From the NCBI GenBank assembly GCA_025360005.1, contig JANYDA010000028.1, positions 1 to 51,414 on the forward strand: a stretch of DNA of 51,414 nucleotides. The letters are read 5' to 3'. Within the stretch, counting starts at the first letter, position 1, and every line of letters begins with the position of its first letter. Shown here one piece after another: positions 1 through 51,414 of the stretch. The DNA comes from Fibrobacteria bacterium. GTDB lineage: Bacteria; Fibrobacterota; Fibrobacteria; UBA11236. Below the pieces are notes generated by a model. That model made no database searches. It saw only the letters and a program-made list of their open reading frames with translations, and had not been told where the DNA came from. The translations under genes and the position numbers were made by a program.

Positions 1-205
1 CACCCGACAAGCCGGAAATACGGGCAAACCAATTCGCAGGCGAGGAATATCGCCACAACCCCTGCACGTTCCCCCCTCTCCCGCATTGAGTTGCGGGGTG
101 GGTCCCCAATTCCCGTTCTAACCTATTTTCATCAGGAACCCTGGCCCGTGGCCGCCGGTCCAAGCTGTACTTTGGCATGGTACGGACTAGCGGGAGGGAC
201 GCTGG
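1..205. other. Left edge, no supported gene
   Basis: No convincing gene lies here. A reading frame is open from the edge to 336, but its third codon positions are AT-rich compared with the genes around it. It also overlaps the start of the glycosyltransferase at 206, whose frame has the G/C-rich third positions usual here. I therefore treat it as a shadow. The last 15 bases carry the ribosome-binding site of the next gene. Confidence 0.5.
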
Positions 206-1540
206 ATGAAGCTGCTGATCGAGCGATTGTTCCTATTGGCGACCTATCAGCTCACATCCGGGCATATGCTGCGAATGACGGCGCTTTTTCCCTGGATGCT
301 TTCCTGGCCGCGCCTGCGCTGGGGCAAACGGGTTGATGATTATGATGTCATCCTGACATGCAACTACTCGCCGTGGTCGAGGTATTCAGGCGGGGGGCAA
401 AAGTCCGTCCATATGCTGGCGGGGGAAATGGCGCGGCAGGGATTGTCGGTGGCGGCCGTCTATAGCAAGGCCCCTTGGGAAAGGATAGCCCCGCATGCGG
501 ACACGGAGTACGCCGTCCATTGGGCGGGATTCTTCGCGTTGTGTCCGGGCATCAGTTCCCCCTTGCGGTTCCTGAACGGTATCCTGTTCTACTTCAAGGT
601 CCGCTCGCTGTCTTCCTGCAAGACCATCATTCATGGTAACGGCGACGAAGCCAGCCTGCTTTGGCTGGTGCGGGACAAACGTAAATTCATCTACAGCAAC
701 CGTTACCCGGAATTCCCCGCTTTCCTATCCGGACGGGACTGGACGCGGAAGCGGACCTGGCTGGCGGTATTCCTGCGCGAACCGCGCTTCGTCGCCATGG
801 CCATGGGACTCCGGAATGCGGATACGGTAACGCTTACCAGCGCCTACTCCCTGGCGGAAGTAAGCAAAGCCTTCGGACTGGATCCGGCCGGCCTGGCGAC
901 GGTTCCCAACGGCGTGGACCCTTTGTTCCTGGCCTTACCGATGGAACCGCAACCGGGCAGGGGAGTGCTTTTCTTCGGCCGCTTGACCCGTGCCAAAGGC
1001 GCGGACCTAGCTCTCGAAGGCTATGCGCGGCTGCCCGCGGCATTGCGCGCCGCGCATCCCCTGCGCATCATCGGATCCGGGCCTATCTGCGCGGCTTTGC
1101 AGGCGAGGGCGGAGTCGCTGGGGCTTTCGCAAGTGGAGTTTCCGGGATGGAAATCCGGCGGCGAACTGGCGCGGCTGATCGTTTCCAGCGCCGCGATATG
1201 CCTGCCCAGCAGGGAGGAATCCTTCGGCAACGCCGTAGTGGAGGCCCTGGCTTTGGGCCGGACCTTGGTGAGTACGCGCTGCGGATCCATACCGGAGGTG
1301 GCGGGGAGCTGGGCGAGCCTGGCGGACTCGCAGGATCCCATGGAGATGGCGGCGCGCCTGGAGGTGGCGTTGCGCGGGGAACGGCCTTTGATGGATCGCT
1401 GCAGGCAACGGGAATCCATCCGCTCCAGTTATAGTTGGAGCCGCACCGCGATCCGGTTCCGGGCCATTTACTTCCCGGTGCGGATCAGCAAACCAAAGCG
1501 GATGAACGGGATGATCGGGCATACGCTGGGCGTAGGATAG
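206..1540 (+). CDS. Glycosyltransferase family 4 (GT-B fold)
   Basis: Predicted cytoplasmic or membrane-associated retaining glycosyltransferase, 444 residues, transferring a sugar from a nucleotide-sugar donor to a glycan or lipid acceptor. The N-terminal acceptor half has the loop SRYSGGGQKSVH near residue 58. The C-terminal donor half has LFFGRLTRAKGADLALEGY, the IIGSGP strand and ESFGNAVVEALALG, whose two glutamates form the E(x7)E signature of GT4. An in-frame stop at 188-190 and a GGAGGG site seven bases ahead fix the ATG at 206. The substrate cannot be read from the sequence. The next gene, an ABC ATPase, follows after 13 bases, but no export permease or other glycan gene is adjacent. 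It could serve lipopolysaccharide, exopolysaccharide or glycolipid synthesis. The family call is firm and the role is open. Confidence 0.9.
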   Translation: MKLLIERLFLLATYQLTSGHMLRMTALFPWMLSWPRLRWGKRVDDYDVILTCNYSPWSRYSGGGQKSVHMLAGEMARQGLSVAAVYSKAPWERIAPHADTEYAVHWAGFFALCPGISSPLRFLNGILFYFKVRSLSSCKTIIHGNGDEASLLWLVRDKRKFIYSNRYPEFPAFLSGRDWTRKRTWLAVFLREPRFVAMAMGLRNADTVTLTSAYSLAEVSKAFGLDPAGLATVPNGVDPLFLALPMEPQPGRGVLFFGRLTRAKGADLALEGYARLPAALRAAHPLRIIGSGPICAALQARAESLGLSQVEFPGWKSGGELARLIVSSAAICLPSREESFGNAVVEALALGRTLVSTRCGSIPEVAGSWASLADSQDPMEMAARLEVALRGERPLMDRCRQRESIRSSYSWSRTAIRFRAIYFPVRISKPKRMNGMIGHTLGVG

Positions 1541-1548
1541 TATATTTG
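1541..1548 (+). promoter_or_regulatory. Candidate promoter element TATATTTG
   Basis: TATATTTG matches the -7 element TAnnTTTG known from Bacteroidetes promoters and lies five bases before the ATG at 1554. A start site at the usual distance would give a transcript with almost no leader. No clear -33 TTTG is visible at the expected distance, so this is tentative. Confidence 0.3.
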
Positions 1549-1553
1549 CCAGC

Positions 1554-2372
1554 ATGGGTGATGGCATGCGCGCGGTTCCTGCGGGATTGGAAAATGCGCC
1601 GGGCGGATTGGATGAGTTGCTGCGGGTCGAAGGCCTGCGGGTGGAGTTCGGGAGCGGCCAGGATCGGGTCCAGGCCGTGCGGGACGTCAGCTTCCGCATC
1701 CCCAGGCATTCCACCCTGGGGTTGGTGGGGGAGAGCGGCAGCGGCAAGACCACGGTAGGCCGCGCGCTCATTCGGCTCGTCAAACCCTCCGCGGGCCGAA
1801 TCACCTACGACGGTATCGATCTGAGCGCCTTGGGAGAATCCGGTTTCCGTCCCTTCCGCAAACGCATCCAGATGATTTTCCAGGATCCCTATTCCTCCCT
1901 GGATCCCCGCCTTTCCATCCGCGGCAGCCTCAGGGAAGCGCTGGAGCAGGGCTTTCCGCACCGCAAGCCGGAATGGGAAGATATCCTGGCCGATAAGATG
2001 CGCGTCGTCGGCTTGGATCCGGATTATCTGGGACGTTACCCGCATGAATTTTCCGGTGGACAGCGGCAACGCATCGGCATCGCGCGGGCGCTCTGCGTCG
2101 AGCCGGAATTCCTTATCTGCGACGAACCCGTTTCGTCGCTGGACGTCTCAATCCAAGCGCAAATCCTCAACTTGATGATGGATTTGCAGGAACGCCTGGG
2201 GTTATCCTATCTCTTCATCTCCCATGACTTGCGGGTGGTGAAGCATATCGCCAGGGAAGTGGCCGTGATGCAGCGCGGCGAAATCGTGGAGCTGAAAGAG
2301 ACGGAGGAATTGTACCGCTCGCCGGCGCACGCCTATACCAGAAGCCTGTTGCAAGCGATCCCGGGCCGATAA
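1554..2372 (+). CDS. ABC transporter ATP-binding protein, OppF/DppF type
   Basis: ATPase subunit of a peptide/nickel-type ABC importer, 272 residues, acting on the inner face of the cytoplasmic membrane. Walker A GESGSGKTT is at residues 59-67, the Q-loop glutamine at 110, the signature FSGGQRQRIGIARAL at 166-180, Walker B FLICDEP at 186-192 and the H-loop histidine at 224. The motif FQDPYSSLDPR after the Q-loop is typical of the OppF/DppF group. No permease, binding protein or second ATPase (OppD) is present in the window, so it is an orphan here and must work with partners encoded elsewhere. The first 20 residues precede the conserved domain, and a second ATG at 1566 could be the real start. 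No ribosome-binding site is obvious before either. Confidence 0.93.
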   Translation: MGDGMRAVPAGLENAPGGLDELLRVEGLRVEFGSGQDRVQAVRDVSFRIPRHSTLGLVGESGSGKTTVGRALIRLVKPSAGRITYDGIDLSALGESGFRPFRKRIQMIFQDPYSSLDPRLSIRGSLREALEQGFPHRKPEWEDILADKMRVVGLDPDYLGRYPHEFSGGQRQRIGIARALCVEPEFLICDEPVSSLDVSIQAQILNLMMDLQERLGLSYLFISHDLRVVKHIAREVAVMQRGEIVELKETEELYRSPAHAYTRSLLQAIPGR

Positions 2373-2399
2373 ACCGGGATCGGATCCGCTTTATCGGCC
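2364..2399 (+). terminator. Hairpin terminator candidate after ABC ATPase
   Basis: GGCCGATAAA at 2364-2373 pairs perfectly with TTTATCGGCC at 2390-2399, giving a 10-bp stem that includes the stop codon of the ABC ATPase. The loop contains a smaller palindrome (GGATCGGATCC). No immediate T-tract follows; a T-rich stretch comes about 18 bases later. It could equally be a 3' stability element. Confidence 0.45.
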
Positions 2400-2470
2400 T
2401 CCCCACGCCTGAAAATCCTTTATTTTCCCGTCGCAAGCGCCATCACCTTTCGGCTCAAGGCCTTTTTTTG

Positions 2471-2478
2471 TAAATTAG
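2471..2478 (+). promoter_or_regulatory. Candidate promoter element TAAATTAG
   Basis: TAAATTAG is a one-mismatch version of TAnnTTTG, 21 bases before the TTG start of the helicase and just after a run of seven T. It sits in an AT-rich patch within GC-rich DNA. Its role as a promoter is inferred from position only. Confidence 0.25.
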
Positions 2479-2499
2479 CCCCTTTCCAACGAGGGCATA

Positions 2500-4212
2500 T
2501 TGACGAGTACCCAGAACGGGGCCATTCCATCCGGGCCCCTGATTGTCCAGGGCGACATGACCATCCTGCTGGAAGTGGCCCACCCGATTTACGCAGAAGC
2601 CAGGGATAGGATAGCCCCTTTCACCGAACTCCTGAAGAGTCCGGAGCACATGCATACCTACGGCATCTCCCATTTGTCGTTATGGAACGCGGCATCGTCC
2701 GGCCATGACGCGAAGGAAGTGCTGGACACCCTGCGGAAATATTCGCGCTTTGAGTTGCCGCATAACCTGGTGACCGAAGTGGAAACGTTCATGGAACGAT
2801 ATGGGCAGGTGCGCATCCTCCGCGAAGACGGCAAGCTCATCCTGGAAACCATCGATCCGGCCCTGATGACGGAAATCCAGAACCACCGCCAGACCGCGCC
2901 CTTCATCGATCAGGTGTTGGACGATCGCCGCGCCACCCTGCATCCGCATACGCGCGGCATGATCAAGATGGCGCTGACCAACATCGGATTCCCGGCGGAG
3001 GATCTGGCCGGCTACGTGACCGGCACCCCGCTGGAGATACACGTCCGCACCACCACTTTGGAAGGCAAACCCCTAAGCCTTCGCGAATATCAGAAGGACG
3101 CCGGCCAGGTGTTCCATGCCGGTGGCAGCGAAAAGGGCGGATCGGGCGTGATAGTACTGCCCTGCGGAGCGGGCAAAACCCTGGTGGGGCTTTCCACCAT
3201 GGCCAAGTGCCGATGCCACACCCTGATCCTGACCACCAACGTCACGGCGGCGCGCCAATGGATCCGCGAGATCCTGGACAAGACCACCTTGCGGGCGGAT
3301 CAGGTGGCCGAATATACGGGCGACAATAAGCAAATCGCTCCCGTCACGGTCGCTACTTATCAGATCATCACCTACCGCAAGCGCCAGAGCGAGGACTTCC
3401 CGCATTTCGAGATTTTCCAGAAGAACAACTGGGGCCTCATCATCTACGACGAAGTCCATTTGCTGCCCGCGCCCGTATTCCGCATCTCCGCGGACATGCA
3501 AGCCACGCGCCGGTTGGGGCTGACCGCCACGCTCATCCGCGAAGACGGCCGCCAGAAGGACGTATTCTCGCTAATCGGACCCAAGAAATTCGAAGTGCCC
3601 TGGAAGGTGCTGGAACAGCAGGGTTGGATCGCCACCGCCACCTGTACGGAAATCCGCGTCTCCCTGCGGCCGGAGGACAAGATGGCCTATGCCATGGCGG
3701 ACCTTCGCAAGAAGATGGCGTTGGCGGCCTCCAACCTGGAGAAGTTCAAGGTCGTCAAGGAATTGATCCAGAAGCATAAATCCGACCGCATCCTAATCAT
3801 CGGGCAATACCTGGAGCAATTGGACGCCTTGTCCACCTTGCTCAAGGTCCCGCTCATCACCGGATCGACGCCCAACAGCGAGCGGGAGATCCTGTATAAG
3901 GAATTCCGCGACGGCAGGATCGAAACCTTGATGGTCTCCAAGGTGGGCAATTTCGCCGTGGACATCCCCGACGCCAACGTGTTGATCCAAATCTCCGGCA
4001 CCTTCGGAAGCCGCCAGGAAGAGGCCCAACGCCTGGGCCGGGTGCTGCGTCCCAAGTCGAACGGATCCATCGCGCATTTCTATACCATCATCACCAAGGA
4101 CACCAAGGAGCAGGAGTTCGGCATGAACCGGCAACTGTTCCTGACCGAGCAAGGCTATTCCTACGCCATCGTGGATTGGAACCGCGCCGTGCTGGAGGAG
4201 AATCCGAAATGA
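2500..4212 (+). CDS. XPB/Rad25-family superfamily 2 helicase
   Basis: DNA-dependent ATPase/helicase, 570 residues, related to eukaryotic/archaeal XPB, which opens DNA in repair and transcription. Walker A LPCGAGKT is at residues 220-227, the DEAH-type box reads DEVH at 317-320, motif III is in LGLTATLIREDG, and motif VI RLGRVLR is near 510 in the second RecA-like domain. The first 200 residues fit the N-terminal region of bacterial XPB. In archaea and some bacteria XPB is paired with the nuclease Bax1; no such gene is adjacent. The TTG at 2500 is chosen because the coding frame begins there and GAGGG lies shortly upstream. The stop overlaps the next ATG (ATGA), suggesting coupling to the protease genes, which have no obvious functional link. 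Confidence 0.92.
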   Translation: MTSTQNGAIPSGPLIVQGDMTILLEVAHPIYAEARDRIAPFTELLKSPEHMHTYGISHLSLWNAASSGHDAKEVLDTLRKYSRFELPHNLVTEVETFMERYGQVRILREDGKLILETIDPALMTEIQNHRQTAPFIDQVLDDRRATLHPHTRGMIKMALTNIGFPAEDLAGYVTGTPLEIHVRTTTLEGKPLSLREYQKDAGQVFHAGGSEKGGSGVIVLPCGAGKTLVGLSTMAKCRCHTLILTTNVTAARQWIREILDKTTLRADQVAEYTGDNKQIAPVTVATYQIITYRKRQSEDFPHFEIFQKNNWGLIIYDEVHLLPAPVFRISADMQATRRLGLTATLIREDGRQKDVFSLIGPKKFEVPWKVLEQQGWIATATCTEIRVSLRPEDKMAYAMADLRKKMALAASNLEKFKVVKELIQKHKSDRILIIGQYLEQLDALSTLLKVPLITGSTPNSEREILYKEFRDGRIETLMVSKVGNFAVDIPDANVLIQISGTFGSRQEEAQRLGRVLRPKSNGSIAHFYTIITKDTKEQEFGMNRQLFLTEQGYSYAIVDWNRAVLEENPK

Positions 4213-5795
4213 AAAGCAACTGGTTTCTGGCGGCTTTGGCCGCCGCATCCCTGACCGCGGCTTCGGCCCGGGCCGGCATCAAGGCCGAATATGCCGTGCT
4301 CGACAACGGCCTCAAGGTGATCCTCTACCCGGACCGGCAATCGCCCACCGTGGCCTGCCGTCTCTTCTACGTTACCGGGTCCGTGCACGAGCATCCGGGC
4401 AACACCGGCATCGCGCATCTGCTCGAGCATATGCTCTTCAAAGGCACCAAGAAGGTGGGCGTGACCGATCCCGAGAAGGATGCCGAGTACGTCCGCAAGA
4501 TAGACGAGCTGATGGCCAAGTACCGGGCCCTCCCGCCCGGCGACACCGCCTCGGCCATACCCCTCAAGCGCCGCTACGATTCCCTGATCGCGGAAGAGCG
4601 GAAATTGCTGATCAAGTATGAATTGTGGGAAGCCTATGAGAAGGCCGGCGGAACCGGTCTGAATGCCTTCACATCCGATCTGATGACGGCTTATTTCGTT
4701 ACGCTCCCAAAGAACAAGGTGGATCTTTTCCTCTGGCTCGAATCCGATCGCATGCAGAACGCGGTGTTGCGCGAGTTCTATTCCGAGCGGGACGTGGTGA
4801 TGGAAGAACGGCGCATGCGGGTGGAAGACAGTCCCACCGGACGCTACTGGGAAAGCCTGATGGGCGTGTTCTACGAGGCCCATCCTTTCCGTTTCCCCAC
4901 CATCGGATACCCTTCGGACATCAAGGCGCTGACGCGCGAGCAGGCCGACCAGCACTACCGCGAGTATTACAAGCCCAACAACGCCATCCTGGTTTTGGCG
5001 GGCGATATCGATGCGCCCTCCGCCCTGGCGGGCATCAAGAAATATTTCGGCGGCATCGCGCGCGGATCCGAGTTCCCGCCCATCGTGACCCAGGAGCCGC
5101 AACAGGCCGGGGAAAAACGCCTTACCGTGCGCAAGAACGCCGCCAAGGCGCGTTATGACCTGCTGTTCCATACGCCCGGCTTCGAGAACCAGGATCTGTA
5201 CGCATTGGATATCGTGGAGGGCGTGCTTTCCGGCAAGAGCGGCCGCTTGTACCGCAAGCTGGTGAAGGAATTAAAGATCGCCCTGAGCGCCGGCGGCGGC
5301 AACGGCTTGGACAAATACGAATCCAACTTCAGCGTGGAGGTGGATTTGGACGGCGGGGATCCGCAATTGGACAAGGTGGAAAAGGCCGTCTGGGAAGTCC
5401 TCTCCGACATGGGGCAGAAGCCGATCTCGGATCGCGAATTGACGCGGGCCAAGAACCAGGTCGCCGCCCGCTCGCTGCGGCAATTGCTGGACAAGGAAGA
5501 GCTGGCCACCGAACTGGCTTTCTGGGAAATGCGCGGCGGATGGGAATTCATCAACAGGTTCCCGGAACGCGTGCAGCAGGTGACCGCGCAACAGGTGCAG
5601 GATGTCTGCAGGAAATATTTCTACCGCCGGAATTCCACCGTGGGCGTGATCCTTCCGGAAGACGGCGAACCGGGGGCCGTAAAAACAAAAGGGGCCGGCG
5701 CAGGCAGGGCCGGCGCGGCCGGCAAGTCCGCCGTCGGCTCCAAAGGGTCCTCCGCCAAAAGGGTCCAGGCCGCTTCGGAAGGGGGTGCGCAATGA
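4209..5795 (+). CDS. M16 zinc protease, catalytic subunit
   Basis: Exported insulinase/pitrilysin-type (M16) metalloprotease, 528 residues, likely periplasmic. An N-terminal signal peptide ends near residue 22 (ASARAG). The inverted zinc motif HLLEH is at residues 70-74 (H70 and H74 ligands, E73 catalytic), and the downstream glutamate ligand lies in VVMEE near 199. About 50 extra residues (roughly 85-145) lie between the zinc motif and the conserved LNAFTS segment. The last 40 residues are Ala/Gly/Lys-rich and probably disordered. The ATG at 4209 overlaps the helicase stop and gives a proper signal peptide; a TTG 33 bases upstream would bury it, so I reject it. The following gene encodes the partner lacking zinc ligands, a common M16 arrangement in which the two subunits form one chamber. 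Confidence 0.93.
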   Translation: MKSNWFLAALAAASLTAASARAGIKAEYAVLDNGLKVILYPDRQSPTVACRLFYVTGSVHEHPGNTGIAHLLEHMLFKGTKKVGVTDPEKDAEYVRKIDELMAKYRALPPGDTASAIPLKRRYDSLIAEERKLLIKYELWEAYEKAGGTGLNAFTSDLMTAYFVTLPKNKVDLFLWLESDRMQNAVLREFYSERDVVMEERRMRVEDSPTGRYWESLMGVFYEAHPFRFPTIGYPSDIKALTREQADQHYREYYKPNNAILVLAGDIDAPSALAGIKKYFGGIARGSEFPPIVTQEPQQAGEKRLTVRKNAAKARYDLLFHTPGFENQDLYALDIVEGVLSGKSGRLYRKLVKELKIALSAGGGNGLDKYESNFSVEVDLDGGDPQLDKVEKAVWEVLSDMGQKPISDRELTRAKNQVAARSLRQLLDKEELATELAFWEMRGGWEFINRFPERVQQVTAQQVQDVCRKYFYRRNSTVGVILPEDGEPGAVKTKGAGAGRAGAAGKSAVGSKGSSAKRVQAASEGGAQ

Positions 5796-7387
5796 ACCGC
5801 ATGAACATGATCCGGGCGCTGGCATTGGCCGGCTCCGTGGGAACGCTGGTGTTGGGCGCGGATATGGATGCCAAGGCGAAGGATGCCGCCGCCGCGATCG
5901 CCGGCAAGGCCGCTCCCGTGTCCGTCAAAGCGGCAGCCGCCGCGTCGGCCGTGAAGTCCGCGGCCGCCGCGGTCGCCAAAACCGGTGGCAACGGGATCCC
6001 GGATCATTATTCCAAGATCGCCTTTCCGGAATTCACCTATCAGCCGCCGCAACCCAGGGATTACCGCGTGGTTCTCGATCGCGGCGTAGTGGCGTACCTG
6101 ATTCCGGATACCACCCTGGCTTTGATCCAGATGACGGTTCTGTTCGGCCATCCCAATCTGCCGGCCAAGCCGGGGGACGTGGCGGCGTTGAACCTGTATT
6201 CTTCCATGCTCAAGACGGGCGGCACCATCCGCTTCAAGCCGGAGCAACTGGAGGACAGCCTGGAATTCGTGGCCGCCACCTTGGGCGCCGGGATCGGGGA
6301 CATGCAGGCCGAAGTGGGCATGGACGCCTTGAAGAAGAACGCCTACGCTTTGACCGATCTGCTGCCCGAGATAGCGCTGCAGCCGCGCCTGGATCCGGAA
6401 GTCTTCAAGGTGCAGAAGAAGAACTACCTGGAGAACCTGCGTCACCGCTACGATACCCCCAACGGCGTGATGGGCATCGCCTTCGAGCATGTTATGTACG
6501 GCAGCCATCCCAGCAATTGGATGGCGACGGAAAAGGAAGTGGCGCCCTTGACCCCGGCCGGGCTCAAGCCCTGGATCGGCGCGGGCTACTCGGTGAAGAA
6601 TATGGTTATCGGCGTGGCGGGCCAGTTCAACCGCGACGAGATGATCGCGCATCTCAACAAGTTCATCGCCCGCTTCCCCGACAAGTACAAGATCGGGAGC
6701 GATTCCATCCCGCCCTACCGCGGACCCGATTCGCCCGGCACCTACATCATCGACAAGCAATTCACCCAAGCGACCATCAAGATGGGCGCGCCGGGCGTTA
6801 AGCGGCCGGATCCGGATTATTACCGGCTGGTGGTGGCCAGCTACGTGTTCGGCGACGGCGGCTTCACTTCCCGGTTGATGGAAAAGGTGCGCTCCAACGA
6901 AGGCCTTGCCTACGGCATCGACAGCGACGTGGGCAGCGACTATTACCGCCGTTCCACCGTTAGCGTGGCTTTGCAGACCAAAGTGGAAACGGGCGCTTAC
7001 GCAGTGAAGCTGGTGCTCTCGGAAATGCGCCGCATGGCCAAGGACGGCATCACCGACGTGGAATTGCAGCGCGCCAAGGACGGTCTGATCAAGAGCCTGC
7101 CCGCCATGTTCGATAGGCCTTCCGCCACCGCGCATATCTTCGCCCAGGGAGAAATCTGGAAGCGCAGCCCGGACCATTACACTGAATACATGGACATCAT
7201 CACCAAGATGACCAAGGCGGAAGTGGAAACGGCCTTCCGCAAGTATTTCAACCCGGACTCCATGCGCATAGTGCTGGTGGGGCCGAAGGAGCAGTTGATG
7301 AAAGCGGACGTCCGCAACCAGGCTTCGCTTTCGAATTTCGGCCCCGTGCGGGATTTGACCCTGCAGGACATCGAGGCCCGCAAGTAA
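5792..7387 (+). CDS. M16 peptidase-like protein, non-catalytic subunit
   Basis: Exported M16-family protein, 531 residues, with an N-terminal signal peptide (MNRMNMIRALALAGSVGTLV), then about 45 residues of Ala/Lys-rich low-complexity sequence, then the M16 fold. Where the catalytic subunit has HxxEH this protein reads ALNLYSSMLKTGGT, so the zinc ligands are missing. It keeps the C-terminal substrate-contact segment SRLMEKVRSNEGLAYGI, the R/Y region of M16 partner subunits. By analogy with mitochondrial processing peptidase and bacterial M16B pairs, it should complete the chamber of the upstream protease. Start and stop overlap as ATGA, so the two are probably made in equal amounts. The low-complexity tail of the first gene and head of this one face each other across the junction. 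Confidence 0.92.
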   Translation: MNRMNMIRALALAGSVGTLVLGADMDAKAKDAAAAIAGKAAPVSVKAAAAASAVKSAAAAVAKTGGNGIPDHYSKIAFPEFTYQPPQPRDYRVVLDRGVVAYLIPDTTLALIQMTVLFGHPNLPAKPGDVAALNLYSSMLKTGGTIRFKPEQLEDSLEFVAATLGAGIGDMQAEVGMDALKKNAYALTDLLPEIALQPRLDPEVFKVQKKNYLENLRHRYDTPNGVMGIAFEHVMYGSHPSNWMATEKEVAPLTPAGLKPWIGAGYSVKNMVIGVAGQFNRDEMIAHLNKFIARFPDKYKIGSDSIPPYRGPDSPGTYIIDKQFTQATIKMGAPGVKRPDPDYYRLVVASYVFGDGGFTSRLMEKVRSNEGLAYGIDSDVGSDYYRRSTVSVALQTKVETGAYAVKLVLSEMRRMAKDGITDVELQRAKDGLIKSLPAMFDRPSATAHIFAQGEIWKRSPDHYTEYMDIITKMTKAEVETAFRKYFNPDSMRIVLVGPKEQLMKADVRNQASLSNFGPVRDLTLQDIEARK

Positions 7388-7400
7388 AAAGGAACGGATC

Positions 7401-8642
7401 ATGACGAGAAGAGTTGTTATCACGGGGCTCGGGACGGTGAATCCCCTGGGCCTTACGGTAGAGGAGTATTGGCGGCGTCTGGCGCACGGCGAGTCCGGGA
7501 TCGGCATCGTCGACCGCTTCGACAATAGCACCATGTACACCCGGATCGGCGGCCAGGTCCGGGAATTCGATCATATGCCCTGGTTCAAGGACCAGAAGAT
7601 GGCCCGTCGCCTGGACCGCGCCATCATCTACGCCCACGTTGCCGCCTGCCAGGCCATGAAGGATTCCGGTTTGGAAGGCAAATACGATCCGGAGCGCGCC
7701 GGGGCCATCATCGCCACCGGCATGGGCGGCGTCAGCACCTTCGAGGCCGACACCCGCGTGATGCTGGAACGGGGCCACAAGCGCGTTTCCCCTTTCTTCA
7801 TCCCCTTGATCCTGCCCAATACGGTCTCCGCCTATTTCGCCATCGAGAACAACCTGCAAGGGCCCAACTACACCATCCTCTCCGCTTGCGCCAGCGCCAA
7901 CCACAGCATGGGCGAAGCTTACGAGATCATCAAGCGCGGCACCGCGGACGTGATGTTCACCGGCGGCGCGGAATCGGCCCTGTGCGAAGTCATCTATGCC
8001 GGGTTCGGGAACATGAAGGCGCTTTCCACCCGCAACGACGATCCGGAGGGCGCTTCGCGCCCCTTCGACAAGGGCCGGGACGGCTTCGTCATGGGCGAAG
8101 GCGGAGCGGTATTGGTCCTGGAGGAGCTGGAGCATGCCAAGGCGCGCGGCGCGCGCATTTACGCGGAGTTCGCGGGTTATGGCATGAGCTGCGATGCGCA
8201 TCACATCACTGCGCCTTGTTCGGACGGCGCGGGCGGCTATCGCGCCATGCGCAATGCGTTGCAATCCGCCGCCATGGACCCGGGGGCCATCGATCTGGTG
8301 AACGCGCACGGCACCTCCACCCCGCTGGGCGATGCGGGGGAGACCCAAGCCATCAAGCGCTGCTTCGGCGCTCATGCCAAGTCCGGACTGCTTGTCCATT
8401 CCACCAAGTCCATGATCGGCCATGCTCTGGGCGCTGCCGGCGCCATCGAGGCCGTGGCCCTGATGATGGCGCTGGTGCGGGGGGTGGTGCATCCCACCAT
8501 CAACCAGCAGGAACCGGATCCGGAATGCGATCTCAATTACGTGCCCAACCAGGCCGTGGAAAAACGCATCCGGAGCGCGCTATCGAACTCCTTCGGTTTC
8601 GGGGGACATAACGCCACCCTGATCTTCAAACGGTTCGAATGA
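7401..8642 (+). CDS. fabF: Beta-ketoacyl-ACP synthase II
   Basis: Condensing enzyme of type II fatty-acid synthesis, 413 residues, cytoplasmic; it elongates acyl-ACP with malonyl-ACP. The thiolase-fold triad is complete: Cys163 in LSACASANHSMGEAY, His303 in VNAHGTSTPLGD and His341 in KSMIGHALGAAGA. The N-terminus (VVITGLGTVNPLG) and C-terminus (SNSFGFGGHNATLIF) match the family closely and the length is standard. GGAACGGATC before the ATG is a modest ribosome-binding site. It lies 13 bases after the M16 pair and overlaps the next gene by four bases. No acpP or fabG is adjacent, so it has been separated from the usual fab cluster. KAS I (FabB) is the alternative, but length and motifs favour FabF. 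Confidence 0.95.
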   Translation: MTRRVVITGLGTVNPLGLTVEEYWRRLAHGESGIGIVDRFDNSTMYTRIGGQVREFDHMPWFKDQKMARRLDRAIIYAHVAACQAMKDSGLEGKYDPERAGAIIATGMGGVSTFEADTRVMLERGHKRVSPFFIPLILPNTVSAYFAIENNLQGPNYTILSACASANHSMGEAYEIIKRGTADVMFTGGAESALCEVIYAGFGNMKALSTRNDDPEGASRPFDKGRDGFVMGEGGAVLVLEELEHAKARGARIYAEFAGYGMSCDAHHITAPCSDGAGGYRAMRNALQSAAMDPGAIDLVNAHGTSTPLGDAGETQAIKRCFGAHAKSGLLVHSTKSMIGHALGAAGAIEAVALMMALVRGVVHPTINQQEPDPECDLNYVPNQAVEKRIRSALSNSFGFGGHNATLIFKRFE

Positions 8643-9730
8643 AATCCGGCCCGGGAGCCCGCGGCCAGGCAGCCCGGGGTCTTGCAATCCGCGCTCCCAG
8701 GGCCGGGGGCCCGTTCTCCGGCCTGATCGGATTCCTGATCCTGATCGGTTCCCTGGTACCGCGCCCCTCCGTGCATGCGGGGAGCATGAGCGCGGCCCTG
8801 GCGGTGAAGCCCCCGGGTAACCTGGCCGATACCTCCAAGGCCAAGCCTGCCGACAAGCCCGCGGCGGCCGATGCAAGCGGAGCTCCCGCGGCCAAGTCAG
8901 GAGCCGTTCCCGCCGCGCCGGCGCCCAAAGCCGCCGTCATTCCGGCCAGGTCGCGCATCCCGGACACGCAAAAGGATTTCTGCAATTTCCTCTGGGGATG
9001 TTCATTGCCCGTGCCGAGCGGCTATTGCCCCGATCCCTCCGCGCTGGAAAAACCCAAGTTTGCCTACGATAGCACACGCTGCCGGGAGGGCCGCACGCTT
9101 ACGGCTCGCGGCGTAGGCCCGTCCCATCCGTTGCTCGGGTATAACCTGTACCGCTTCCTGGGCATGGAATACCGCATCGTATATACGGTCGAAGATGAAT
9201 TGCCCATCAGCGAGGCCCGGTTGGCCTATTTACTGGCGGATCTGCCGCTTTCGGCGCGCCTGGTAAGCCATTTCCAGAAGGAGCCCTATACCGCGGAATA
9301 TACGGATGCGCAGCGCACCCATTTCAAGGGCAGCAAAGGCAAACATCTGCGCGGGGACGCCGCGCTGATTTCCGGTTCTTCGGATGAGAGGCGTCTGTTC
9401 TATTTCGGGTACGGCGTGGCCACCTTGGCATGGTGGACATTGCGCGGACCGGTGCTGATGGAGTTTTCCTATCTACCGGCGCCAGGCAAGGAAAAAGTCC
9501 TCAAGTACGATATGAAGCTGCTGGTGTTCCCCGGCAACGGCGTCATCAACGGCATCATGAACCTGGGGCTTTTCAAAAAAGTGGTGCTTGGCAAAGTGCG
9601 GGACGTGCTGACCGATATCACGGAAACGGCCCAGAAACTGGCCGGGGGCGGTTCCGCGGAGATCCTGGCCAGCCGGGATTGGACGGCGGAAGAGAAGAAG
9701 AAGATTGAAATTTTTTTAAGATTGCCCTGA
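8639..9730 (+). CDS. Exported protein of unknown function
   Basis: I do not recognise this 363-residue protein. It begins with a long basic stretch and a hydrophobic segment (LIGFLILIGSLVP, about residues 29-41) ending near VHAG, so it is probably exported. Residues 50-100 are an Ala/Pro/Lys-rich linker like those in the two M16 proteins. The remaining 260 residues look folded, with four cysteines in the first part (DFCNFLWGCSLPVPSGYC and STRC) that could form disulfides in the periplasm, and a hydrophobic stretch around VATLAWWTLRGPVLMEF. The ATG overlaps the fabF stop (ATGA), so it is co-expressed with fabF. A polyester- or lipid-related envelope role is possible from the neighbour alone, but nothing in the protein shows it. 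Confidence 0.8.
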   Translation: MKSGPGARGQAARGLAIRAPRAGGPFSGLIGFLILIGSLVPRPSVHAGSMSAALAVKPPGNLADTSKAKPADKPAAADASGAPAAKSGAVPAAPAPKAAVIPARSRIPDTQKDFCNFLWGCSLPVPSGYCPDPSALEKPKFAYDSTRCREGRTLTARGVGPSHPLLGYNLYRFLGMEYRIVYTVEDELPISEARLAYLLADLPLSARLVSHFQKEPYTAEYTDAQRTHFKGSKGKHLRGDAALISGSSDERRLFYFGYGVATLAWWTLRGPVLMEFSYLPAPGKEKVLKYDMKLLVFPGNGVINGIMNLGLFKKVVLGKVRDVLTDITETAQKLAGGGSAEILASRDWTAEEKKKIEIFLRLP

Positions 9731-9785
9731 GAAGAGAGGTTAGGCTTGATGGGGATTGAAAGCGGGCGTTCCATAGCAATGATTG

Positions 9786-9880
9786 GTCGGGCGTCGGGCG
9801 TCGGGCGTCGGGCGGAGAAACCAGGGAACTCGCGGAGCATGCTCCGGAGCGTTTTTTCCGCCCGACGCCCGACGCCCGAC
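9786..9880. repeat. Heptamer inverted-array element, GC-rich copy (A)
   Basis: Four perfect tandem GTCGGGC units at 9786-9813, a 46-base spacer, and three perfect GCCCGAC units at 9860-9880, the exact inverted complement. The match extends inward: GGAGAAA after the left array against TTTTTCC before the right. The spacer holds a perfect 14-bp palindrome CGGAGCATGCTCCG at 9833-9846. It fills most of the 215-base gap between the unknown exported protein and the methyltransferase. The whole region could fold into one long hairpin. Same architecture as the AT-rich copies further right, with a different heptamer. Confidence 0.85.
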
Positions 9881-9945
9881 GAAACGCCTCTCCAAAGCTC
9901 CGCTCCCCATGGTCGCGCCAACCTTCTCCTACAAGGCTCCCTCCC

Positions 9946-10611
9946 TTGACCGACTCCGTAGCCCCCGAGCCGCTGGATCAATACGCTTTCAAACTCACCG
10001 GGCATCGCCGCGCTCTCCTCAAGTCCGTCGTCGATCGGCGCATCAGGCATTTCACCATGGTGTTGGAGGATTTGAAGGATCCGCATAATATCAGCGCCGT
10101 CATCCGCACCAGCGAAGTGTTCGGCTTCCAGGACGTGCACGTGATTTCCGAAGTGAATCCCTATCGCGTGGGACGATCGGTCTTGAAGGGAAGCTACAAA
10201 TGGCTGGACATCTATTCCTATTCCAAGCGGGCTCGCTGCCTGCAGGGCTTGAAGGAAAAAGGCTATCGCATCGCCGTGGCATCCACGGCGCCCAGCTCAT
10301 TGCCCTTCGATGAAATCGATCTGGGCAAGCCCACCGCGTTCTACCTGGGTTCCGAGACCATGGGTAACCATCCGGATACCCTGGCTGCGGCGGACATCCG
10401 CTTCCGCATCCCGCAATACGGACTGACGGAAAGCATGAACGTTTCGGTATGCGCCGGGGTCATCATCGCCAACCTGGATCGCTGGCTCAAGGATCATGGG
10501 CGGGAGAATTTCCGCTTATCCCAGGCGGACCGGGAGGCGCTGCTGGCGACGTTCTATGAACGGAGCGCGGTCGGGGTAGACCGGAATTCGCCCATCCACT
10601 TCGTGGATTGA
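9946..10611 (+). CDS. TrmH/SpoU-family RNA 2'-O-methyltransferase
   Basis: SPOUT-fold methyltransferase, 221 residues, using S-adenosylmethionine to methylate a ribose 2'-OH; the closest match by motif order is TrmH, which makes Gm18 in tRNA. Motif 1 is DPHNISAVIRTSEVFG near residue 45, motif 2 FYLGSETMGN near 127, and motif 3 YGLTESMNVSVCAGVIIANL near 160, which forms the trefoil knot and cofactor pocket. The C-terminal helix after the knot (RLSQADREALLATFYER) is also TrmH-like. The start is TTG at 9946, the first start in the coding frame; the preceding sequence has only a weak AAGG. It is transcribed alone, between element A and a convergent reductase gene. A 23S rRNA target is the alternative. 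Confidence 0.9.
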   Translation: MTDSVAPEPLDQYAFKLTGHRRALLKSVVDRRIRHFTMVLEDLKDPHNISAVIRTSEVFGFQDVHVISEVNPYRVGRSVLKGSYKWLDIYSYSKRARCLQGLKEKGYRIAVASTAPSSLPFDEIDLGKPTAFYLGSETMGNHPDTLAAADIRFRIPQYGLTESMNVSVCAGVIIANLDRWLKDHGRENFRLSQADREALLATFYERSAVGVDRNSPIHFVD

Positions 10612-10626
10612 TCCCATCGGCCCCCG

Positions 10627-10640
10627 GTCCGCCGCCGGAC
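10627..10640. terminator. Short hairpin between convergent genes
   Basis: GTCCG pairs with CGGAC around a CCGC loop in the 42-base gap between the stops of the methyltransferase (+) and the aldo/keto reductase (-). The stem is GC-rich but has no T-tract on either side, so a bidirectional terminator is only a possibility. Confidence 0.3.
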
Positions 10641-10653
10641 GGCCCGCTATCCC

Positions 10654-11634
10654 TTACCAGTTATCCCCGTACCAGATGCTCCGCCGCCAGAAATGCGTGC
10701 GGAGTTCCTTCAGCAATTCCGGCGGCAACTCCGGCAATTCCGAGACGGCCAGGTTCATCTCCGCCTGGGCCACGTTGCGGATGCCGGCGATGACGGTGCT
10801 GACGCCGGGATGGGACATCGCGAACTTAAGCGCGGCCTGGGGCAAGGTGTAGCCCGAGCCGGCCACGTCGGCCCTGATTTTTTCGACGCGATCCACCACC
10901 CGGCCCAGCCGATCCCCGCGGAAATAGTCCGCGCGGAAATCGCCCTTGGGGAATACCGTCTCGCGCGTGAACTTGCCCGTAAGCGCGCCCTCGTCGAAGG
11001 CCATGCGCACGATGATGCCCACGCCGTGCTCTTGGGCGGCGGGCAGGATTTCCGCGGCCGGATCCTGCTCGAAGAGATTGTATATGACCTGCACGGAATC
11101 GACCCAGCCGTTGCGGATCAGATCCACCACGCAATTCTGATCATGCTCCGGCGTGGACACGCCGATCAAGCGGATCTTTCCTTCCTGCTTCAGCTGGCGC
11201 AGGGTTTCGAAAGGCCGGGGGTCCTTGTTCCACGCGCGCGACCAGCAATGCAATTGCAGGATGTCGATACAATCCGTTTGCAGGCTGCGCAGGCGCTTTT
11301 CCACGTTGGCCCGCAGGTAGGCCGGGGAGAAGGCGATCTCGGGGGGATCGTACGGGGAAGGGGGCCATGACCCGGCTTCCGGCGGGGTCTTGGTGGCCAC
11401 TATCAGATCGCCTTTCCATTCCTTGCGGAAGCGGGCGATGATGGCTTCGCTTTTGCCTTCGCCGTACACTTGCGCGGTATCGATGAAGTTGGCTCCCAGT
11501 TCCGCGGCCCTATGCAGGGCCTTGATGGATTCGCCATCGTCCTGCGTGCCCCACCAGGCCTCGCCCAGGGCCCAGGCCCCGAATCCCACTTCGGACACGC
11601 GTAAACCGGTTTTTCCGAAACCCCTCGACTTCAT
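10654..11634 (-). CDS. Aldo/keto reductase
   Basis: NADPH-dependent oxidoreductase of the AKR superfamily, 326 residues, cytoplasmic, with a TIM-barrel fold. The catalytic tetrad is visible: Asp in NFIDTAQ, Tyr in QVYGEGKSE, Lys in LIVATKTP and His in ILQLHCW. The cofactor-binding end includes STVIAGIRN. The ATG at 11634 begins [19 protein letters not shown], the usual AKR start, with GGAGGG just ahead; a longer frame reaching 11772 adds a non-conserved tail that overlaps the leuS promoter region and is rejected. It is divergent from leuS and convergent with the methyltransferase, so it is probably monocistronic. The substrate is unknown. It resembles the group of general aldehyde/ketone reductases often annotated as YajO/Tas-like. 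Confidence 0.93.
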
Positions 11635-11661
11635 CCACCCTCCAAGATTGCGGCTGTTTGC

Positions 11662-11669
11662 CAAAGGTA
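11662..11669 (-). promoter_or_regulatory. Candidate promoter/operator of aldo/keto reductase
   Basis: On the minus strand this reads TACCTTTG, an exact TAnnTTTG, 27 bases before the reductase ATG. It lies inside an inverted repeat, GTTTGC at 11656-11661 and GCAAAC at 11670-11675 (8-base gap), which could be an operator covering the promoter. No -33 element is evident. Confidence 0.35.
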
Positions 11670-11747
11670 GCAAACGGCTTCCCCCCGGCTCCGGCAGCGG
11701 GCCGGCGTCCTTGGGAGATTGCTTGTCTTTCCCGTCCGGGCACTTGC

Positions 11748-11755
11748 TATCTTTC
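11748..11755 (+). promoter_or_regulatory. Candidate leuS promoter element
   Basis: TATCTTTC lies 25 bases before the leuS start and follows TCCGGGCACTTGC. Nearly the same block (TCCGGGCAACTTTCT then TATCTTTTG) precedes nuoA. A TTG sits about 20 bases upstream, as in TTTG-N19-TAnnTTTG promoters. It is inferred from the shared pattern. Confidence 0.35.
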
Positions 11756-11780
11756 CACAAAACCAACAGCAAGGCATGAC

Positions 11781-14327
11781 GTGTCCAGGTATAATCCCAA
11801 ATCGGTAGAGCCCAAGTGGCAGCAGTATTGGCTCCAGAACAAGACCTTCAAGGCCACCATGGCGCCGGGAAAACCCAAATTCTACGCCCTGGACATGTTC
11901 CCCTATCCTTCCGCCAACGGCCTGCACGTGGGCCATCCGGAAGGCTGGACCGCCACGGACATCGTCTGCCGCTATAAGCGCATGCGCGGATTCAACGTCC
12001 TCCATCCCATGGGCTGGGACGCCTTCGGCCTTCCCGCCGAACAGCATGCCATCAAGACCGGCACCCATCCCGCCGTCACCACCCTGGACAATATCAACAA
12101 CTTCCGCCGCCAAACGCAAGCGCTCGGATTCTCGTACGATTGGGAGCGCGAGATCAGCACCACCGATCCGGCCTATTTCAAGTGGACGCAGTGGATCTTC
12201 AAGCAGCTCTTCGAGAGCTTCTACGATTCCAAAGCCGATAAGGCCATGCCCATCGCCAAGCTGCCCATCCCCGCGGACGTGACGGGCGAAGCCGCCATCC
12301 GCAAATACTGGGACTCGCAACGGCTGGCCTACATTTCCGAGAATCCGGTCTGGTGGTGCCAGGAATTGGGCACCGTGCTCGCCAACGAAGAGGTGATGGA
12401 CGGCAAGTCGGAACGCGGGAGTTACCCGTGCGTGCGCCGCCCCATGCGGCAATGGGTCTTGCGCATCACCGCTTACGCGGAAAGGCTCATCAAGGATTTG
12501 GACGGTTTGGATTGGCCCGATTCCATCAAGCTGATGCAGAAGAACTGGGTGGGCAAGTCCACGGGCGCGGAAGTGCGCTTCCAGGTGGAGGGCCAGAGCG
12601 AACCGTTGGTGGTCTTCACCACGCGGCCGGATACGCTTTTCGGTTCCACCTACATGGTGGTGGCGCCGGAGCACCCCATCCTGGAAACCATCATCGCCCC
12701 GGACCGCAGGGCCGCCCTGGAGGCCTATCGCAAGGCGGCGGGCAGCAAATCCGATCTGGAACGCGGGCTGGACAAAGAGAAGACGGGGGTGGACACGGGC
12801 GCTTTCGCCGTCAATCCCGTCACGGGAAAAAAGATCCCCATCTGGACTTCCGACTACGTGATGATGGGCTACGGTACGGGCGCCATCATGGCCGTGCCGG
12901 CGCATGATGAGCGTGACTACGCTTTCGCCAAGACTTTCGGCCTGCCCATCGTCGAGGTAATCCGGGGCGGGGACATTTCCAAGGAAGCTTTCACGGGCGA
13001 TGGCGCGCTGATCAATTCCGGTTTCCTGGACGGACTGGACGTGGAAAAATCCAAGGCCGCCATTATCGAGTGGTTGGAGGGGAAAAAGCTGGGCAAGGCC
13101 CGCGTGCAATACCGGCTGCGCGATTGGCTGTTCTCCCGGCAGCGCTACTGGGGCGAACCGTTCCCGCTGGTGCATACCGCGGATGGCGTGGAGTCCCTCC
13201 CGGATTCGGAGTTGCCGCTGACGCTTCCGGAAATGGAAGACTATAAACCCACAGGCACCTTCGAGCCGCCCCTGGCCAAAGCCAAGCATTGGCAGGCCTA
13301 CCAGGGTCCCGCCGGGGCGCCGCCGGGGGGGCCGCACGCGGGCCGCCGCGAGCTGAACACCATGCCCCAATGGGCCGGTTCCAGCTGGTATTTCCTGCGC
13401 TTCATCGATCCGGCAAACGACCAGGAACCCTGGTCGCGGGAAGCCGAAAAGTACTGGATGCCGGTGGACCTTTACATCGGCGGCGCCGAGCATGCCGTCC
13501 TCCATCTGCTGTACTCCCGTTTCTGGCAGAAGGTACTGTTCGATCTGGGCCATGTATCCACCTCCGAGCCTTTCCAGAAGCTGGTCAACCAGGGATTGAT
13601 CCTGGGCGAGGACGGCGAGAAGATGTCCAAGTCCCGCGGCAACGTGGTCAATCCCGATGACGTGGTGGAACGCTACGGCGCGGATTCCATGCGCCTGTAC
13701 GAGATGTTCATGGGTCCTTTGGAACGGCAGAAGCCCTGGCAAACCGCCGGCATCGAAGGCCTGTGGCGCTTCCTCAACAAGGTCTGGCGCGCCACCCTGG
13801 GCGACGACCGCGTCCAGGTCAGGATCGTCAATGATCCGCCGCCTGCCCATCTCGTCAAACGTTGCCATCAGACCATCAAGAAGGTCACGGACGATATCGA
13901 AGCCCTGCGCTTCAACACGGCCATTTCCCAGCTGATGATCTTCGTGGGGGAACTGGGCGAGGATCTGGAAAAATCCGGCGTGGCCTATCGCGAGACTTCC
14001 GAGATCCTGGTGAAGCTGGTGTCCCCGTTCGCGCCGCATATCGCGGAGGAGATCTGGGAGGCGCTCGGCCACCGTTACAGCCTGGCCTATGCGCCGTGGC
14101 CCATCCATAATGAAGCGCTGATGGCGGAGGACGCGGTCAATGTGGTATTCCAGACCAACGGCAAGGTACGCGTGGAACAGGAAGTGCCCAAAGGCCTGAC
14201 CAGGGAAGCGCTGGAAAAGCTGGCGCGCAACCATCCCAGGTTCACGCCCTACCTGGACGCCGCCGAGGTCATCAAGGTGATCGCCGTGCCGGACAAGCTG
14301 GTCAACTTCGTGGTCAAACCGAAATAA
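11781..14327 (+). CDS. leuS: Leucyl-tRNA synthetase
   Basis: Class I aminoacyl-tRNA synthetase charging tRNA-Leu, 848 residues, cytoplasmic and essential. The N-terminus [16 protein letters not shown] is typical. The HIGH motif reads HVGH at residues 49-52. The CP1 editing domain, which removes misactivated amino acids, has [19 protein letters not shown], and KMSKS is at 614-618. [16 protein letters not shown] is the conserved stretch before the second Rossmann half. The C-terminal anticodon-binding and tRNA-binding domains are present. A short Gly/Pro-rich insert ([13 protein letters not shown]) precedes NTMPQ. The start is GTG at 11781, with AAGG six bases ahead and the expected N-terminus; upstream frame extension gives no conserved sequence. 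rdgB follows after 17 bases. Confidence 0.97.
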
Positions 14328-14344
14328 CCGGGTCTCGCCTCGCC

Positions 14345-15001
14345 ATGACCCCGGTTTCCGTTCCGCCCGCCCGCCCCCTGGTGATCGCCACCGGCAATCG
14401 CGGCAAAGTCGCCGAGTTCCAAACCCTGCTGGCCCCGGCGGGCTTCACCCTGCTCCTGCCCGCGGATCTGGGATTTTCCGGCGAGGTGGAAGAGACGGGG
14501 GATACCTTCGCGGCCAATGCCTTCCTCAAAGCCAATGCCTTGGCCGCCGTAAGTCCGCATCCCGTGCTCGCCGATGACAGCGGCCTTCAGGTGGATGCCC
14601 TGGACGGGGCGCCGGGAGTGTACTCTGCGCGTTACGCTTCGGCGCTGGATTGTTTCGATGCTTCCGGGCAACCCCTGCCGCAGCCCACAGCCAACCGGGC
14701 CAAGCTGCTCAAAGCCATGGAAGGCAAGCGGGATCGCCGAGCCCGCTTCCGCTGCGTGCTTTGCTATCTCATCCCCGGCCGGGACGCCGCCTTTTTCGAG
14801 GGCGTTTGCGAAGGGGAGATCACGAGGGAGGAACGCGGAGAGTCCGGTTTCGGCTATGACCCGCTTTTCATCCCGCAGGGGCAAGCTAAAACCTTCGCGG
14901 AACTCCCCGGAGGGATCAAGGACGGCTTGAGCCATCGCGGCAAAGCGGTGGCATTGTTCCTGAAAGCCCTGGCGGAAAATCCCGCCCGCGGGCTTACTTA
15001 A
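14345..15001 (+). CDS. rdgB: Non-canonical purine NTP pyrophosphatase (RdgB/HAM1)
   Basis: House-cleaning nucleotide hydrolase, 218 residues, cytoplasmic; it converts ITP, dITP and XTP to monophosphates so that they are not built into DNA or RNA. The substrate loop is ATGNRGKVAEFQTLL near residue 15, the catalytic metal-binding segment is LADDSGLQVDALDGAPGVYSARYA near 75, and SGFGYDPLFIP followed by SHRGKA near the C-terminus are family signatures. The N-terminus is a few residues longer than in most homologues. It is probably co-transcribed with leuS (17-base gap). Its last eight bases overlap the 3' end of the large convergent surface-protein gene, so no separate terminator fits between them. 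Confidence 0.95.
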   Translation: MTPVSVPPARPLVIATGNRGKVAEFQTLLAPAGFTLLLPADLGFSGEVEETGDTFAANAFLKANALAAVSPHPVLADDSGLQVDALDGAPGVYSARYASALDCFDASGQPLPQPTANRAKLLKAMEGKRDRRARFRCVLCYLIPGRDAAFFEGVCEGEITREERGESGFGYDPLFIPQGQAKTFAELPGGIKDGLSHRGKAVALFLKALAENPARGLT

Positions 15002-18000
15002 ACCTCACCACGCCCGTTCTCGTGTACATGACCTCGGACTTCTTGGACTTCTCCAGGAAGACGAAGGCCACCTTCCATACATAGACGCCGTTGCCCACCT
15101 TGTCGCCATGTTCATCCTTCATGTCCCAGACCAGGAAGCTGACCTGGCCGTTGTTGGTGGCGCGCCAGGGATTCTTATCTTCGCCGTTGCCGCCATAGGC
15201 CTGTTCCATGTTCCGGACGAAATGCCCCAGGTTGTCGAAGATGCGGATGTTGGCCTTATAGGCGCCGGATGAGATCACCTGCACGGCGCTGATGTTTACC
15301 GGCATGGGTTGCGGCGTCGCCACTTCCGGTCTCCGGTCGCCGGCCTGGGGATTATCGAAATCCTTGGCGACAGTGGAGAGCGAGCCGACCGGGTCGTTGG
15401 GATCGAAGCCGTACGGCGGCACCCAGGAGATGACCCAGGTATTGCTCCCCGCTTCCTTGGGATTGCTCCATACGCCCGTCTCCCCGTCCCGCTTGTCATT
15501 GGTGCTGATGATGAATCCCGGCGTCGAGGGATCAAGCCCAGCCACCGGGGGGAAGCCCCGGAATTCGCGGATGACCAGATTGGGATTCTCGCCGGTCAGT
15601 TCCACTCCCAACCGCCCCGGGCGGTTGTCCACCAGATCCGTGTAGCGGCCGTTCGCCTCCAGGAAAATGCAGTCCTTTACCAACGGGCTTTGCGAATCGG
15701 GCGCGTTGTCCACGATGACCGTCCAGGTAAGCCCATCCGGGGAAACCGCGGGCTGGCTGAACATGGGGACCGGATTGGAGGTGGGGTATTCCGAACAGCC
15801 TTTGGAGAAGCGCAGCAGGCTGTTGAAGTCCCCGCTGGTCTTGATCTTTTCGGAAACCGTGATGACCAAGGTATCCGGGAAGAACCGTTTCTCCGTTGTC
15901 GTCACGCTGTAGCTTTGCAGGCTGGAAGGGTGCTTGATGGCGGCCACCACTACCGGCCCCACCGAGTCCGCCAGGTTGGCCTTCTGGCCGCCGAAGATAT
16001 TGTCATCGGGGAAATGCCCATAGGGTAGGGGTTTGCCGGCCGGGATGTCCGTGAGATTGGCCCCGAATTGCGAGGCGGTGAAGTCCGCGACGACGATGGT
16101 GGAATCCGATCCCGGTTTGAAGGAGAGCATGGAATGTTCCGCCTTGCGCTTGAAGTCCGGGCCTTGCTGGTTCCAGAACACTTCGTCCAGGCTGGAAGGC
16201 AGGACGGACAGCTTATGGTCGAATACGAAATAGGCATGATCGGCGCGCCCGTTCTCGTCTTCGTCCTTGATATAGGCCCGCGCCACCAGGTCATAGCTGG
16301 AAAGCAGGGACAGGTCAGCCGTGGCCGTGGCGCCGGAGACGGTGGCCGAACCCGATACCAGCACCTGGTTGATGCGGTTGGACAAAGTGAGGCGCGCTTC
16401 CAGCAACTTGTTTTCCTTGACGGGATCCGCGCTCAGGAACTTATACCCCACCTTTACCGTGAACTTGCCGGTGAGGATCCCCGTTTCCACCGCGCGGAAG
16501 GTTTCCTGTTCGCCTTGGGCCGTGGTCAGGATCACATCGATGGTATCGACCCTGTCGCGGGTGGGGCTCTTGCCCTCCACTATGACCAGGAAATCACCGG
16601 TCTGCGCATCGGATGCGGAGGTGATGGCGGAGCTGTCCTTGCTGGCGGCGAAATACATGCGGGGGACGCTTTCATCGGACCACTTCACGTCGCCCGAGCG
16701 GAGCGTCAGGTAAACCGGATCCACGTAGTTTACGGTCAGAACGTCCGCGTCGCGGCATACCAGAAGCGCATCGGTCTTGTCCACGCTGTTGCCGGTCAAC
16801 TCGCCCTTGTCCAAGGGGGGCTGGATGGCGTATGCGCCGCCGTTCCAGATCAGGATGACCTTGGCCACCTTGTCGCCGGATTGCGCGCAAGTGACGGACG
16901 CTTCGATGCCGGCGTTCCCGGACTTGGTGAATTGCTGATCACGGATAACGATGTCCACCTTGTCGGTTTTGCGGTCCACGGCTTTGCCGGAGGTATCCCG
17001 GATCACGATTTCCGCCGGCTGATCGGGATAGGCGATCACCAGGTTGTCGGAAATCTCCGCGCCCGCCGCCGCGCCCGCGTTGTCGTGGGGTTGCGCGTAG
17101 GCCCTCAACTCGCCGCGGTAATAGGCCTCCAGGGTATCGTTGCCGTTACGGGGGGATGCCTTGTCGGCCAGGGCCAGGGACCCTTCCCAGACACCGCGCG
17201 AGGCCGTGGAGTCTTTCAGCGTAAGCACCACGGATTCCAGATCCGCGCCCACGGAATCGCCGGATTTGCGGTTGAGCAATTCCAGGCGCACGGTCATGGT
17301 GCGGACCAGGGCGGCGATGCCGGGGTTCCAATCGTCGGAGTAGCGGAGGTAAACCTTGCCCTTGTCGGGGCTCCATACTTCCGTGGCCGGCACCACCTTG
17401 CCGTTCTCGTCGATGAATTCCAGGCCGGCGGATTCCTGCACGCCCTGGGCGAAGCCCGCGTCCCCGCGGTAGTCCGTCAGGTAAACGGGGTCGGTGAATA
17501 CCGCCTTCAATTGATCGCCCGCGGCGGCGACCTGGATGATATTATCGGCCTTGCTCTTGGAGCCCGTACCCACCGGGGCCTTGGCGGAGAACACGCCGGG
17601 CGAGAGTTCGCTCAGGCTAAGGGTTTCCCGATCGCCGCTTCCGTCCGCAGAAGTCACCAGCACCGTGTAGGCCAAAGCGGGATCGCGGGGCCGGGTCTTG
17701 ACCACGATGAAGATGCTGTCCTGGCCCGACGGGTACTCGGTGATCTTGGGGCCGTTCTCAGTGGCGGAGAAATAAACCTGAGCGTCCACGATGGCGGGCT
17801 TGATCACCAGGGTGTCCGCGGCTATGTCCGCCGGGTTGAAGGGATTGACCCAGCTTACGATCAAGGTGTCCGTGCCGATGGCTTCAATGGTGTCGTTCCC
17901 GGGGGCTTTCGCGGACGGATGCCGCAGCGGGACCAGCGCCGAAAGCTCGAACGCGCTGCCCAGGGATCCGATGTTTCCCAGGATAACGGTCTCCGCGTCC

Positions 18001-21000
18001 CCGGCCACCTTGGTGGCGGCGGCGGCTTCCGTGGTAGTGAGGTTGTCCTGCGTGGTCACGAGCTTGATGCGAACGGCCTGGGACGCGCCCGTCAGGAATC
18101 CGTTGGGGATGGAGTTTCCGTTTTCATCCAGGATTTCCAGGCGGGAAGCCACCTGTTCCTTGACGTAGGTCTGGGTCATTATCTTGCTGTTCTTAAAGCC
18201 GGGTTTGACCGCGATCGCGTTGATGGTGGTCTTTATGCTTATCCGGATGGGGTCGGTATACAGCGGGCTGACGCCGGGAACCGGCTTGGAACCGTCGAGG
18301 GTGTAATAGATGAGCGCGCCCGGGGTGGCGGATGAGATGGCGACGAGTTCGCTGGTGATGAAGGTGCGGCCTGCGGGATTGGCTTCCGGTTTGGCCACTT
18401 CATCGACGAGCAGTTCGGTCAGCGTGCCGTAAACGGGATCCACGTAACGGATCCGGAGTTGGTCCGTGGTCTGGCAGGATAGCGTCCTGTCGCCGAGATT
18501 GGGCGCGCCTTCATCCTTCACCAAAGTGCCGCTGACATAGGTGCCGGAAGTGGCGGTGGGGCCTTCCACGGCCGGAAAGGCGGAAACGCTGTCTCCGGAC
18601 ATGGTGCAGGCGACCGTGACCAGGGCGGTATCCTTCTGGTTCGCATTGTAGCTCTGATCATTCACGGTCACGATCAGGCCTTCGTTGCTCGCGACGGTAG
18701 TATCCATTTTCCAGGCGATGGCGGCGGCGGAATCCGGATAGGCGATCACCAGGAAATCCGTGACGACGCCGGCTTCCTGCACGCCTTTGTTGGTATGGGA
18801 ATTGGCCGAAATGGAGGCCTCGCCACGGAAGCGGGTTTCCGCTTTGCCGTTTGAATCCGCGGCCGGGAAGGCATCCGCCAGGTCGATGGATCCGGTCCAC
18901 GTCGCCCTGGTCGCGCTGGATGAGCCGGTCAAGGTCAGGGGAATGCGCTCATGATCGGTGCCGATGGCGGCTCCGTACTTGCGACTGACCAAGGTGAGGA
19001 AAACCTGTTTGTTGGGCATGGCCACGGAGTCATCGCTGTAGCTGATGAAAAGCTTTCCGTTGGCCGGCGACCAAATGGTTCCGGGAGGAAGAACGGCGCC
19101 GGAAGCGTCCGTGAATTTGATGTCCGGGGCTTCTTCCACGCTTTGGTCGAAGCCGGCCGTGTTCACGGCGACATCGCCGTCAACGGGGTCGGTATAAACC
19201 ACTTTGAATTGATCGCCCAGGTTGGCCGCCTGCAATTTCCCGTCCCCGGGATTCTTGGCCGCCAATTGGTTGATGGGAATGGAACCCAGCATGATGCCCG
19301 AGCCGAGAGGGGATTCCGTCAAGGTCACGGTTTCCCTGTCGAGGCCGTAGCTTTCCGAGGTGACGATGGCCGTGTACGTGCGGCGCGGATCCGCAGGCTG
19401 ATCCTTGACTACGATGTAAACCGTGGTTGCGCTCACGGAATATTGGGTGGTGGCCGCGCCGCCGTTTGTCTGGGAAAACCATACCGTTGCGCCCTGGATC
19501 CTGGCCCGCACCAGCATGGTATCGGCGGCCACGTCCTGGGGATCGCGCGGATGCACCCAGGCCACGATGATGGAGTCGTACAGGTTGGATTCGAGGATGC
19601 CGTTTCCGTTGGCCTTGGCCGCTCCGGAAACCTTGAAGATGAATGGATTCTTGAATACCAGGCTGTCCCCGGCGGTGACGGACGGTTTGAGGAGCGGGTT
19701 TTCCGCATCGGTCTTAAGGCGGGTGGAAGCGTTTGCCGTAGTCGAATCCAATGGAGCCGGAGCCGTGCGGATGCGGATTTGGTAAACCGTATTGGTATCG
19801 ATGAACCAGCTTGGGCTGTTGCTCTGGGCATCCAGGATGGAAAGCGTGGATGGGTCGTAACAGGTCATGCCGAATTGCGTGGTCCCTATTTTCTGGGTGG
19901 TTCCGGATGCGGGCAAAGTGGTGCTGATGTTGAAGGAGATGGTGCTGGTCTCCAGGACGTTGGAGGTTTTCTCCTTGAAGGTGGTGGACACGGTGATATT
20001 GTTGGAACCGGACGCTTTCAGACCAATCACGTCGCTGAGCTTCATGAGCCAACTCCCGTCCGGCTGCAGGATGAAGTTCGCGGGGGCGCTGACGGCGGAT
20101 TGGGCCGGGGTGAGGCTGGTATTGGTGATGGTCGCGCTTTGCGGCGAGTATTCCAGCAGGACAATGTTCAGTATCTGGGCGACCACGGATTTAAGGCTGT
20201 CCGGATCGCCCGGCGGGATGATGAAGAACTTGCCCCCCGTGTTTTTGGAAAGGGTGGCCAAGGCCGCGGTATCGGAGCGCGGCTTGCCGAGGAAGATGCC
20301 GTAAACCGGAGGCATGCCGGCGGGAACGGTATAGGTGTCTTTCGGTTTGCCGTCGGACAGGAAGATGACGGCTTTTTTGGGATTGGAGGTAATGGCCGGG
20401 GTGGAGAGCCACAGTTTGGCGGTATCCAACGGAGGCCCATACGAGGTGCCGCCGCCGGAAACGGCGTTGATCGCATTCGTGACCGTGATCGTGTTCGCGT
20501 CCGTCAGGACCAAAGGACGCCTGGTGCTGTTGACGTTGCCGGTGAAAGCCACGAGTCCCGCCGTGGATTGGGGGGCGCGGTTATGCTGATCGTTGATCCC
20601 CTGGTAAAAGGCTCGCGCCCGGTCATTGTAAGGGTCCCCGGAAAACTCGGTGCAATTGGCGTTGGACTTCAGCTTGGGAATCTTCCGCGTGACCGACTGG
20701 ACGGTGCCGTTGGTGTTCCAGGAAACGAAGGTTACCGAGTCCGTCAGCCTTGTCTTGTCCGAGCAGTTGGTATCCACCTCGTAGAAGGTTGTGTCGTTGG
20801 TGGCGGTATTGACGTAAGCCAGGTTGGCCTTCATGCTCCCGGAATTATCATACACATACACCATGTCCACGTCGCCGCCGGTTTTAACGGCGCTTTTGCA
20901 CAAGGACAAGCCGTCATTGTCGATGCGGGTCACGTTCGCCGGCACGTTTACGGTGCCATGGTCCAGGCCGGCCAGATCCAAGCAGCGTTTGAAAGACGTG

Positions 21001-21185
21001 GGGTTTCCCACCATGGTGGTATCATGCCCCACCAGATCGCAACGCTTGGTCTGCGCTTGCACCGCAGTCGCGGCGGAGAGGCAGGCCAAGGTAACTGCAA
21101 GGTTACCCAGGACGCCAGTGCCGCCGAAGCGGAAGCGGTATTCGGATCCGGGGAGAGACGGTTGGACGGGTGCATTGCGATGCAT
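14994..21185 (-). CDS. Giant modular exported VWA surface protein
   Basis: Exported protein of 2063 residues. The signal peptide ends near residue 45 (AVQAQ). A VWA domain (about 105-340) has the MIDAS start DNSGSM near 113 and VIFLSDGKPKD later, so it may bind a metal-dependent ligand. The middle repeats a unit of about 570 residues: module A near 565, 1133 and, partly, 1508 (FSxTxxG... IVVK... RET); module B near 710 and 1280 (YSDD... FRGE/YRGE... VIAYPD); module C near 840 and 1410 (VxDQ... DPVY). A chitobiase-type domain (YYTLDGSKPVPG, about 950-1010) sits between the units. The last 100 residues form a FlgD-like Ig domain (IRIFDNLGHFVRN... DEHGDKVGNGVYVW) of the kind found at the end of secreted Fibrobacterota/Bacteroidota proteins. 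The ATG at 21185 has GGAG seven bases ahead; a TTG 12 bases earlier is less likely. The ligand is unknown; adhesion is an inference. Confidence 0.9.
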   Translation of the reverse strand: MHRNAPVQPSLPGSEYRFRFGGTGVLGNLAVTLACLSAATAVQAQTKRCDLVGHDTTMVGNPTSFKRCLDLAGLDHGTVNVPANVTRIDNDGLSLCKSAVKTGGDVDMVYVYDNSGSMKANLAYVNTATNDTTFYEVDTNCSDKTRLTDSVTFVSWNTNGTVQSVTRKIPKLKSNANCTEFSGDPYNDRARAFYQGINDQHNRAPQSTAGLVAFTGNVNSTRRPLVLTDANTITVTNAINAVSGGGTSYGPPLDTAKLWLSTPAITSNPKKAVIFLSDGKPKDTYTVPAGMPPVYGIFLGKPRSDTAALATLSKNTGGKFFIIPPGDPDSLKSVVAQILNIVLLEYSPQSATITNTSLTPAQSAVSAPANFILQPDGSWLMKLSDVIGLKASGSNNITVSTTFKEKTSNVLETSTISFNISTTLPASGTTQKIGTTQFGMTCYDPSTLSILDAQSNSPSWFIDTNTVYQIRIRTAPAPLDSTTANASTRLKTDAENPLLKPSVTAGDSLVFKNPFIFKVSGAAKANGNGILESNLYDSIIVAWVHPRDPQDVAADTMLVRARIQGATVWFSQTNGGAATTQYSVSATTVYIVVKDQPADPRRTYTAIVTSESYGLDRETVTLTESPLGSGIMLGSIPINQLAAKNPGDGKLQAANLGDQFKVVYTDPVDGDVAVNTAGFDQSVEEAPDIKFTDASGAVLPPGTIWSPANGKLFISYSDDSVAMPNKQVFLTLVSRKYGAAIGTDHERIPLTLTGSSSATRATWTGSIDLADAFPAADSNGKAETRFRGEASISANSHTNKGVQEAGVVTDFLVIAYPDSAAAIAWKMDTTVASNEGLIVTVNDQSYNANQKDTALVTVACTMSGDSVSAFPAVEGPTATSGTYVSGTLVKDEGAPNLGDRTLSCQTTDQLRIRYVDPVYGTLTELLVDEVAKPEANPAGRTFITSELVAISSATPGALIYYTLDGSKPVPGVSPLYTDPIRISIKTTINAIAVKPGFKNSKIMTQTYVKEQVASRLEILDENGNSIPNGFLTGASQAVRIKLVTTQDNLTTTEAAAATKVAGDAETVILGNIGSLGSAFELSALVPLRHPSAKAPGNDTIEAIGTDTLIVSWVNPFNPADIAADTLVIKPAIVDAQVYFSATENGPKITEYPSGQDSIFIVVKTRPRDPALAYTVLVTSADGSGDRETLSLSELSPGVFSAKAPVGTGSKSKADNIIQVAAAGDQLKAVFTDPVYLTDYRGDAGFAQGVQESAGLEFIDENGKVVPATEVWSPDKGKVYLRYSDDWNPGIAALVRTMTVRLELLNRKSGDSVGADLESVVLTLKDSTASRGVWEGSLALADKASPRNGNDTLEAYYRGELRAYAQPHDNAGAAAGAEISDNLVIAYPDQPAEIVIRDTSGKAVDRKTDKVDIVIRDQQFTKSGNAGIEASVTCAQSGDKVAKVILIWNGGAYAIQPPLDKGELTGNSVDKTDALLVCRDADVLTVNYVDPVYLTLRSGDVKWSDESVPRMYFAASKDSSAITSASDAQTGDFLVIVEGKSPTRDRVDTIDVILTTAQGEQETFRAVETGILTGKFTVKVGYKFLSADPVKENKLLEARLTLSNRINQVLVSGSATVSGATATADLSLLSSYDLVARAYIKDEDENGRADHAYFVFDHKLSVLPSSLDEVFWNQQGPDFKRKAEHSMLSFKPGSDSTIVVADFTASQFGANLTDIPAGKPLPYGHFPDDNIFGGQKANLADSVGPVVVAAIKHPSSLQSYSVTTTEKRFFPDTLVITVSEKIKTSGDFNSLLRFSKGCSEYPTSNPVPMFSQPAVSPDGLTWTVIVDNAPDSQSPLVKDCIFLEANGRYTDLVDNRPGRLGVELTGENPNLVIREFRGFPPVAGLDPSTPGFIISTNDKRDGETGVWSNPKEAGSNTWVISWVPPYGFDPNDPVGSLSTVAKDFDNPQAGDRRPEVATPQPMPVNISAVQVISSGAYKANIRIFDNLGHFVRNMEQAYGGNGEDKNPWRATNNGQVSFLVWDMKDEHGDKVGNGVYVWKVAFVFLEKSKKSEVMYTRTGVVRFK

Positions 21186-21268
21186 GTCGGGCTCCAAATG
21201 GTTCTATCCGGAATTGGTCGGCGGAAAAATCACCCCTAGATAGGACGGCCGGATACCGTCCCGGAAAA

Positions 21269-21274
21269 ATTATA
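21269..21274 (-). promoter_or_regulatory. Candidate promoter of the VWA surface protein
   Basis: On the minus strand a perfect TATAAT is followed by a T-run, about 85 bases upstream of the surface-protein start. TTACCT at 21292-21297 is at the right distance for a weak -35. The implied leader is about 75 bases. Confidence 0.4.
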
Positions 21275-21299
21275 TCATTCCCAAACGCACCAGGTAAGA

Positions 21300-21815
21300 A
21301 TGTTATTTCCCCCCCGATCCATTATGGGCGGCAGTATTTTCCAAGACAAGCAGAATCAAGGCCTAAGCCGTTGCGGATTGGTCGATATTTGGGCGATTGG
21401 CCAAAACGCGGGGCGGCCGGCGGTCAAGGGAGGGTAAGCGCGCGGGGATGCCTTCATAAGGTTATGGGACAAGGTCCTTTCCGGAAAATCCGCCTACTCA
21501 TCGGCAGGTGGGAAGCGAGCGTCCCTGGGGGAACTTGGGTTTACCTGGGAGGTTGGCAAAAAGTGGAATTCCCCTCGCCGCGCCGGCCTCGGAAAGCGCC
21601 GGGGACGGGATATTGACCAATTAAATTGGTTATTGTTGGAACCGCCTTGCGCGATTTCTCCAAGGTCCGGCGCGCGTGCTTTCCGGTCGCGGCTGCGCCG
21701 GGATTGGGCCGGCACTATGAAATAATACCGCCGCGCCTTACCGTTTCGCGAGCCCGCAAGCGAGGGTAGCGGTGACCATACCAAAGCTTTCCTTAATGGC
21801 AAACCGCAGGCCTTA
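21300..21815. other. Intergenic region between the surface protein and nuoA
   Basis: The whole gap between these two divergent genes is 21186-21924. Several short frames exist but none has family motifs, a good start or consistent codon bias, so I see no gene. It contains the near-palindrome at 21616-21630 and several GC-rich hairpins (for example around 21740-21770). No tRNA-like or riboswitch-like structure was recognised. Confidence 0.5.
21616..21630. promoter_or_regulatory. AT-rich palindrome, possible operator
   Basis: ACCAATTAAATTGGT has 7-base arms ACCAATT and AATTGGT around a central A. It lies in an AT-rich patch inside the 739-base divergent gap, where a regulator of nuo or of the surface protein could bind. 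TTGACC overlaps its left edge, but no matching -10 follows. Confidence 0.3.
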
Positions 21816-21817
21816 AA

Positions 21818-21849
21818 TTGTCGCCCTCCGGGCAACTTTCTTATCTTTT
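21818..21849 (+). promoter_or_regulatory. Candidate nuo operon promoter
   Basis: TTG at 21818-21820 and TATCTTTTG from 21842 are spaced as in TTTG-N19-21-TAnnTTTG promoters. The block between resembles that before leuS. It predicts a leader of about 70 bases to nuoA. A GATAAT at 21895-21900 is an alternative, closer promoter. Confidence 0.35.
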
Positions 21850-21924
21850 GCCGGCGGAGTCGCCGCAATCCGTGGAATTCCTTTCCATAAATCGGATAAT
21901 GGCCGGACAAGGACTGGAGAGGGC

Positions 21925-22314
21925 ATGACGGAATACATCATCATCGGCGTGTTCGCTTTGGTGGGTATCCTTTTCGCCGGGGCCGCGATGGTCTTCTCGC
22001 GCCTGGCCGCTCCGCGTTTCCCCGACGTCGGCAAGAAGTTGAATTCCTACGAATCCGGGGAAGACGCCATCGGTTCGGCCCGCATCCAATTCAAGATCGG
22101 TTATTACCTGTTCGCGCTGGTGTTCCTGGTGTTCGACGTGGAAGCGGTTTTCCTGTTCCCGGTTCTGGGCGTTTTGCGGAGCGCCGGATCCGCCACCGCT
22201 TCCGGATCGATCCTGTCCCCGCTTTTCGTCTGGTGCGAGTTGCTCCTTTTCATCGCCATCCTGGCTTTCGCATTATTCTATGCCTGGAAGAAAAAGGTGC
22301 TGGAATGGGAATAG
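21925..22314 (+). CDS. nuoA: NADH-quinone oxidoreductase subunit A
   Basis: Small membrane subunit of complex I, 129 residues, at the join between the Q module and the proton-pumping arm. There are three membrane segments: the N-terminal [16 protein letters not shown], the central [19 protein letters not shown] and the C-terminal [18 protein letters not shown]. The loop [20 protein letters not shown] carries the conserved YExG and R/F residues, and FDVEAVF the conserved acidic pair. GGAGAGGGC immediately precedes the ATG. It is the first gene of the nuo operon, and its last ten bases overlap nuoBC. Confidence 0.97.
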
Positions 22315-23636
22315 GAAAAACGCCGCCGGGAGGTTTGCCCGGCCATCATGACCCGGACGGCCGCTACCTTTCCGATTTGCTGGGCAATGCAGGCGCAGAC
22401 GCCGCGATGGCCGCCGCAGTCGCCGGCGGCGGTTTGCCGCCCATTCCGGGCGCAGCCGGCTCGGGCGGTTTGACGAATGCGGTGGATTGGGTGGTGGGAT
22501 GGGCCCGCGCCAATTCCCTGTGGCCGCTGGTGTTCGGCACTTCCTGCTGCGCCATCGAGATGATGGCAACGGGCGCATCCCATAACGATTGGGCGCGCTT
22601 CGGGTTGGAAGTCGCGCGCGCGTCCCCGCGCCAGGCCGATCTTATCATCCTGGCCGGCACGATAGTGGAAAAGATGGGTTCGCGCCTCATCACCTTGTAC
22701 GAACAAATGCCCGGCCCCAAATACGTCATCGCCATGGGCGCTTGCACCATTTCCGGCGGTCCGTTCTATTACGACAGTTATTCCGTGGTCAAGGGCGCCG
22801 ACCGCCTGATCCCCGTGGACATATACGTTCCCGGTTGCCCGCCGCGCCCGGAGGCGCTTCTGTTCGGCGTGATGAAGCTGCAGGAGCTGATCCGCAAAGG
22901 CGCGTGGCGGAATTCCATCGTACCGCGTCCCATCAACCATTCGCCCATCAAGGATGAGATGAGCGAGACGGCGCGGCTATGGGAAGAAAAAGAGAAACTG
23001 AAACAGGAAGGCATGAAGGAGGCCCAGGAGCGCTTCAAGGCCGACAACCCGGACTTCAAGGGCTTCGTCATCAAGCGCATAGCCGCGCCCAAATTCGACG
23101 AAGTGGCGCGCGTGCCCAGGCCCGCCCGGGGCATTTCCGCCGCGGAGATGCTGGCCATCCTGACGGAGCGGTTTCCCGCCCTGACCGTGCAGAGCGTGCC
23201 GGAAGCCAGCGGGGAAAAAATAGCGGCGTTGGGATCCGAATACGTGCTGGACGCGATGGTGGGCCGCGACGATTATCACGCCCTGGTAGCCTTCCTGAAA
23301 ACCGATGCGCGCCTGCGCCTGGATTTCCTGATCGAATTGACGGCGGTGGATTGGAAGGATCGCTTCGACGTGGTGGTGCATTTGCAATCCATCGAGAAGG
23401 GGCACAAGGTTTTCCTGCGTTGCGCGTTGCCGCATGACGCCGCTCCGGAAATCCCCACCTTGACCGATCTCTACTCCGGCGCCGACTGGCATGAACGCGA
23501 GGCGTTCGATTTTTTCGGCATCCGCTTTGCGGGCCATCCGGATCTGCGCCGCCTGTTCCTGGAGGATGATTTCCCCGGGCATCCCCTGCGGAAGGATTTC
23601 CAGGATCCCACCCGCGTGGTGAAAAGGCCGTACTGA
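22305..23636 (+). CDS. nuoBC: Fused NuoB-NuoC subunit of complex I
   Basis: One 443-residue polypeptide combines two peripheral complex I subunits. The NuoB part binds the terminal cluster N2 with Cys81 and Cys82 ([12 protein letters not shown]), Cys147 (MGACTISGG) and Cys178 ([11 protein letters not shown]), all present. A charged helical linker (about 210-245, [18 protein letters not shown]) leads to the NuoC part, which ends with the signature [20 protein letters not shown] and [12 protein letters not shown]. The frame is unbroken across the linker. The first 60 residues are a Gly/Ala-rich extension before the NuoB core. Many bacteria fuse C to D, and some B-C-D; here D is separate. The ATG at 22305 overlaps nuoA; an upstream in-frame start at 22233 lies inside nuoA and is rejected. 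The stop overlaps nuoD (TGATG). Confidence 0.95.
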
Positions 23637-24814
23637 TGCCGGCGCCATCGCAACAATCCGACGTACGCGGCGAAGGCTATGCACTGCCTCCGGGATTCTC
23701 CTTGCGGGAAACGCGCGCGGACGGGAGCCAGGAATACTTCCTCAACATGGGCCCGCAGCACCCCAGCACGCACGGAGTGCTCAAGCTGGTGGTCCGCCTG
23801 GACGGCGAAACCGTGGTGGAAGTGGTGCCGCACCTGGGTTTTATCCATCGCGCCATCGAGAAGATGGGGGAGAACGAGACCTTCGTCCAATACATCCATC
23901 TCACCGATCGCATGGACTACCTCAGCAGCCATATCAACAACCTATGCGTATGCATGGCTATCGAGAAAGCCATGGGCATAGGCGTGCCGGAACGCGGCGA
24001 ATATATCCGCGTGGTGGTTTCGGAATTGCAGCGCATCCAATCGCACCTGTTGTGGTGGGGCGCTTTCGGGATGGACCTAGGCGCGGTGAGCGCTTTCCTG
24101 TACGGCTTCAAGGAGCGCGAGAAGATCACGGCCCTGTTCGAGGAGTTGTGCGGGGCGCGCCTGACCATGAATTTTTTCCGCCCCGGCGGATCGAACGCTG
24201 ACGTGCCGGAGAATTTCCCGGCGCGCGTGAAAGAGATCCTGGAGGATCTGAAATTCTCCCTGGACGAGTTCGACGTACTGGTGAGCAAGAACCCGATCAT
24301 ACGGGAACGGACCTTGGGGGTAGGGGCCCTGCCGCGCGAACGCGCCATCAACTACGGTTGCTCCGGGCCCGTGGGGCGGGCCTCCGGAATCGATTTCGAC
24401 GTGCGCAAGCATGATCCCTACTCCGTCTACGACCGTTTCCAATTCGATGTGCCGCTGGGCAAGCACGGGGATTGCTACGACCGCTATATGGTGCGCATGC
24501 AGGAGATGCGGGAATCCATCCGCATCCTGGAGCAGGCGATGGCTTCCTTTCCCGGCGGGCAATACCGATCCAAGGAAAAGCCCGCCTACAAGGTGCCGGC
24601 CGGCAGCTATTACGCCAATGTGGAGACCGCCCGGGGCCTCTACGCCACCTATATGGTGTCCGACAATTCCTTCAAGCCCTACCGCATCAAGAGCCGCTCG
24701 CCCAACCTCTCCAATCTGTCGGCCATCAACGAGATGTCGCAAGGCGGTAAAATCGCGGATCTTGTCGCCATTCTTTCCACCCTGGACCTGATCATTCCGG
24801 ACATCGATCGATGA
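23636..24814 (+). CDS. nuoD: NADH-quinone oxidoreductase subunit D
   Basis: Quinone-site 49-kDa-type subunit, 392 residues, in the peripheral Q module next to cluster N2. Clear signatures are NMGPQHPSTHGVLKLVVRLDGE near residue 36 (the quinone-site histidine and loop), HLGFIHRAIEKMGEN, LDGVGALPRE-like LGVGALPRERAINYG near 228, and the C-terminal region from RIKSRSPNLSNLSAI to IPDIDR. About 25 N-terminal residues precede the conserved core. It overlaps nuoBC at TGATG and nuoH at ATGA, so translation of the three is likely coupled. The quinone used, probably menaquinone given the inferred lineage, is not shown by the sequence. Confidence 0.97.
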   Translation: MPAPSQQSDVRGEGYALPPGFSLRETRADGSQEYFLNMGPQHPSTHGVLKLVVRLDGETVVEVVPHLGFIHRAIEKMGENETFVQYIHLTDRMDYLSSHINNLCVCMAIEKAMGIGVPERGEYIRVVVSELQRIQSHLLWWGAFGMDLGAVSAFLYGFKEREKITALFEELCGARLTMNFFRPGGSNADVPENFPARVKEILEDLKFSLDEFDVLVSKNPIIRERTLGVGALPRERAINYGCSGPVGRASGIDFDVRKHDPYSVYDRFQFDVPLGKHGDCYDRYMVRMQEMRESIRILEQAMASFPGGQYRSKEKPAYKVPAGSYYANVETARGLYATYMVSDNSFKPYRIKSRSPNLSNLSAINEMSQGGKIADLVAILSTLDLIIPDIDR

Positions 24815-25893
24815 AGGCCTACGCCGTCAACCATCCCATCGGGGACATGATCCGGGGAATGCTCCCCGCGCCTTGGGCCGCCGCGGCCAACGGGGCTTTG
24901 GCGGTGGGCCTGATCGCCGGGCTAGTGACCGTGATGGCCATTTTCCTCATCTGGCTGGAGCGCAAGGTGTGCGCGCATTTCCAGGCGCGCCTTGGCCCCA
25001 CGCGCGTCGGTCCTTTCGGACTGCTGCAGCCCATCGCCGATGCCATCAAGTTGCTGATGAAAGAGAACCTGCGCCCGCGGGGCGTGGACAACCTCGCCTA
25101 TTTCCTGGCGCCGCTGCTCCCCATCACCGGATCCTTCCTGGTGCTGGCGGTCATGCCTTTCGACCATGATCTCCAGGTGGTGGATCTGCCGGCCGGCGTC
25201 GTCTACGTGGTCGCCGTATCCGGCCTCGGCATTCTGGGCATCCTGATCGGCGGGTGGGGATCCAACAACAAATATTCCCTGCTGGGATCGATGCGGTCCG
25301 GCGCGCAGCTTTTTTCCTACGAACTTTCCCTGGTGCTGTGCATGCTGCTCATCGTCATGGCCAGCGGATCCGCGTCGCTGCGGGAGATTGTGCTGGCCCA
25401 GCAAGGCACCGTACTGGACTGGTGGATCTTCAAATTGCCCGTGGCGGGGCTATTGGCTTTCGCCTTGTTCATGATCTCCTCCACGGCGGAATTGAACCGC
25501 GGCCCGCTGGATTTGTCGGAAGCGGAATCGGAATTGACGGGCGGCTTCCATACCGAATACGCCGGCATATCCTTTTCCATGTTCTTCCTGGCGGAGTTCG
25601 TGAACATGTTCGCCTCCGCCGGATTGGGCGCCACCTTTTTCCTGGGAGGATTCCTGGCCCCGCGCTTCGGGGTGCCGCCCCTGGATTGGGCGCTGGCCCT
25701 GCTGCCGGGCGTGGTCTGGTTCTTCGTGAAGGTGTTCGCCCTGATATTCCTCTATATGTGGTTCCGCTGGACCTTTCCGCGCCTGCGCATAGACCATCTG
25801 CTGTCGCTGGAATGGAAATTCCTGCTGCCGGTTTCCCTGGCCAATCTGCTGCTGGCTGCTACCCTGATCACATTTAAATGGATGCTTCCCTGA
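24811..25893 (+). CDS. nuoH: NADH-quinone oxidoreductase subunit H
   Basis: Integral membrane subunit linking the Q module to the pumping arm, 360 residues with eight or nine hydrophobic segments. The conserved first cytoplasmic region WLERKVCAHFQARLGPTRVGPFGLLQPIADAIKLLMKE (in the 50-90 range) and the charged loop ELNRGPLDLSEAESELTGGFHTEYAG near 217-242 are diagnostic and carry the acidic residues near the quinone entry. The C-terminal RWTFPRLRIDHLLSLEWKFLLP is also conserved. It is 24 or so residues longer at the N-terminus than the shortest homologues. The start overlaps nuoD by four bases. The end overlaps nuoI by 1 or 16 bases depending on which nuoI start is used. Confidence 0.97.
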   Translation: MKAYAVNHPIGDMIRGMLPAPWAAAANGALAVGLIAGLVTVMAIFLIWLERKVCAHFQARLGPTRVGPFGLLQPIADAIKLLMKENLRPRGVDNLAYFLAPLLPITGSFLVLAVMPFDHDLQVVDLPAGVVYVVAVSGLGILGILIGGWGSNNKYSLLGSMRSGAQLFSYELSLVLCMLLIVMASGSASLREIVLAQQGTVLDWWIFKLPVAGLLAFALFMISSTAELNRGPLDLSEAESELTGGFHTEYAGISFSMFFLAEFVNMFASAGLGATFFLGGFLAPRFGVPPLDWALALLPGVVWFFVKVFALIFLYMWFRWTFPRLRIDHLLSLEWKFLLPVSLANLLLAATLITFKWMLP

Positions 25894-26402
25894 TGGAAGG
25901 GGAGATGCCGCAACCCGCAGCCTCCGCGCCGGACGCGGGAACGCCGATAATGCCCGGGGACGGGAAGCCCAGCCTGCGCCGTTTCCTGGGCGACGCAGTC
26001 AACATGTTCAAAGGCATGGGCGTCACCTTCCGTTATATCCGCAAGCCCAGCCGCGTGGTGACGCGCGAGTATCCGGAGAACCGGGAGACGCTGAAATTCC
26101 CGGAACGTTTCCGCGGCCAGGTGATCATGCCGCATGACGCCAACGGCGATCATACCTGCACTGCCTGTACTCTATGCGAGAAGGCATGTCCCAACGGAAG
26201 CATATCGATACTCACCACCAAGAACACCGCCAGCAAGCGCGTGCTGGGGGCTTTCGTCTACCGCTTGTCGTCCTGCACCTTGTGCAACCTGTGCATCGAA
26301 GCCTGCCCTTTCGACGCCATCCACATGGGCGCGGGTTTCGAGATGGCCTCCTATTCGCGCGAGCCGCTTGATCTGATCCTGAACAAGAAGGAAGGGCGTT
26401 GA
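25878..26402 (+). CDS. nuoI: NADH-quinone oxidoreductase subunit I (2x 4Fe-4S)
   Basis: Ferredoxin-like peripheral subunit holding clusters N6a and N6b, 174 residues. The two CxxCxxCxxxCP motifs are complete: Cys94, 97, 100, 104 and Cys133, 136, 139, 143. The N-terminal amphipathic region (FKGMGVTFRYIRKPSRVVTREYP split around residues 44-65) packs against the membrane arm. The first 25 residues are a Pro/Ala-rich extension. Two starts are possible: ATG at 25878 inside nuoH, or ATG at 25893 overlapping the nuoH stop by one base; neither has a strong ribosome-binding site. In the absence of nuoE, F and G next door, electrons may reach this subunit from NuoEFG encoded elsewhere or from another donor such as ferredoxin. 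Confidence 0.96.
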   Translation: MDASLMEGEMPQPAASAPDAGTPIMPGDGKPSLRRFLGDAVNMFKGMGVTFRYIRKPSRVVTREYPENRETLKFPERFRGQVIMPHDANGDHTCTACTLCEKACPNGSISILTTKNTASKRVLGAFVYRLSSCTLCNLCIEACPFDAIHMGAGFEMASYSREPLDLILNKKEGR

Positions 26403-27061
26403 ACGTGCGCGATGCCTTCTTCTACGCCTTGTGCGCGCTGTTGCTGGGACTGGCGGTACTGACGGTGGCGGCCGGCAACCTTTTCCGCGCGGCGCTGGCT
26501 TTGTTGGGCGTCCTTTTGTGCACGGCGGTATTGTTCCTGCTGCTCCAGGCGGAGATGGCGGCCCTGGCGCAGGTGATGGTGTATATCGGCGGGATCATGA
26601 TCTTCGTCTTGTACGCGGTGCTGTTGACTTCCGAACTGGGCGGTAGGATGCCGGCGCCCTCTCCCGTGAAAATGCTGCTGGGGGTGGCCGTAGCCGCGGT
26701 GGCGCTGGGTTTCCTGGCGGGGCTGGCGCAAAAGACCGGAGCGGGCGCGGCGGCGGCGCGGGCCCGGATGCATGCTGAAAGCGCGACGAAGGAAAGCGCA
26801 GCGTCGTCAGCGGATGCCGAAGCCGGAGTCAATATCGCCTCCCTGAAAACGCTGGGGCAAAAGCTGCTGGATCCTAAGGGGTTTCTTATTCCCTTTGAAC
26901 TGATCTCCGTGCTGCTCCTGGCCGCCATGGTAGGCGCCATCGCCGTGGCCAGACAGGGCGGCGCGGGCGTCAGGGGCGGAAGCGAACCCGGAGCCGCAGC
27001 CATTTCCGTAAAGGACCAAGGCGGAGCCGGTGCCGCCGAGAGCCGAGGCGCGCCGCCATGA
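26399..27061 (+). CDS. nuoJ: NADH-quinone oxidoreductase subunit J
   Basis: Membrane-arm subunit of complex I (ND6 family), 220 residues. Four hydrophobic helices come in the first 115 residues, including the conserved QVMVYIGGIMIFVLYAVLLT region with the pi-bulge glycine/tyrosine. A fifth helix is at about 160-185 (FELISVLLLAAMVGAIAVA). Between them lies an Ala/Glu/Ser-rich loop (about 115-150), and the C-terminus is a Gly/Ala-rich tail; both are longer than usual and low in complexity. The start is either TTG at 26399, overlapping nuoI, or GTG at 26405; AAGGAAGGG precedes both. It ends with an ATGA overlap onto nuoK. Confidence 0.94.
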   Translation: MNVRDAFFYALCALLLGLAVLTVAAGNLFRAALALLGVLLCTAVLFLLLQAEMAALAQVMVYIGGIMIFVLYAVLLTSELGGRMPAPSPVKMLLGVAVAAVALGFLAGLAQKTGAGAAAARARMHAESATKESAASSADAEAGVNIASLKTLGQKLLDPKGFLIPFELISVLLLAAMVGAIAVARQGGAGVRGGSEPGAAAISVKDQGGAGAAESRGAPP

Positions 27062-27378
27062 ATCTGACCGCCTGCCTGCTTTTGTCGGCGGCCTTGTTCT
27101 CCATCGGGGCATATGGCCTGGTGACGCGCCGCAACATGATCGCCGCTTTGATGTCCCTGGAGCTGATGGTGAATGCGGCCCTGATCAACTTCATCGCCTT
27201 CGCCCGCTTCGGGGGCACGCATGCCGGGCAGGGCGACGCGCAGGCCGGGAGCCTGTTCGCCTTGTTCGCGGTGGCGGTGACGGCGGCGGAAATGGCGTTG
27301 GCCCTGGCCATCGTCGTCGCGGTGCATCGTCAGCGCAGGCATCTGGATATCCGGGAATTGGACGGCCTGCATGGGTGA
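27058..27378 (+). CDS. nuoK: NADH-quinone oxidoreductase subunit K
   Basis: Small three-helix membrane subunit of complex I (ND4L family), 106 residues. The middle helix has the conserved glutamate in MSLELMVNAALINF (near residue 39), and the third has the second one in TAAEMALALAIVVAVHRQ (near 80); both are thought to carry protons. RNMIAALMSLEL is a family signature. The C-terminal RQRRHLDIRELDGLHG matches homologues. It overlaps nuoJ by four bases and nuoL by eight. Confidence 0.96.
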   Translation: MNLTACLLLSAALFSIGAYGLVTRRNMIAALMSLELMVNAALINFIAFARFGGTHAGQGDAQAGSLFALFAVAVTAAEMALALAIVVAVHRQRRHLDIRELDGLHG

Positions 27379-29431
27379 TACGCGGTTGGCCGCCTTCGCT
27401 TGGGAGCCGATGCATTGCGCCGCTTACGGCATCCTTTTGCTTCCGTTGCTTTCCTTTCTCATCAACGGGCTGTGGCTGGGGCGCAAGAGCGCGCGGGCCT
27501 CCGCCTGGACGGCTACCGTGCTCATGGGGGCGACCGCGGCGTTGTCCATCATCGTCGCGAGCGGATACCGGGATCACATACTGACGGCTCCCCATCTGTT
27601 TCCAGCCCGGGCCGCCTTGGCTTTCGAGCATACTTGGCTGGACTTCTCCCTCGGTTCGGGCGCCGTGCTTTCCGCCCGCTTGGGATTCTACCTGGATCCC
27701 ATCTCGGTCATGATGGTTCTCGTCATCAGTTTCATATCCTTCCTGGTGAACCTCTATTCCATCGGGTACATGAAGGACGATGCCGGGGCCGGGCGCTTTT
27801 TCCCGCTCTTGTCCTTCTTCAGCTTCACCATGCTGGGGTTGGTGGTTTCCAGCAATCTGGCGCAGACTTTTTTCTTCTGGGAACTGGTGGGCGCGGCTTC
27901 CTATCTCCTGATAGGGTTCTGGTATGCCAAGCCATCCGCGGTGGCGGCCAGCAAGAAGGCTTTTATCCTGACGCGCCTGGCGGACGCGTTTTTCCTGATG
28001 GGACTGCTGGCGGTGGGCGTGAACGCGGGCAGTTTCGACTTCGCGCATTTGAACGGTCCGGAAGCGGCGGCGGCGTTGAACCACAGCGTGGGCGCGGGGC
28101 TTGTGACGTTCAACCTGCTGAGCTTGGGCACCTTGGGCATCTACATGGGAGCCTGGGGCAAATCCGCCATGTTCCCGTTCCACGTTTGGCTGCCGGATGC
28201 CATGGAAGGGCCGACTCCGGTGTCCTCCCTCATCCATTCCGCAACCATGGTGGTCGCGGGCGTCTATCTTACCGCGCGCCTTTATCCGCTTTTCTCCGCG
28301 GCCGAATATACCCTGCGGGTGGTGGAATGCACGGGCGCCTTCACGGCCGTGTTCGCGGCAGCCATCGCTTGCGCGCAAACGGATCTGAAACGCATCCTCG
28401 CCTTTTCCACCTTGTCCCAATTGGGCCTGATGATGTCCGCCTTGGGAACGGGCGGGGGAGGCGAACCCGGCGCGGCTTATACGGCATCCATGTTCCACAT
28501 CTTCACGCACGCCTTTTTCAAATGCCTTCTGTTCCTGTCCGCCGGCGCGGTCATCCACGCCATCCACAGCAATGATATCCGGGAAGCCGGGGCGGGAGGT
28601 TTGCGCAAGGCCATGCCCCGCACCTATTGGGCCACCTTGATCGCCGTGGCCGCCATAGCCGGCATATGGCCGCTTTCCGGATTCTTTTCCAAGGAAGCCA
28701 TCCTGCACGCGGCGCTGGCGAACGGCCGTTACGGCGCTTTGGCGGCCGGCCTATGCACCGGCGCTTTGACCGCATTCTACATGGCGCGCTATTTCTTCCT
28801 TATCTTCCATGGGTCGGCCGTAGGATCCCGGGCCCCGCATGATTCGCGCGCCACCCATGCGCAGGAAGCCCATCCCGTCCGGGAAGGCGCCCTGATGACA
28901 TTGCCGATCCTGATCCTGGCCGTCCCCAGCGCTTTGATCGGGATCCTGGGCAAGGGATTCTTCACCGGCACCGTCAGGCTCTGGGGCGCGGAAGGCGGCG
29001 CTTCCGCCGGCGTCAGCGAGTCTGCCTTGCCGATGCGGCATGCATCGTCGGGAAGCTGGCTCCCGGCCGTGGCCACCGTGCTGGCCCTGTCCGGAGCAGG
29101 CATAGCCTGGTACTGGTACGCCTTCAGGAAAAACGGCGCGGCCTTTCCGGATCGCCGGGCCCCGGCCTGGTACCGCATATTGGCGGAGAAATTTTACATC
29201 GACGAGATATATCTGTTCCTGGCCAAGCGGGTAGCGTCGAAATGGATCGCGGCGCCAGCAGAATGGACGGAACGCAACATCGTGAACGGCGCCTTCGATT
29301 GGATGACCGGGGCGGTGAAGCGCCTGGCGTTCCTGCAGAGCATCGCGCAAAGCGGGCAGGTGCAGGCCTATATCGCCGTGGCATTGCTCGGGATCTATCT
29401 CTTGTTCCGATTCACGGGTCCGGGATACTGA
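27371..29431 (+). CDS. nuoL: NADH-quinone oxidoreductase subunit L
   Basis: Distal antiporter-like pump subunit of complex I (ND5 family), 686 residues with about 15 membrane helices plus the long lateral helix at the C-terminus. Signatures include FSFTMLGLVVSSNLAQTFFFWELVGAASYLLIGFW (in the 150-180 range, with the key glutamate), KSAMFPFHVWLPDAMEGPTPVSSLIHSATMV near 262-290, and AFFKCLLFLSAGAVIHA near 380. The C-terminal part EKFYIDEIYLF and the final helix match the lateral helix that ties the pumping modules together. The ATG overlaps nuoK by eight bases, and the stop overlaps the nuoM ATG by one base. Confidence 0.97.
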   Translation: MGDTRLAAFAWEPMHCAAYGILLLPLLSFLINGLWLGRKSARASAWTATVLMGATAALSIIVASGYRDHILTAPHLFPARAALAFEHTWLDFSLGSGAVLSARLGFYLDPISVMMVLVISFISFLVNLYSIGYMKDDAGAGRFFPLLSFFSFTMLGLVVSSNLAQTFFFWELVGAASYLLIGFWYAKPSAVAASKKAFILTRLADAFFLMGLLAVGVNAGSFDFAHLNGPEAAAALNHSVGAGLVTFNLLSLGTLGIYMGAWGKSAMFPFHVWLPDAMEGPTPVSSLIHSATMVVAGVYLTARLYPLFSAAEYTLRVVECTGAFTAVFAAAIACAQTDLKRILAFSTLSQLGLMMSALGTGGGGEPGAAYTASMFHIFTHAFFKCLLFLSAGAVIHAIHSNDIREAGAGGLRKAMPRTYWATLIAVAAIAGIWPLSGFFSKEAILHAALANGRYGALAAGLCTGALTAFYMARYFFLIFHGSAVGSRAPHDSRATHAQEAHPVREGALMTLPILILAVPSALIGILGKGFFTGTVRLWGAEGGASAGVSESALPMRHASSGSWLPAVATVLALSGAGIAWYWYAFRKNGAAFPDRRAPAWYRILAEKFYIDEIYLFLAKRVASKWIAAPAEWTERNIVNGAFDWMTGAVKRLAFLQSIAQSGQVQAYIAVALLGIYLLFRFTGPGY

Positions 29432-30942
29432 TGCAAGCGTCCTGCCTGCTGACCCTCACCTGGGTAATGCCTTTGCTGTCCGCTTTGGCCCTGCTGGCCT
29501 TCCCGGCGCGCAGCGTCGCCGGCGTCAAGCGCATCGCCTTGCTGGCCAATGGGATCAATCTGGCCCTGATCGCGTGGCTGTCCGCGGTTTTCGCGCTCCA
29601 TCCTCCCGCCGCCGCGCCCGGTTCCGCCGAGACCGTGCTGGCTTTCGCCGCCGACTACGCCTGGTTTCCGGCTTGGCATATCCGCTATCACGTGGGCGTG
29701 GACGCCATTTCCCTGGCCATGATGTTGCTGGCCGCCGTGGTGGTTTTCTGCGCCACCATGGCCAGTTGGAACATCCAGGAACGGAACAAGGAATTCTTCA
29801 TCCTGTTGCAGGTGCTGGCAGCGGGCGTGTTCGGTAGCTTCATCGCATTCGATCTGTTCGCCTTCTTCGTATTCAACGAGCTGACTTTGATCCCGACCTA
29901 TCTGCTCATCGGGATATTCGGCAGCGGGCGCAAGGAATTCGCCGCCATGAAACTCAACCTGATGCTGATGGGCGGTTCGGCTTTGATCCTGCTGGGCATC
30001 CTGGGGCTTTATTTCGAATCCGGAATCCGCAGCTTCGACATCATCGAGTTGTCGCGCATCCCTTTCGATAAAGGGTTCCAGCTTTGGGCTTTCCCGGCCC
30101 TGTTCCTGGGCTTCGCCATCCTGGGCAATATGTTCCCTTTCCATATCTGGTCGCCGGACGGCCATGCCTCCGCGCCCACGGCCGTTTCCATGTTCCTGGC
30201 CGGCGTGCATATGAAACTCGGGAGTTACGGGTGCCTGCGCATAGCCATGTACCTGCTCCCGGAAGGCTGCCGCGCCTGGATGGACGTGTTCATGGCGCTG
30301 GCCGCGGCCGGCGTGGTCTGGGGCGCGGTGGTGGCCGCCAAGCAGAAGGATTTGAAATACCTGAACGCTTATTCCTCCGTCTCCCATTGCGGGCTGGTGT
30401 TCTTGGGGCTGGCCTTCCTGAACACCGTGGGCCTGCGGGGCGCGGTCATGCAGATGCTGGCGCATGGCTTCATCACCGCCTTGGTTTTCTGCCTCATCGG
30501 CATGATCTACGCGCGCACGCATACGCGCTTGATCCCGCAAATGTCCGGCCTGACGGCGCGCATGCCTTTCCTGGCGGTTTCCTTGGTGATCGCCGGCTTC
30601 GCTGCCTTGGGGTTGCCGGGCTTGGCGGGATTCGCCGCGGAGTTGAACGTTTTCCTGGGCGGCTTTTCGGCCGGCAGTCCCCTGGCGGTAATCTGTTCCA
30701 CCCTGGCGGTTCTCTCCATCGTGGTCACGGCCGTCTATGTGCTGCGCGCTACCAACGGCATCCTCAACGGTCCCGGGCAAACCGGCGCCGATCCCGCGGC
30801 CCTGACCGATGCCGGCTGGTTGGAGAAGATCCCGGTGCTGATCCTGCTCGCTTGCATCCTGGCCATGGGCCTCATGCCCGGCCGCCTGGCCGCCTTGCTG
30901 GACACCGCTTTGCTTCCCATCCTCAACAATCTGAACCGGTAG
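29431..30942 (+). CDS. nuoM: NADH-quinone oxidoreductase subunit M
   Basis: Antiporter-like pump subunit of complex I (ND4 family), 503 residues, about 14 helices. The conserved glutamate/lysine network is visible in FVFNELTLIPTYLLIGIFGSG near residue 150 and in FPFHIWSPDGHASAPTAVSMFLAG near 233, followed by HMKLGSYGCLR. KDLKYLNAYSSVSHCGLV is the third typical segment. The ATG at 29431 shares its A with the nuoL stop. A longer frame from 29242 lies inside nuoL and adds only arginine-rich shadow sequence, so it is rejected. nuoN follows after six bases. Confidence 0.97.
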   Translation: MQASCLLTLTWVMPLLSALALLAFPARSVAGVKRIALLANGINLALIAWLSAVFALHPPAAAPGSAETVLAFAADYAWFPAWHIRYHVGVDAISLAMMLLAAVVVFCATMASWNIQERNKEFFILLQVLAAGVFGSFIAFDLFAFFVFNELTLIPTYLLIGIFGSGRKEFAAMKLNLMLMGGSALILLGILGLYFESGIRSFDIIELSRIPFDKGFQLWAFPALFLGFAILGNMFPFHIWSPDGHASAPTAVSMFLAGVHMKLGSYGCLRIAMYLLPEGCRAWMDVFMALAAAGVVWGAVVAAKQKDLKYLNAYSSVSHCGLVFLGLAFLNTVGLRGAVMQMLAHGFITALVFCLIGMIYARTHTRLIPQMSGLTARMPFLAVSLVIAGFAALGLPGLAGFAAELNVFLGGFSAGSPLAVICSTLAVLSIVVTAVYVLRATNGILNGPGQTGADPAALTDAGWLEKIPVLILLACILAMGLMPGRLAALLDTALLPILNNLNR

Positions 30943-30948
30943 GGAAGG

Positions 30949-32373
30949 ATGACCTTGGCCGAGTTCACGCCCCTGCTTCCCGATTTGCTCCTGCTGGCCC
31001 TGGCATTGGCCGTGCTCAAGATCGATCTGTGGAGCGAAGACGGCGAGGCCGGATTCCACTTGACCTGGATCGGCTTGGCGGGGCTGGCGTTGTTGCTCGC
31101 CTTCGGGTCCCGGTCCGACGCGGTCTTCGCGGACTACCATATCACCGCCGCTTCCCGGGTGTGGAAGCTGCTGTTCACCCTGGCCACGCTGGCCACCGTG
31201 TTCCTGTCCCGCCCCTATTTCCGGGCCGGGGGTAACGCGCGCGGTACCCTGGCCAAGTCGGGCGCCTTTTTCGGGCTGCTGTTGTTGTGCATGCAGGGAA
31301 TGTTCGCGCTGGTTTCGGCCGGCAATTTGATTGTCTTCTACCTGGGCCTGGAACTGGCCACCATGCCCATCTATGCGCTGGCCGCCTACCAGCCGCGCGA
31401 TGCCGATTCCGCGGAGGCGGGCTCCAAATACGTGCTGATGGGAGGCTTCTCCTCGGCCCTGACCTTGTTCGGTATCTCCTTCCTGTATGGGGCCACCGGA
31501 TCGCTGGGCTTCCCGGCTTTGGAAGCGGCGGTGCGCGCCGCTCCCGCCGACCCCGCATTATGGGGCGGGATTTTCTTCCTGTTGGGCGGACTCGGTTTCA
31601 AACTGGCGATGGCGCCCCTGCATATGTGGGCTCCGGACGTTTACCAAGGTGCGCCTACGCCGGTGATGGCTTTCCTATCGGTGGCCTCGAAGGCGGCCGC
31701 GGTGGCCGCCCTCGCTACCTTGTTCCTGTCCCCGCTCAATGCCGTGCGTCCGGATCTGGCGCCTTGCTTCGCTGCCGCGGCGGTGCTTTCCATGGTGGCC
31801 GGCAATCTCGGCGCCATGCGCCAGAAGGACCTGCGCCGTTTCGTAGCCTATTCCTCCGTGGCCCAGGTAGGCTATATGCTTTTGGCCATGTTGGGCGAAG
31901 GCGACGGATCCCGCGCCGCCTTGGTGTACAACCTCGTCACCTACGGCGTCACCGGTTTCGCGCTTTATTTCATCATGGGAGTAATCGGCAAGGAGGGTCC
32001 GGAAACCATGTCCGGCCTGCGCGGCCTCAGCCGCCGGCACCCGGGACTCGCGGTGCTATTGGTACTGTGCATGTTCTCGCTGGCGGGAGTCCCGCCTTTG
32101 GCCGGTTTCCTGGGCAAGTTCATGCTGTTCTCCGCCGCCGCCGCGGAAGGCCATTACCTGCTGGTCGGCATCGCCGTAGCGAATGCCGTGGTCTCTTTCT
32201 ACTACTACATGCTGGTGGTCAAGGAGGCGTATATCGCCCCGCCGGGTGAAGCCGCGGCCATCCGTTTGCGGCCACTGCAAATCATGGTCTTGTGGGGGTT
32301 GGGATTGGCGCTGCTGGTACTGGGGGTTTGCCCGGCCCCCGCCGATTGGCTGGCTCGCGCCGCGGGGAATTGA
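30949..32373 (+). CDS. nuoN: NADH-quinone oxidoreductase subunit N
   Basis: Antiporter-like pump subunit of complex I (ND2 family), 474 residues, about 14 helices. Signatures are LGLELATMPIYALAAYQPRD near residue 130 with its functional glutamate, GSKYVLMGGFSSALTLFGISFLYG (split across about 160-185), FKLAMAPLHMWAPDVYQGAPTPVMAFL near 216-240, and MFSLAGVPPLAGFLGKFMLF near 370. AGGGAAGG lies directly before the ATG. It closes the nuo operon. The 46 bases between its stop and the convergent bat operon stop hold no strong hairpin with a T-tract, so where the two transcripts end is unclear. No nuoE, F or G follows. Confidence 0.97.
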   Translation: MTLAEFTPLLPDLLLLALALAVLKIDLWSEDGEAGFHLTWIGLAGLALLLAFGSRSDAVFADYHITAASRVWKLLFTLATLATVFLSRPYFRAGGNARGTLAKSGAFFGLLLLCMQGMFALVSAGNLIVFYLGLELATMPIYALAAYQPRDADSAEAGSKYVLMGGFSSALTLFGISFLYGATGSLGFPALEAAVRAAPADPALWGGIFFLLGGLGFKLAMAPLHMWAPDVYQGAPTPVMAFLSVASKAAAVAALATLFLSPLNAVRPDLAPCFAAAAVLSMVAGNLGAMRQKDLRRFVAYSSVAQVGYMLLAMLGEGDGSRAALVYNLVTYGVTGFALYFIMGVIGKEGPETMSGLRGLSRRHPGLAVLLVLCMFSLAGVPPLAGFLGKFMLFSAAAAEGHYLLVGIAVANAVVSFYYYMLVVKEAYIAPPGEAAAIRLRPLQIMVLWGLGLALLVLGVCPAPADWLARAAGN

Positions 32374-32419
32374 ACCGGGCGGCTCCGGGGAAAGAATCCG
32401 GTAATCCGGTCCGCTCCGC

Positions 32420-33229
32420 TTAAACCTTGCCCAGGTCGGCCAAGCGCACAAAGCCGCCTTTGCCATTGGCCAGTTTCACCGAGACCCAGTCGCCCCGCGT
32501 TTCCACGATTTCGAACTTGGTGCCTTCATGCACCTGGGTCAGCACCTGGAAGGTTTCTCCGGGTCCGCTGAACATTTCCACCGCCGGCTTGAGCACAACC
32601 CCGTATTGCAGGGATTCCTGCTCCTTGATCTTGAAATACAGGGACGGCGATAACGCCAGCAGGGCCAGGGCCGCCAGCACCATGGCCGCGATGAGGGCGC
32701 CGCGGAAGGCCGCGCCCGCGTACAAGGCCAGGATGGCCGCCAGGAAGATCAGCGAGAAAAGCCCGACGGAAGTCCACAAGCCTTGGTTGATGGAAAATGC
32801 CGAATGGGCGAAGCCGATGGCCCGCGTCAGGGCATTGCTTTCCGCGGCGGGATTCTTGTCGATGATCTGCGCGTTCACGAAGCGGAGATTGTAGGCGATA
32901 TCCTGATCGTTCGGATCCAGCTTGCGGGCCTTCTCGTAATACAGGATGGCCATGCCGGGCTGATTCAGGCGGAACAGGCAATTCCCGTAGTTGAAATACA
33001 GGCGCGGATCGGCCACGCTTTCGTCGATGGCGTTGCGGTACAGTTCCGCGGCTTTGGCATAGTCGGTTTTCTCGTAAGCGGCATTGGCCTGCTTATAGGC
33101 TGCCGTGGCGCGTTTGAGGGCTTCGGGCGACGCGGACGCGGAAGCCAGCGACGCGATCGCGAGCAGCCACAGCAGCGGAAAAGCCGCGCGCAGGAGAAAA
33201 CCGGGGGTCTTGGCGGGGCAGTCCATCAT
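32420..33229 (-). CDS. batE: BatE-like TPR/SH3 membrane protein
   Basis: Envelope protein of 269 residues, last gene of the bat operon. The signal peptide ends near residue 32 (ASLASASAS). About three TPR repeats follow (AYKQANAAYEKTDYAKAAELY, LYFNYGNCLFRLNQPGMAI), then two membrane helices (about 150-195) and a C-terminal bacterial SH3 domain (MFSGPGETFQVLTQVHEGTKFEIVETRGDWVSV in the 215-255 range). This order, TPR-TM-SH3, is typical of BatE. In other bacteria Bat proteins are linked to oxygen tolerance or envelope stress, but the mechanism is not established. The ATG overlaps the batD stop (ATGA). The second Met is an equally possible start. Confidence 0.88.
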   Translation of the reverse strand: MMDCPAKTPGFLLRAAFPLLWLLAIASLASASASPEALKRATAAYKQANAAYEKTDYAKAAELYRNAIDESVADPRLYFNYGNCLFRLNQPGMAILYYEKARKLDPNDQDIAYNLRFVNAQIIDKNPAAESNALTRAIGFAHSAFSINQGLWTSVGLFSLIFLAAILALYAGAAFRGALIAAMVLAALALLALSPSLYFKIKEQESLQYGVVLKPAVEMFSGPGETFQVLTQVHEGTKFEIVETRGDWVSVKLANGKGGFVRLADLGKV

Positions 33230-35079
33230 AGCTCCCTATCCAACATGCGCAGCAGGTTCTCCGCCGCGTCCAGGGATTCTTTCCAGGCCTTCTCGTCGCG
33301 CGCCCCGCCGCCGAATTGTCCGAAGTCGCACAGTTGCAGCACTTTTTCGTACTCGTTCACCGAAGCCTCCGTGATGCCGCGCTTGCGCAGTTGGACCTTG
33401 GCGTCTTCCAAGGTGAGTCCGCGGAACTCCACGTTCAGCTTATCGCTGGCTAACCCCACCACGGCTTGAGACAGGGCCTTATAGAATTCCTTGGCGTTCT
33501 TCTGCTTGAGCGCCTCGTTGGCCTCCTTGAGACGGCGCTTCAGTTGGGCGCCGGCCAGGGTCTTGCGCTTGAGGGTGGCGTCGCCAGCCAGCTTGCGGCC
33601 GCGGTTACGCACCAGGAAAATCATGGCGAAGGCTACCGGGGAAGGCGGGAAAAGCAGCCAGAACCAGGGATGCTTATAGAGAAAATCATCCTCGCTTTGC
33701 AAAGGTTCGGATCCGCTCTTGATATGGCGGATGTCCGATCCAATGTCCGTGATCTCGCGCTGGCTCATGATGCGGTTCCCGGTGGAGGCGACCTCCTTGC
33801 CCTGCGAAACCGAGATGGCGATGGGCTGGGACTTGGCTTCCGCGTATTCGCGTTTAGCGGGGTCGAAGTAGCTGAAGGCGACGGGGGCCAGGTTGTATTC
33901 GCCTTTGCGATGGGGGACCACTACGTACTTAAAGGTCTTGGTGGTTATCAAGGTGGACCCCTGCACGGCGGTGGCGGTGCTGACTTCCGGATCGAATACC
34001 TCGAATTGGCTCAGGTCCGGGAGTTTGGGCTTGGTGATGGTTTTGGGTTCGCCGTCCCCGCGGATGGTCACCGTCAAGGTCATGGCGTCGCCGGTGGCCA
34101 AAGCCGTTTTATCGGCGGCCGCGGCGAGGGAGTATTCGCCCACAGAGCCGGTGAAATCGGTTGGCGCGCCGGGGGGCAGGGGGCGGACTTCCATGGAAAT
34201 GGGGTTGGCCATGGCGGTCAGATTGACCACGGATCCGCCGCTGAAGAACTGATCGTCGAACATGTCGAACACGGATCCGGACCGGCGGCGTTGGCCGCGG
34301 CTGGCTTGTTGGTAGTCCACCGGGATGCCGGCCAGATCCGCCTTCCCGGCCAGGAGGGGGAAGAGCACGATGCGCACGTCGAAGACGCGCACGTTCTCCC
34401 CGTTCACCTTGACCACCTTGGCCTCCACGTTCTTGTCCAGGCGCTGGAACCAGAATTTCTCGCCGATCAGCTTCTGCAGATCCGGAGGCAGGTTTATTTG
34501 CTGGACGCCTTGGGAAGGGGTGATGCGGAGATTGTAAAGCAATTGCTCGCCGACGAAGGCGGATTTCTTGGAGAGGGAAGGTTGGCTGGTGAGGCCCGCC
34601 TCCTGCTTGACCACGGTAACATTGCCGCTACCCAAATCCTTCTCATAGGCCTTGTAGGCATAGTGGATGGGCCCCACCTGGAACACTCCCGGCTTGGCGG
34701 CGGTTAGGGTATAGATGAAGTTGGTCACGAAATAGGCGCGGCTGGAAATCTTGCCGTTGATGATGCTGGTTTGGGAGCTTTGCGTGTTGCCCGTGGACTT
34801 GGCCACCGTGAACTTTTCCAGCCCCTGCACCTGCGGCCAAGGCAGGCCGTCCACCTTCTCGTCCGAAGTCACCTGCACGGTCAATTGGAATGGCTCGCCC
34901 GTGCCCACCTGGGCGGAAGAAAGGGACGCTTCGGCGGTGACTTCCGCGTAGGCTGTCGATGAAAATGCAAAAGTCAAAAGGCAGAATGCACAGCGCAAAA
35001 TTGAAAACCGGAAGGCCCGTGCCCCGGTTGCGCCGATTCCTTCTCGAAAATTTTTCATTTTGAATTTTGCACTTTGCAT
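33226..35079 (-). CDS. batD: BatD-like exported membrane protein
   Basis: 617 residues: signal peptide (core FSILRCAFCLLTFAFSS, cleavage near TAYAE), a long beta-rich exported part (about 45-470) with the BatD openings EASLSSAQVGTGEPFQLTVQV and later repeats of the same fold (YSLAAAADKTALATGDAMTLTV), one membrane helix near 500 (WLLFPPSPVAFAMIFLV) and a helical cytoplasmic tail. BatD is thought to help assemble the VWA proteins BatA and BatB. The signal-peptide core is encoded by the gene-proximal array of heptamer element E, and the extra N-terminal residues MQSAKFKMKNF by the distal array. The real start could be Met8 (35058). The next gene upstream ends 29 bases away, one of three non-overlapping junctions in this operon. 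Confidence 0.9.
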   Translation of the reverse strand: MQSAKFKMKNFREGIGATGARAFRFSILRCAFCLLTFAFSSTAYAEVTAEASLSSAQVGTGEPFQLTVQVTSDEKVDGLPWPQVQGLEKFTVAKSTGNTQSSQTSIINGKISSRAYFVTNFIYTLTAAKPGVFQVGPIHYAYKAYEKDLGSGNVTVVKQEAGLTSQPSLSKKSAFVGEQLLYNLRITPSQGVQQINLPPDLQKLIGEKFWFQRLDKNVEAKVVKVNGENVRVFDVRIVLFPLLAGKADLAGIPVDYQQASRGQRRRSGSVFDMFDDQFFSGGSVVNLTAMANPISMEVRPLPPGAPTDFTGSVGEYSLAAAADKTALATGDAMTLTVTIRGDGEPKTITKPKLPDLSQFEVFDPEVSTATAVQGSTLITTKTFKYVVVPHRKGEYNLAPVAFSYFDPAKREYAEAKSQPIAISVSQGKEVASTGNRIMSQREITDIGSDIRHIKSGSEPLQSEDDFLYKHPWFWLLFPPSPVAFAMIFLVRNRGRKLAGDATLKRKTLAGAQLKRRLKEANEALKQKNAKEFYKALSQAVVGLASDKLNVEFRGLTLEDAKVQLRKRGITEASVNEYEKVLQLCDFGQFGGGARDEKAWKESLDAAENLLRMLDREL

Positions 35080-35086
35080 TGTGAAT
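34965..35086. repeat. Heptamer inverted-array element, copy E
   Basis: Left array of six 7-bp units at 34965-35006 (ATGCAAA, AGTCAAA, AGGCAGA, ATGCACA, GCGCAAA, ATTGAAA), a 45-base GC-rich spacer, and five inverted units at 35052-35086 (TTTTCAT, TTTGAAT, TTTGCAC, TTTGCAT, TGTGAAT). The spacer has a stem AACCGG at 35006-35011 with CCGGTT at 35024-35029. The element spans the batC-batD gap and the first 39 codons of batD. It is more degenerate than copies B and C. Confidence 0.75.
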
Positions 35087-35108
35087 TCTACCCAATCACC
35101 CCGGCGCG

Positions 35109-35756
35109 CTACCAGTCTTCCTCGACTTCCACGGATCCCCGGTTGCGCTTCTGCATTTGCTTCTGTTCCCGTTTTTCGTCGTCCTGATAGGAATTTAACA
35201 ATCGTTCCGCCTCGTCCTTACTCATTTGGCCCGGCTTGGCGGGAGCGGCTTCTTGCCCGGAGCTATCCCCTTGCTTCTCCGGTTGGGGCTGGGGCTGATC
35301 CTGGCCGTCCTTGGGGCCTTTATCCTTGTCTTTGTCCTTCTCGTTCTGCTTGTCTTTATCTTTGTCCTTGCCCTTATCTTTGTCTTTGTCCTTCTGGTCC
35401 TTTTTCCCGTTCTGATTGCCCTGGCCGCTGGAATCCTTTTTATCCTGCTTATCCTGGTTTTGGTCCCCACCTTGTGAGTTTTGCCCGCCCTGATCCTTTT
35501 TTTGCTGATCCTTCATATTCTTCAACTGGCCCGCCAGGGCTTTCAGCTTGGAATCATTGGGATATCGGCGCAGGCCTTCTTCCACTTCCACGCCGGCTTC
35601 CTGGAGCCGGCCCTGGATGTATTTGGAAGCTCCCGCATGCAGGTAGTCCTCGGCGGACCTGGATCCGGCGGCCATGGCTAGTCCTGCGACGGCTAGGATC
35701 AGGATCGAGAAGCGACGCAAGCGATCGAAGCGATTAAAGTTGCCGGCGCGATTCAT
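35109..35756 (-). CDS. batC: BatC-like protein with Lys/Asp-rich tract
   Basis: 215 residues. An N-terminal signal peptide (FSILILAVAGLAMAAG) is followed by one or two TPR-like helices (DYLHAGASKYIQGRLQEA... LRRYPNDSKLKALAGQL). Residues 85-170 are an extreme low-complexity tract of Lys, Asp, Gln and Gly (units such as KDKDK), certainly disordered. The C-terminus MSKDEAERLLNSYQDDEKRE... VEVEEDW matches the conserved tail of BatC proteins, which end in a DW pair. The role is inferred to be a scaffold in the envelope Bat complex. The ATG overlaps the upstream TPR gene (ATGA). The tract is carried by short DNA repeats, so its length may vary between strains. Hydrophobic frames seen on the other strand over it are shadows. 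Confidence 0.85.
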   Translation of the reverse strand: MNRAGNFNRFDRLRRFSILILAVAGLAMAAGSRSAEDYLHAGASKYIQGRLQEAGVEVEEGLRRYPNDSKLKALAGQLKNMKDQQKKDQGGQNSQGGDQNQDKQDKKDSSGQGNQNGKKDQKDKDKDKGKDKDKDKQNEKDKDKDKGPKDGQDQPQPQPEKQGDSSGQEAAPAKPGQMSKDEAERLLNSYQDDEKREQKQMQKRNRGSVEVEEDW

Positions 35757-36757
35757 ATCACACCTACGCCGGGTTGAGACGCGCGCGGATCCTGGCTTTG
35801 GGGCGGTGTCGGCGTCTCTCCCCGCATGATCTTGAGCACGTCGTCGATGCGTTGCACATGCGACTGGTAAGGCGCGGCGGTGCGATCCTTCTGGATGACG
35901 TCCTCCAGCAAAGCCTTGGCTTCCGCGTACCGGCGTTCCTGGACCAATTGCATGGCCCGCGCCAGCACGGCCTTGGCCTGGGCGCTGGGCTCCGGCGGCT
36001 TCTGCGGGCTTCCCTGCTGTTGCTTGTTGTCCTGCTTCTGCTTCTCCAGGAGTTCCTTGATGCGCGCCTGCACCACTTCGATGTTGCGCTTGGCGTTCTT
36101 GTTGTCCGGGCGGATCTCCAGGGATTTCTTGTACATGGCCATGGCTTCTCGGTAATCCTCGATGCCTTCCTGCTTGCCGCTTTGGATGGAGAACTCTCCC
36201 TTGCGGAAATGCGCGTTGCCCAAGTTGTAGTAGGAGGCCGCGGCCAGGCCCGCATCGTCTCCCACCAGCGCTTTCTTATAAGCGACGATGGCCTCGTCGT
36301 ATTTCTTCTTGCGGTACTGGGCATTGCCGGAATTGTAGGCCAAGGCCTGGGATTCCGGATTGTCGAGTTGGGCTTCCGCGTACTTCTGGATGGACTTGTC
36401 GTAGTCGCCTTCGGCATAAGCTTTAGCGGCCTGTTTGGCCGGCGCGCCTCCCGATCCCAGCAGGCCCAACAGCTTGGAAACCCAGCGTGGCCTGCCTGCG
36501 GTGGGCTTCTCGTAACGGGAGAGTAGATCTTCGCCGGCGGTTGGGCCTCCGGAAGGCGGCCCGTTTACCGGATCCCCAGTAACACCAGCGTTACTGCCGC
36601 CGGGACCGTCGGCGGAGGGAACCGCGCTGTCCTGCCCGGACGGATCGATGGGGGCGGGCGCGCTTTGCGCGGCGCCACCGGAAGGCGTGAGCTTGATTTG
36701 GCCGAGCGCGGCGCCCAGCAGGAGCGCTTGCAACAGCAAGGTACGGCGGAGGCTCAT
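35753..36757 (-). CDS. TPR protein of the Bat operon
   Basis: 334 residues, exported (MSLRRTLLLQALLLGAALGQ), then a Pro/Gly/Ser-rich linker (25-95) and three or more TPR repeats from about 115 (AKAYAEGDYDKSIQKYAEAQ, LAYNSGNAQYRKKKYDEAI, SYYNLGNAHFRKGEF, DYREAMAMYKKSLEIRPDN). A Gln/Lys-rich stretch near 245 and a last TPR-like pair follow. BatC proteins often have this TPR layout, but here the DW-ending BatC is a separate gene downstream, so this looks like an additional or split TPR subunit. The ATG at 36757 overlaps the batB stop (ATGA); an upstream in-frame start at 36775 adds six residues ahead of the signal peptide and is less likely. TPRs probably hold the VWA proteins together. Confidence 0.85.
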   Translation of the reverse strand: MSLRRTLLLQALLLGAALGQIKLTPSGGAAQSAPAPIDPSGQDSAVPSADGPGGSNAGVTGDPVNGPPSGGPTAGEDLLSRYEKPTAGRPRWVSKLLGLLGSGGAPAKQAAKAYAEGDYDKSIQKYAEAQLDNPESQALAYNSGNAQYRKKKYDEAIVAYKKALVGDDAGLAAASYYNLGNAHFRKGEFSIQSGKQEGIEDYREAMAMYKKSLEIRPDNKNAKRNIEVVQARIKELLEKQKQDNKQQQGSPQKPPEPSAQAKAVLARAMQLVQERRYAEAKALLEDVIQKDRTAAPYQSHVQRIDDVLKIMRGETPTPPQSQDPRASQPGVGVI

Positions 36758-37779
36758 GAGAAGCGCCCCTCCCATTCCTTGCGGCGCTTACGGCGATCGG
36801 ATATCAGCATCTCCGCCACCAACAGGAACAAGGCGATGGCGAGGGGGATCTGGAAGCGGTCCTCGTACTGGCTCATGCGCTCGGATTCCAGCTCGCGCTT
36901 TTCCATCTTCCCGATCTCCTTAAGCACGTCTTCCAATTCAAAGCGGCCCGGCTCGGCATGGTAATACTTGCCGTTGGTTGCCAGGGCGATTTTCTGCAGG
37001 AGCACCTCGTCCAGGCGGGTGGTGACGATATTGCCCTGGCGATCCTTCTTATAGGACACGTTGCCCTGCTCGTCCTTGAGGGGGATGGGCACGCCGGATG
37101 GCAGGCCGATGCCGACGGTGTAGATGGCGACGCCCATCTTGGCGGCTTCTTCAGCCATCTTCTCCGCCCGTCCGCTATGATCCTCGCCGTCGGTCAGGAG
37201 CACCAGCACGCGGTATTTCCGGTCCTTCGGATCAAAAGCCTTCAGCGAGGTCTCGATGGCGGCCGCAATGTCCGTGCCCGGTGTCTGGATCAGATCGGGT
37301 CCCAGCACGTCCAGGAAAATCTTGAACGCGCCATAATCCATGGTCAAGGGGCATTGCAGGAAAGCCTCGCCCTCGAAGGCTACCAGCGCCACGCGGTCGC
37401 CCGCCAGGCGATCGACGAACTTGCCGATTTCCTGCTTGGAGCGGATCATGCGATTGGGTTTGATGTCTTCGGCATACATGGAAAGCGAGACGTCCTGCGC
37501 CACCACCACGTCCAGGCCCTTGCGGCGCATCAGTTCCAGCTTGGTGCCGAATTGCGGCCGGGCCAGGGCCAGCACGGCGAAAAAGGCGACCAGCAGCAGC
37601 AGGAGGGCCTTGAGCGCCTGGCGCCCGCGCGAAATGCCGTCGGTCATGCGCTTGAGAATTTCCACTTGGGCGAAACGGGCCAGGGTGCGGCTTTTCTTGC
37701 GGTAGGCATAGATAAAGAATCCCGCCAGCAGGGGAATGGACCAAAACAGCCAGAACATTTGCGGCGATGCGAATCTCAT
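36754..37779 (-). CDS. batB: BatB-like membrane VWA protein
   Basis: 341 residues. Two N-terminal membrane helices (about 8-26 and 56-73) flank a basic loop; then a VWA domain from about residue 88 (LDVVVAQDVSLSM), and a last helix near the C-terminus (FQIPLAIALFLLVAEMLI). The MIDAS motif D96xSxS is complete, and LVLLTDGEDHSG gives the later metal-site residues, so it can bind a divalent metal and a partner. The segment LALARPQFG before the VWA domain is a signature of Bat/DUF58-linked VWA proteins. It is paired with the upstream BatA, with an ATGA overlap on both sides. In the MoxR model the AAA+ ATPase acts on such VWA proteins. Confidence 0.9.
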   Translation of the reverse strand: MRFASPQMFWLFWSIPLLAGFFIYAYRKKSRTLARFAQVEILKRMTDGISRGRQALKALLLLLVAFFAVLALARPQFGTKLELMRRKGLDVVVAQDVSLSMYAEDIKPNRMIRSKQEIGKFVDRLAGDRVALVAFEGEAFLQCPLTMDYGAFKIFLDVLGPDLIQTPGTDIAAAIETSLKAFDPKDRKYRVLVLLTDGEDHSGRAEKMAEEAAKMGVAIYTVGIGLPSGVPIPLKDEQGNVSYKKDRQGNIVTTRLDEVLLQKIALATNGKYYHAEPGRFELEDVLKEIGKMEKRELESERMSQYEDRFQIPLAIALFLLVAEMLISDRRKRRKEWEGRFS

Positions 37780-38774
37780 GGGATTTTCATGAACCTCGTA
37801 TTGGCCAAGGCCGTTTCCAGGAGCAGGATCAGCAGGGCGATGATGAGCAGGTTGCGGAACAGTTCGTGATATCTGTAATAGCTGGTGGTCTTGACCTCGG
37901 TTTTTTCCAACTTGTCGATATCGTTATAGATGCCTTCCAGAGCCTTGGCGTCCTGGGCCCGGTACCATTTGCCTCCCGTGAGGCCGGCGATGGATTGCAG
38001 CATGGGCATATCCACGTCCGTCTTGACGCTCACGATGCGCTTGCCGAACATGGGATCCTCTATTTCCATGGGCTGCTCGCCCTCCTTGCCCACGCCGATG
38101 GCGTAGATCTTGATGCCCAGCGCCTTGGCGGCCTTGGCGGCCGTGACCGGGTCCACCTCGCCGGAATTGTTGGCGCCATCGGTCAGGAGGATGATGACCT
38201 TGCTCTTGGCGCCGGAAAGGCGCAGACGATTGGTGGCATTGAGCAGTGCGGTGCCGATGGCGGTGCCGTCCTCCACCATGCCGAAATTCACCTGCCGCAG
38301 GAACTGCACCAGGATCCCGTAGTCCAGCGTCAACGGGCATTGCGTGAAGCTTTTGCCGGAGAAGATGACCAGGCCGATGCGATCGTGCTGCCGGCCGAGC
38401 ACGAAATTCTCGATCACCTGTTTGGCGACGAACAAACGGTTTTGCGGTTTCAAATCCATGGTTCGCATGGATCCGGAAATGTCCAGCGCCAGCATGATGT
38501 CGATGCCATTGGTGGTCACGTCCTCGATGGCCTCCCCGTATTGCGGCCGCGCCAGCGCGATGCACATCAGGGAGATGGCCAATAGGCGCAAGGCCAGCAG
38601 CATGTGGCGGGCGCGGTAGGCCATGCTGTGCGGTACGCGTTTGATGATGGCCAGGGAGGGGAAACGGATGCTCGCCTTGCGGCGTTGGTTCTTGCGGAAA
38701 TAATCCCAGGCCAGGAAAGGCACCGCGGCCAGTCCCGCAAGAAAATACGGATTCTGGAAATGGGGCAGGCTCAT
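37776..38774 (-). CDS. batA: BatA-like membrane VWA protein
   Basis: 332 residues, with the same plan as the next gene: N-terminal helices (about 10-24 and 57-73), IALARPQYG, then a VWA domain with a perfect MIDAS DISGSM at 98-103 and VIILLTDGANNSGE later, and a C-terminal membrane helix (LLIIALLILLLETALA). The VWA surface should face the periplasm or cytoplasm depending on the first helices; in published models of Bat proteins it is periplasmic. The ATG at 38774 overlaps the upstream stop as ATGA and is preferred to the Met three codons earlier. The two VWA proteins differ in the residue after the first MIDAS Ser (G in this one, L in BatB), so they are likely non-equivalent halves of a dimer. 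Confidence 0.92.
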   Translation of the reverse strand: MSLPHFQNPYFLAGLAAVPFLAWDYFRKNQRRKASIRFPSLAIIKRVPHSMAYRARHMLLALRLLAISLMCIALARPQYGEAIEDVTTNGIDIMLALDISGSMRTMDLKPQNRLFVAKQVIENFVLGRQHDRIGLVIFSGKSFTQCPLTLDYGILVQFLRQVNFGMVEDGTAIGTALLNATNRLRLSGAKSKVIILLTDGANNSGEVDPVTAAKAAKALGIKIYAIGVGKEGEQPMEIEDPMFGKRIVSVKTDVDMPMLQSIAGLTGGKWYRAQDAKALEGIYNDIDKLEKTEVKTTSYYRYHELFRNLLIIALLILLLETALANTRFMKIP

Positions 38775-40024
38775 GCCGTCCATCCCTTGCCACCGGCTCC
38801 GTTACCGTTGCTATTGCCGCCGTTTCCACCATTGCTTCCGGATCCGGGTCCGCCCGGCTTCGCGTCGCCTGGATTAGGATTCTCCGGTTCGTGGCCGTGC
38901 CCGCCTTGCGTATATCCGGGTCCCGGTCCGGCGGTCCCAGGAGATTTCCCTTTACCGGCCGGTTTTCCGGCTGGATTTCCGGCTGGATTTCCGGCGGGTT
39001 TGCCCGCCCCGGATCCGGCTTTCAGGGCGGCGGCGCTGGCGACCGCATTGGCCGCGTTAGCTTTGCCCTTCAGCGGTTTCTTGGGGACGATGGGCGCGGC
39101 ATCGGCTATGCCTTGGCCCGGCAGGCTGCCTTCGGTTTCCTTAGGCCTGGTCTGGCGCAGGAATCCTTCCGTTTTGGCGATGAGGTCCTGGGCCCCGCTT
39201 TCCAACAACAAAGCGCCCGCGAATTTGATCAGGTCGGTGTCCGCGCAGAATTCCCCCAGCCATTGCTTCTGGGCCAGAGTAACCGGCAAGCTACGGGCCT
39301 TTTCCAGGAATTCAGCCGTGGTCGATTCCAGGGAATCCGTGCCGAAGCGGCGGTCCAGGTAGCGGCGCAGGGCTTCCGAAAGCAGGAAGCAGAATTCCCG
39401 CGAACGGTTCTGACGGATAAGCGCCAGGTCCTTGAGCTCTCCCAGTTTGACCATGGCTTCCTCGAAAGGCGGCAGGGCCGGCTTGGCGGCCTTGGGGACG
39501 GGCGGTCGGCGGAAGCGTTTCCAAAGCAGCCAGGCAGCGATCAACACGGCCGCCGCGGCCAATCCATAGGCCAGCCAGGGCGCCCCGGATTTGACTTCCG
39601 CCAGGGTGGCGATGTCGGCGATATCCTTTACCGTTTCCGGGGAGGTGCGGACGACGTTGATCTCGATGGGCTGGGTATAATAGCCGGTCGCCGCGGTGTC
39701 GGCCCCATGCCGATACAGGATTACCTGGGGAGGAATGGTGTACTTGCCAACCGTATAGGTCGACAAATCGAAATGCCAGGTTTGGATCTTGAGCTTGCCG
39801 GCATCCTTGGGTTCCCCGGCCTGGTAATCCTTGACCTCGAAGGATCCCAGGTTGCCCAGCACGGAAGGAAGCTCCAGCCGGCCATCGGCGGGAAAGACCA
39901 CCTTGATCTCGTACTGGATGCGATCGCCGATGGTGATTTCCGAATGATCGACCTGGGACGAGATGTCCAATGACCCCTGCGCCCGGGACGCTGCCGCGGC
40001 GCTATCCTGCGTCACTGCGTTCAT
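38771..40024 (-). CDS. BatD-related membrane protein with disordered tail
   Basis: 417 residues. The N-terminal 130 residues are a beta-rich domain resembling the BatD exported fold (SLDISSQVDHSEITIGDRIQYEIKV in the 18-45 range). One membrane helix follows (WLAYGLAAAAVLIAAWLLW, about 149-167) with RFRR directly after it, then a helical cytoplasmic domain (FCFLLSEALRRYLDRRFG) and a Gly/Pro/Asn-rich tail with 12-bp DNA repeats coding PAGN/PAGK. No signal peptide is present, which is odd because the first domain should lie outside the membrane. The ATG overlaps the upstream stop (ATGA) and no earlier in-frame start exists. It is one of three proteins of this type in the operon. The function is unknown; it may be an adaptor for the VWA pair. 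Confidence 0.8.
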   Translation of the reverse strand: MNAVTQDSAAAASRAQGSLDISSQVDHSEITIGDRIQYEIKVVFPADGRLELPSVLGNLGSFEVKDYQAGEPKDAGKLKIQTWHFDLSTYTVGKYTIPPQVILYRHGADTAATGYYTQPIEINVVRTSPETVKDIADIATLAEVKSGAPWLAYGLAAAAVLIAAWLLWKRFRRPPVPKAAKPALPPFEEAMVKLGELKDLALIRQNRSREFCFLLSEALRRYLDRRFGTDSLESTTAEFLEKARSLPVTLAQKQWLGEFCADTDLIKFAGALLLESGAQDLIAKTEGFLRQTRPKETEGSLPGQGIADAAPIVPKKPLKGKANAANAVASAAALKAGSGAGKPAGNPAGNPAGKPAGKGKSPGTAGPGPGYTQGGHGHEPENPNPGDAKPGGPGSGSNGGNGGNSNGNGAGGKGWTA

Positions 40025-40980
40025 TTGGCGGCGTCGGCTCCGGTCCCGGCGGAAGCGCCGGGAGAGAAGAATCGCACCTTGGCGGTTTGCAGCAGGCGCT
40101 CCACGTACTTCTGGTATTCCGCGCCCTGCTTCTCGCGCACCCAGTCCGCCTGCGCGCGGGGCGCCAGCTTCTCAAAAGTCGCGTTGGAATCCGCTCCTTG
40201 CAGGTAGCGCGCCTTGTTGGCCTCGAAATAATACTTGATGTCGTTCCCGCTGGGAGGCTGGATCTTGATCTCCTCCATCAGCCCCGCCTGGGTGAGGATC
40301 TGGTTCTCCGCCTGCCCGATGCGTTGCTTGATCTCCGGCTTGTCCGCGATGCCTTTGCGGCGGGCCGCATCCGCGATCAGGATTTGCGCCACGTATTCGC
40401 GCACCAGTTGGTTCAGCTCCAAGGGCGCTTCCGGCAGCTTTCCGACCATGCCGGCGATTTCGCCCAGGGTGATCTTGCGGCCGTCCAGATCCGCCACCAC
40501 CGTCCCGCTCCCGGCCGCCTTGGTCGTGTCCGGGTTGAAGTCCGTGAGGCGCGAACGCGCCTGGGTGGCGTCCACGCTGCGGCCCATTCCCTCCAGGCAG
40601 GCCACCATGCGCTTGCCCAGCTGGTTCTCGAAAGTCTTATCCGGGTACAGCGCCTTGATCACGGCGTATTTGGCCAGCGCGCCCTTGGGATCGGAAAGGT
40701 TTTCCTGGTAGATGACGCCCATCTGGTAGAGCACGTTGGGCACGTCGTCCTGTTCGATGGCGGAAGACTTCAGGTAATCCTGGTACATGTCGATGGCCTC
40801 GCGGTACAACTGACGTTCGAAAAGCGCGGTAGCGGCCGCGCGGTATTGTTCGCGGGTGAAGGAAGAGCGCGCGGAGTCGCAGGCGGTGAATAGCAGTGCG
40901 AAGAGGAGGAATTTCGCAAATTGAAAATTGCAAATTGAAAATCGCAAAATGGAACGCCTTCGGCTTGAAATCGAATTCAT
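40021..40980 (-). CDS. Lipoprotein with TPR and SurA-N-like regions
   Basis: 319 residues from the ATG at 40980. The signal peptide is of lipoprotein type: SSRRRS, then RFSICNFQFAKFLLFALL and the lipobox FTAC with Cys34 followed by Asp, so it may stay in the inner membrane. TPR-like helices follow (YRAAATALFERQLYREAIDMY, VLYQMGVIYQENLSDPKGAL). From about 145 (DLDGRKITLGEIAGMVGKL) the sequence resembles the chaperone domain of SurA/PpiC proteins, but no parvulin catalytic domain is visible. The first part of the signal-peptide core is encoded by the proximal array of heptamer element B. Other in-frame Met codons at 40992 and 41034 would place more of the element in the protein. It overlaps the next gene (ATGA) and is presumed to be a periplasmic chaperone or scaffold. 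Confidence 0.8.
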   Translation of the reverse strand: MNSISSRRRSILRFSICNFQFAKFLLFALLFTACDSARSSFTREQYRAAATALFERQLYREAIDMYQDYLKSSAIEQDDVPNVLYQMGVIYQENLSDPKGALAKYAVIKALYPDKTFENQLGKRMVACLEGMGRSVDATQARSRLTDFNPDTTKAAGSGTVVADLDGRKITLGEIAGMVGKLPEAPLELNQLVREYVAQILIADAARRKGIADKPEIKQRIGQAENQILTQAGLMEEIKIQPPSGNDIKYYFEANKARYLQGADSNATFEKLAPRAQADWVREKQGAEYQKYVERLLQTAKVRFFSPGASAGTGADAAK

Positions 40981-41055
40981 GCACAGCACCATTTTGCCCC
41001 GGGAGATCCCGGGTTTGCAATTTTCAATTTGCAATTTTCAATTTGCAATTTGCAA
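40914..41055. repeat. Heptamer inverted-array element, copy B
   Basis: Five units at 40914-40948 (TCGCAAA, TTGAAAA, TTGCAAA, TTGAAAA, TCGCAAA), a 65-base spacer, and six units at 41014-41055 (TTTGCAA, TTTTCAA, TTTGCAA, TTTTCAA, TTTGCAA, TTTGCAA), the inverted complement. The spacer has GCAAAATGG at 40944-40952 pairing with CCATTTTGC at 40989-40997, and a hairpin CCCGGG-AGAT-CCCGGG at 40998-41013 next to the right array. It fills the gap between the DUF58 stop (41072) and the lipoprotein gene and runs into that gene's coding region. This is the clearest copy. Confidence 0.93.
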
Positions 41056-41071
41056 AATCTTGTTTTCATCC

Positions 41072-41959
41072 TCACCTTATTTTCGCCGCGCGCTTCCGGA
41101 AATATTCCAACAACGGATGGATGGTGTCATCGTACTTCGGCTGGATCACCACTTCCACGAAATCGATTTGCAGCTTGCGGAACAGGCGCTTGAGCTGGGT
41201 GCTTTCTTTCTGGGCTTCCTTCTTGAAGGTCTTGCGGAAGTCCTCGTCGCTGGTGTCCACCAGGATGATCTCGCCGGTTTCCGCGTCTTCCAGCTCGATG
41301 AATCCCACGTCCGGGATTTCCCGTTCGCGCGGATCCCATACCGTGATGGCCACACCCTCGTGCCTGCGCGCCAGCAGTTTGATAGGCTTCTCGAAATCGC
41401 CGGTGGCGAAATCGGAAACCACGAACACTACGGCCCGGCGCGTCAGGATCCGGTTCAGGTATTCCAGGGCCAGCGACAGGTTGGTGCCTCTTTCCTTGGG
41501 CTTGAAATACAGGAGCTCGCGGATGACGCGCAGCACATGCTTACGGCCTTTCTTGGGAGGGATGTACATCTCCACCTGCGAGGTGAAGATGAGCAAGCCA
41601 ACGCGATCGTTGTTCTTGGTGGCTGAAAACGCCAGCAGAGCGCTGATGGTGGCCATCACCTCGCCCTTCATCTCCGATTGGCTGCCGAATTCCCCGGAGG
41701 AGCTGGCGTCCACCACCAGGATCACGGTGAGCTCGCGCTCTTCCACGAACTTCTTGATATACGGCGTACCGTGGCGCGCGGTGACGTTCCAATCGATGGA
41801 ACGGATCTCGTCCCCGGGCACGTATTCCCGCACCTCGGCGAACTCCATGCCCTGGCCCTTGAAAGACGAGGAATACGCCCCCGACAACACCGAGTTGACG
41901 ATGCCGGTGGTACGGATCTCGATCTGGTGGACTTTTTTTAGGACTTCCTTCGGTATCAT
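41072..41959 (-). CDS. DUF58 VWA-like protein
   Basis: 295 residues, soluble, gene typically following moxR. The DUF58 core is REYVPGDEIRSIDWNVTAR near residue 45, then a VWA-like fold starting ILVVDASSSGEFGSQ with a degenerate MIDAS (DASSS), and VFVVSDFATGDFEKP later. The C-terminal helix region ends with FRKLQIDFVEVVIQPKYDD. In other bacteria MoxR and DUF58 proteins act together as an AAA+/adaptor pair on VWA substrates. The ATG at 41959 begins MIPKEVLKKVHQIEIRTTG, the usual start; an upstream in-frame ATG at 42004 would add residues encoded by element C and is rejected because the family starts at MIPKE. It is separated from moxR by 157 bases that contain element C. Confidence 0.93.
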   Translation of the reverse strand: MIPKEVLKKVHQIEIRTTGIVNSVLSGAYSSSFKGQGMEFAEVREYVPGDEIRSIDWNVTARHGTPYIKKFVEERELTVILVVDASSSGEFGSQSEMKGEVMATISALLAFSATKNNDRVGLLIFTSQVEMYIPPKKGRKHVLRVIRELLYFKPKERGTNLSLALEYLNRILTRRAVVFVVSDFATGDFEKPIKLLARRHEGVAITVWDPREREIPDVGFIELEDAETGEIILVDTSDEDFRKTFKKEAQKESTQLKRLFRKLQIDFVEVVIQPKYDDTIHPLLEYFRKRAAKIR

Positions 41960-41970
41960 TGCGCTGGTTT

Positions 41971-42107
41971 TTGCAAATTGAAAATTGAAAATTGCAATAT
42001 GCAAATTGAAAATCGCCGGCCGCTCGCGAACTCAACGCGAAGCGGGACCGGTGCGGAATCGGTTCCGCCAATTTTCAATTCGCAATTTTCAATTCGATAT
42101 TGCAAAA
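41971..42107. repeat. Heptamer inverted-array element, copy C
   Basis: Six units at 41971-42012 (TTGCAAA, TTGAAAA, TTGAAAA, TTGCAAT, ATGCAAA, TTGAAAA), a 59-base GC-rich spacer, and five inverted units from 42072 (TTTTCAA, TTCGCAA, TTTTCAA, TTCGATA, TTGCAAA). Next to the right array is a perfect hairpin GCGGAA-TCGG-TTCCGC at 42053-42068. It occupies almost the entire moxR-DUF58 gap, ending ten bases from the moxR stop and twelve from the DUF58 start. Confidence 0.93.
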
Positions 42108-42116
42108 GTCTTCCTC

Positions 42117-43118
42117 TTAAGGCACTTCAATCGAGTCGAATATCCTCTGCACCACATTCTCCGCCTTCACTTCCTCCGCCTCCGCCTCGTAGCTCAGGAT
42201 CAGGCGGTGCTTCATCACGTCCATGCCGATGGACTTGACGTCCTCGGGGGTGACGTAGCCGCGGCCGCGGATGAGCGCATGCGCCTTGGACGCCTTCGCC
42301 AGGCTGATGCTCGTGCGCGGGGAGGCGCCGTATTCGATCAGGCCCGCCACGTCCTTGATGCCGTGGCCGAGCGGATCGCGCGTGGCGGCCACCAGGTTGA
42401 TGATATAGTCCATGATCTTATCGTCCATGAACACCTCGCCCACGGTGTTGCGCGCGCGCAGGATGTCTTCTTCGGTGGCCATCTTCTCCGCGGTATGCAG
42501 GCCCTTGCCGGAGACCATGTTCACGATGGCCTTCTCCTCTTCCTTGGTGGGATAGGTCAGGGTGACCTTGAGCATGAAGCGATCGATCTGCGCTTCCGGC
42601 AGGGGATAGGTGCCTTCCTGCTCCACCGGGTTCTGGGTGGCCATCACCAGGAACAGCGGCGGCAGGGAATAGGTGGTGTCGCCGATGGTGACCTGCTTTT
42701 CCTGCATGGCCTCCAGCAGCGCGGATTGCACCTTGGAGGGCGCGCGGTTGATTTCGTCCGCCAGGATGATGTTGGCGAAGATGGGGCCGCGCTTGACGTG
42801 GAAGTCGCCCGTCTTGGGATTGAAGATCAAGGTACCGATCAAATCGGCCGGCAACAGATCGGGCGTGAACTGGATGCGGTTGAAGGCGCAGTTGATGGCG
42901 TTGGCCAACGCCTTGACCGCCGTGGTCTTGGCCAGGCCGGGCACGCCTTCCAGCAGCACGTGGCCGTCCGCCAACAGGCCTATCAGCAGTTTCTCCAACA
43001 TGTTCTTCTGGCCGATGACGGTACGGCCCACTTCGTCCAGGATCTTCTGGATGAAGGCGCCTTCCCGCTTCACTTTTTCCGTAATGGCTTGGATGTCCAC
43101 CTTGGTCGCGCTACTCAT
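42117..43118 (-). CDS. moxR: MoxR-family AAA+ ATPase
   Basis: 333-residue ATPase, probably a cytoplasmic hexamer that works as a chaperone on VWA proteins. Walker A GVPGLAKT is at residues 58-65, Walker B is ILADEINRAPSKVQSALLEAM (near 120-140), sensor 1 lies in LVMATQNPVEQEGTYPLPEAQ, the arginine-finger region in DRFMLKV, and sensor 2 in GASPRTSISLAKASKA. These are the MoxR subfamily signatures and the length is standard. The start is ATG at 43118 with GGGAG nine bases ahead; an ATG two codons earlier at 43124 is possible. It overlaps the end of the upstream gene. It is the motor of the operon, and DUF58, BatA and BatB are likely clients. Confidence 0.96.
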   Translation of the reverse strand: MSSATKVDIQAITEKVKREGAFIQKILDEVGRTVIGQKNMLEKLLIGLLADGHVLLEGVPGLAKTTAVKALANAINCAFNRIQFTPDLLPADLIGTLIFNPKTGDFHVKRGPIFANIILADEINRAPSKVQSALLEAMQEKQVTIGDTTYSLPPLFLVMATQNPVEQEGTYPLPEAQIDRFMLKVTLTYPTKEEEKAIVNMVSGKGLHTAEKMATEEDILRARNTVGEVFMDDKIMDYIINLVAATRDPLGHGIKDVAGLIEYGASPRTSISLAKASKAHALIRGRGYVTPEDVKSIGMDVMKHRLILSYEAEAEEVKAENVVQRIFDSIEVP

Positions 43119-44211
43119 GATCATCGTCTCCCGTCATCTTAAGGCATTTCCTGAAGGTCCGAAAAGCGTCCTGCAATTCATGGGGTTCTTTGTATCCCCC
43201 GGCGAAGCGGGCATGCCGGAACAAATCCTTGAGCTTCAGCCAATCTTCCCCGCTGCCGCCCGTAGTTGCATTGCCGCCGGCTTCGGCCGATGTTCCGTTG
43301 CGTGCCAGATAGGTTTCCAACAACGGATCGAAACGGACCTGAACGCCCGCGTTGGCGGCCTCCCCGAGCTCATCCCTGAGAAAGCGCACGGTCAGGGATT
43401 CCATTTCGGACAGGATGGCCTTGCTCGCGTCCGGGGAATTCTGCGCCGAGCGCAGCCGGCTCTTCAGAGCCGCCACTTCCGGTTTTAGATCCTCGCGCTT
43501 GCGGATCTTCGCCGCGCGTTTGCGCAAGGTCAACTTGAACGCGGCATAGGCCAGCGCGCAGGCCGCTCCCAATCCCAGCAGGCCCAACAGCAGCTTGAAC
43601 CACAGCATGTCCAGGACATGTACCGGCGCCGGTCCGATGTCTACCAGCGCGGTGGGGATGAAGATGGCCTCTTCCTGTTTGGAAAGCCCGGTCAGGTAGC
43701 GCACCTTCAGCGAGCCGGCCTTGCCGGTACCCTGGACCATGGCCCGCAGGCGGAAGATGAATTCCGTATGGTTCTTGACGGACTGGCCCGCCGCCACCTT
43801 CTTGTGCATGGTTGCCTGGCCGATGATCTTGAAGCCGGGGAAATCCAGGCTGTCCGGCGCCAGCACAAAGACGGGTACCTGCGTGTCTTCCCACTCCACC
43901 TGCACCACATAATCCAGCGAATCCCCCACGCGTGGATTGGCAGCGGAGAAGGCGCCCTGGGAGGAAAGCTTCACGGCCTCTTTGGGCACGGGAGGCATGG
44001 CTGCGATCGCGTTGGAATCATTGGCCGGCGCGGGAGGCGGGGCCAGGAACGGATCCCGGCCTCCGGACGGGGATGAGTCGATGGGCGAGACGGAGGTTTG
44101 CGGAGTTTGGGCATGCGCCAGCAGGCCTGGAGCCGACGGAGCGCCGAACAGCGCCAGGTTCAGGAGCAGGGTAGCGATGCGGGGGAGGGAACTATCCTTG
44201 CGTGCGCACAT
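43111..44211 (-). CDS. Exported BatD-like membrane protein, first gene of the operon
   Basis: 366 residues. The signal peptide ends near residue 34 (GLLAHAQ), then a Pro/Ser/Ala-rich linker (35-80), a beta-rich exported domain (about 85-195, FSAANPRVGDSLDYVVQVEW), one membrane helix (about 205-230, LLLGLLGLGAACALAYAAF), and a basic helical cytoplasmic domain ending near the C-terminus with DAFRTFRKCLKMTGDDDHE. The layout matches the BatD-related gene at 38771, so two such adaptors flank the MoxR/DUF58 section. It may link MoxR to the exported parts of the complex. The start lacks a close ribosome-binding site: GGAGG is 17 bases away, so the true start is uncertain. It is divergent from recR, with about 100 bases between them. 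Confidence 0.8.
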   Translation of the reverse strand: MCARKDSSLPRIATLLLNLALFGAPSAPGLLAHAQTPQTSVSPIDSSPSGGRDPFLAPPPAPANDSNAIAAMPPVPKEAVKLSSQGAFSAANPRVGDSLDYVVQVEWEDTQVPVFVLAPDSLDFPGFKIIGQATMHKKVAAGQSVKNHTEFIFRLRAMVQGTGKAGSLKVRYLTGLSKQEEAIFIPTALVDIGPAPVHVLDMLWFKLLLGLLGLGAACALAYAAFKLTLRKRAAKIRKREDLKPEVAALKSRLRSAQNSPDASKAILSEMESLTVRFLRDELGEAANAGVQVRFDPLLETYLARNGTSAEAGGNATTGGSGEDWLKLKDLFRHARFAGGYKEPHELQDAFRTFRKCLKMTGDDDHE

Positions 44212-44303
44212 AGATCTGGTAACTGGCGGCCTCCAAAATCGGTATAGCGTTAAGCGGGTAGTAATTTAACAAATTCAACGCCCGGAAAAAATAGGGTCGG
44301 GAT

Positions 44304-44309
44304 TATAAG
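44304..44309 (+). promoter_or_regulatory. Candidate -10 element of recR
   Basis: TATAAG lies six bases before the recR ATG at 44316. No ribosome-binding site separates them, so transcription may begin at or next to the start codon (leaderless). No -35 is seen. If translation starts at the second ATG (44322) a leader of a few bases remains. Confidence 0.3.
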
Positions 44310-44315
44310 TATTTT

Positions 44316-44924
44316 ATGGCGATGGATCAGGAACCGAAGGAAATCATCATCGAGAACCTGATTAGCCAATTGGCCGGTCTCCCCTCCATCGGCCGGAAAA
44401 CCGCCCAACGTTTGGCCTATCATCTGCTGGCTCAGGAAGAGGGTGCCGTCCAGGAATTGGCCCGCGCCCTTAACGAAGCCAAAGCCCGCATCCATGCCTG
44501 TTCCTCCTGCGGCAACTATACCGAAAGGGCCGTTTGCCGTATCTGCTCCAGCGATCGCCGCCAGGGGAATCTCATCTGCGTGGTGGAAAAGCCCGCGGAC
44601 ATCCTCGCTTTCGAGCGCTCCGGAAGCTATCCGGGCGTGTACCACGTACTGGGCGGGAGCATTTCCCCTTTGGATGGCATCGGTCCCGCCGATCTCAATT
44701 TCGCCCGCCTCTGGGAGCGCAGCGCGGCGGGCGTGGAATTGATCCTGGCCTTGAACACCAACGCGGAAGGCGAAGCTACCGCATCCTACATCGCGCAGAA
44801 GCTGCATGGTTCCTCCGTCAAGATTTCCCGCCTGGCCCGGGGCATTCCGGTGGGATCCGAGCTGGAGTATGTGGATGAGCTTACCGTCCAGCGCGCCTTG
44901 GAAAGCCGCGTCGAAGTGATATGA
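44316..44924 (+). CDS. recR: Recombination protein RecR
   Basis: DNA-repair mediator, 202 residues, which with RecF/RecO loads RecA on single-stranded DNA at gaps. The N-terminal helix-hairpin-helix is LAGLPSIGRKTAQRLAYHLL, the zinc finger has Cys62, Cys65, Cys74 and Cys77, and the Toprim domain starts ICVVEKPADILAFERSG and continues YHVLGGSISPLDGIGP; the C-terminal ATP-like motif is RLARGIPVGSELEYVDELTVQRAL. All landmarks are in place and the length is normal. There are ATG codons at 44316 and 44322; neither has a ribosome-binding site. In many genomes recR follows dnaX and a YbaB gene; here neither is present. engB follows after ten bases. Confidence 0.97.
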   Translation: MAMDQEPKEIIIENLISQLAGLPSIGRKTAQRLAYHLLAQEEGAVQELARALNEAKARIHACSSCGNYTERAVCRICSSDRRQGNLICVVEKPADILAFERSGSYPGVYHVLGGSISPLDGIGPADLNFARLWERSAAGVELILALNTNAEGEATASYIAQKLHGSSVKISRLARGIPVGSELEYVDELTVQRALESRVEVI

Positions 44925-44934
44925 ACGATAAACC

Positions 44935-45621
44935 ATGCTGATCAAATCCGCCGAGTTCGTGAAATCCTCCCAGGCCGGCGACTATCCGGATGACGGCATC
45001 CCGCATATCGCCGTGGCGGGCCGTTCCAACGTGGGCAAATCCTCCCTGCTCAACATGCTGGCCCAGCGCAAGGGCTTGGTGAAGACCAGCCAGGTTCCCG
45101 GCAAGACGCGTCTGATCAATTTCTTCCTAGTCAACAAAGGAGCGGCGGGAAGCGTTGCCGCCGGCAAGCCCGCAGCCGCGATCAAGGCGGGCGCCGCCGA
45201 CCGGGAAGGTCCCCCCTTGCCGCCATTCTACCTGGTGGATATCCCCGGCTTCGGCTATGCCAAGGTGGGCCGGGACGAAAAGCATCGCATGGAAGACGCC
45301 ATCGACGCCTACTTCCGCACCTGCAAAAGCCTGGTGGGCCTGATGTACCTGGTGGATATCCGCATGACCGACAGTAAGGTGGACAAAGAGGCGTTGGAGT
45401 GGCTGGCGGAGTTCGACATGCCGTTGCTGGTGGTGGCTACCAAGGGCGACAAGCTCAACAAGGAGCATACCCGCCGTGCCCTGGTGGAAATCACCCAACG
45501 CTATAAGCTGCCGGATCCTCCCTTGCTGACCAGCGCGGACCAAAAAACGGGCCGCTTGGAAGTGTTGGAACAGTTGCAACTGGTCCTGGAAGGTGTCCCG
45601 CCCGGCCCGCCGCGAGGCTGA
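44935..45621 (+). CDS. engB: Ribosome-biogenesis GTPase EngB/YsxC
   Basis: Essential GTP-binding protein for 50S subunit assembly, 228 residues. G1 is GRSNVGKSS at 29-37, the switch I region VPGKTRLINF is around 54-63, G3 DIPG is at 102-105, and G4 TKGD is at 169-172 (usually TKxD). The final ALVEITQRYKLPDPPLLTSA segment holds G5. Unusually, about 30 Ala/Gly/Lys/Pro residues (68-97) are inserted between switch I and G3, where homologues have only a few; the frame and flanking motifs are intact, so it is an insertion and not a sequencing error. The gene follows recR by ten bases. A hairpin at 45640-45657 follows. Confidence 0.95.
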   Translation: MLIKSAEFVKSSQAGDYPDDGIPHIAVAGRSNVGKSSLLNMLAQRKGLVKTSQVPGKTRLINFFLVNKGAAGSVAAGKPAAAIKAGAADREGPPLPPFYLVDIPGFGYAKVGRDEKHRMEDAIDAYFRTCKSLVGLMYLVDIRMTDSKVDKEALEWLAEFDMPLLVVATKGDKLNKEHTRRALVEITQRYKLPDPPLLTSADQKTGRLEVLEQLQLVLEGVPPGPPRG

Positions 45622-45639
45622 TCGGATTCCCGTTTCCCA

Positions 45640-45657
45640 CGTAACTTGTTTGTTACG
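45640..45657 (+). terminator. Hairpin after engB
   Basis: CGTAAC and GTTACG pair perfectly around a TTGTTT loop, 18 bases after the engB stop, with CTTTT about six bases later. The stem is short, so this is a weak candidate for the end of the recR-engB transcript. Confidence 0.35.
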
Positions 45658-45667
45658 GCAAGCTTTT

Positions 45668-45691
45668 CCTCTTCCCGTCCCTCTTCCCGTC
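45668..45691. repeat. Two tandem 12-bp repeats
   Basis: CCTCTTCCCGTC occurs twice in perfect tandem (45668-45679 and 45680-45691). No inverted partner array is visible nearby, so it is not the heptamer element class. Confidence 0.7.
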
Positions 45692-45972
45692 CGCGCCTGC
45701 GTGGGGATCCGCCTGCATCCCGTCGTGCCTGGCCGGATAATGAGGCAGGCATTCCGGAGCCTGGGGTGGCGCGCGTTTCGTCATGCGGGAAGTGGCCGTA
45801 GAATGATCCGGATTCATCCCGGCTCCTTCGGGTCTAGAAACTGAGAAACTCCAAACCCCTCCCATATTCCTCAAAAAACCCAGGCCGGATGCGTTGCCCG
45901 TCTCGGTAAATCCCCGTTCACCAGGAGATTGCGCAGGCTTCGCCGCAGTTCCATCCACCCGCCTTTATAGTG

Positions 45973-45978
45973 TAGAAT
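45973..45978 (+). promoter_or_regulatory. Candidate -10 element of mlaE
   Basis: TAGAAT lies eight bases before the mlaE ATG, with TTCCAT 18 bases upstream as a possible -35. A transcript starting about seven bases downstream would be nearly leaderless. Confidence 0.25.
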
Positions 45979-45986
45979 AGGTCCAC

Positions 45987-46808
45987 ATGACCCGCATTTT
46001 GACGTGGATAGGGCTGCGCTCTCGCAGATCCTACGTAGGCCAATTGATGGAATTGGGGTTGCAGGCCTCCTGGTGCGCCGTGCATAAGGCCGGCAATCGC
46101 AAGCAGGGTTTGGATCAGCTCATCACCCAGATTTATTTCACCGGCGTGGAGGCCATCCCCCTGGTGGCGTTTCTGGCGCTCATCATCGGCAGCGCCACCA
46201 TCCTGCAAGCTTCAACCGTGATGCCCAAGATCGGGGCGGGCGATTATTTCGGCAATGTCATGGTGCTGGTGGTGGTGCGCGAAGTGGGTCCCTTGTTCAC
46301 GGCCTTCCTGGTAGCCGGACGCACCGGTTCCGCGCTGTCCACTTACCTGGGGAACATGAAGGTGCAGCAGGAGATAGACGCGCTCAAGACCATGGGCGTG
46401 GACCCGGTGCGTTACCTGGTCTATCCCAGCTTCGCCGCAACGGTCATTTCCATGTTCTGCCTTACCGTCATCTTCAACCTGGTGGCCATCTTCGGCGGCT
46501 ACCTGGTGGTCAAACTGCTTTCGCTTTTCGTGTCCGATTTTTCCGAAGTGCAACTCTCGCTTTCCTTGTTCATGGAGCGCATCCTCGCCTCCATGGGCAT
46601 CATAGACGGGGTGCTGGGCATCGTGAAGCCGGTGTTCTTCGGCATACTGGTCTCCGTCATCGCCTGCTACCACGGCATCAATGTGTCCAACGACATCCGG
46701 GAAGTGCCCAAGGCCACCACCAAGGGCGTGGTGAACTCCTTCGTGTGCATCACCATTTTCGATACCCTGTTCGCGCTGCCGTTCCTGGCCAAGCTGGGTT
46801 TCCTATGA
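45987..46808 (+). CDS. mlaE: MlaE/YrbE-family lipid ABC permease
   Basis: Permease of the MCE phospholipid transport system, 273 residues with about five membrane helices, in the inner membrane. The family core is visible: IYFTGVEAIPLVAFLALIIG near residue 50, VVREVGPLFTAFLVAGRTGSA near 92 (the coupling-helix segment), and EIDALKTMGVDPVRYLVYPSF near 128. With MlaF and MlaD it should move phospholipid between inner and outer membranes, which indicates a diderm cell. mlaF overlaps by four bases. The ATG has only AGGT as a possible ribosome-binding site. No mlaB or mlaC gene is present in the window. Confidence 0.95.
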   Translation: MTRILTWIGLRSRRSYVGQLMELGLQASWCAVHKAGNRKQGLDQLITQIYFTGVEAIPLVAFLALIIGSATILQASTVMPKIGAGDYFGNVMVLVVVREVGPLFTAFLVAGRTGSALSTYLGNMKVQQEIDALKTMGVDPVRYLVYPSFAATVISMFCLTVIFNLVAIFGGYLVVKLLSLFVSDFSEVQLSLSLFMERILASMGIIDGVLGIVKPVFFGILVSVIACYHGINVSNDIREVPKATTKGVVNSFVCITIFDTLFALPFLAKLGFL

Positions 46809-47572
46809 GCGTGATCGCTTCCGTCCATAATCTGCGCTTCACCTATCCCGGCCAGGAAACCGTGCTGCGGCGCGTGAACTTCCATGTGCTGCCGGGACAG
46901 ATCCTGGTGATTTGCGGTCTGTCGGGCCAAGGCAAGAGTACCTTGCTGCGTTTGCTGATCGGATTGGAAAAGCCGGACGCGGGCATGATCCGGCTGTTGG
47001 GCAAGGACATCGCCACTCTCAATGAGGTGGAGTTCAACGATCTCAAGCGGAGCGTCGGTTTCGTGTTCCAGAGTTCGGCATTAATCAGCACCAAGACGAT
47101 TTTCGAGAACGTGGCGCTTCCTCTGCTCTACCATAACGTAGGCGACGAGGAGGAAATCCGCTCCCGCGTGGACAACGCCCTGGAGATGCTGCTCATCAAG
47201 GAATTCCAGCACCAATATCCCGCATCGGTCAGCCTGGGCATCCTCAAGCGCGCCGCCGTGGCCCGCGCCATGATCATGCGCCCCAAGCTCATCCTCATGG
47301 ACGAACCCACGGCCGGCCTGGACCGCATCAGCCGCGCCGTGCTGCTGGCGCTCATCGCCAATATCCGCCGCATCAACCATGTGTCCATGATCCTGGTGAC
47401 CCACGATCTGCTCGCCGCCCGCGAGCTGGGCGGCGAAATCGGCGTGTTGAAGGAAGGCGAGCTGCTGCAACCCATGAACTTCGAGCAATTGAAGAATTGC
47501 CAGGACTCCTTCGTCGAATTCCTGTTCCGCCAGCTGGAGCAGGAGGCCGCCATGACGGAGAAGCCGGGATGA
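46805..47572 (+). CDS. mlaF: MlaF-family ABC ATPase with unusual signature motif
   Basis: ATPase of the MCE lipid transporter, 255 residues. Walker A GLSGQGKST is at 38-46, the Q-loop FQSSAL near 89, Walker B LILMDEP at 162-168, the D-loop TAGLD, and the H-loop histidine is 200. The ABC signature, normally LSGGM-K/R-R in MlaF, reads VSLGILKRAAVARA at 142-155: the first glycine is replaced by leucine while the basic pair and ARA follow normally. Since Walker A, Walker B and the H-loop are intact, the protein should still hydrolyse ATP. The ATG at 46805 overlaps mlaE (ATGA); a longer frame from 46745 is in mlaE and rejected. The stop overlaps mlaD. Confidence 0.93.
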   Translation: MSVIASVHNLRFTYPGQETVLRRVNFHVLPGQILVICGLSGQGKSTLLRLLIGLEKPDAGMIRLLGKDIATLNEVEFNDLKRSVGFVFQSSALISTKTIFENVALPLLYHNVGDEEEIRSRVDNALEMLLIKEFQHQYPASVSLGILKRAAVARAMIMRPKLILMDEPTAGLDRISRAVLLALIANIRRINHVSMILVTHDLLAARELGGEIGVLKEGELLQPMNFEQLKNCQDSFVEFLFRQLEQEAAMTEKPG

Positions 47573-48519
47573 AGTTCGAGCTCCATCGGCACCGCAACCT
47601 GCTGGCCGGTTTTTTCGTGTCCACCGCGGTGATAACCTTCGTGGTATCCCTGATCGTGCTCTTCCACAAGAAGGGCGTGTTTGAATTGCAATACACCCTG
47701 AGCGCCGTATTCGAGAACGGCGTGGGCCTGAGGCCGGGCGCGGACGTGCTCTTCAACGGCGTGAAGATCGGCCGCGTGGAATCGGTGAACCTGCTCGGCC
47801 ACGGCGGCATCGACGCCTCCTCCGGCAAGGTGGTTCTGGACCTGGTCATCGATCGCAAGTACCAGGATTTCATCACCAGCCGTTCCGTCGCCTTCGCATT
47901 GCGGGACAAGAACCTGGTTTCCGATCGCGTGGTGAATATCGAGACGCTGGGATTGGGCGGGACCATCCTCAGGGGGGGAGACACCTTGATGGTCTCCAAC
48001 TCGCGCGACATCGAATCCGTGCTGAGCGGCCTGACCAACCTGATGGGCAAGATGGATCAGTTGATCAACAGCATCGACCAGATTGTGGTGAAGGCGAAGG
48101 ATCCCAATACCACGGTGGGGGCCATGCTGGGCTCGCGGGATTTATACGACCGCCTGCTGGCCGGCGTCAACAGCGTGGATACGGCGGTGGGGCAGGGCAG
48201 GTTGGTGCTGGGCCGGGTCCAGCTCTTGACCGACACCTTGCACGTGGCGCTGGGAGGCATCCTGGCGCGCGCGGATTCCACATCCGGCAAATTGGTGAGG
48301 ACGGCGGAACAGGCCGAGAAGCTGAGCGTGCACGCCAACGTGCTGGCCGACCAAGGCGAAACCATCCTGCGCCGCATGGATCAGATCATGCTGCAAGGCT
48401 CCGGCAAGCTCGATCAGGCCGGGGATCTGATGGACGCGGTTTCTAGCCTCTGGTTCATCAAAGGCCGGATGGTCAAGAAAGGGGATTACCCGGTTTTGCT
48501 GAATGAGGCGGGACCGTGA
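47569..48519 (+). CDS. mlaD: MlaD-like MCE-domain protein
   Basis: Membrane-anchored MCE protein, 316 residues, the substrate-binding ring of the lipid transporter. One N-terminal helix is at about 15-37 (NLLAGFFVSTAVITFVVSLI), then the MCE domain at about 43-135 (YTLSAVFENGVGLRPGADVLFNGVKIGRVESV, cut here into its usual start). The rest is helical with heptad-like spacing (LTNLMGKMDQLINSIDQIV and QAEKLSVHANVLADQGETI), probably a coiled coil reaching across the periplasm, as in longer MCE proteins. The ATG at 47569 overlaps the mlaF stop. The stop overlaps a GTG of the next gene. A longer frame from 47497 is a shadow of mlaF. Confidence 0.94.
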   Translation: MKFELHRHRNLLAGFFVSTAVITFVVSLIVLFHKKGVFELQYTLSAVFENGVGLRPGADVLFNGVKIGRVESVNLLGHGGIDASSGKVVLDLVIDRKYQDFITSRSVAFALRDKNLVSDRVVNIETLGLGGTILRGGDTLMVSNSRDIESVLSGLTNLMGKMDQLINSIDQIVVKAKDPNTTVGAMLGSRDLYDRLLAGVNSVDTAVGQGRLVLGRVQLLTDTLHVALGGILARADSTSGKLVRTAEQAEKLSVHANVLADQGETILRRMDQIMLQGSGKLDQAGDLMDAVSSLWFIKGRMVKKGDYPVLLNEAGP

Positions 48520-49541
48520 AGGCGAAGAGAGATTTTTTGCGAATTGAAAATTGCAAATCGATGGAAAAAATCAAGGGACCTCCGGCCTCCTTGAAGAGCC
48601 GCAGAAGTCTTTCCCGCATTTGTCTCTTCATTTTTCAATTTGCGATTTTCAATTTGCAATTTGCAATGCCGCGCGCGGCGCGCGCGGACGACTCTCCCAA
48701 GTATGCCGAGCGTGGGCTCTCCGCTTACTATGCGGGCAAATACGATCTGGCGCGCATGTTTTTTTCCAAGGCCCTGCAAGACGCGGTACTCAAGGGCAAG
48801 GACGATTGGATCGCCAAGGCCACCTTCAATCTGGTGGATCTGGAATTGGAATCCGATGACGAGATGGAGGCCGCCCGCCTTCTGGAAGGCGTCAACACCC
48901 GTGATCGCGGCAGCAAGTCCGTGTGGCTCTGGAAGCGGTCCCAATTGGCATCCCTCCAGCGGCATTATCCTTTGGCGGTGGAACTGGTAGACTCCGCTCT
49001 GGATCTGGCCAAGGGCGATGCGGCCAAGGAAACCTCCATGGGGCTCGATCGCATGCGTTACCTCATCCAGTCGCGGGATCCCCAGGAATGGGCGTCCCGA
49101 TATGAGGTTTTCCGCAAGGGATTGGGCCGGGACCGGGCTACGCCCCTCGACGCTATGGCGGCCATGGCCCGCAAGGATTATGCGCGGGCCGACACGTTGT
49201 GGCATGAGGCGATGGGGTATTACCGCGAACACGGCCGGTTGGCCAAGGTGGCCGGTTGCCTCAACCAATCCGCCATCTGCCTGTTCTCGCAGGGCCGCAG
49301 GGCGGAAGCGGTGGAAACCAACGCCCGCGCCGTCGCCGTCTTCGGGGAACTGGGATTGGAAATCCCGGGATTGAAAGCGCAGGCGCTGCGGCTTTTGCTC
49401 GTCCAGGACGATCGGGAGCTTGCCAAATTGCGCCAGGATATGGATCTTGTCGGACAACGTTTCAGCGGCTTCGACCTGCAAGGGATCCTGGATGAGTATT
49501 CGCAAAATATGCGCGACGGTCGTTCTGGCATGGGGCATTAG
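48516..49541 (+). CDS. Exported helical-repeat (TPR-like) protein
   Basis: 341 residues from a GTG that overlaps the mlaD stop (GTGA). The N-terminal 60 residues include a basic stretch, a hydrophobic core FIFQFAIFNLQFA and a likely cleavage site after ARA near residue 58. The whole of heptamer element D lies in codons 8-50, and its right array encodes that core. The mature part has TPR-like helical pairs (GLSAYYAGKYDLARMFFSKAL, ATFNLVDLELESDDEMEAARL, GCLNQSAICLFSQGRRAEAVE). It is not assigned to a family. It is probably periplasmic, translated with mlaD and with the propeller gene that overlaps it by 50 bases. Initiation may instead use the Met at codon 16 (48561), after which the signal is shorter. 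Confidence 0.75.
   Translation: MKAKRDFLRIENCKSMEKIKGPPASLKSRRSLSRICLFIFQFAIFNLQFAMPRAARADDSPKYAERGLSAYYAGKYDLARMFFSKALQDAVLKGKDDWIAKATFNLVDLELESDDEMEAARLLEGVNTRDRGSKSVWLWKRSQLASLQRHYPLAVELVDSALDLAKGDAAKETSMGLDRMRYLIQSRDPQEWASRYEVFRKGLGRDRATPLDAMAAMARKDYARADTLWHEAMGYYREHGRLAKVAGCLNQSAICLFSQGRRAEAVETNARAVAVFGELGLEIPGLKAQALRLLLVQDDRELAKLRQDMDLVGQRFSGFDLQGILDEYSQNMRDGRSGMGH
48537..48666. repeat. Heptamer inverted-array element, copy D, inside a coding region
   Basis: Three units at 48537-48557 (TTGCGAA, TTGAAAA, TTGCAAA), a 74-base spacer, and five inverted units at 48632-48666 (TTTTCAA, TTTGCGA, TTTTCAA, TTTGCAA, TTTGCAA). The spacer has TCAAGG at 48571-48576 pairing with CCTTGA at 48589-48594. 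All of it is in frame inside the first 51 codons of the exported TPR-like protein. Confidence 0.88.
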
Positions 49542-50970
49542 CCCGGCCGCCAATCTCCAGTCACAGGACATCCTCTTCTTCTCCACCCACAAAAATCCCA
49601 CCCAGATAGTGGGGGATTCCAAGAACGCTTTTATCCTGACCGAGGGCGGCGTGCTTATGTACGATTACCGCCGGTCCGCGTGGGTGGACAACCTGGTTGC
49701 CGGCAACGAGATAAAATCGATACGCTACTCACAAATGCGCTCCAAGCTATACGTGCTGCTGACCGGGGGGCGCACCCTGGAGTACAACCCCGTGTTCCGG
49801 CGCTTCACGGACGCATCCCTGGAGGATTACCAGGCCGCCAACGACGTGGGTTCCACCGCGGACGTGAACGGCCTGACCCTGGACGGAGACAATTTCTTCC
49901 TGGGGGACGCAGTCCGCGATAAATACATGCGCAGGGCGCCCATCGCGCTGTCGAAGGTTTTCGACTACGACAACCTCTGGGTGCTGACCGCGGGGCTGGG
50001 GCAATTCTACGGGTCCCTGCGCCGGAAATCCGCCTCCGCATTCTGGTTCGGCCTGGATTATCCCGCCACTTCCGTCATCTACCCGGAGGGCGCCAATATC
50101 TGGTTCGGTTCCTGCCGCAGCGATTATCCGGCCACCGAGGTTTCCCTGGGCGTGGCGTCGCAAAGCAACGGGGCCCTGGTCAAGGCCAAGTCGGACCTGA
50201 ACGGCTGGAAGGTGTATCCCGCCCAGTTGGAATACGGCTTCGGGGACGGTTGTGTGAGGGATGTAGCGGTTTGGCGCGATTATGTCTGGCTGGCCACCAA
50301 CAAGGGCCTGGTACGGCATGATCCCCGCTCGGGCCAGTTCCGCAATTACAATCACCTGATGGGGAGCACGGATGTCCGCGTCACCTCCCTGCACGTGCAC
50401 GAGAATGAGCTTTTCGTGGGTACGGAACGGGGCGTGGGCTACCTGGAGGATCCGGACAAGGAAGACATCAAGACCGTGGGGGGCGAGTTGCCGGTGCAAG
50501 GCGGCGTGCAGGTGAATGAGCTCACCTCCAAGGATCATGACCTCTGGGCCGCCACGCGGCTGGGCCTATGGGTGTTCCAGAAGGGCGCATGGAAGACGTT
50601 GAACAGCGTCTCCGGCAAGGACGTTCCGGAAGCCACTTTGGTCAACGTTTCTTCGATGGCTTACCACGATACCTCCATGTATTGGGTCTACGAGAACCGC
50701 GTAATGGTGAAGCCGCGCAAGCAATCGCAAAGGGTTTTGCTGGAACGCGATCATCCTTTCCGGCTGCGCTTCGACGGGGATATGCTCTACATCGCCTTCA
50801 CGACCGGGATCACCGCCTACGATACCCGCAAGGGGCTCTGGTCGGATTTCCGTTTGGAAGACGGGATTCCGGGCACGCGCGTGCTGAGCATGGCCCTCTC
50901 GGGCGGCAAGCTCTGGATGGGTACGGACGCGGGAGTGGAGCGCATCACGGTACGGCCCTACCTCCCCTAG
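49492..50970 (+). CDS. Exported beta-propeller protein
   Basis: 492 residues. The signal peptide MSIRKICATVVLAWGISPAA is followed by repeated blades of the two-component-regulator (Reg_prop) or ligand-sensor propeller type: VWLATNKGLVRHDPRSGQF, ELFVGTERGVGYL, DLWAATRLGLWVFQKGAW, LYIAFTTGITAYDTRKGLW and KLWMGTDAGVERI. Each has the pattern of W/L-x-G/A-T-x-x-G-hydrophobic. It ends at the propeller, with no kinase or sensor helix, so it probably binds a ligand or protein at the cell surface. The ATG at 49492 lies within the previous gene; an upstream in-frame start at 49420 adds sequence that does not look like a signal peptide and is rejected. Co-transcription with the Mla block is likely; a role in it is unproven. 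Confidence 0.85.
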   Translation: MSIRKICATVVLAWGISPAANLQSQDILFFSTHKNPTQIVGDSKNAFILTEGGVLMYDYRRSAWVDNLVAGNEIKSIRYSQMRSKLYVLLTGGRTLEYNPVFRRFTDASLEDYQAANDVGSTADVNGLTLDGDNFFLGDAVRDKYMRRAPIALSKVFDYDNLWVLTAGLGQFYGSLRRKSASAFWFGLDYPATSVIYPEGANIWFGSCRSDYPATEVSLGVASQSNGALVKAKSDLNGWKVYPAQLEYGFGDGCVRDVAVWRDYVWLATNKGLVRHDPRSGQFRNYNHLMGSTDVRVTSLHVHENELFVGTERGVGYLEDPDKEDIKTVGGELPVQGGVQVNELTSKDHDLWAATRLGLWVFQKGAWKTLNSVSGKDVPEATLVNVSSMAYHDTSMYWVYENRVMVKPRKQSQRVLLERDHPFRLRFDGDMLYIAFTTGITAYDTRKGLWSDFRLEDGIPGTRVLSMALSGGKLWMGTDAGVERITVRPYLP

Positions 50971-50984
50971 GGGTCGGCGGCCCA

Positions 50985-51112
50985 AAAAGTCAAAAGGAAA
51001 AAGGTAATACCCTAAACCCGCTTTAATGGCGGATTTGCCCGATGCATCCGGGTCCAGAGCCCTCTCCCTCTTCAATTTTGCACTTTGCATTTCGCCTTTT
51101 TCATTTTCTTAC
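50985..51112. repeat. Heptamer inverted-array element, copy F (degenerate)
   Basis: A left array starting at 50985 (AAAAGTC, AAAAGGA, AAAAGGT), a spacer of about 60 bases with a CCCG/CGGG stem at 51038-51052, and a right array at 51071-51112 with TTGCACT, TTGCATT, TCGCCTT and TTTCATT in 7-bp register. The units resemble those of copy E (TTTGCAC, TTTGCAT, and TTTTGAC on the complement). It follows the propeller stop by 14 bases. The arms are poorer complements than in B and C. Confidence 0.6.
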
Positions 51113-51207
51113 CCCTCCTCTCTTTACCGCTTTTGCGCCCACCCTGTACCCTCTTAGCACACCCGCCGCCGCGCCCAATCGGCCCGGCCGGGAAGAGGAT
51201 CCGCCCC

Positions 51208-51414
51208 GTGAAGCGCAAGTACAAATTTCCGGTTTCCCAACAAGCCAACCTATTGGGTCTGGAGTGGCAGAAGCTCTGCACCTACGGCCTTTCCCAGCCC
51301 GAACGTTTCGAGGAGAAGAAGCATCGCGCCGCTTTCCTGGGTCCGCTGGAAAGCCGCGGCTACCATTGGTCCTATCCCGCCAACGACTATCCCTCCACCT
51401 TCGGCCGCTTCATG
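51208..51414 (+). CDS. Partial gene of unknown function, runs off the right edge
   Basis: An open frame from GTG at 51208 to the edge, 69 residues seen. AAGAGGAT lies seven to eight bases ahead, a good ribosome-binding site, and codon use resembles the neighbouring genes. The visible part begins VKRKYKFPVSQQANLLGLEW, with no signal peptide, and later YHWSYPANDYPSTFGRFM. I do not recognise the family. Confidence 0.6.
   Translation, partial: MKRKYKFPVSQQANLLGLEWQKLCTYGLSQPERFEEKKHRAAFLGPLESRGYHWSYPANDYPSTFGRFM

Follow-up and report, generated by a model that had tools for sequence, protein, structure and literature searches.

A heptamer-array repeat as the inferred signal-peptide core of a TPR protein encoded after mlaD in a Fibrobacterota genus

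Introduction

Can a copy of a small genomic repeat serve as the core of a signal peptide and, if so, did it create an export signal or take the place of one? The question is raised by a TPR-containing gene that follows mlaD, the first codons of which are occupied by a repeat element. The window (the whole stretch of DNA that was analysed, 51,414 nt) is contained as contig C36 in a 4.98-Mb draft genome (G000) from an uncultured genus; the Fibrobacteres MAGs RYN_348 and RYN_349 are near relatives according to a contig scan. All genomes of the comparison are fragmented drafts of 65-340 contigs. The gene order is mlaE, mlaF, mlaD, TPR gene, with a MlaE domain, a MlaD domain and an ABC ATPase found. 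This mla operon (45987-50970) lies near a Bat-type operon (33226-44211), and the same stretch holds three predicted exported-protein genes with array-coded signal peptides, namely those of BatD, a lipoprotein and the TPR protein.

The element at the start of the TPR gene

The gene and the parts of its element are the following.

48516..49541, + strand: TPR-containing gene with an inferred exported product (ORF; TPR_12, E=4e-9), downstream of mlaD
48537..48561, + strand: left arm TTGCGAATTGAAAATTGCAAATCGA, an in-frame part of the putative n-region, ending at the alternative start ATG 48561
48562..48624, + strand: GC-rich core of the element, in frame as ...KSRRSLSRIC; most other elements are without this core
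48625..48667, + strand: right heptamer array TTTTCAATTTGCGATTTTCAATTTGCAATTTGCAA, with codons 48627-48665 giving the predicted h-region
48666..48686, + strand: c-region MPRAARA, with an inferred signal-peptidase site before D at 48687

The element is 131 nt long (48537-48667) and consists of the GC-rich core between two inverted arrays of 7-nt units. An inverted-repeat search pairs its arms, 48537-48561 with 48635-48659, at 88% complementarity over 25 nt, and TRF reports a 7/14-nt periodicity in the right array (48632-48667). The GC content is 40% for the element and 26% for the right array, against 61% for the window. An earlier note on this DNA had described a complete element lying in frame within the first 51 codons after mlaD; arms, periodicity and open frame were all found again. 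It had also made the upstream start overlap the mlaD stop, which is indeed so: GTG 48516-48518 overlaps TGA 48517-48519, and the TPR frame is open to 49541. The only Rfam match, to MIR6457, is weak (29.9 bits against a gathering score of 140) and is put down to chance.

The note's further reading of the right array as a hydrophobic core followed by ARA also holds, since codons 48627-48665 translate as FIFQFAIFNLQFA, followed by MPRAARA and DD. ATG 48666 is codon 51 of the gene; AARA and DD come after it, and the mature protein would begin with DDSPKYAERG. The n/h-region criterion of a Sec signal peptide is met by KSRRSLSR followed by ICLFIFQFAIFNLQFA, with a KD of 2.15 inside the native range of 1.72-3.13, and the (-3,-1) criterion is met by A-R-A before D. 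The maximal 12-aa hydropathy of the right array is 2.15 in the coding frame versus 1.54 and 1.21 in the other two. As far as sequence can decide it, the right array is confirmed as the h-region of a signal peptide ending in ARA before DD, export of the protein being inferred.

Counted from GTG 48516, this signal peptide has 57 residues, which is long. A start at ATG 48561 would give a more normal 42-residue signal peptide; the element would then supply start codon, n-region and h-region together, GTG 48516 being a relic. An element-borne start has a parallel in the window, as the in-frame stop of the lipoprotein gene described below forces one there. All five orthologous copies, however, keep a GTG or ATG that overlaps the mlaD stop, an arrangement that fits translational coupling, and a Shine-Dalgarno-like motif is absent before 48561. 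The ATG 48561 start is thus possible but unlikely. Both starts yield an identical predicted mature protein, and sequence alone cannot choose between them.

Orthologues of the TPR gene

Five orthologous copies were compared, in four congeneric genomes: G002 (two copies), G003, G004 and G005. Each has a GTG or ATG start overlapping the mlaD stop, and in each a signal peptide, as judged by sequence, ends immediately before DDSPKYAERG. An array is absent, and the signal peptide ordinary, in G003, in G004 and in the copy of G002 that lies on contig C28. In the G002 copy on contig C77, the core RSSILHFAFCILTFSLSTRVYA comes from an independent array of another flavour (TTTTGCA units), without left arm. 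The G005 copy contains a third, GC-rich flavour with inverted GTCGGGC units; its reading lengthens the n-region by a hydrophilic stretch, and the h-region that follows is ordinary. Three flavours are therefore found at this one gene in three genomes. The two G002 copies of the mlaD end and TPR gene (L008 on C28 and L012 on C77) are diverged (81% DNA identity) and lie at contig ends; one with and one without array, they possibly stem from a tandem duplication of the operon.

Homologous DNA is shared by the window and all relatives up to the mlaD stop (48519) and again from 48668-48683 onwards; the 24 nt directly after the element, CCGCGCGCGGCGCGCGCGGACGAC, are common to the window and the element-free G004. 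Since the element-free relatives have a native core, and given this break in homology, the array is inferred to have replaced the native h-region while the cleavage region was kept. The earlier note had the element entering behind an old start codon without breaking the frame. The frame is intact, as it said, but the native h-region is gone, so that the element replaced sequence and was not simply added.

The same note had named orthologues that begin at ATG 48666 or later as cytoplasmic proteins as the finding that would refute it. None of the five copies does so; all have the mlaD-overlapping start and a signal peptide. This bears directly on the possibility that the array is untranslated and that the gene begins at ATG 48666 or later with a cytoplasmic product. 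An in-frame ATG is present there, but no orthologue begins at it and all have an upstream signal peptide joined to matching mature sequence, which leaves this possibility hardly tenable. The array did not convert a cytoplasmic protein into an exported one; it is a native core that was replaced, export again being inferred. For the mature TPR protein, dN/dS is about 0.11-0.20 in pairs of the window copy with the other copies, a range from which purifying selection on it is inferred.

The repeat family

With up to 3 mismatches allowed, the array family has 145 matches in the 4.98-Mb genome, against 0 for a reversed control pattern. A scan of the phylum (168 genomes) identifies it as a feature of the genus, the few other genomes with hits having at most 1-2, near control level. 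A literature search returned no paper on these repeats in Fibrobacterota. The elements are ~90-230 nt long and built alike: two arrays of a 7-nt unit face in opposite directions, and the core between them is mostly unrelated from element to element. This inverted-array plan is common to flavour A, a second AT flavour (B), a GC flavour (C) and a GGTTTAA flavour, the latter in one intergenic gap of G005. Flavour C has 173 matches in G002, 81 in G005, 7 in G000 and none in the other three congeners, and each genome seems to favour its own heptamer. The GTCGGGC elements of the flavour-C family have ends near GCATATCGT.

The two arms of one element are a better match than arms of different elements (P=2e-4), which suggests that such a pair arose or is corrected together. 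Most cores are dissimilar, unlike those of L046, L079, L095, L097, L104 and L113, among which there are a few similar pairs; such elements may form a younger sub-family. The elements meet the MITE criterion of terminal inverted repeats, a length under about 600 bp and no transposase gene. They do not meet that of a conserved internal sequence, the cores being mostly unrelated with only few similar pairs.

Apart from the element of the TPR gene, the window contains the following.

34959..35079, - strand: predicted BatD signal peptide from a flavour-B element, MQSAKFKMK...FRFSILRCAFCLLTFAFSSTAYA, then EVTAEA after the cut (BatD, E=1.6e-33)
40907..41056, - strand: predicted lipoprotein signal peptide from a flavour-A element, ...SILRFSICNFQFAKFLLFALLFTA, then CDS after the cut
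41970..42099, no strand assigned: intergenic element of the family of 48537-48667, between moxR and a DUF58 gene
51075..51107, + strand: single flavour-B array, matching the array of the G002 C77 signal peptide
9786..9881, no strand assigned: GC-rich flavour-C element (inverted GTCGGGC arrays), intergenic, of the flavour of the G005 TPR orthologue

The moxR-DUF58 gap measures 160 nt in the window versus 24-50 nt in four element-free relatives, but the flanks of the occupied and empty sites are too diverged for a target-site duplication to be seen. This gap holds flavour A in the window, a GGTTTAA/TTAAACC heptamer element in G005 (L118) and neither in four relatives, which suggests a recurrent insertion site or repeated turnover.

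Array-coded signal peptides across the genus

From ORFs running out of arrays and from the N-termini of orthologues, 21 array-coded signal peptides were collected, in 12 gene families and four genomes. This census is a lower bound, as it rests on pattern searches and selected stretches and not on full gene calls. The families are the TPR gene, BatD, the lipoprotein, an outer-membrane efflux protein (OEP), an M23 peptidase, a carboxypeptidase-regulatory-domain protein, an Ig-domain protein, a PQQ/TPR protein, a second TPR protein, a polysaccharide-export protein and two unassigned genes. Element-free orthologues with an ordinary signal peptide at the matching place exist in all five families checked (TPR, lipoprotein, BatD, OEP and M23). 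For BatD, those of G002, G003, G005 and G001 have ordinary signal peptides. The lipoprotein-gene element is absent from the same four genomes and present in G004; the start codon of this gene also lies inside the element, because there is an in-frame stop near the element's outer end.

At the M23 gene, G002 and G001 have flavour A, G004 has a decayed A, G000 has B and G005 has C in the n-region; G003 lacks an element. Set against the species tree, ((G000,G002),G004) versus ((G005,G003),G001), this pattern of flavours requires repeated gain or turnover.

Why heptamer arrays encode h-regions

As 7 and 3 have no common factor, the frame in which a heptamer array is read makes no difference to its peptide cycle, and translation of ideal arrays indeed gives a single cyclic peptide in all three frames. 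The cycle of the T-rich strand is hydrophobic and free of stops (flavour A, FSICNFQFAIFNLQ; flavour B, FCTLHFALCILHFA). Read from the other strand, both flavours give lysine-rich cycles; that of flavour B has no stop, that of flavour A one in every 14 codons. Period 7 and a hydrophobic T-rich strand together mean that a copy falling over a signal peptide gives an h-region in any frame. Flavour C reads as RRPTPDA or GVGRRAS, and is for this reason found in n-regions or 5' of starts and not as h-region. An unmutated flavour-A array makes only a weak h-region, however, with a KD12 of 1.2 and Q and N among its residues.

The array signal peptides come close to native ones in hydropathy (mean KD12 2.26 versus 2.47), and none of the 21 breaks the (-3,-1) or lipobox rule. 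Their coding frames are more hydrophobic than the other frames of the same array (2.04 versus 1.36; 18 of the 21 cases; P=2e-5) and than arrays elsewhere (2.04 versus 1.34; P=3e-8). These P values are partly circular, because the 21 cases were chosen by eye before the statistics. Sense arrays outside signal peptides have a mean KD12 of 1.34 against 0.10 for random DNA, and 0% of antisense readings reach a KD12 of 1.8 or more.

The element might instead act primarily as an RNA or DNA hairpin affecting expression of the downstream gene, its peptide reading being incidental. In favour of this, its arms form a 22-bp RNA stem, arms match better within elements than between them, and many copies lie just 5' of start codons, as TAACTGA heptamers do (MacGregor 2015, PMC4679880). 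Yet the fold z-score is only -1.75, the G002 C77 copy still encodes an h-region with a right array alone, and the frame dependence of hydrophobicity points to selection on the peptide. A hairpin as the main function thus appears improbable.

Placement in the genome and best explanation

None of 80 elements lies inside a gene body, versus 51% of random positions in those same loci under an identical test (P=1.6e-25); only these 80 had enough flank for the test. In G000, where 58 elements were detected, about 8 coincide with signal peptides. By a rough estimate, not from annotation, signal peptides make up ~1% and intergenic DNA ~12% of the genome, so that ~9% of tolerated landings would be expected in signal peptides.

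The evidence is best explained, in our view very probably, by a copy of a genus-specific inverted-array repeat that replaced the native h-region of the TPR gene and now serves as its predicted signal-peptide core, export and cleavage being inferred. The repeat family would have spread through the genus by a route that is unidentified, and copies in gene bodies would have been purged, leaving those in intergenic gaps and at the N-termini of exported proteins. A T-rich array over a signal peptide would supply the h-region in whatever frame it is read, and often the n-region and start codon too, the opposite arm giving a lysine-rich stretch. In the TPR gene, an array copy presumably took the place of the native h-region, with selection perhaps retaining (or choosing) whichever frame was more hydrophobic. 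The Sec pathway and signal peptidase I would still use the native ARA before DD.

Within this explanation, signal-peptide cores and intergenic DNA may simply be the only harmless sites, with neither benefit nor recruitment, and we lean, if only somewhat, towards this form of it. The empty gene bodies, the rough agreement between the expected ~9% and the count in G000, and the hydrophobicity of sense arrays wherever they lie all fit tolerance. The extra hydrophobicity of coding frames is not expected from tolerance by itself, though purifying selection acting later on an accepted array would give it. Active recruitment is not shown, because signal peptides receive about the share expected, on the rough estimate, if they are as tolerant as intergenic DNA. 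It is doubtful that the 7-nt repeat is a frame-independent portable signal peptide, made up of basic arm, start codon and hydrophobic arm, that repeatedly and adaptively replaces native ones throughout the genus and could make cytoplasmic proteins into exported ones.

Significance

The predicted TPR case is not an isolated curiosity, the genus having about 21 such cases in all. What had been a single Yersinia anecdote becomes a genus-wide, repeated natural experiment on the loss, replacement and refinement of signal peptides, with a simple mechanism: when the repeat period is coprime to three, the frame of insertion is irrelevant. If the inferred export is right, repeat DNA of a genome can take on a new role as a functional part of a protein. 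How small the sequence requirements of a bacterial export signal are becomes testable as well. The arrays also carry a warning, as gene callers may trim AT-rich N-termini and so mislabel exported proteins as cytoplasmic.

Comparison with known systems

Random sequences reportedly act as secretion signals in the yeast invertase work of Kaiser and colleagues (1987). The likeness is that any sufficiently hydrophobic stretch can serve as signal core; that work was a laboratory screen, whereas the Fibrobacterota arrays are a natural repeat family.

Rickettsia palindromic elements are short palindromic repeats found in frame inside coding genes (PMC10969869), a likeness shared by the arrays. They have a conserved sequence and peptide and occur inside many unrelated proteins, in contrast to the Fibrobacterota arrays, which in coding DNA were seen only at signal peptides; with 0/80 inside gene bodies and cores that are not conserved, the criterion for such elements is not met. 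TAACTGA heptamer direct repeats of Beggiatoaceae, Cyanobacteria and Bacteroidetes are mostly intergenic before starts, and one orientation is stop-free with the 7-aa cycle LSVISYQ; they were interpreted as a regulator site (MacGregor 2015, PMC4679880). They resemble the arrays in their 7-nt tandem units near starts and in the stop-free 7-aa cycle of one orientation, but are direct repeats of one fixed unit, without inverted arms and core, and with no signal-peptide role reported.

The direct and closest precedent is Yersinia RU-2, a 168-bp repeat that forms residues 1-30 of the predicted signal peptide of YPO1552, homologues of which in other genera have unrelated signal peptides (Delihas 2007, PMC2759123). 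Both are small, mostly intergenic repeats fused in frame to an N-terminus where they form a predicted signal peptide. RU-2 offers one main example and one conserved 168-bp sequence, whereas the Fibrobacterota arrays extend to 12 families, four genomes and at least 3 flavours, with unrelated cores and repeated independent replacement at one gene; length, structure and host phylum differ as well. Beyond these precedents, the novelty lies in the scale, in the existence of several flavours, in repeated replacement at a single locus and in the simple period-7 mechanism.
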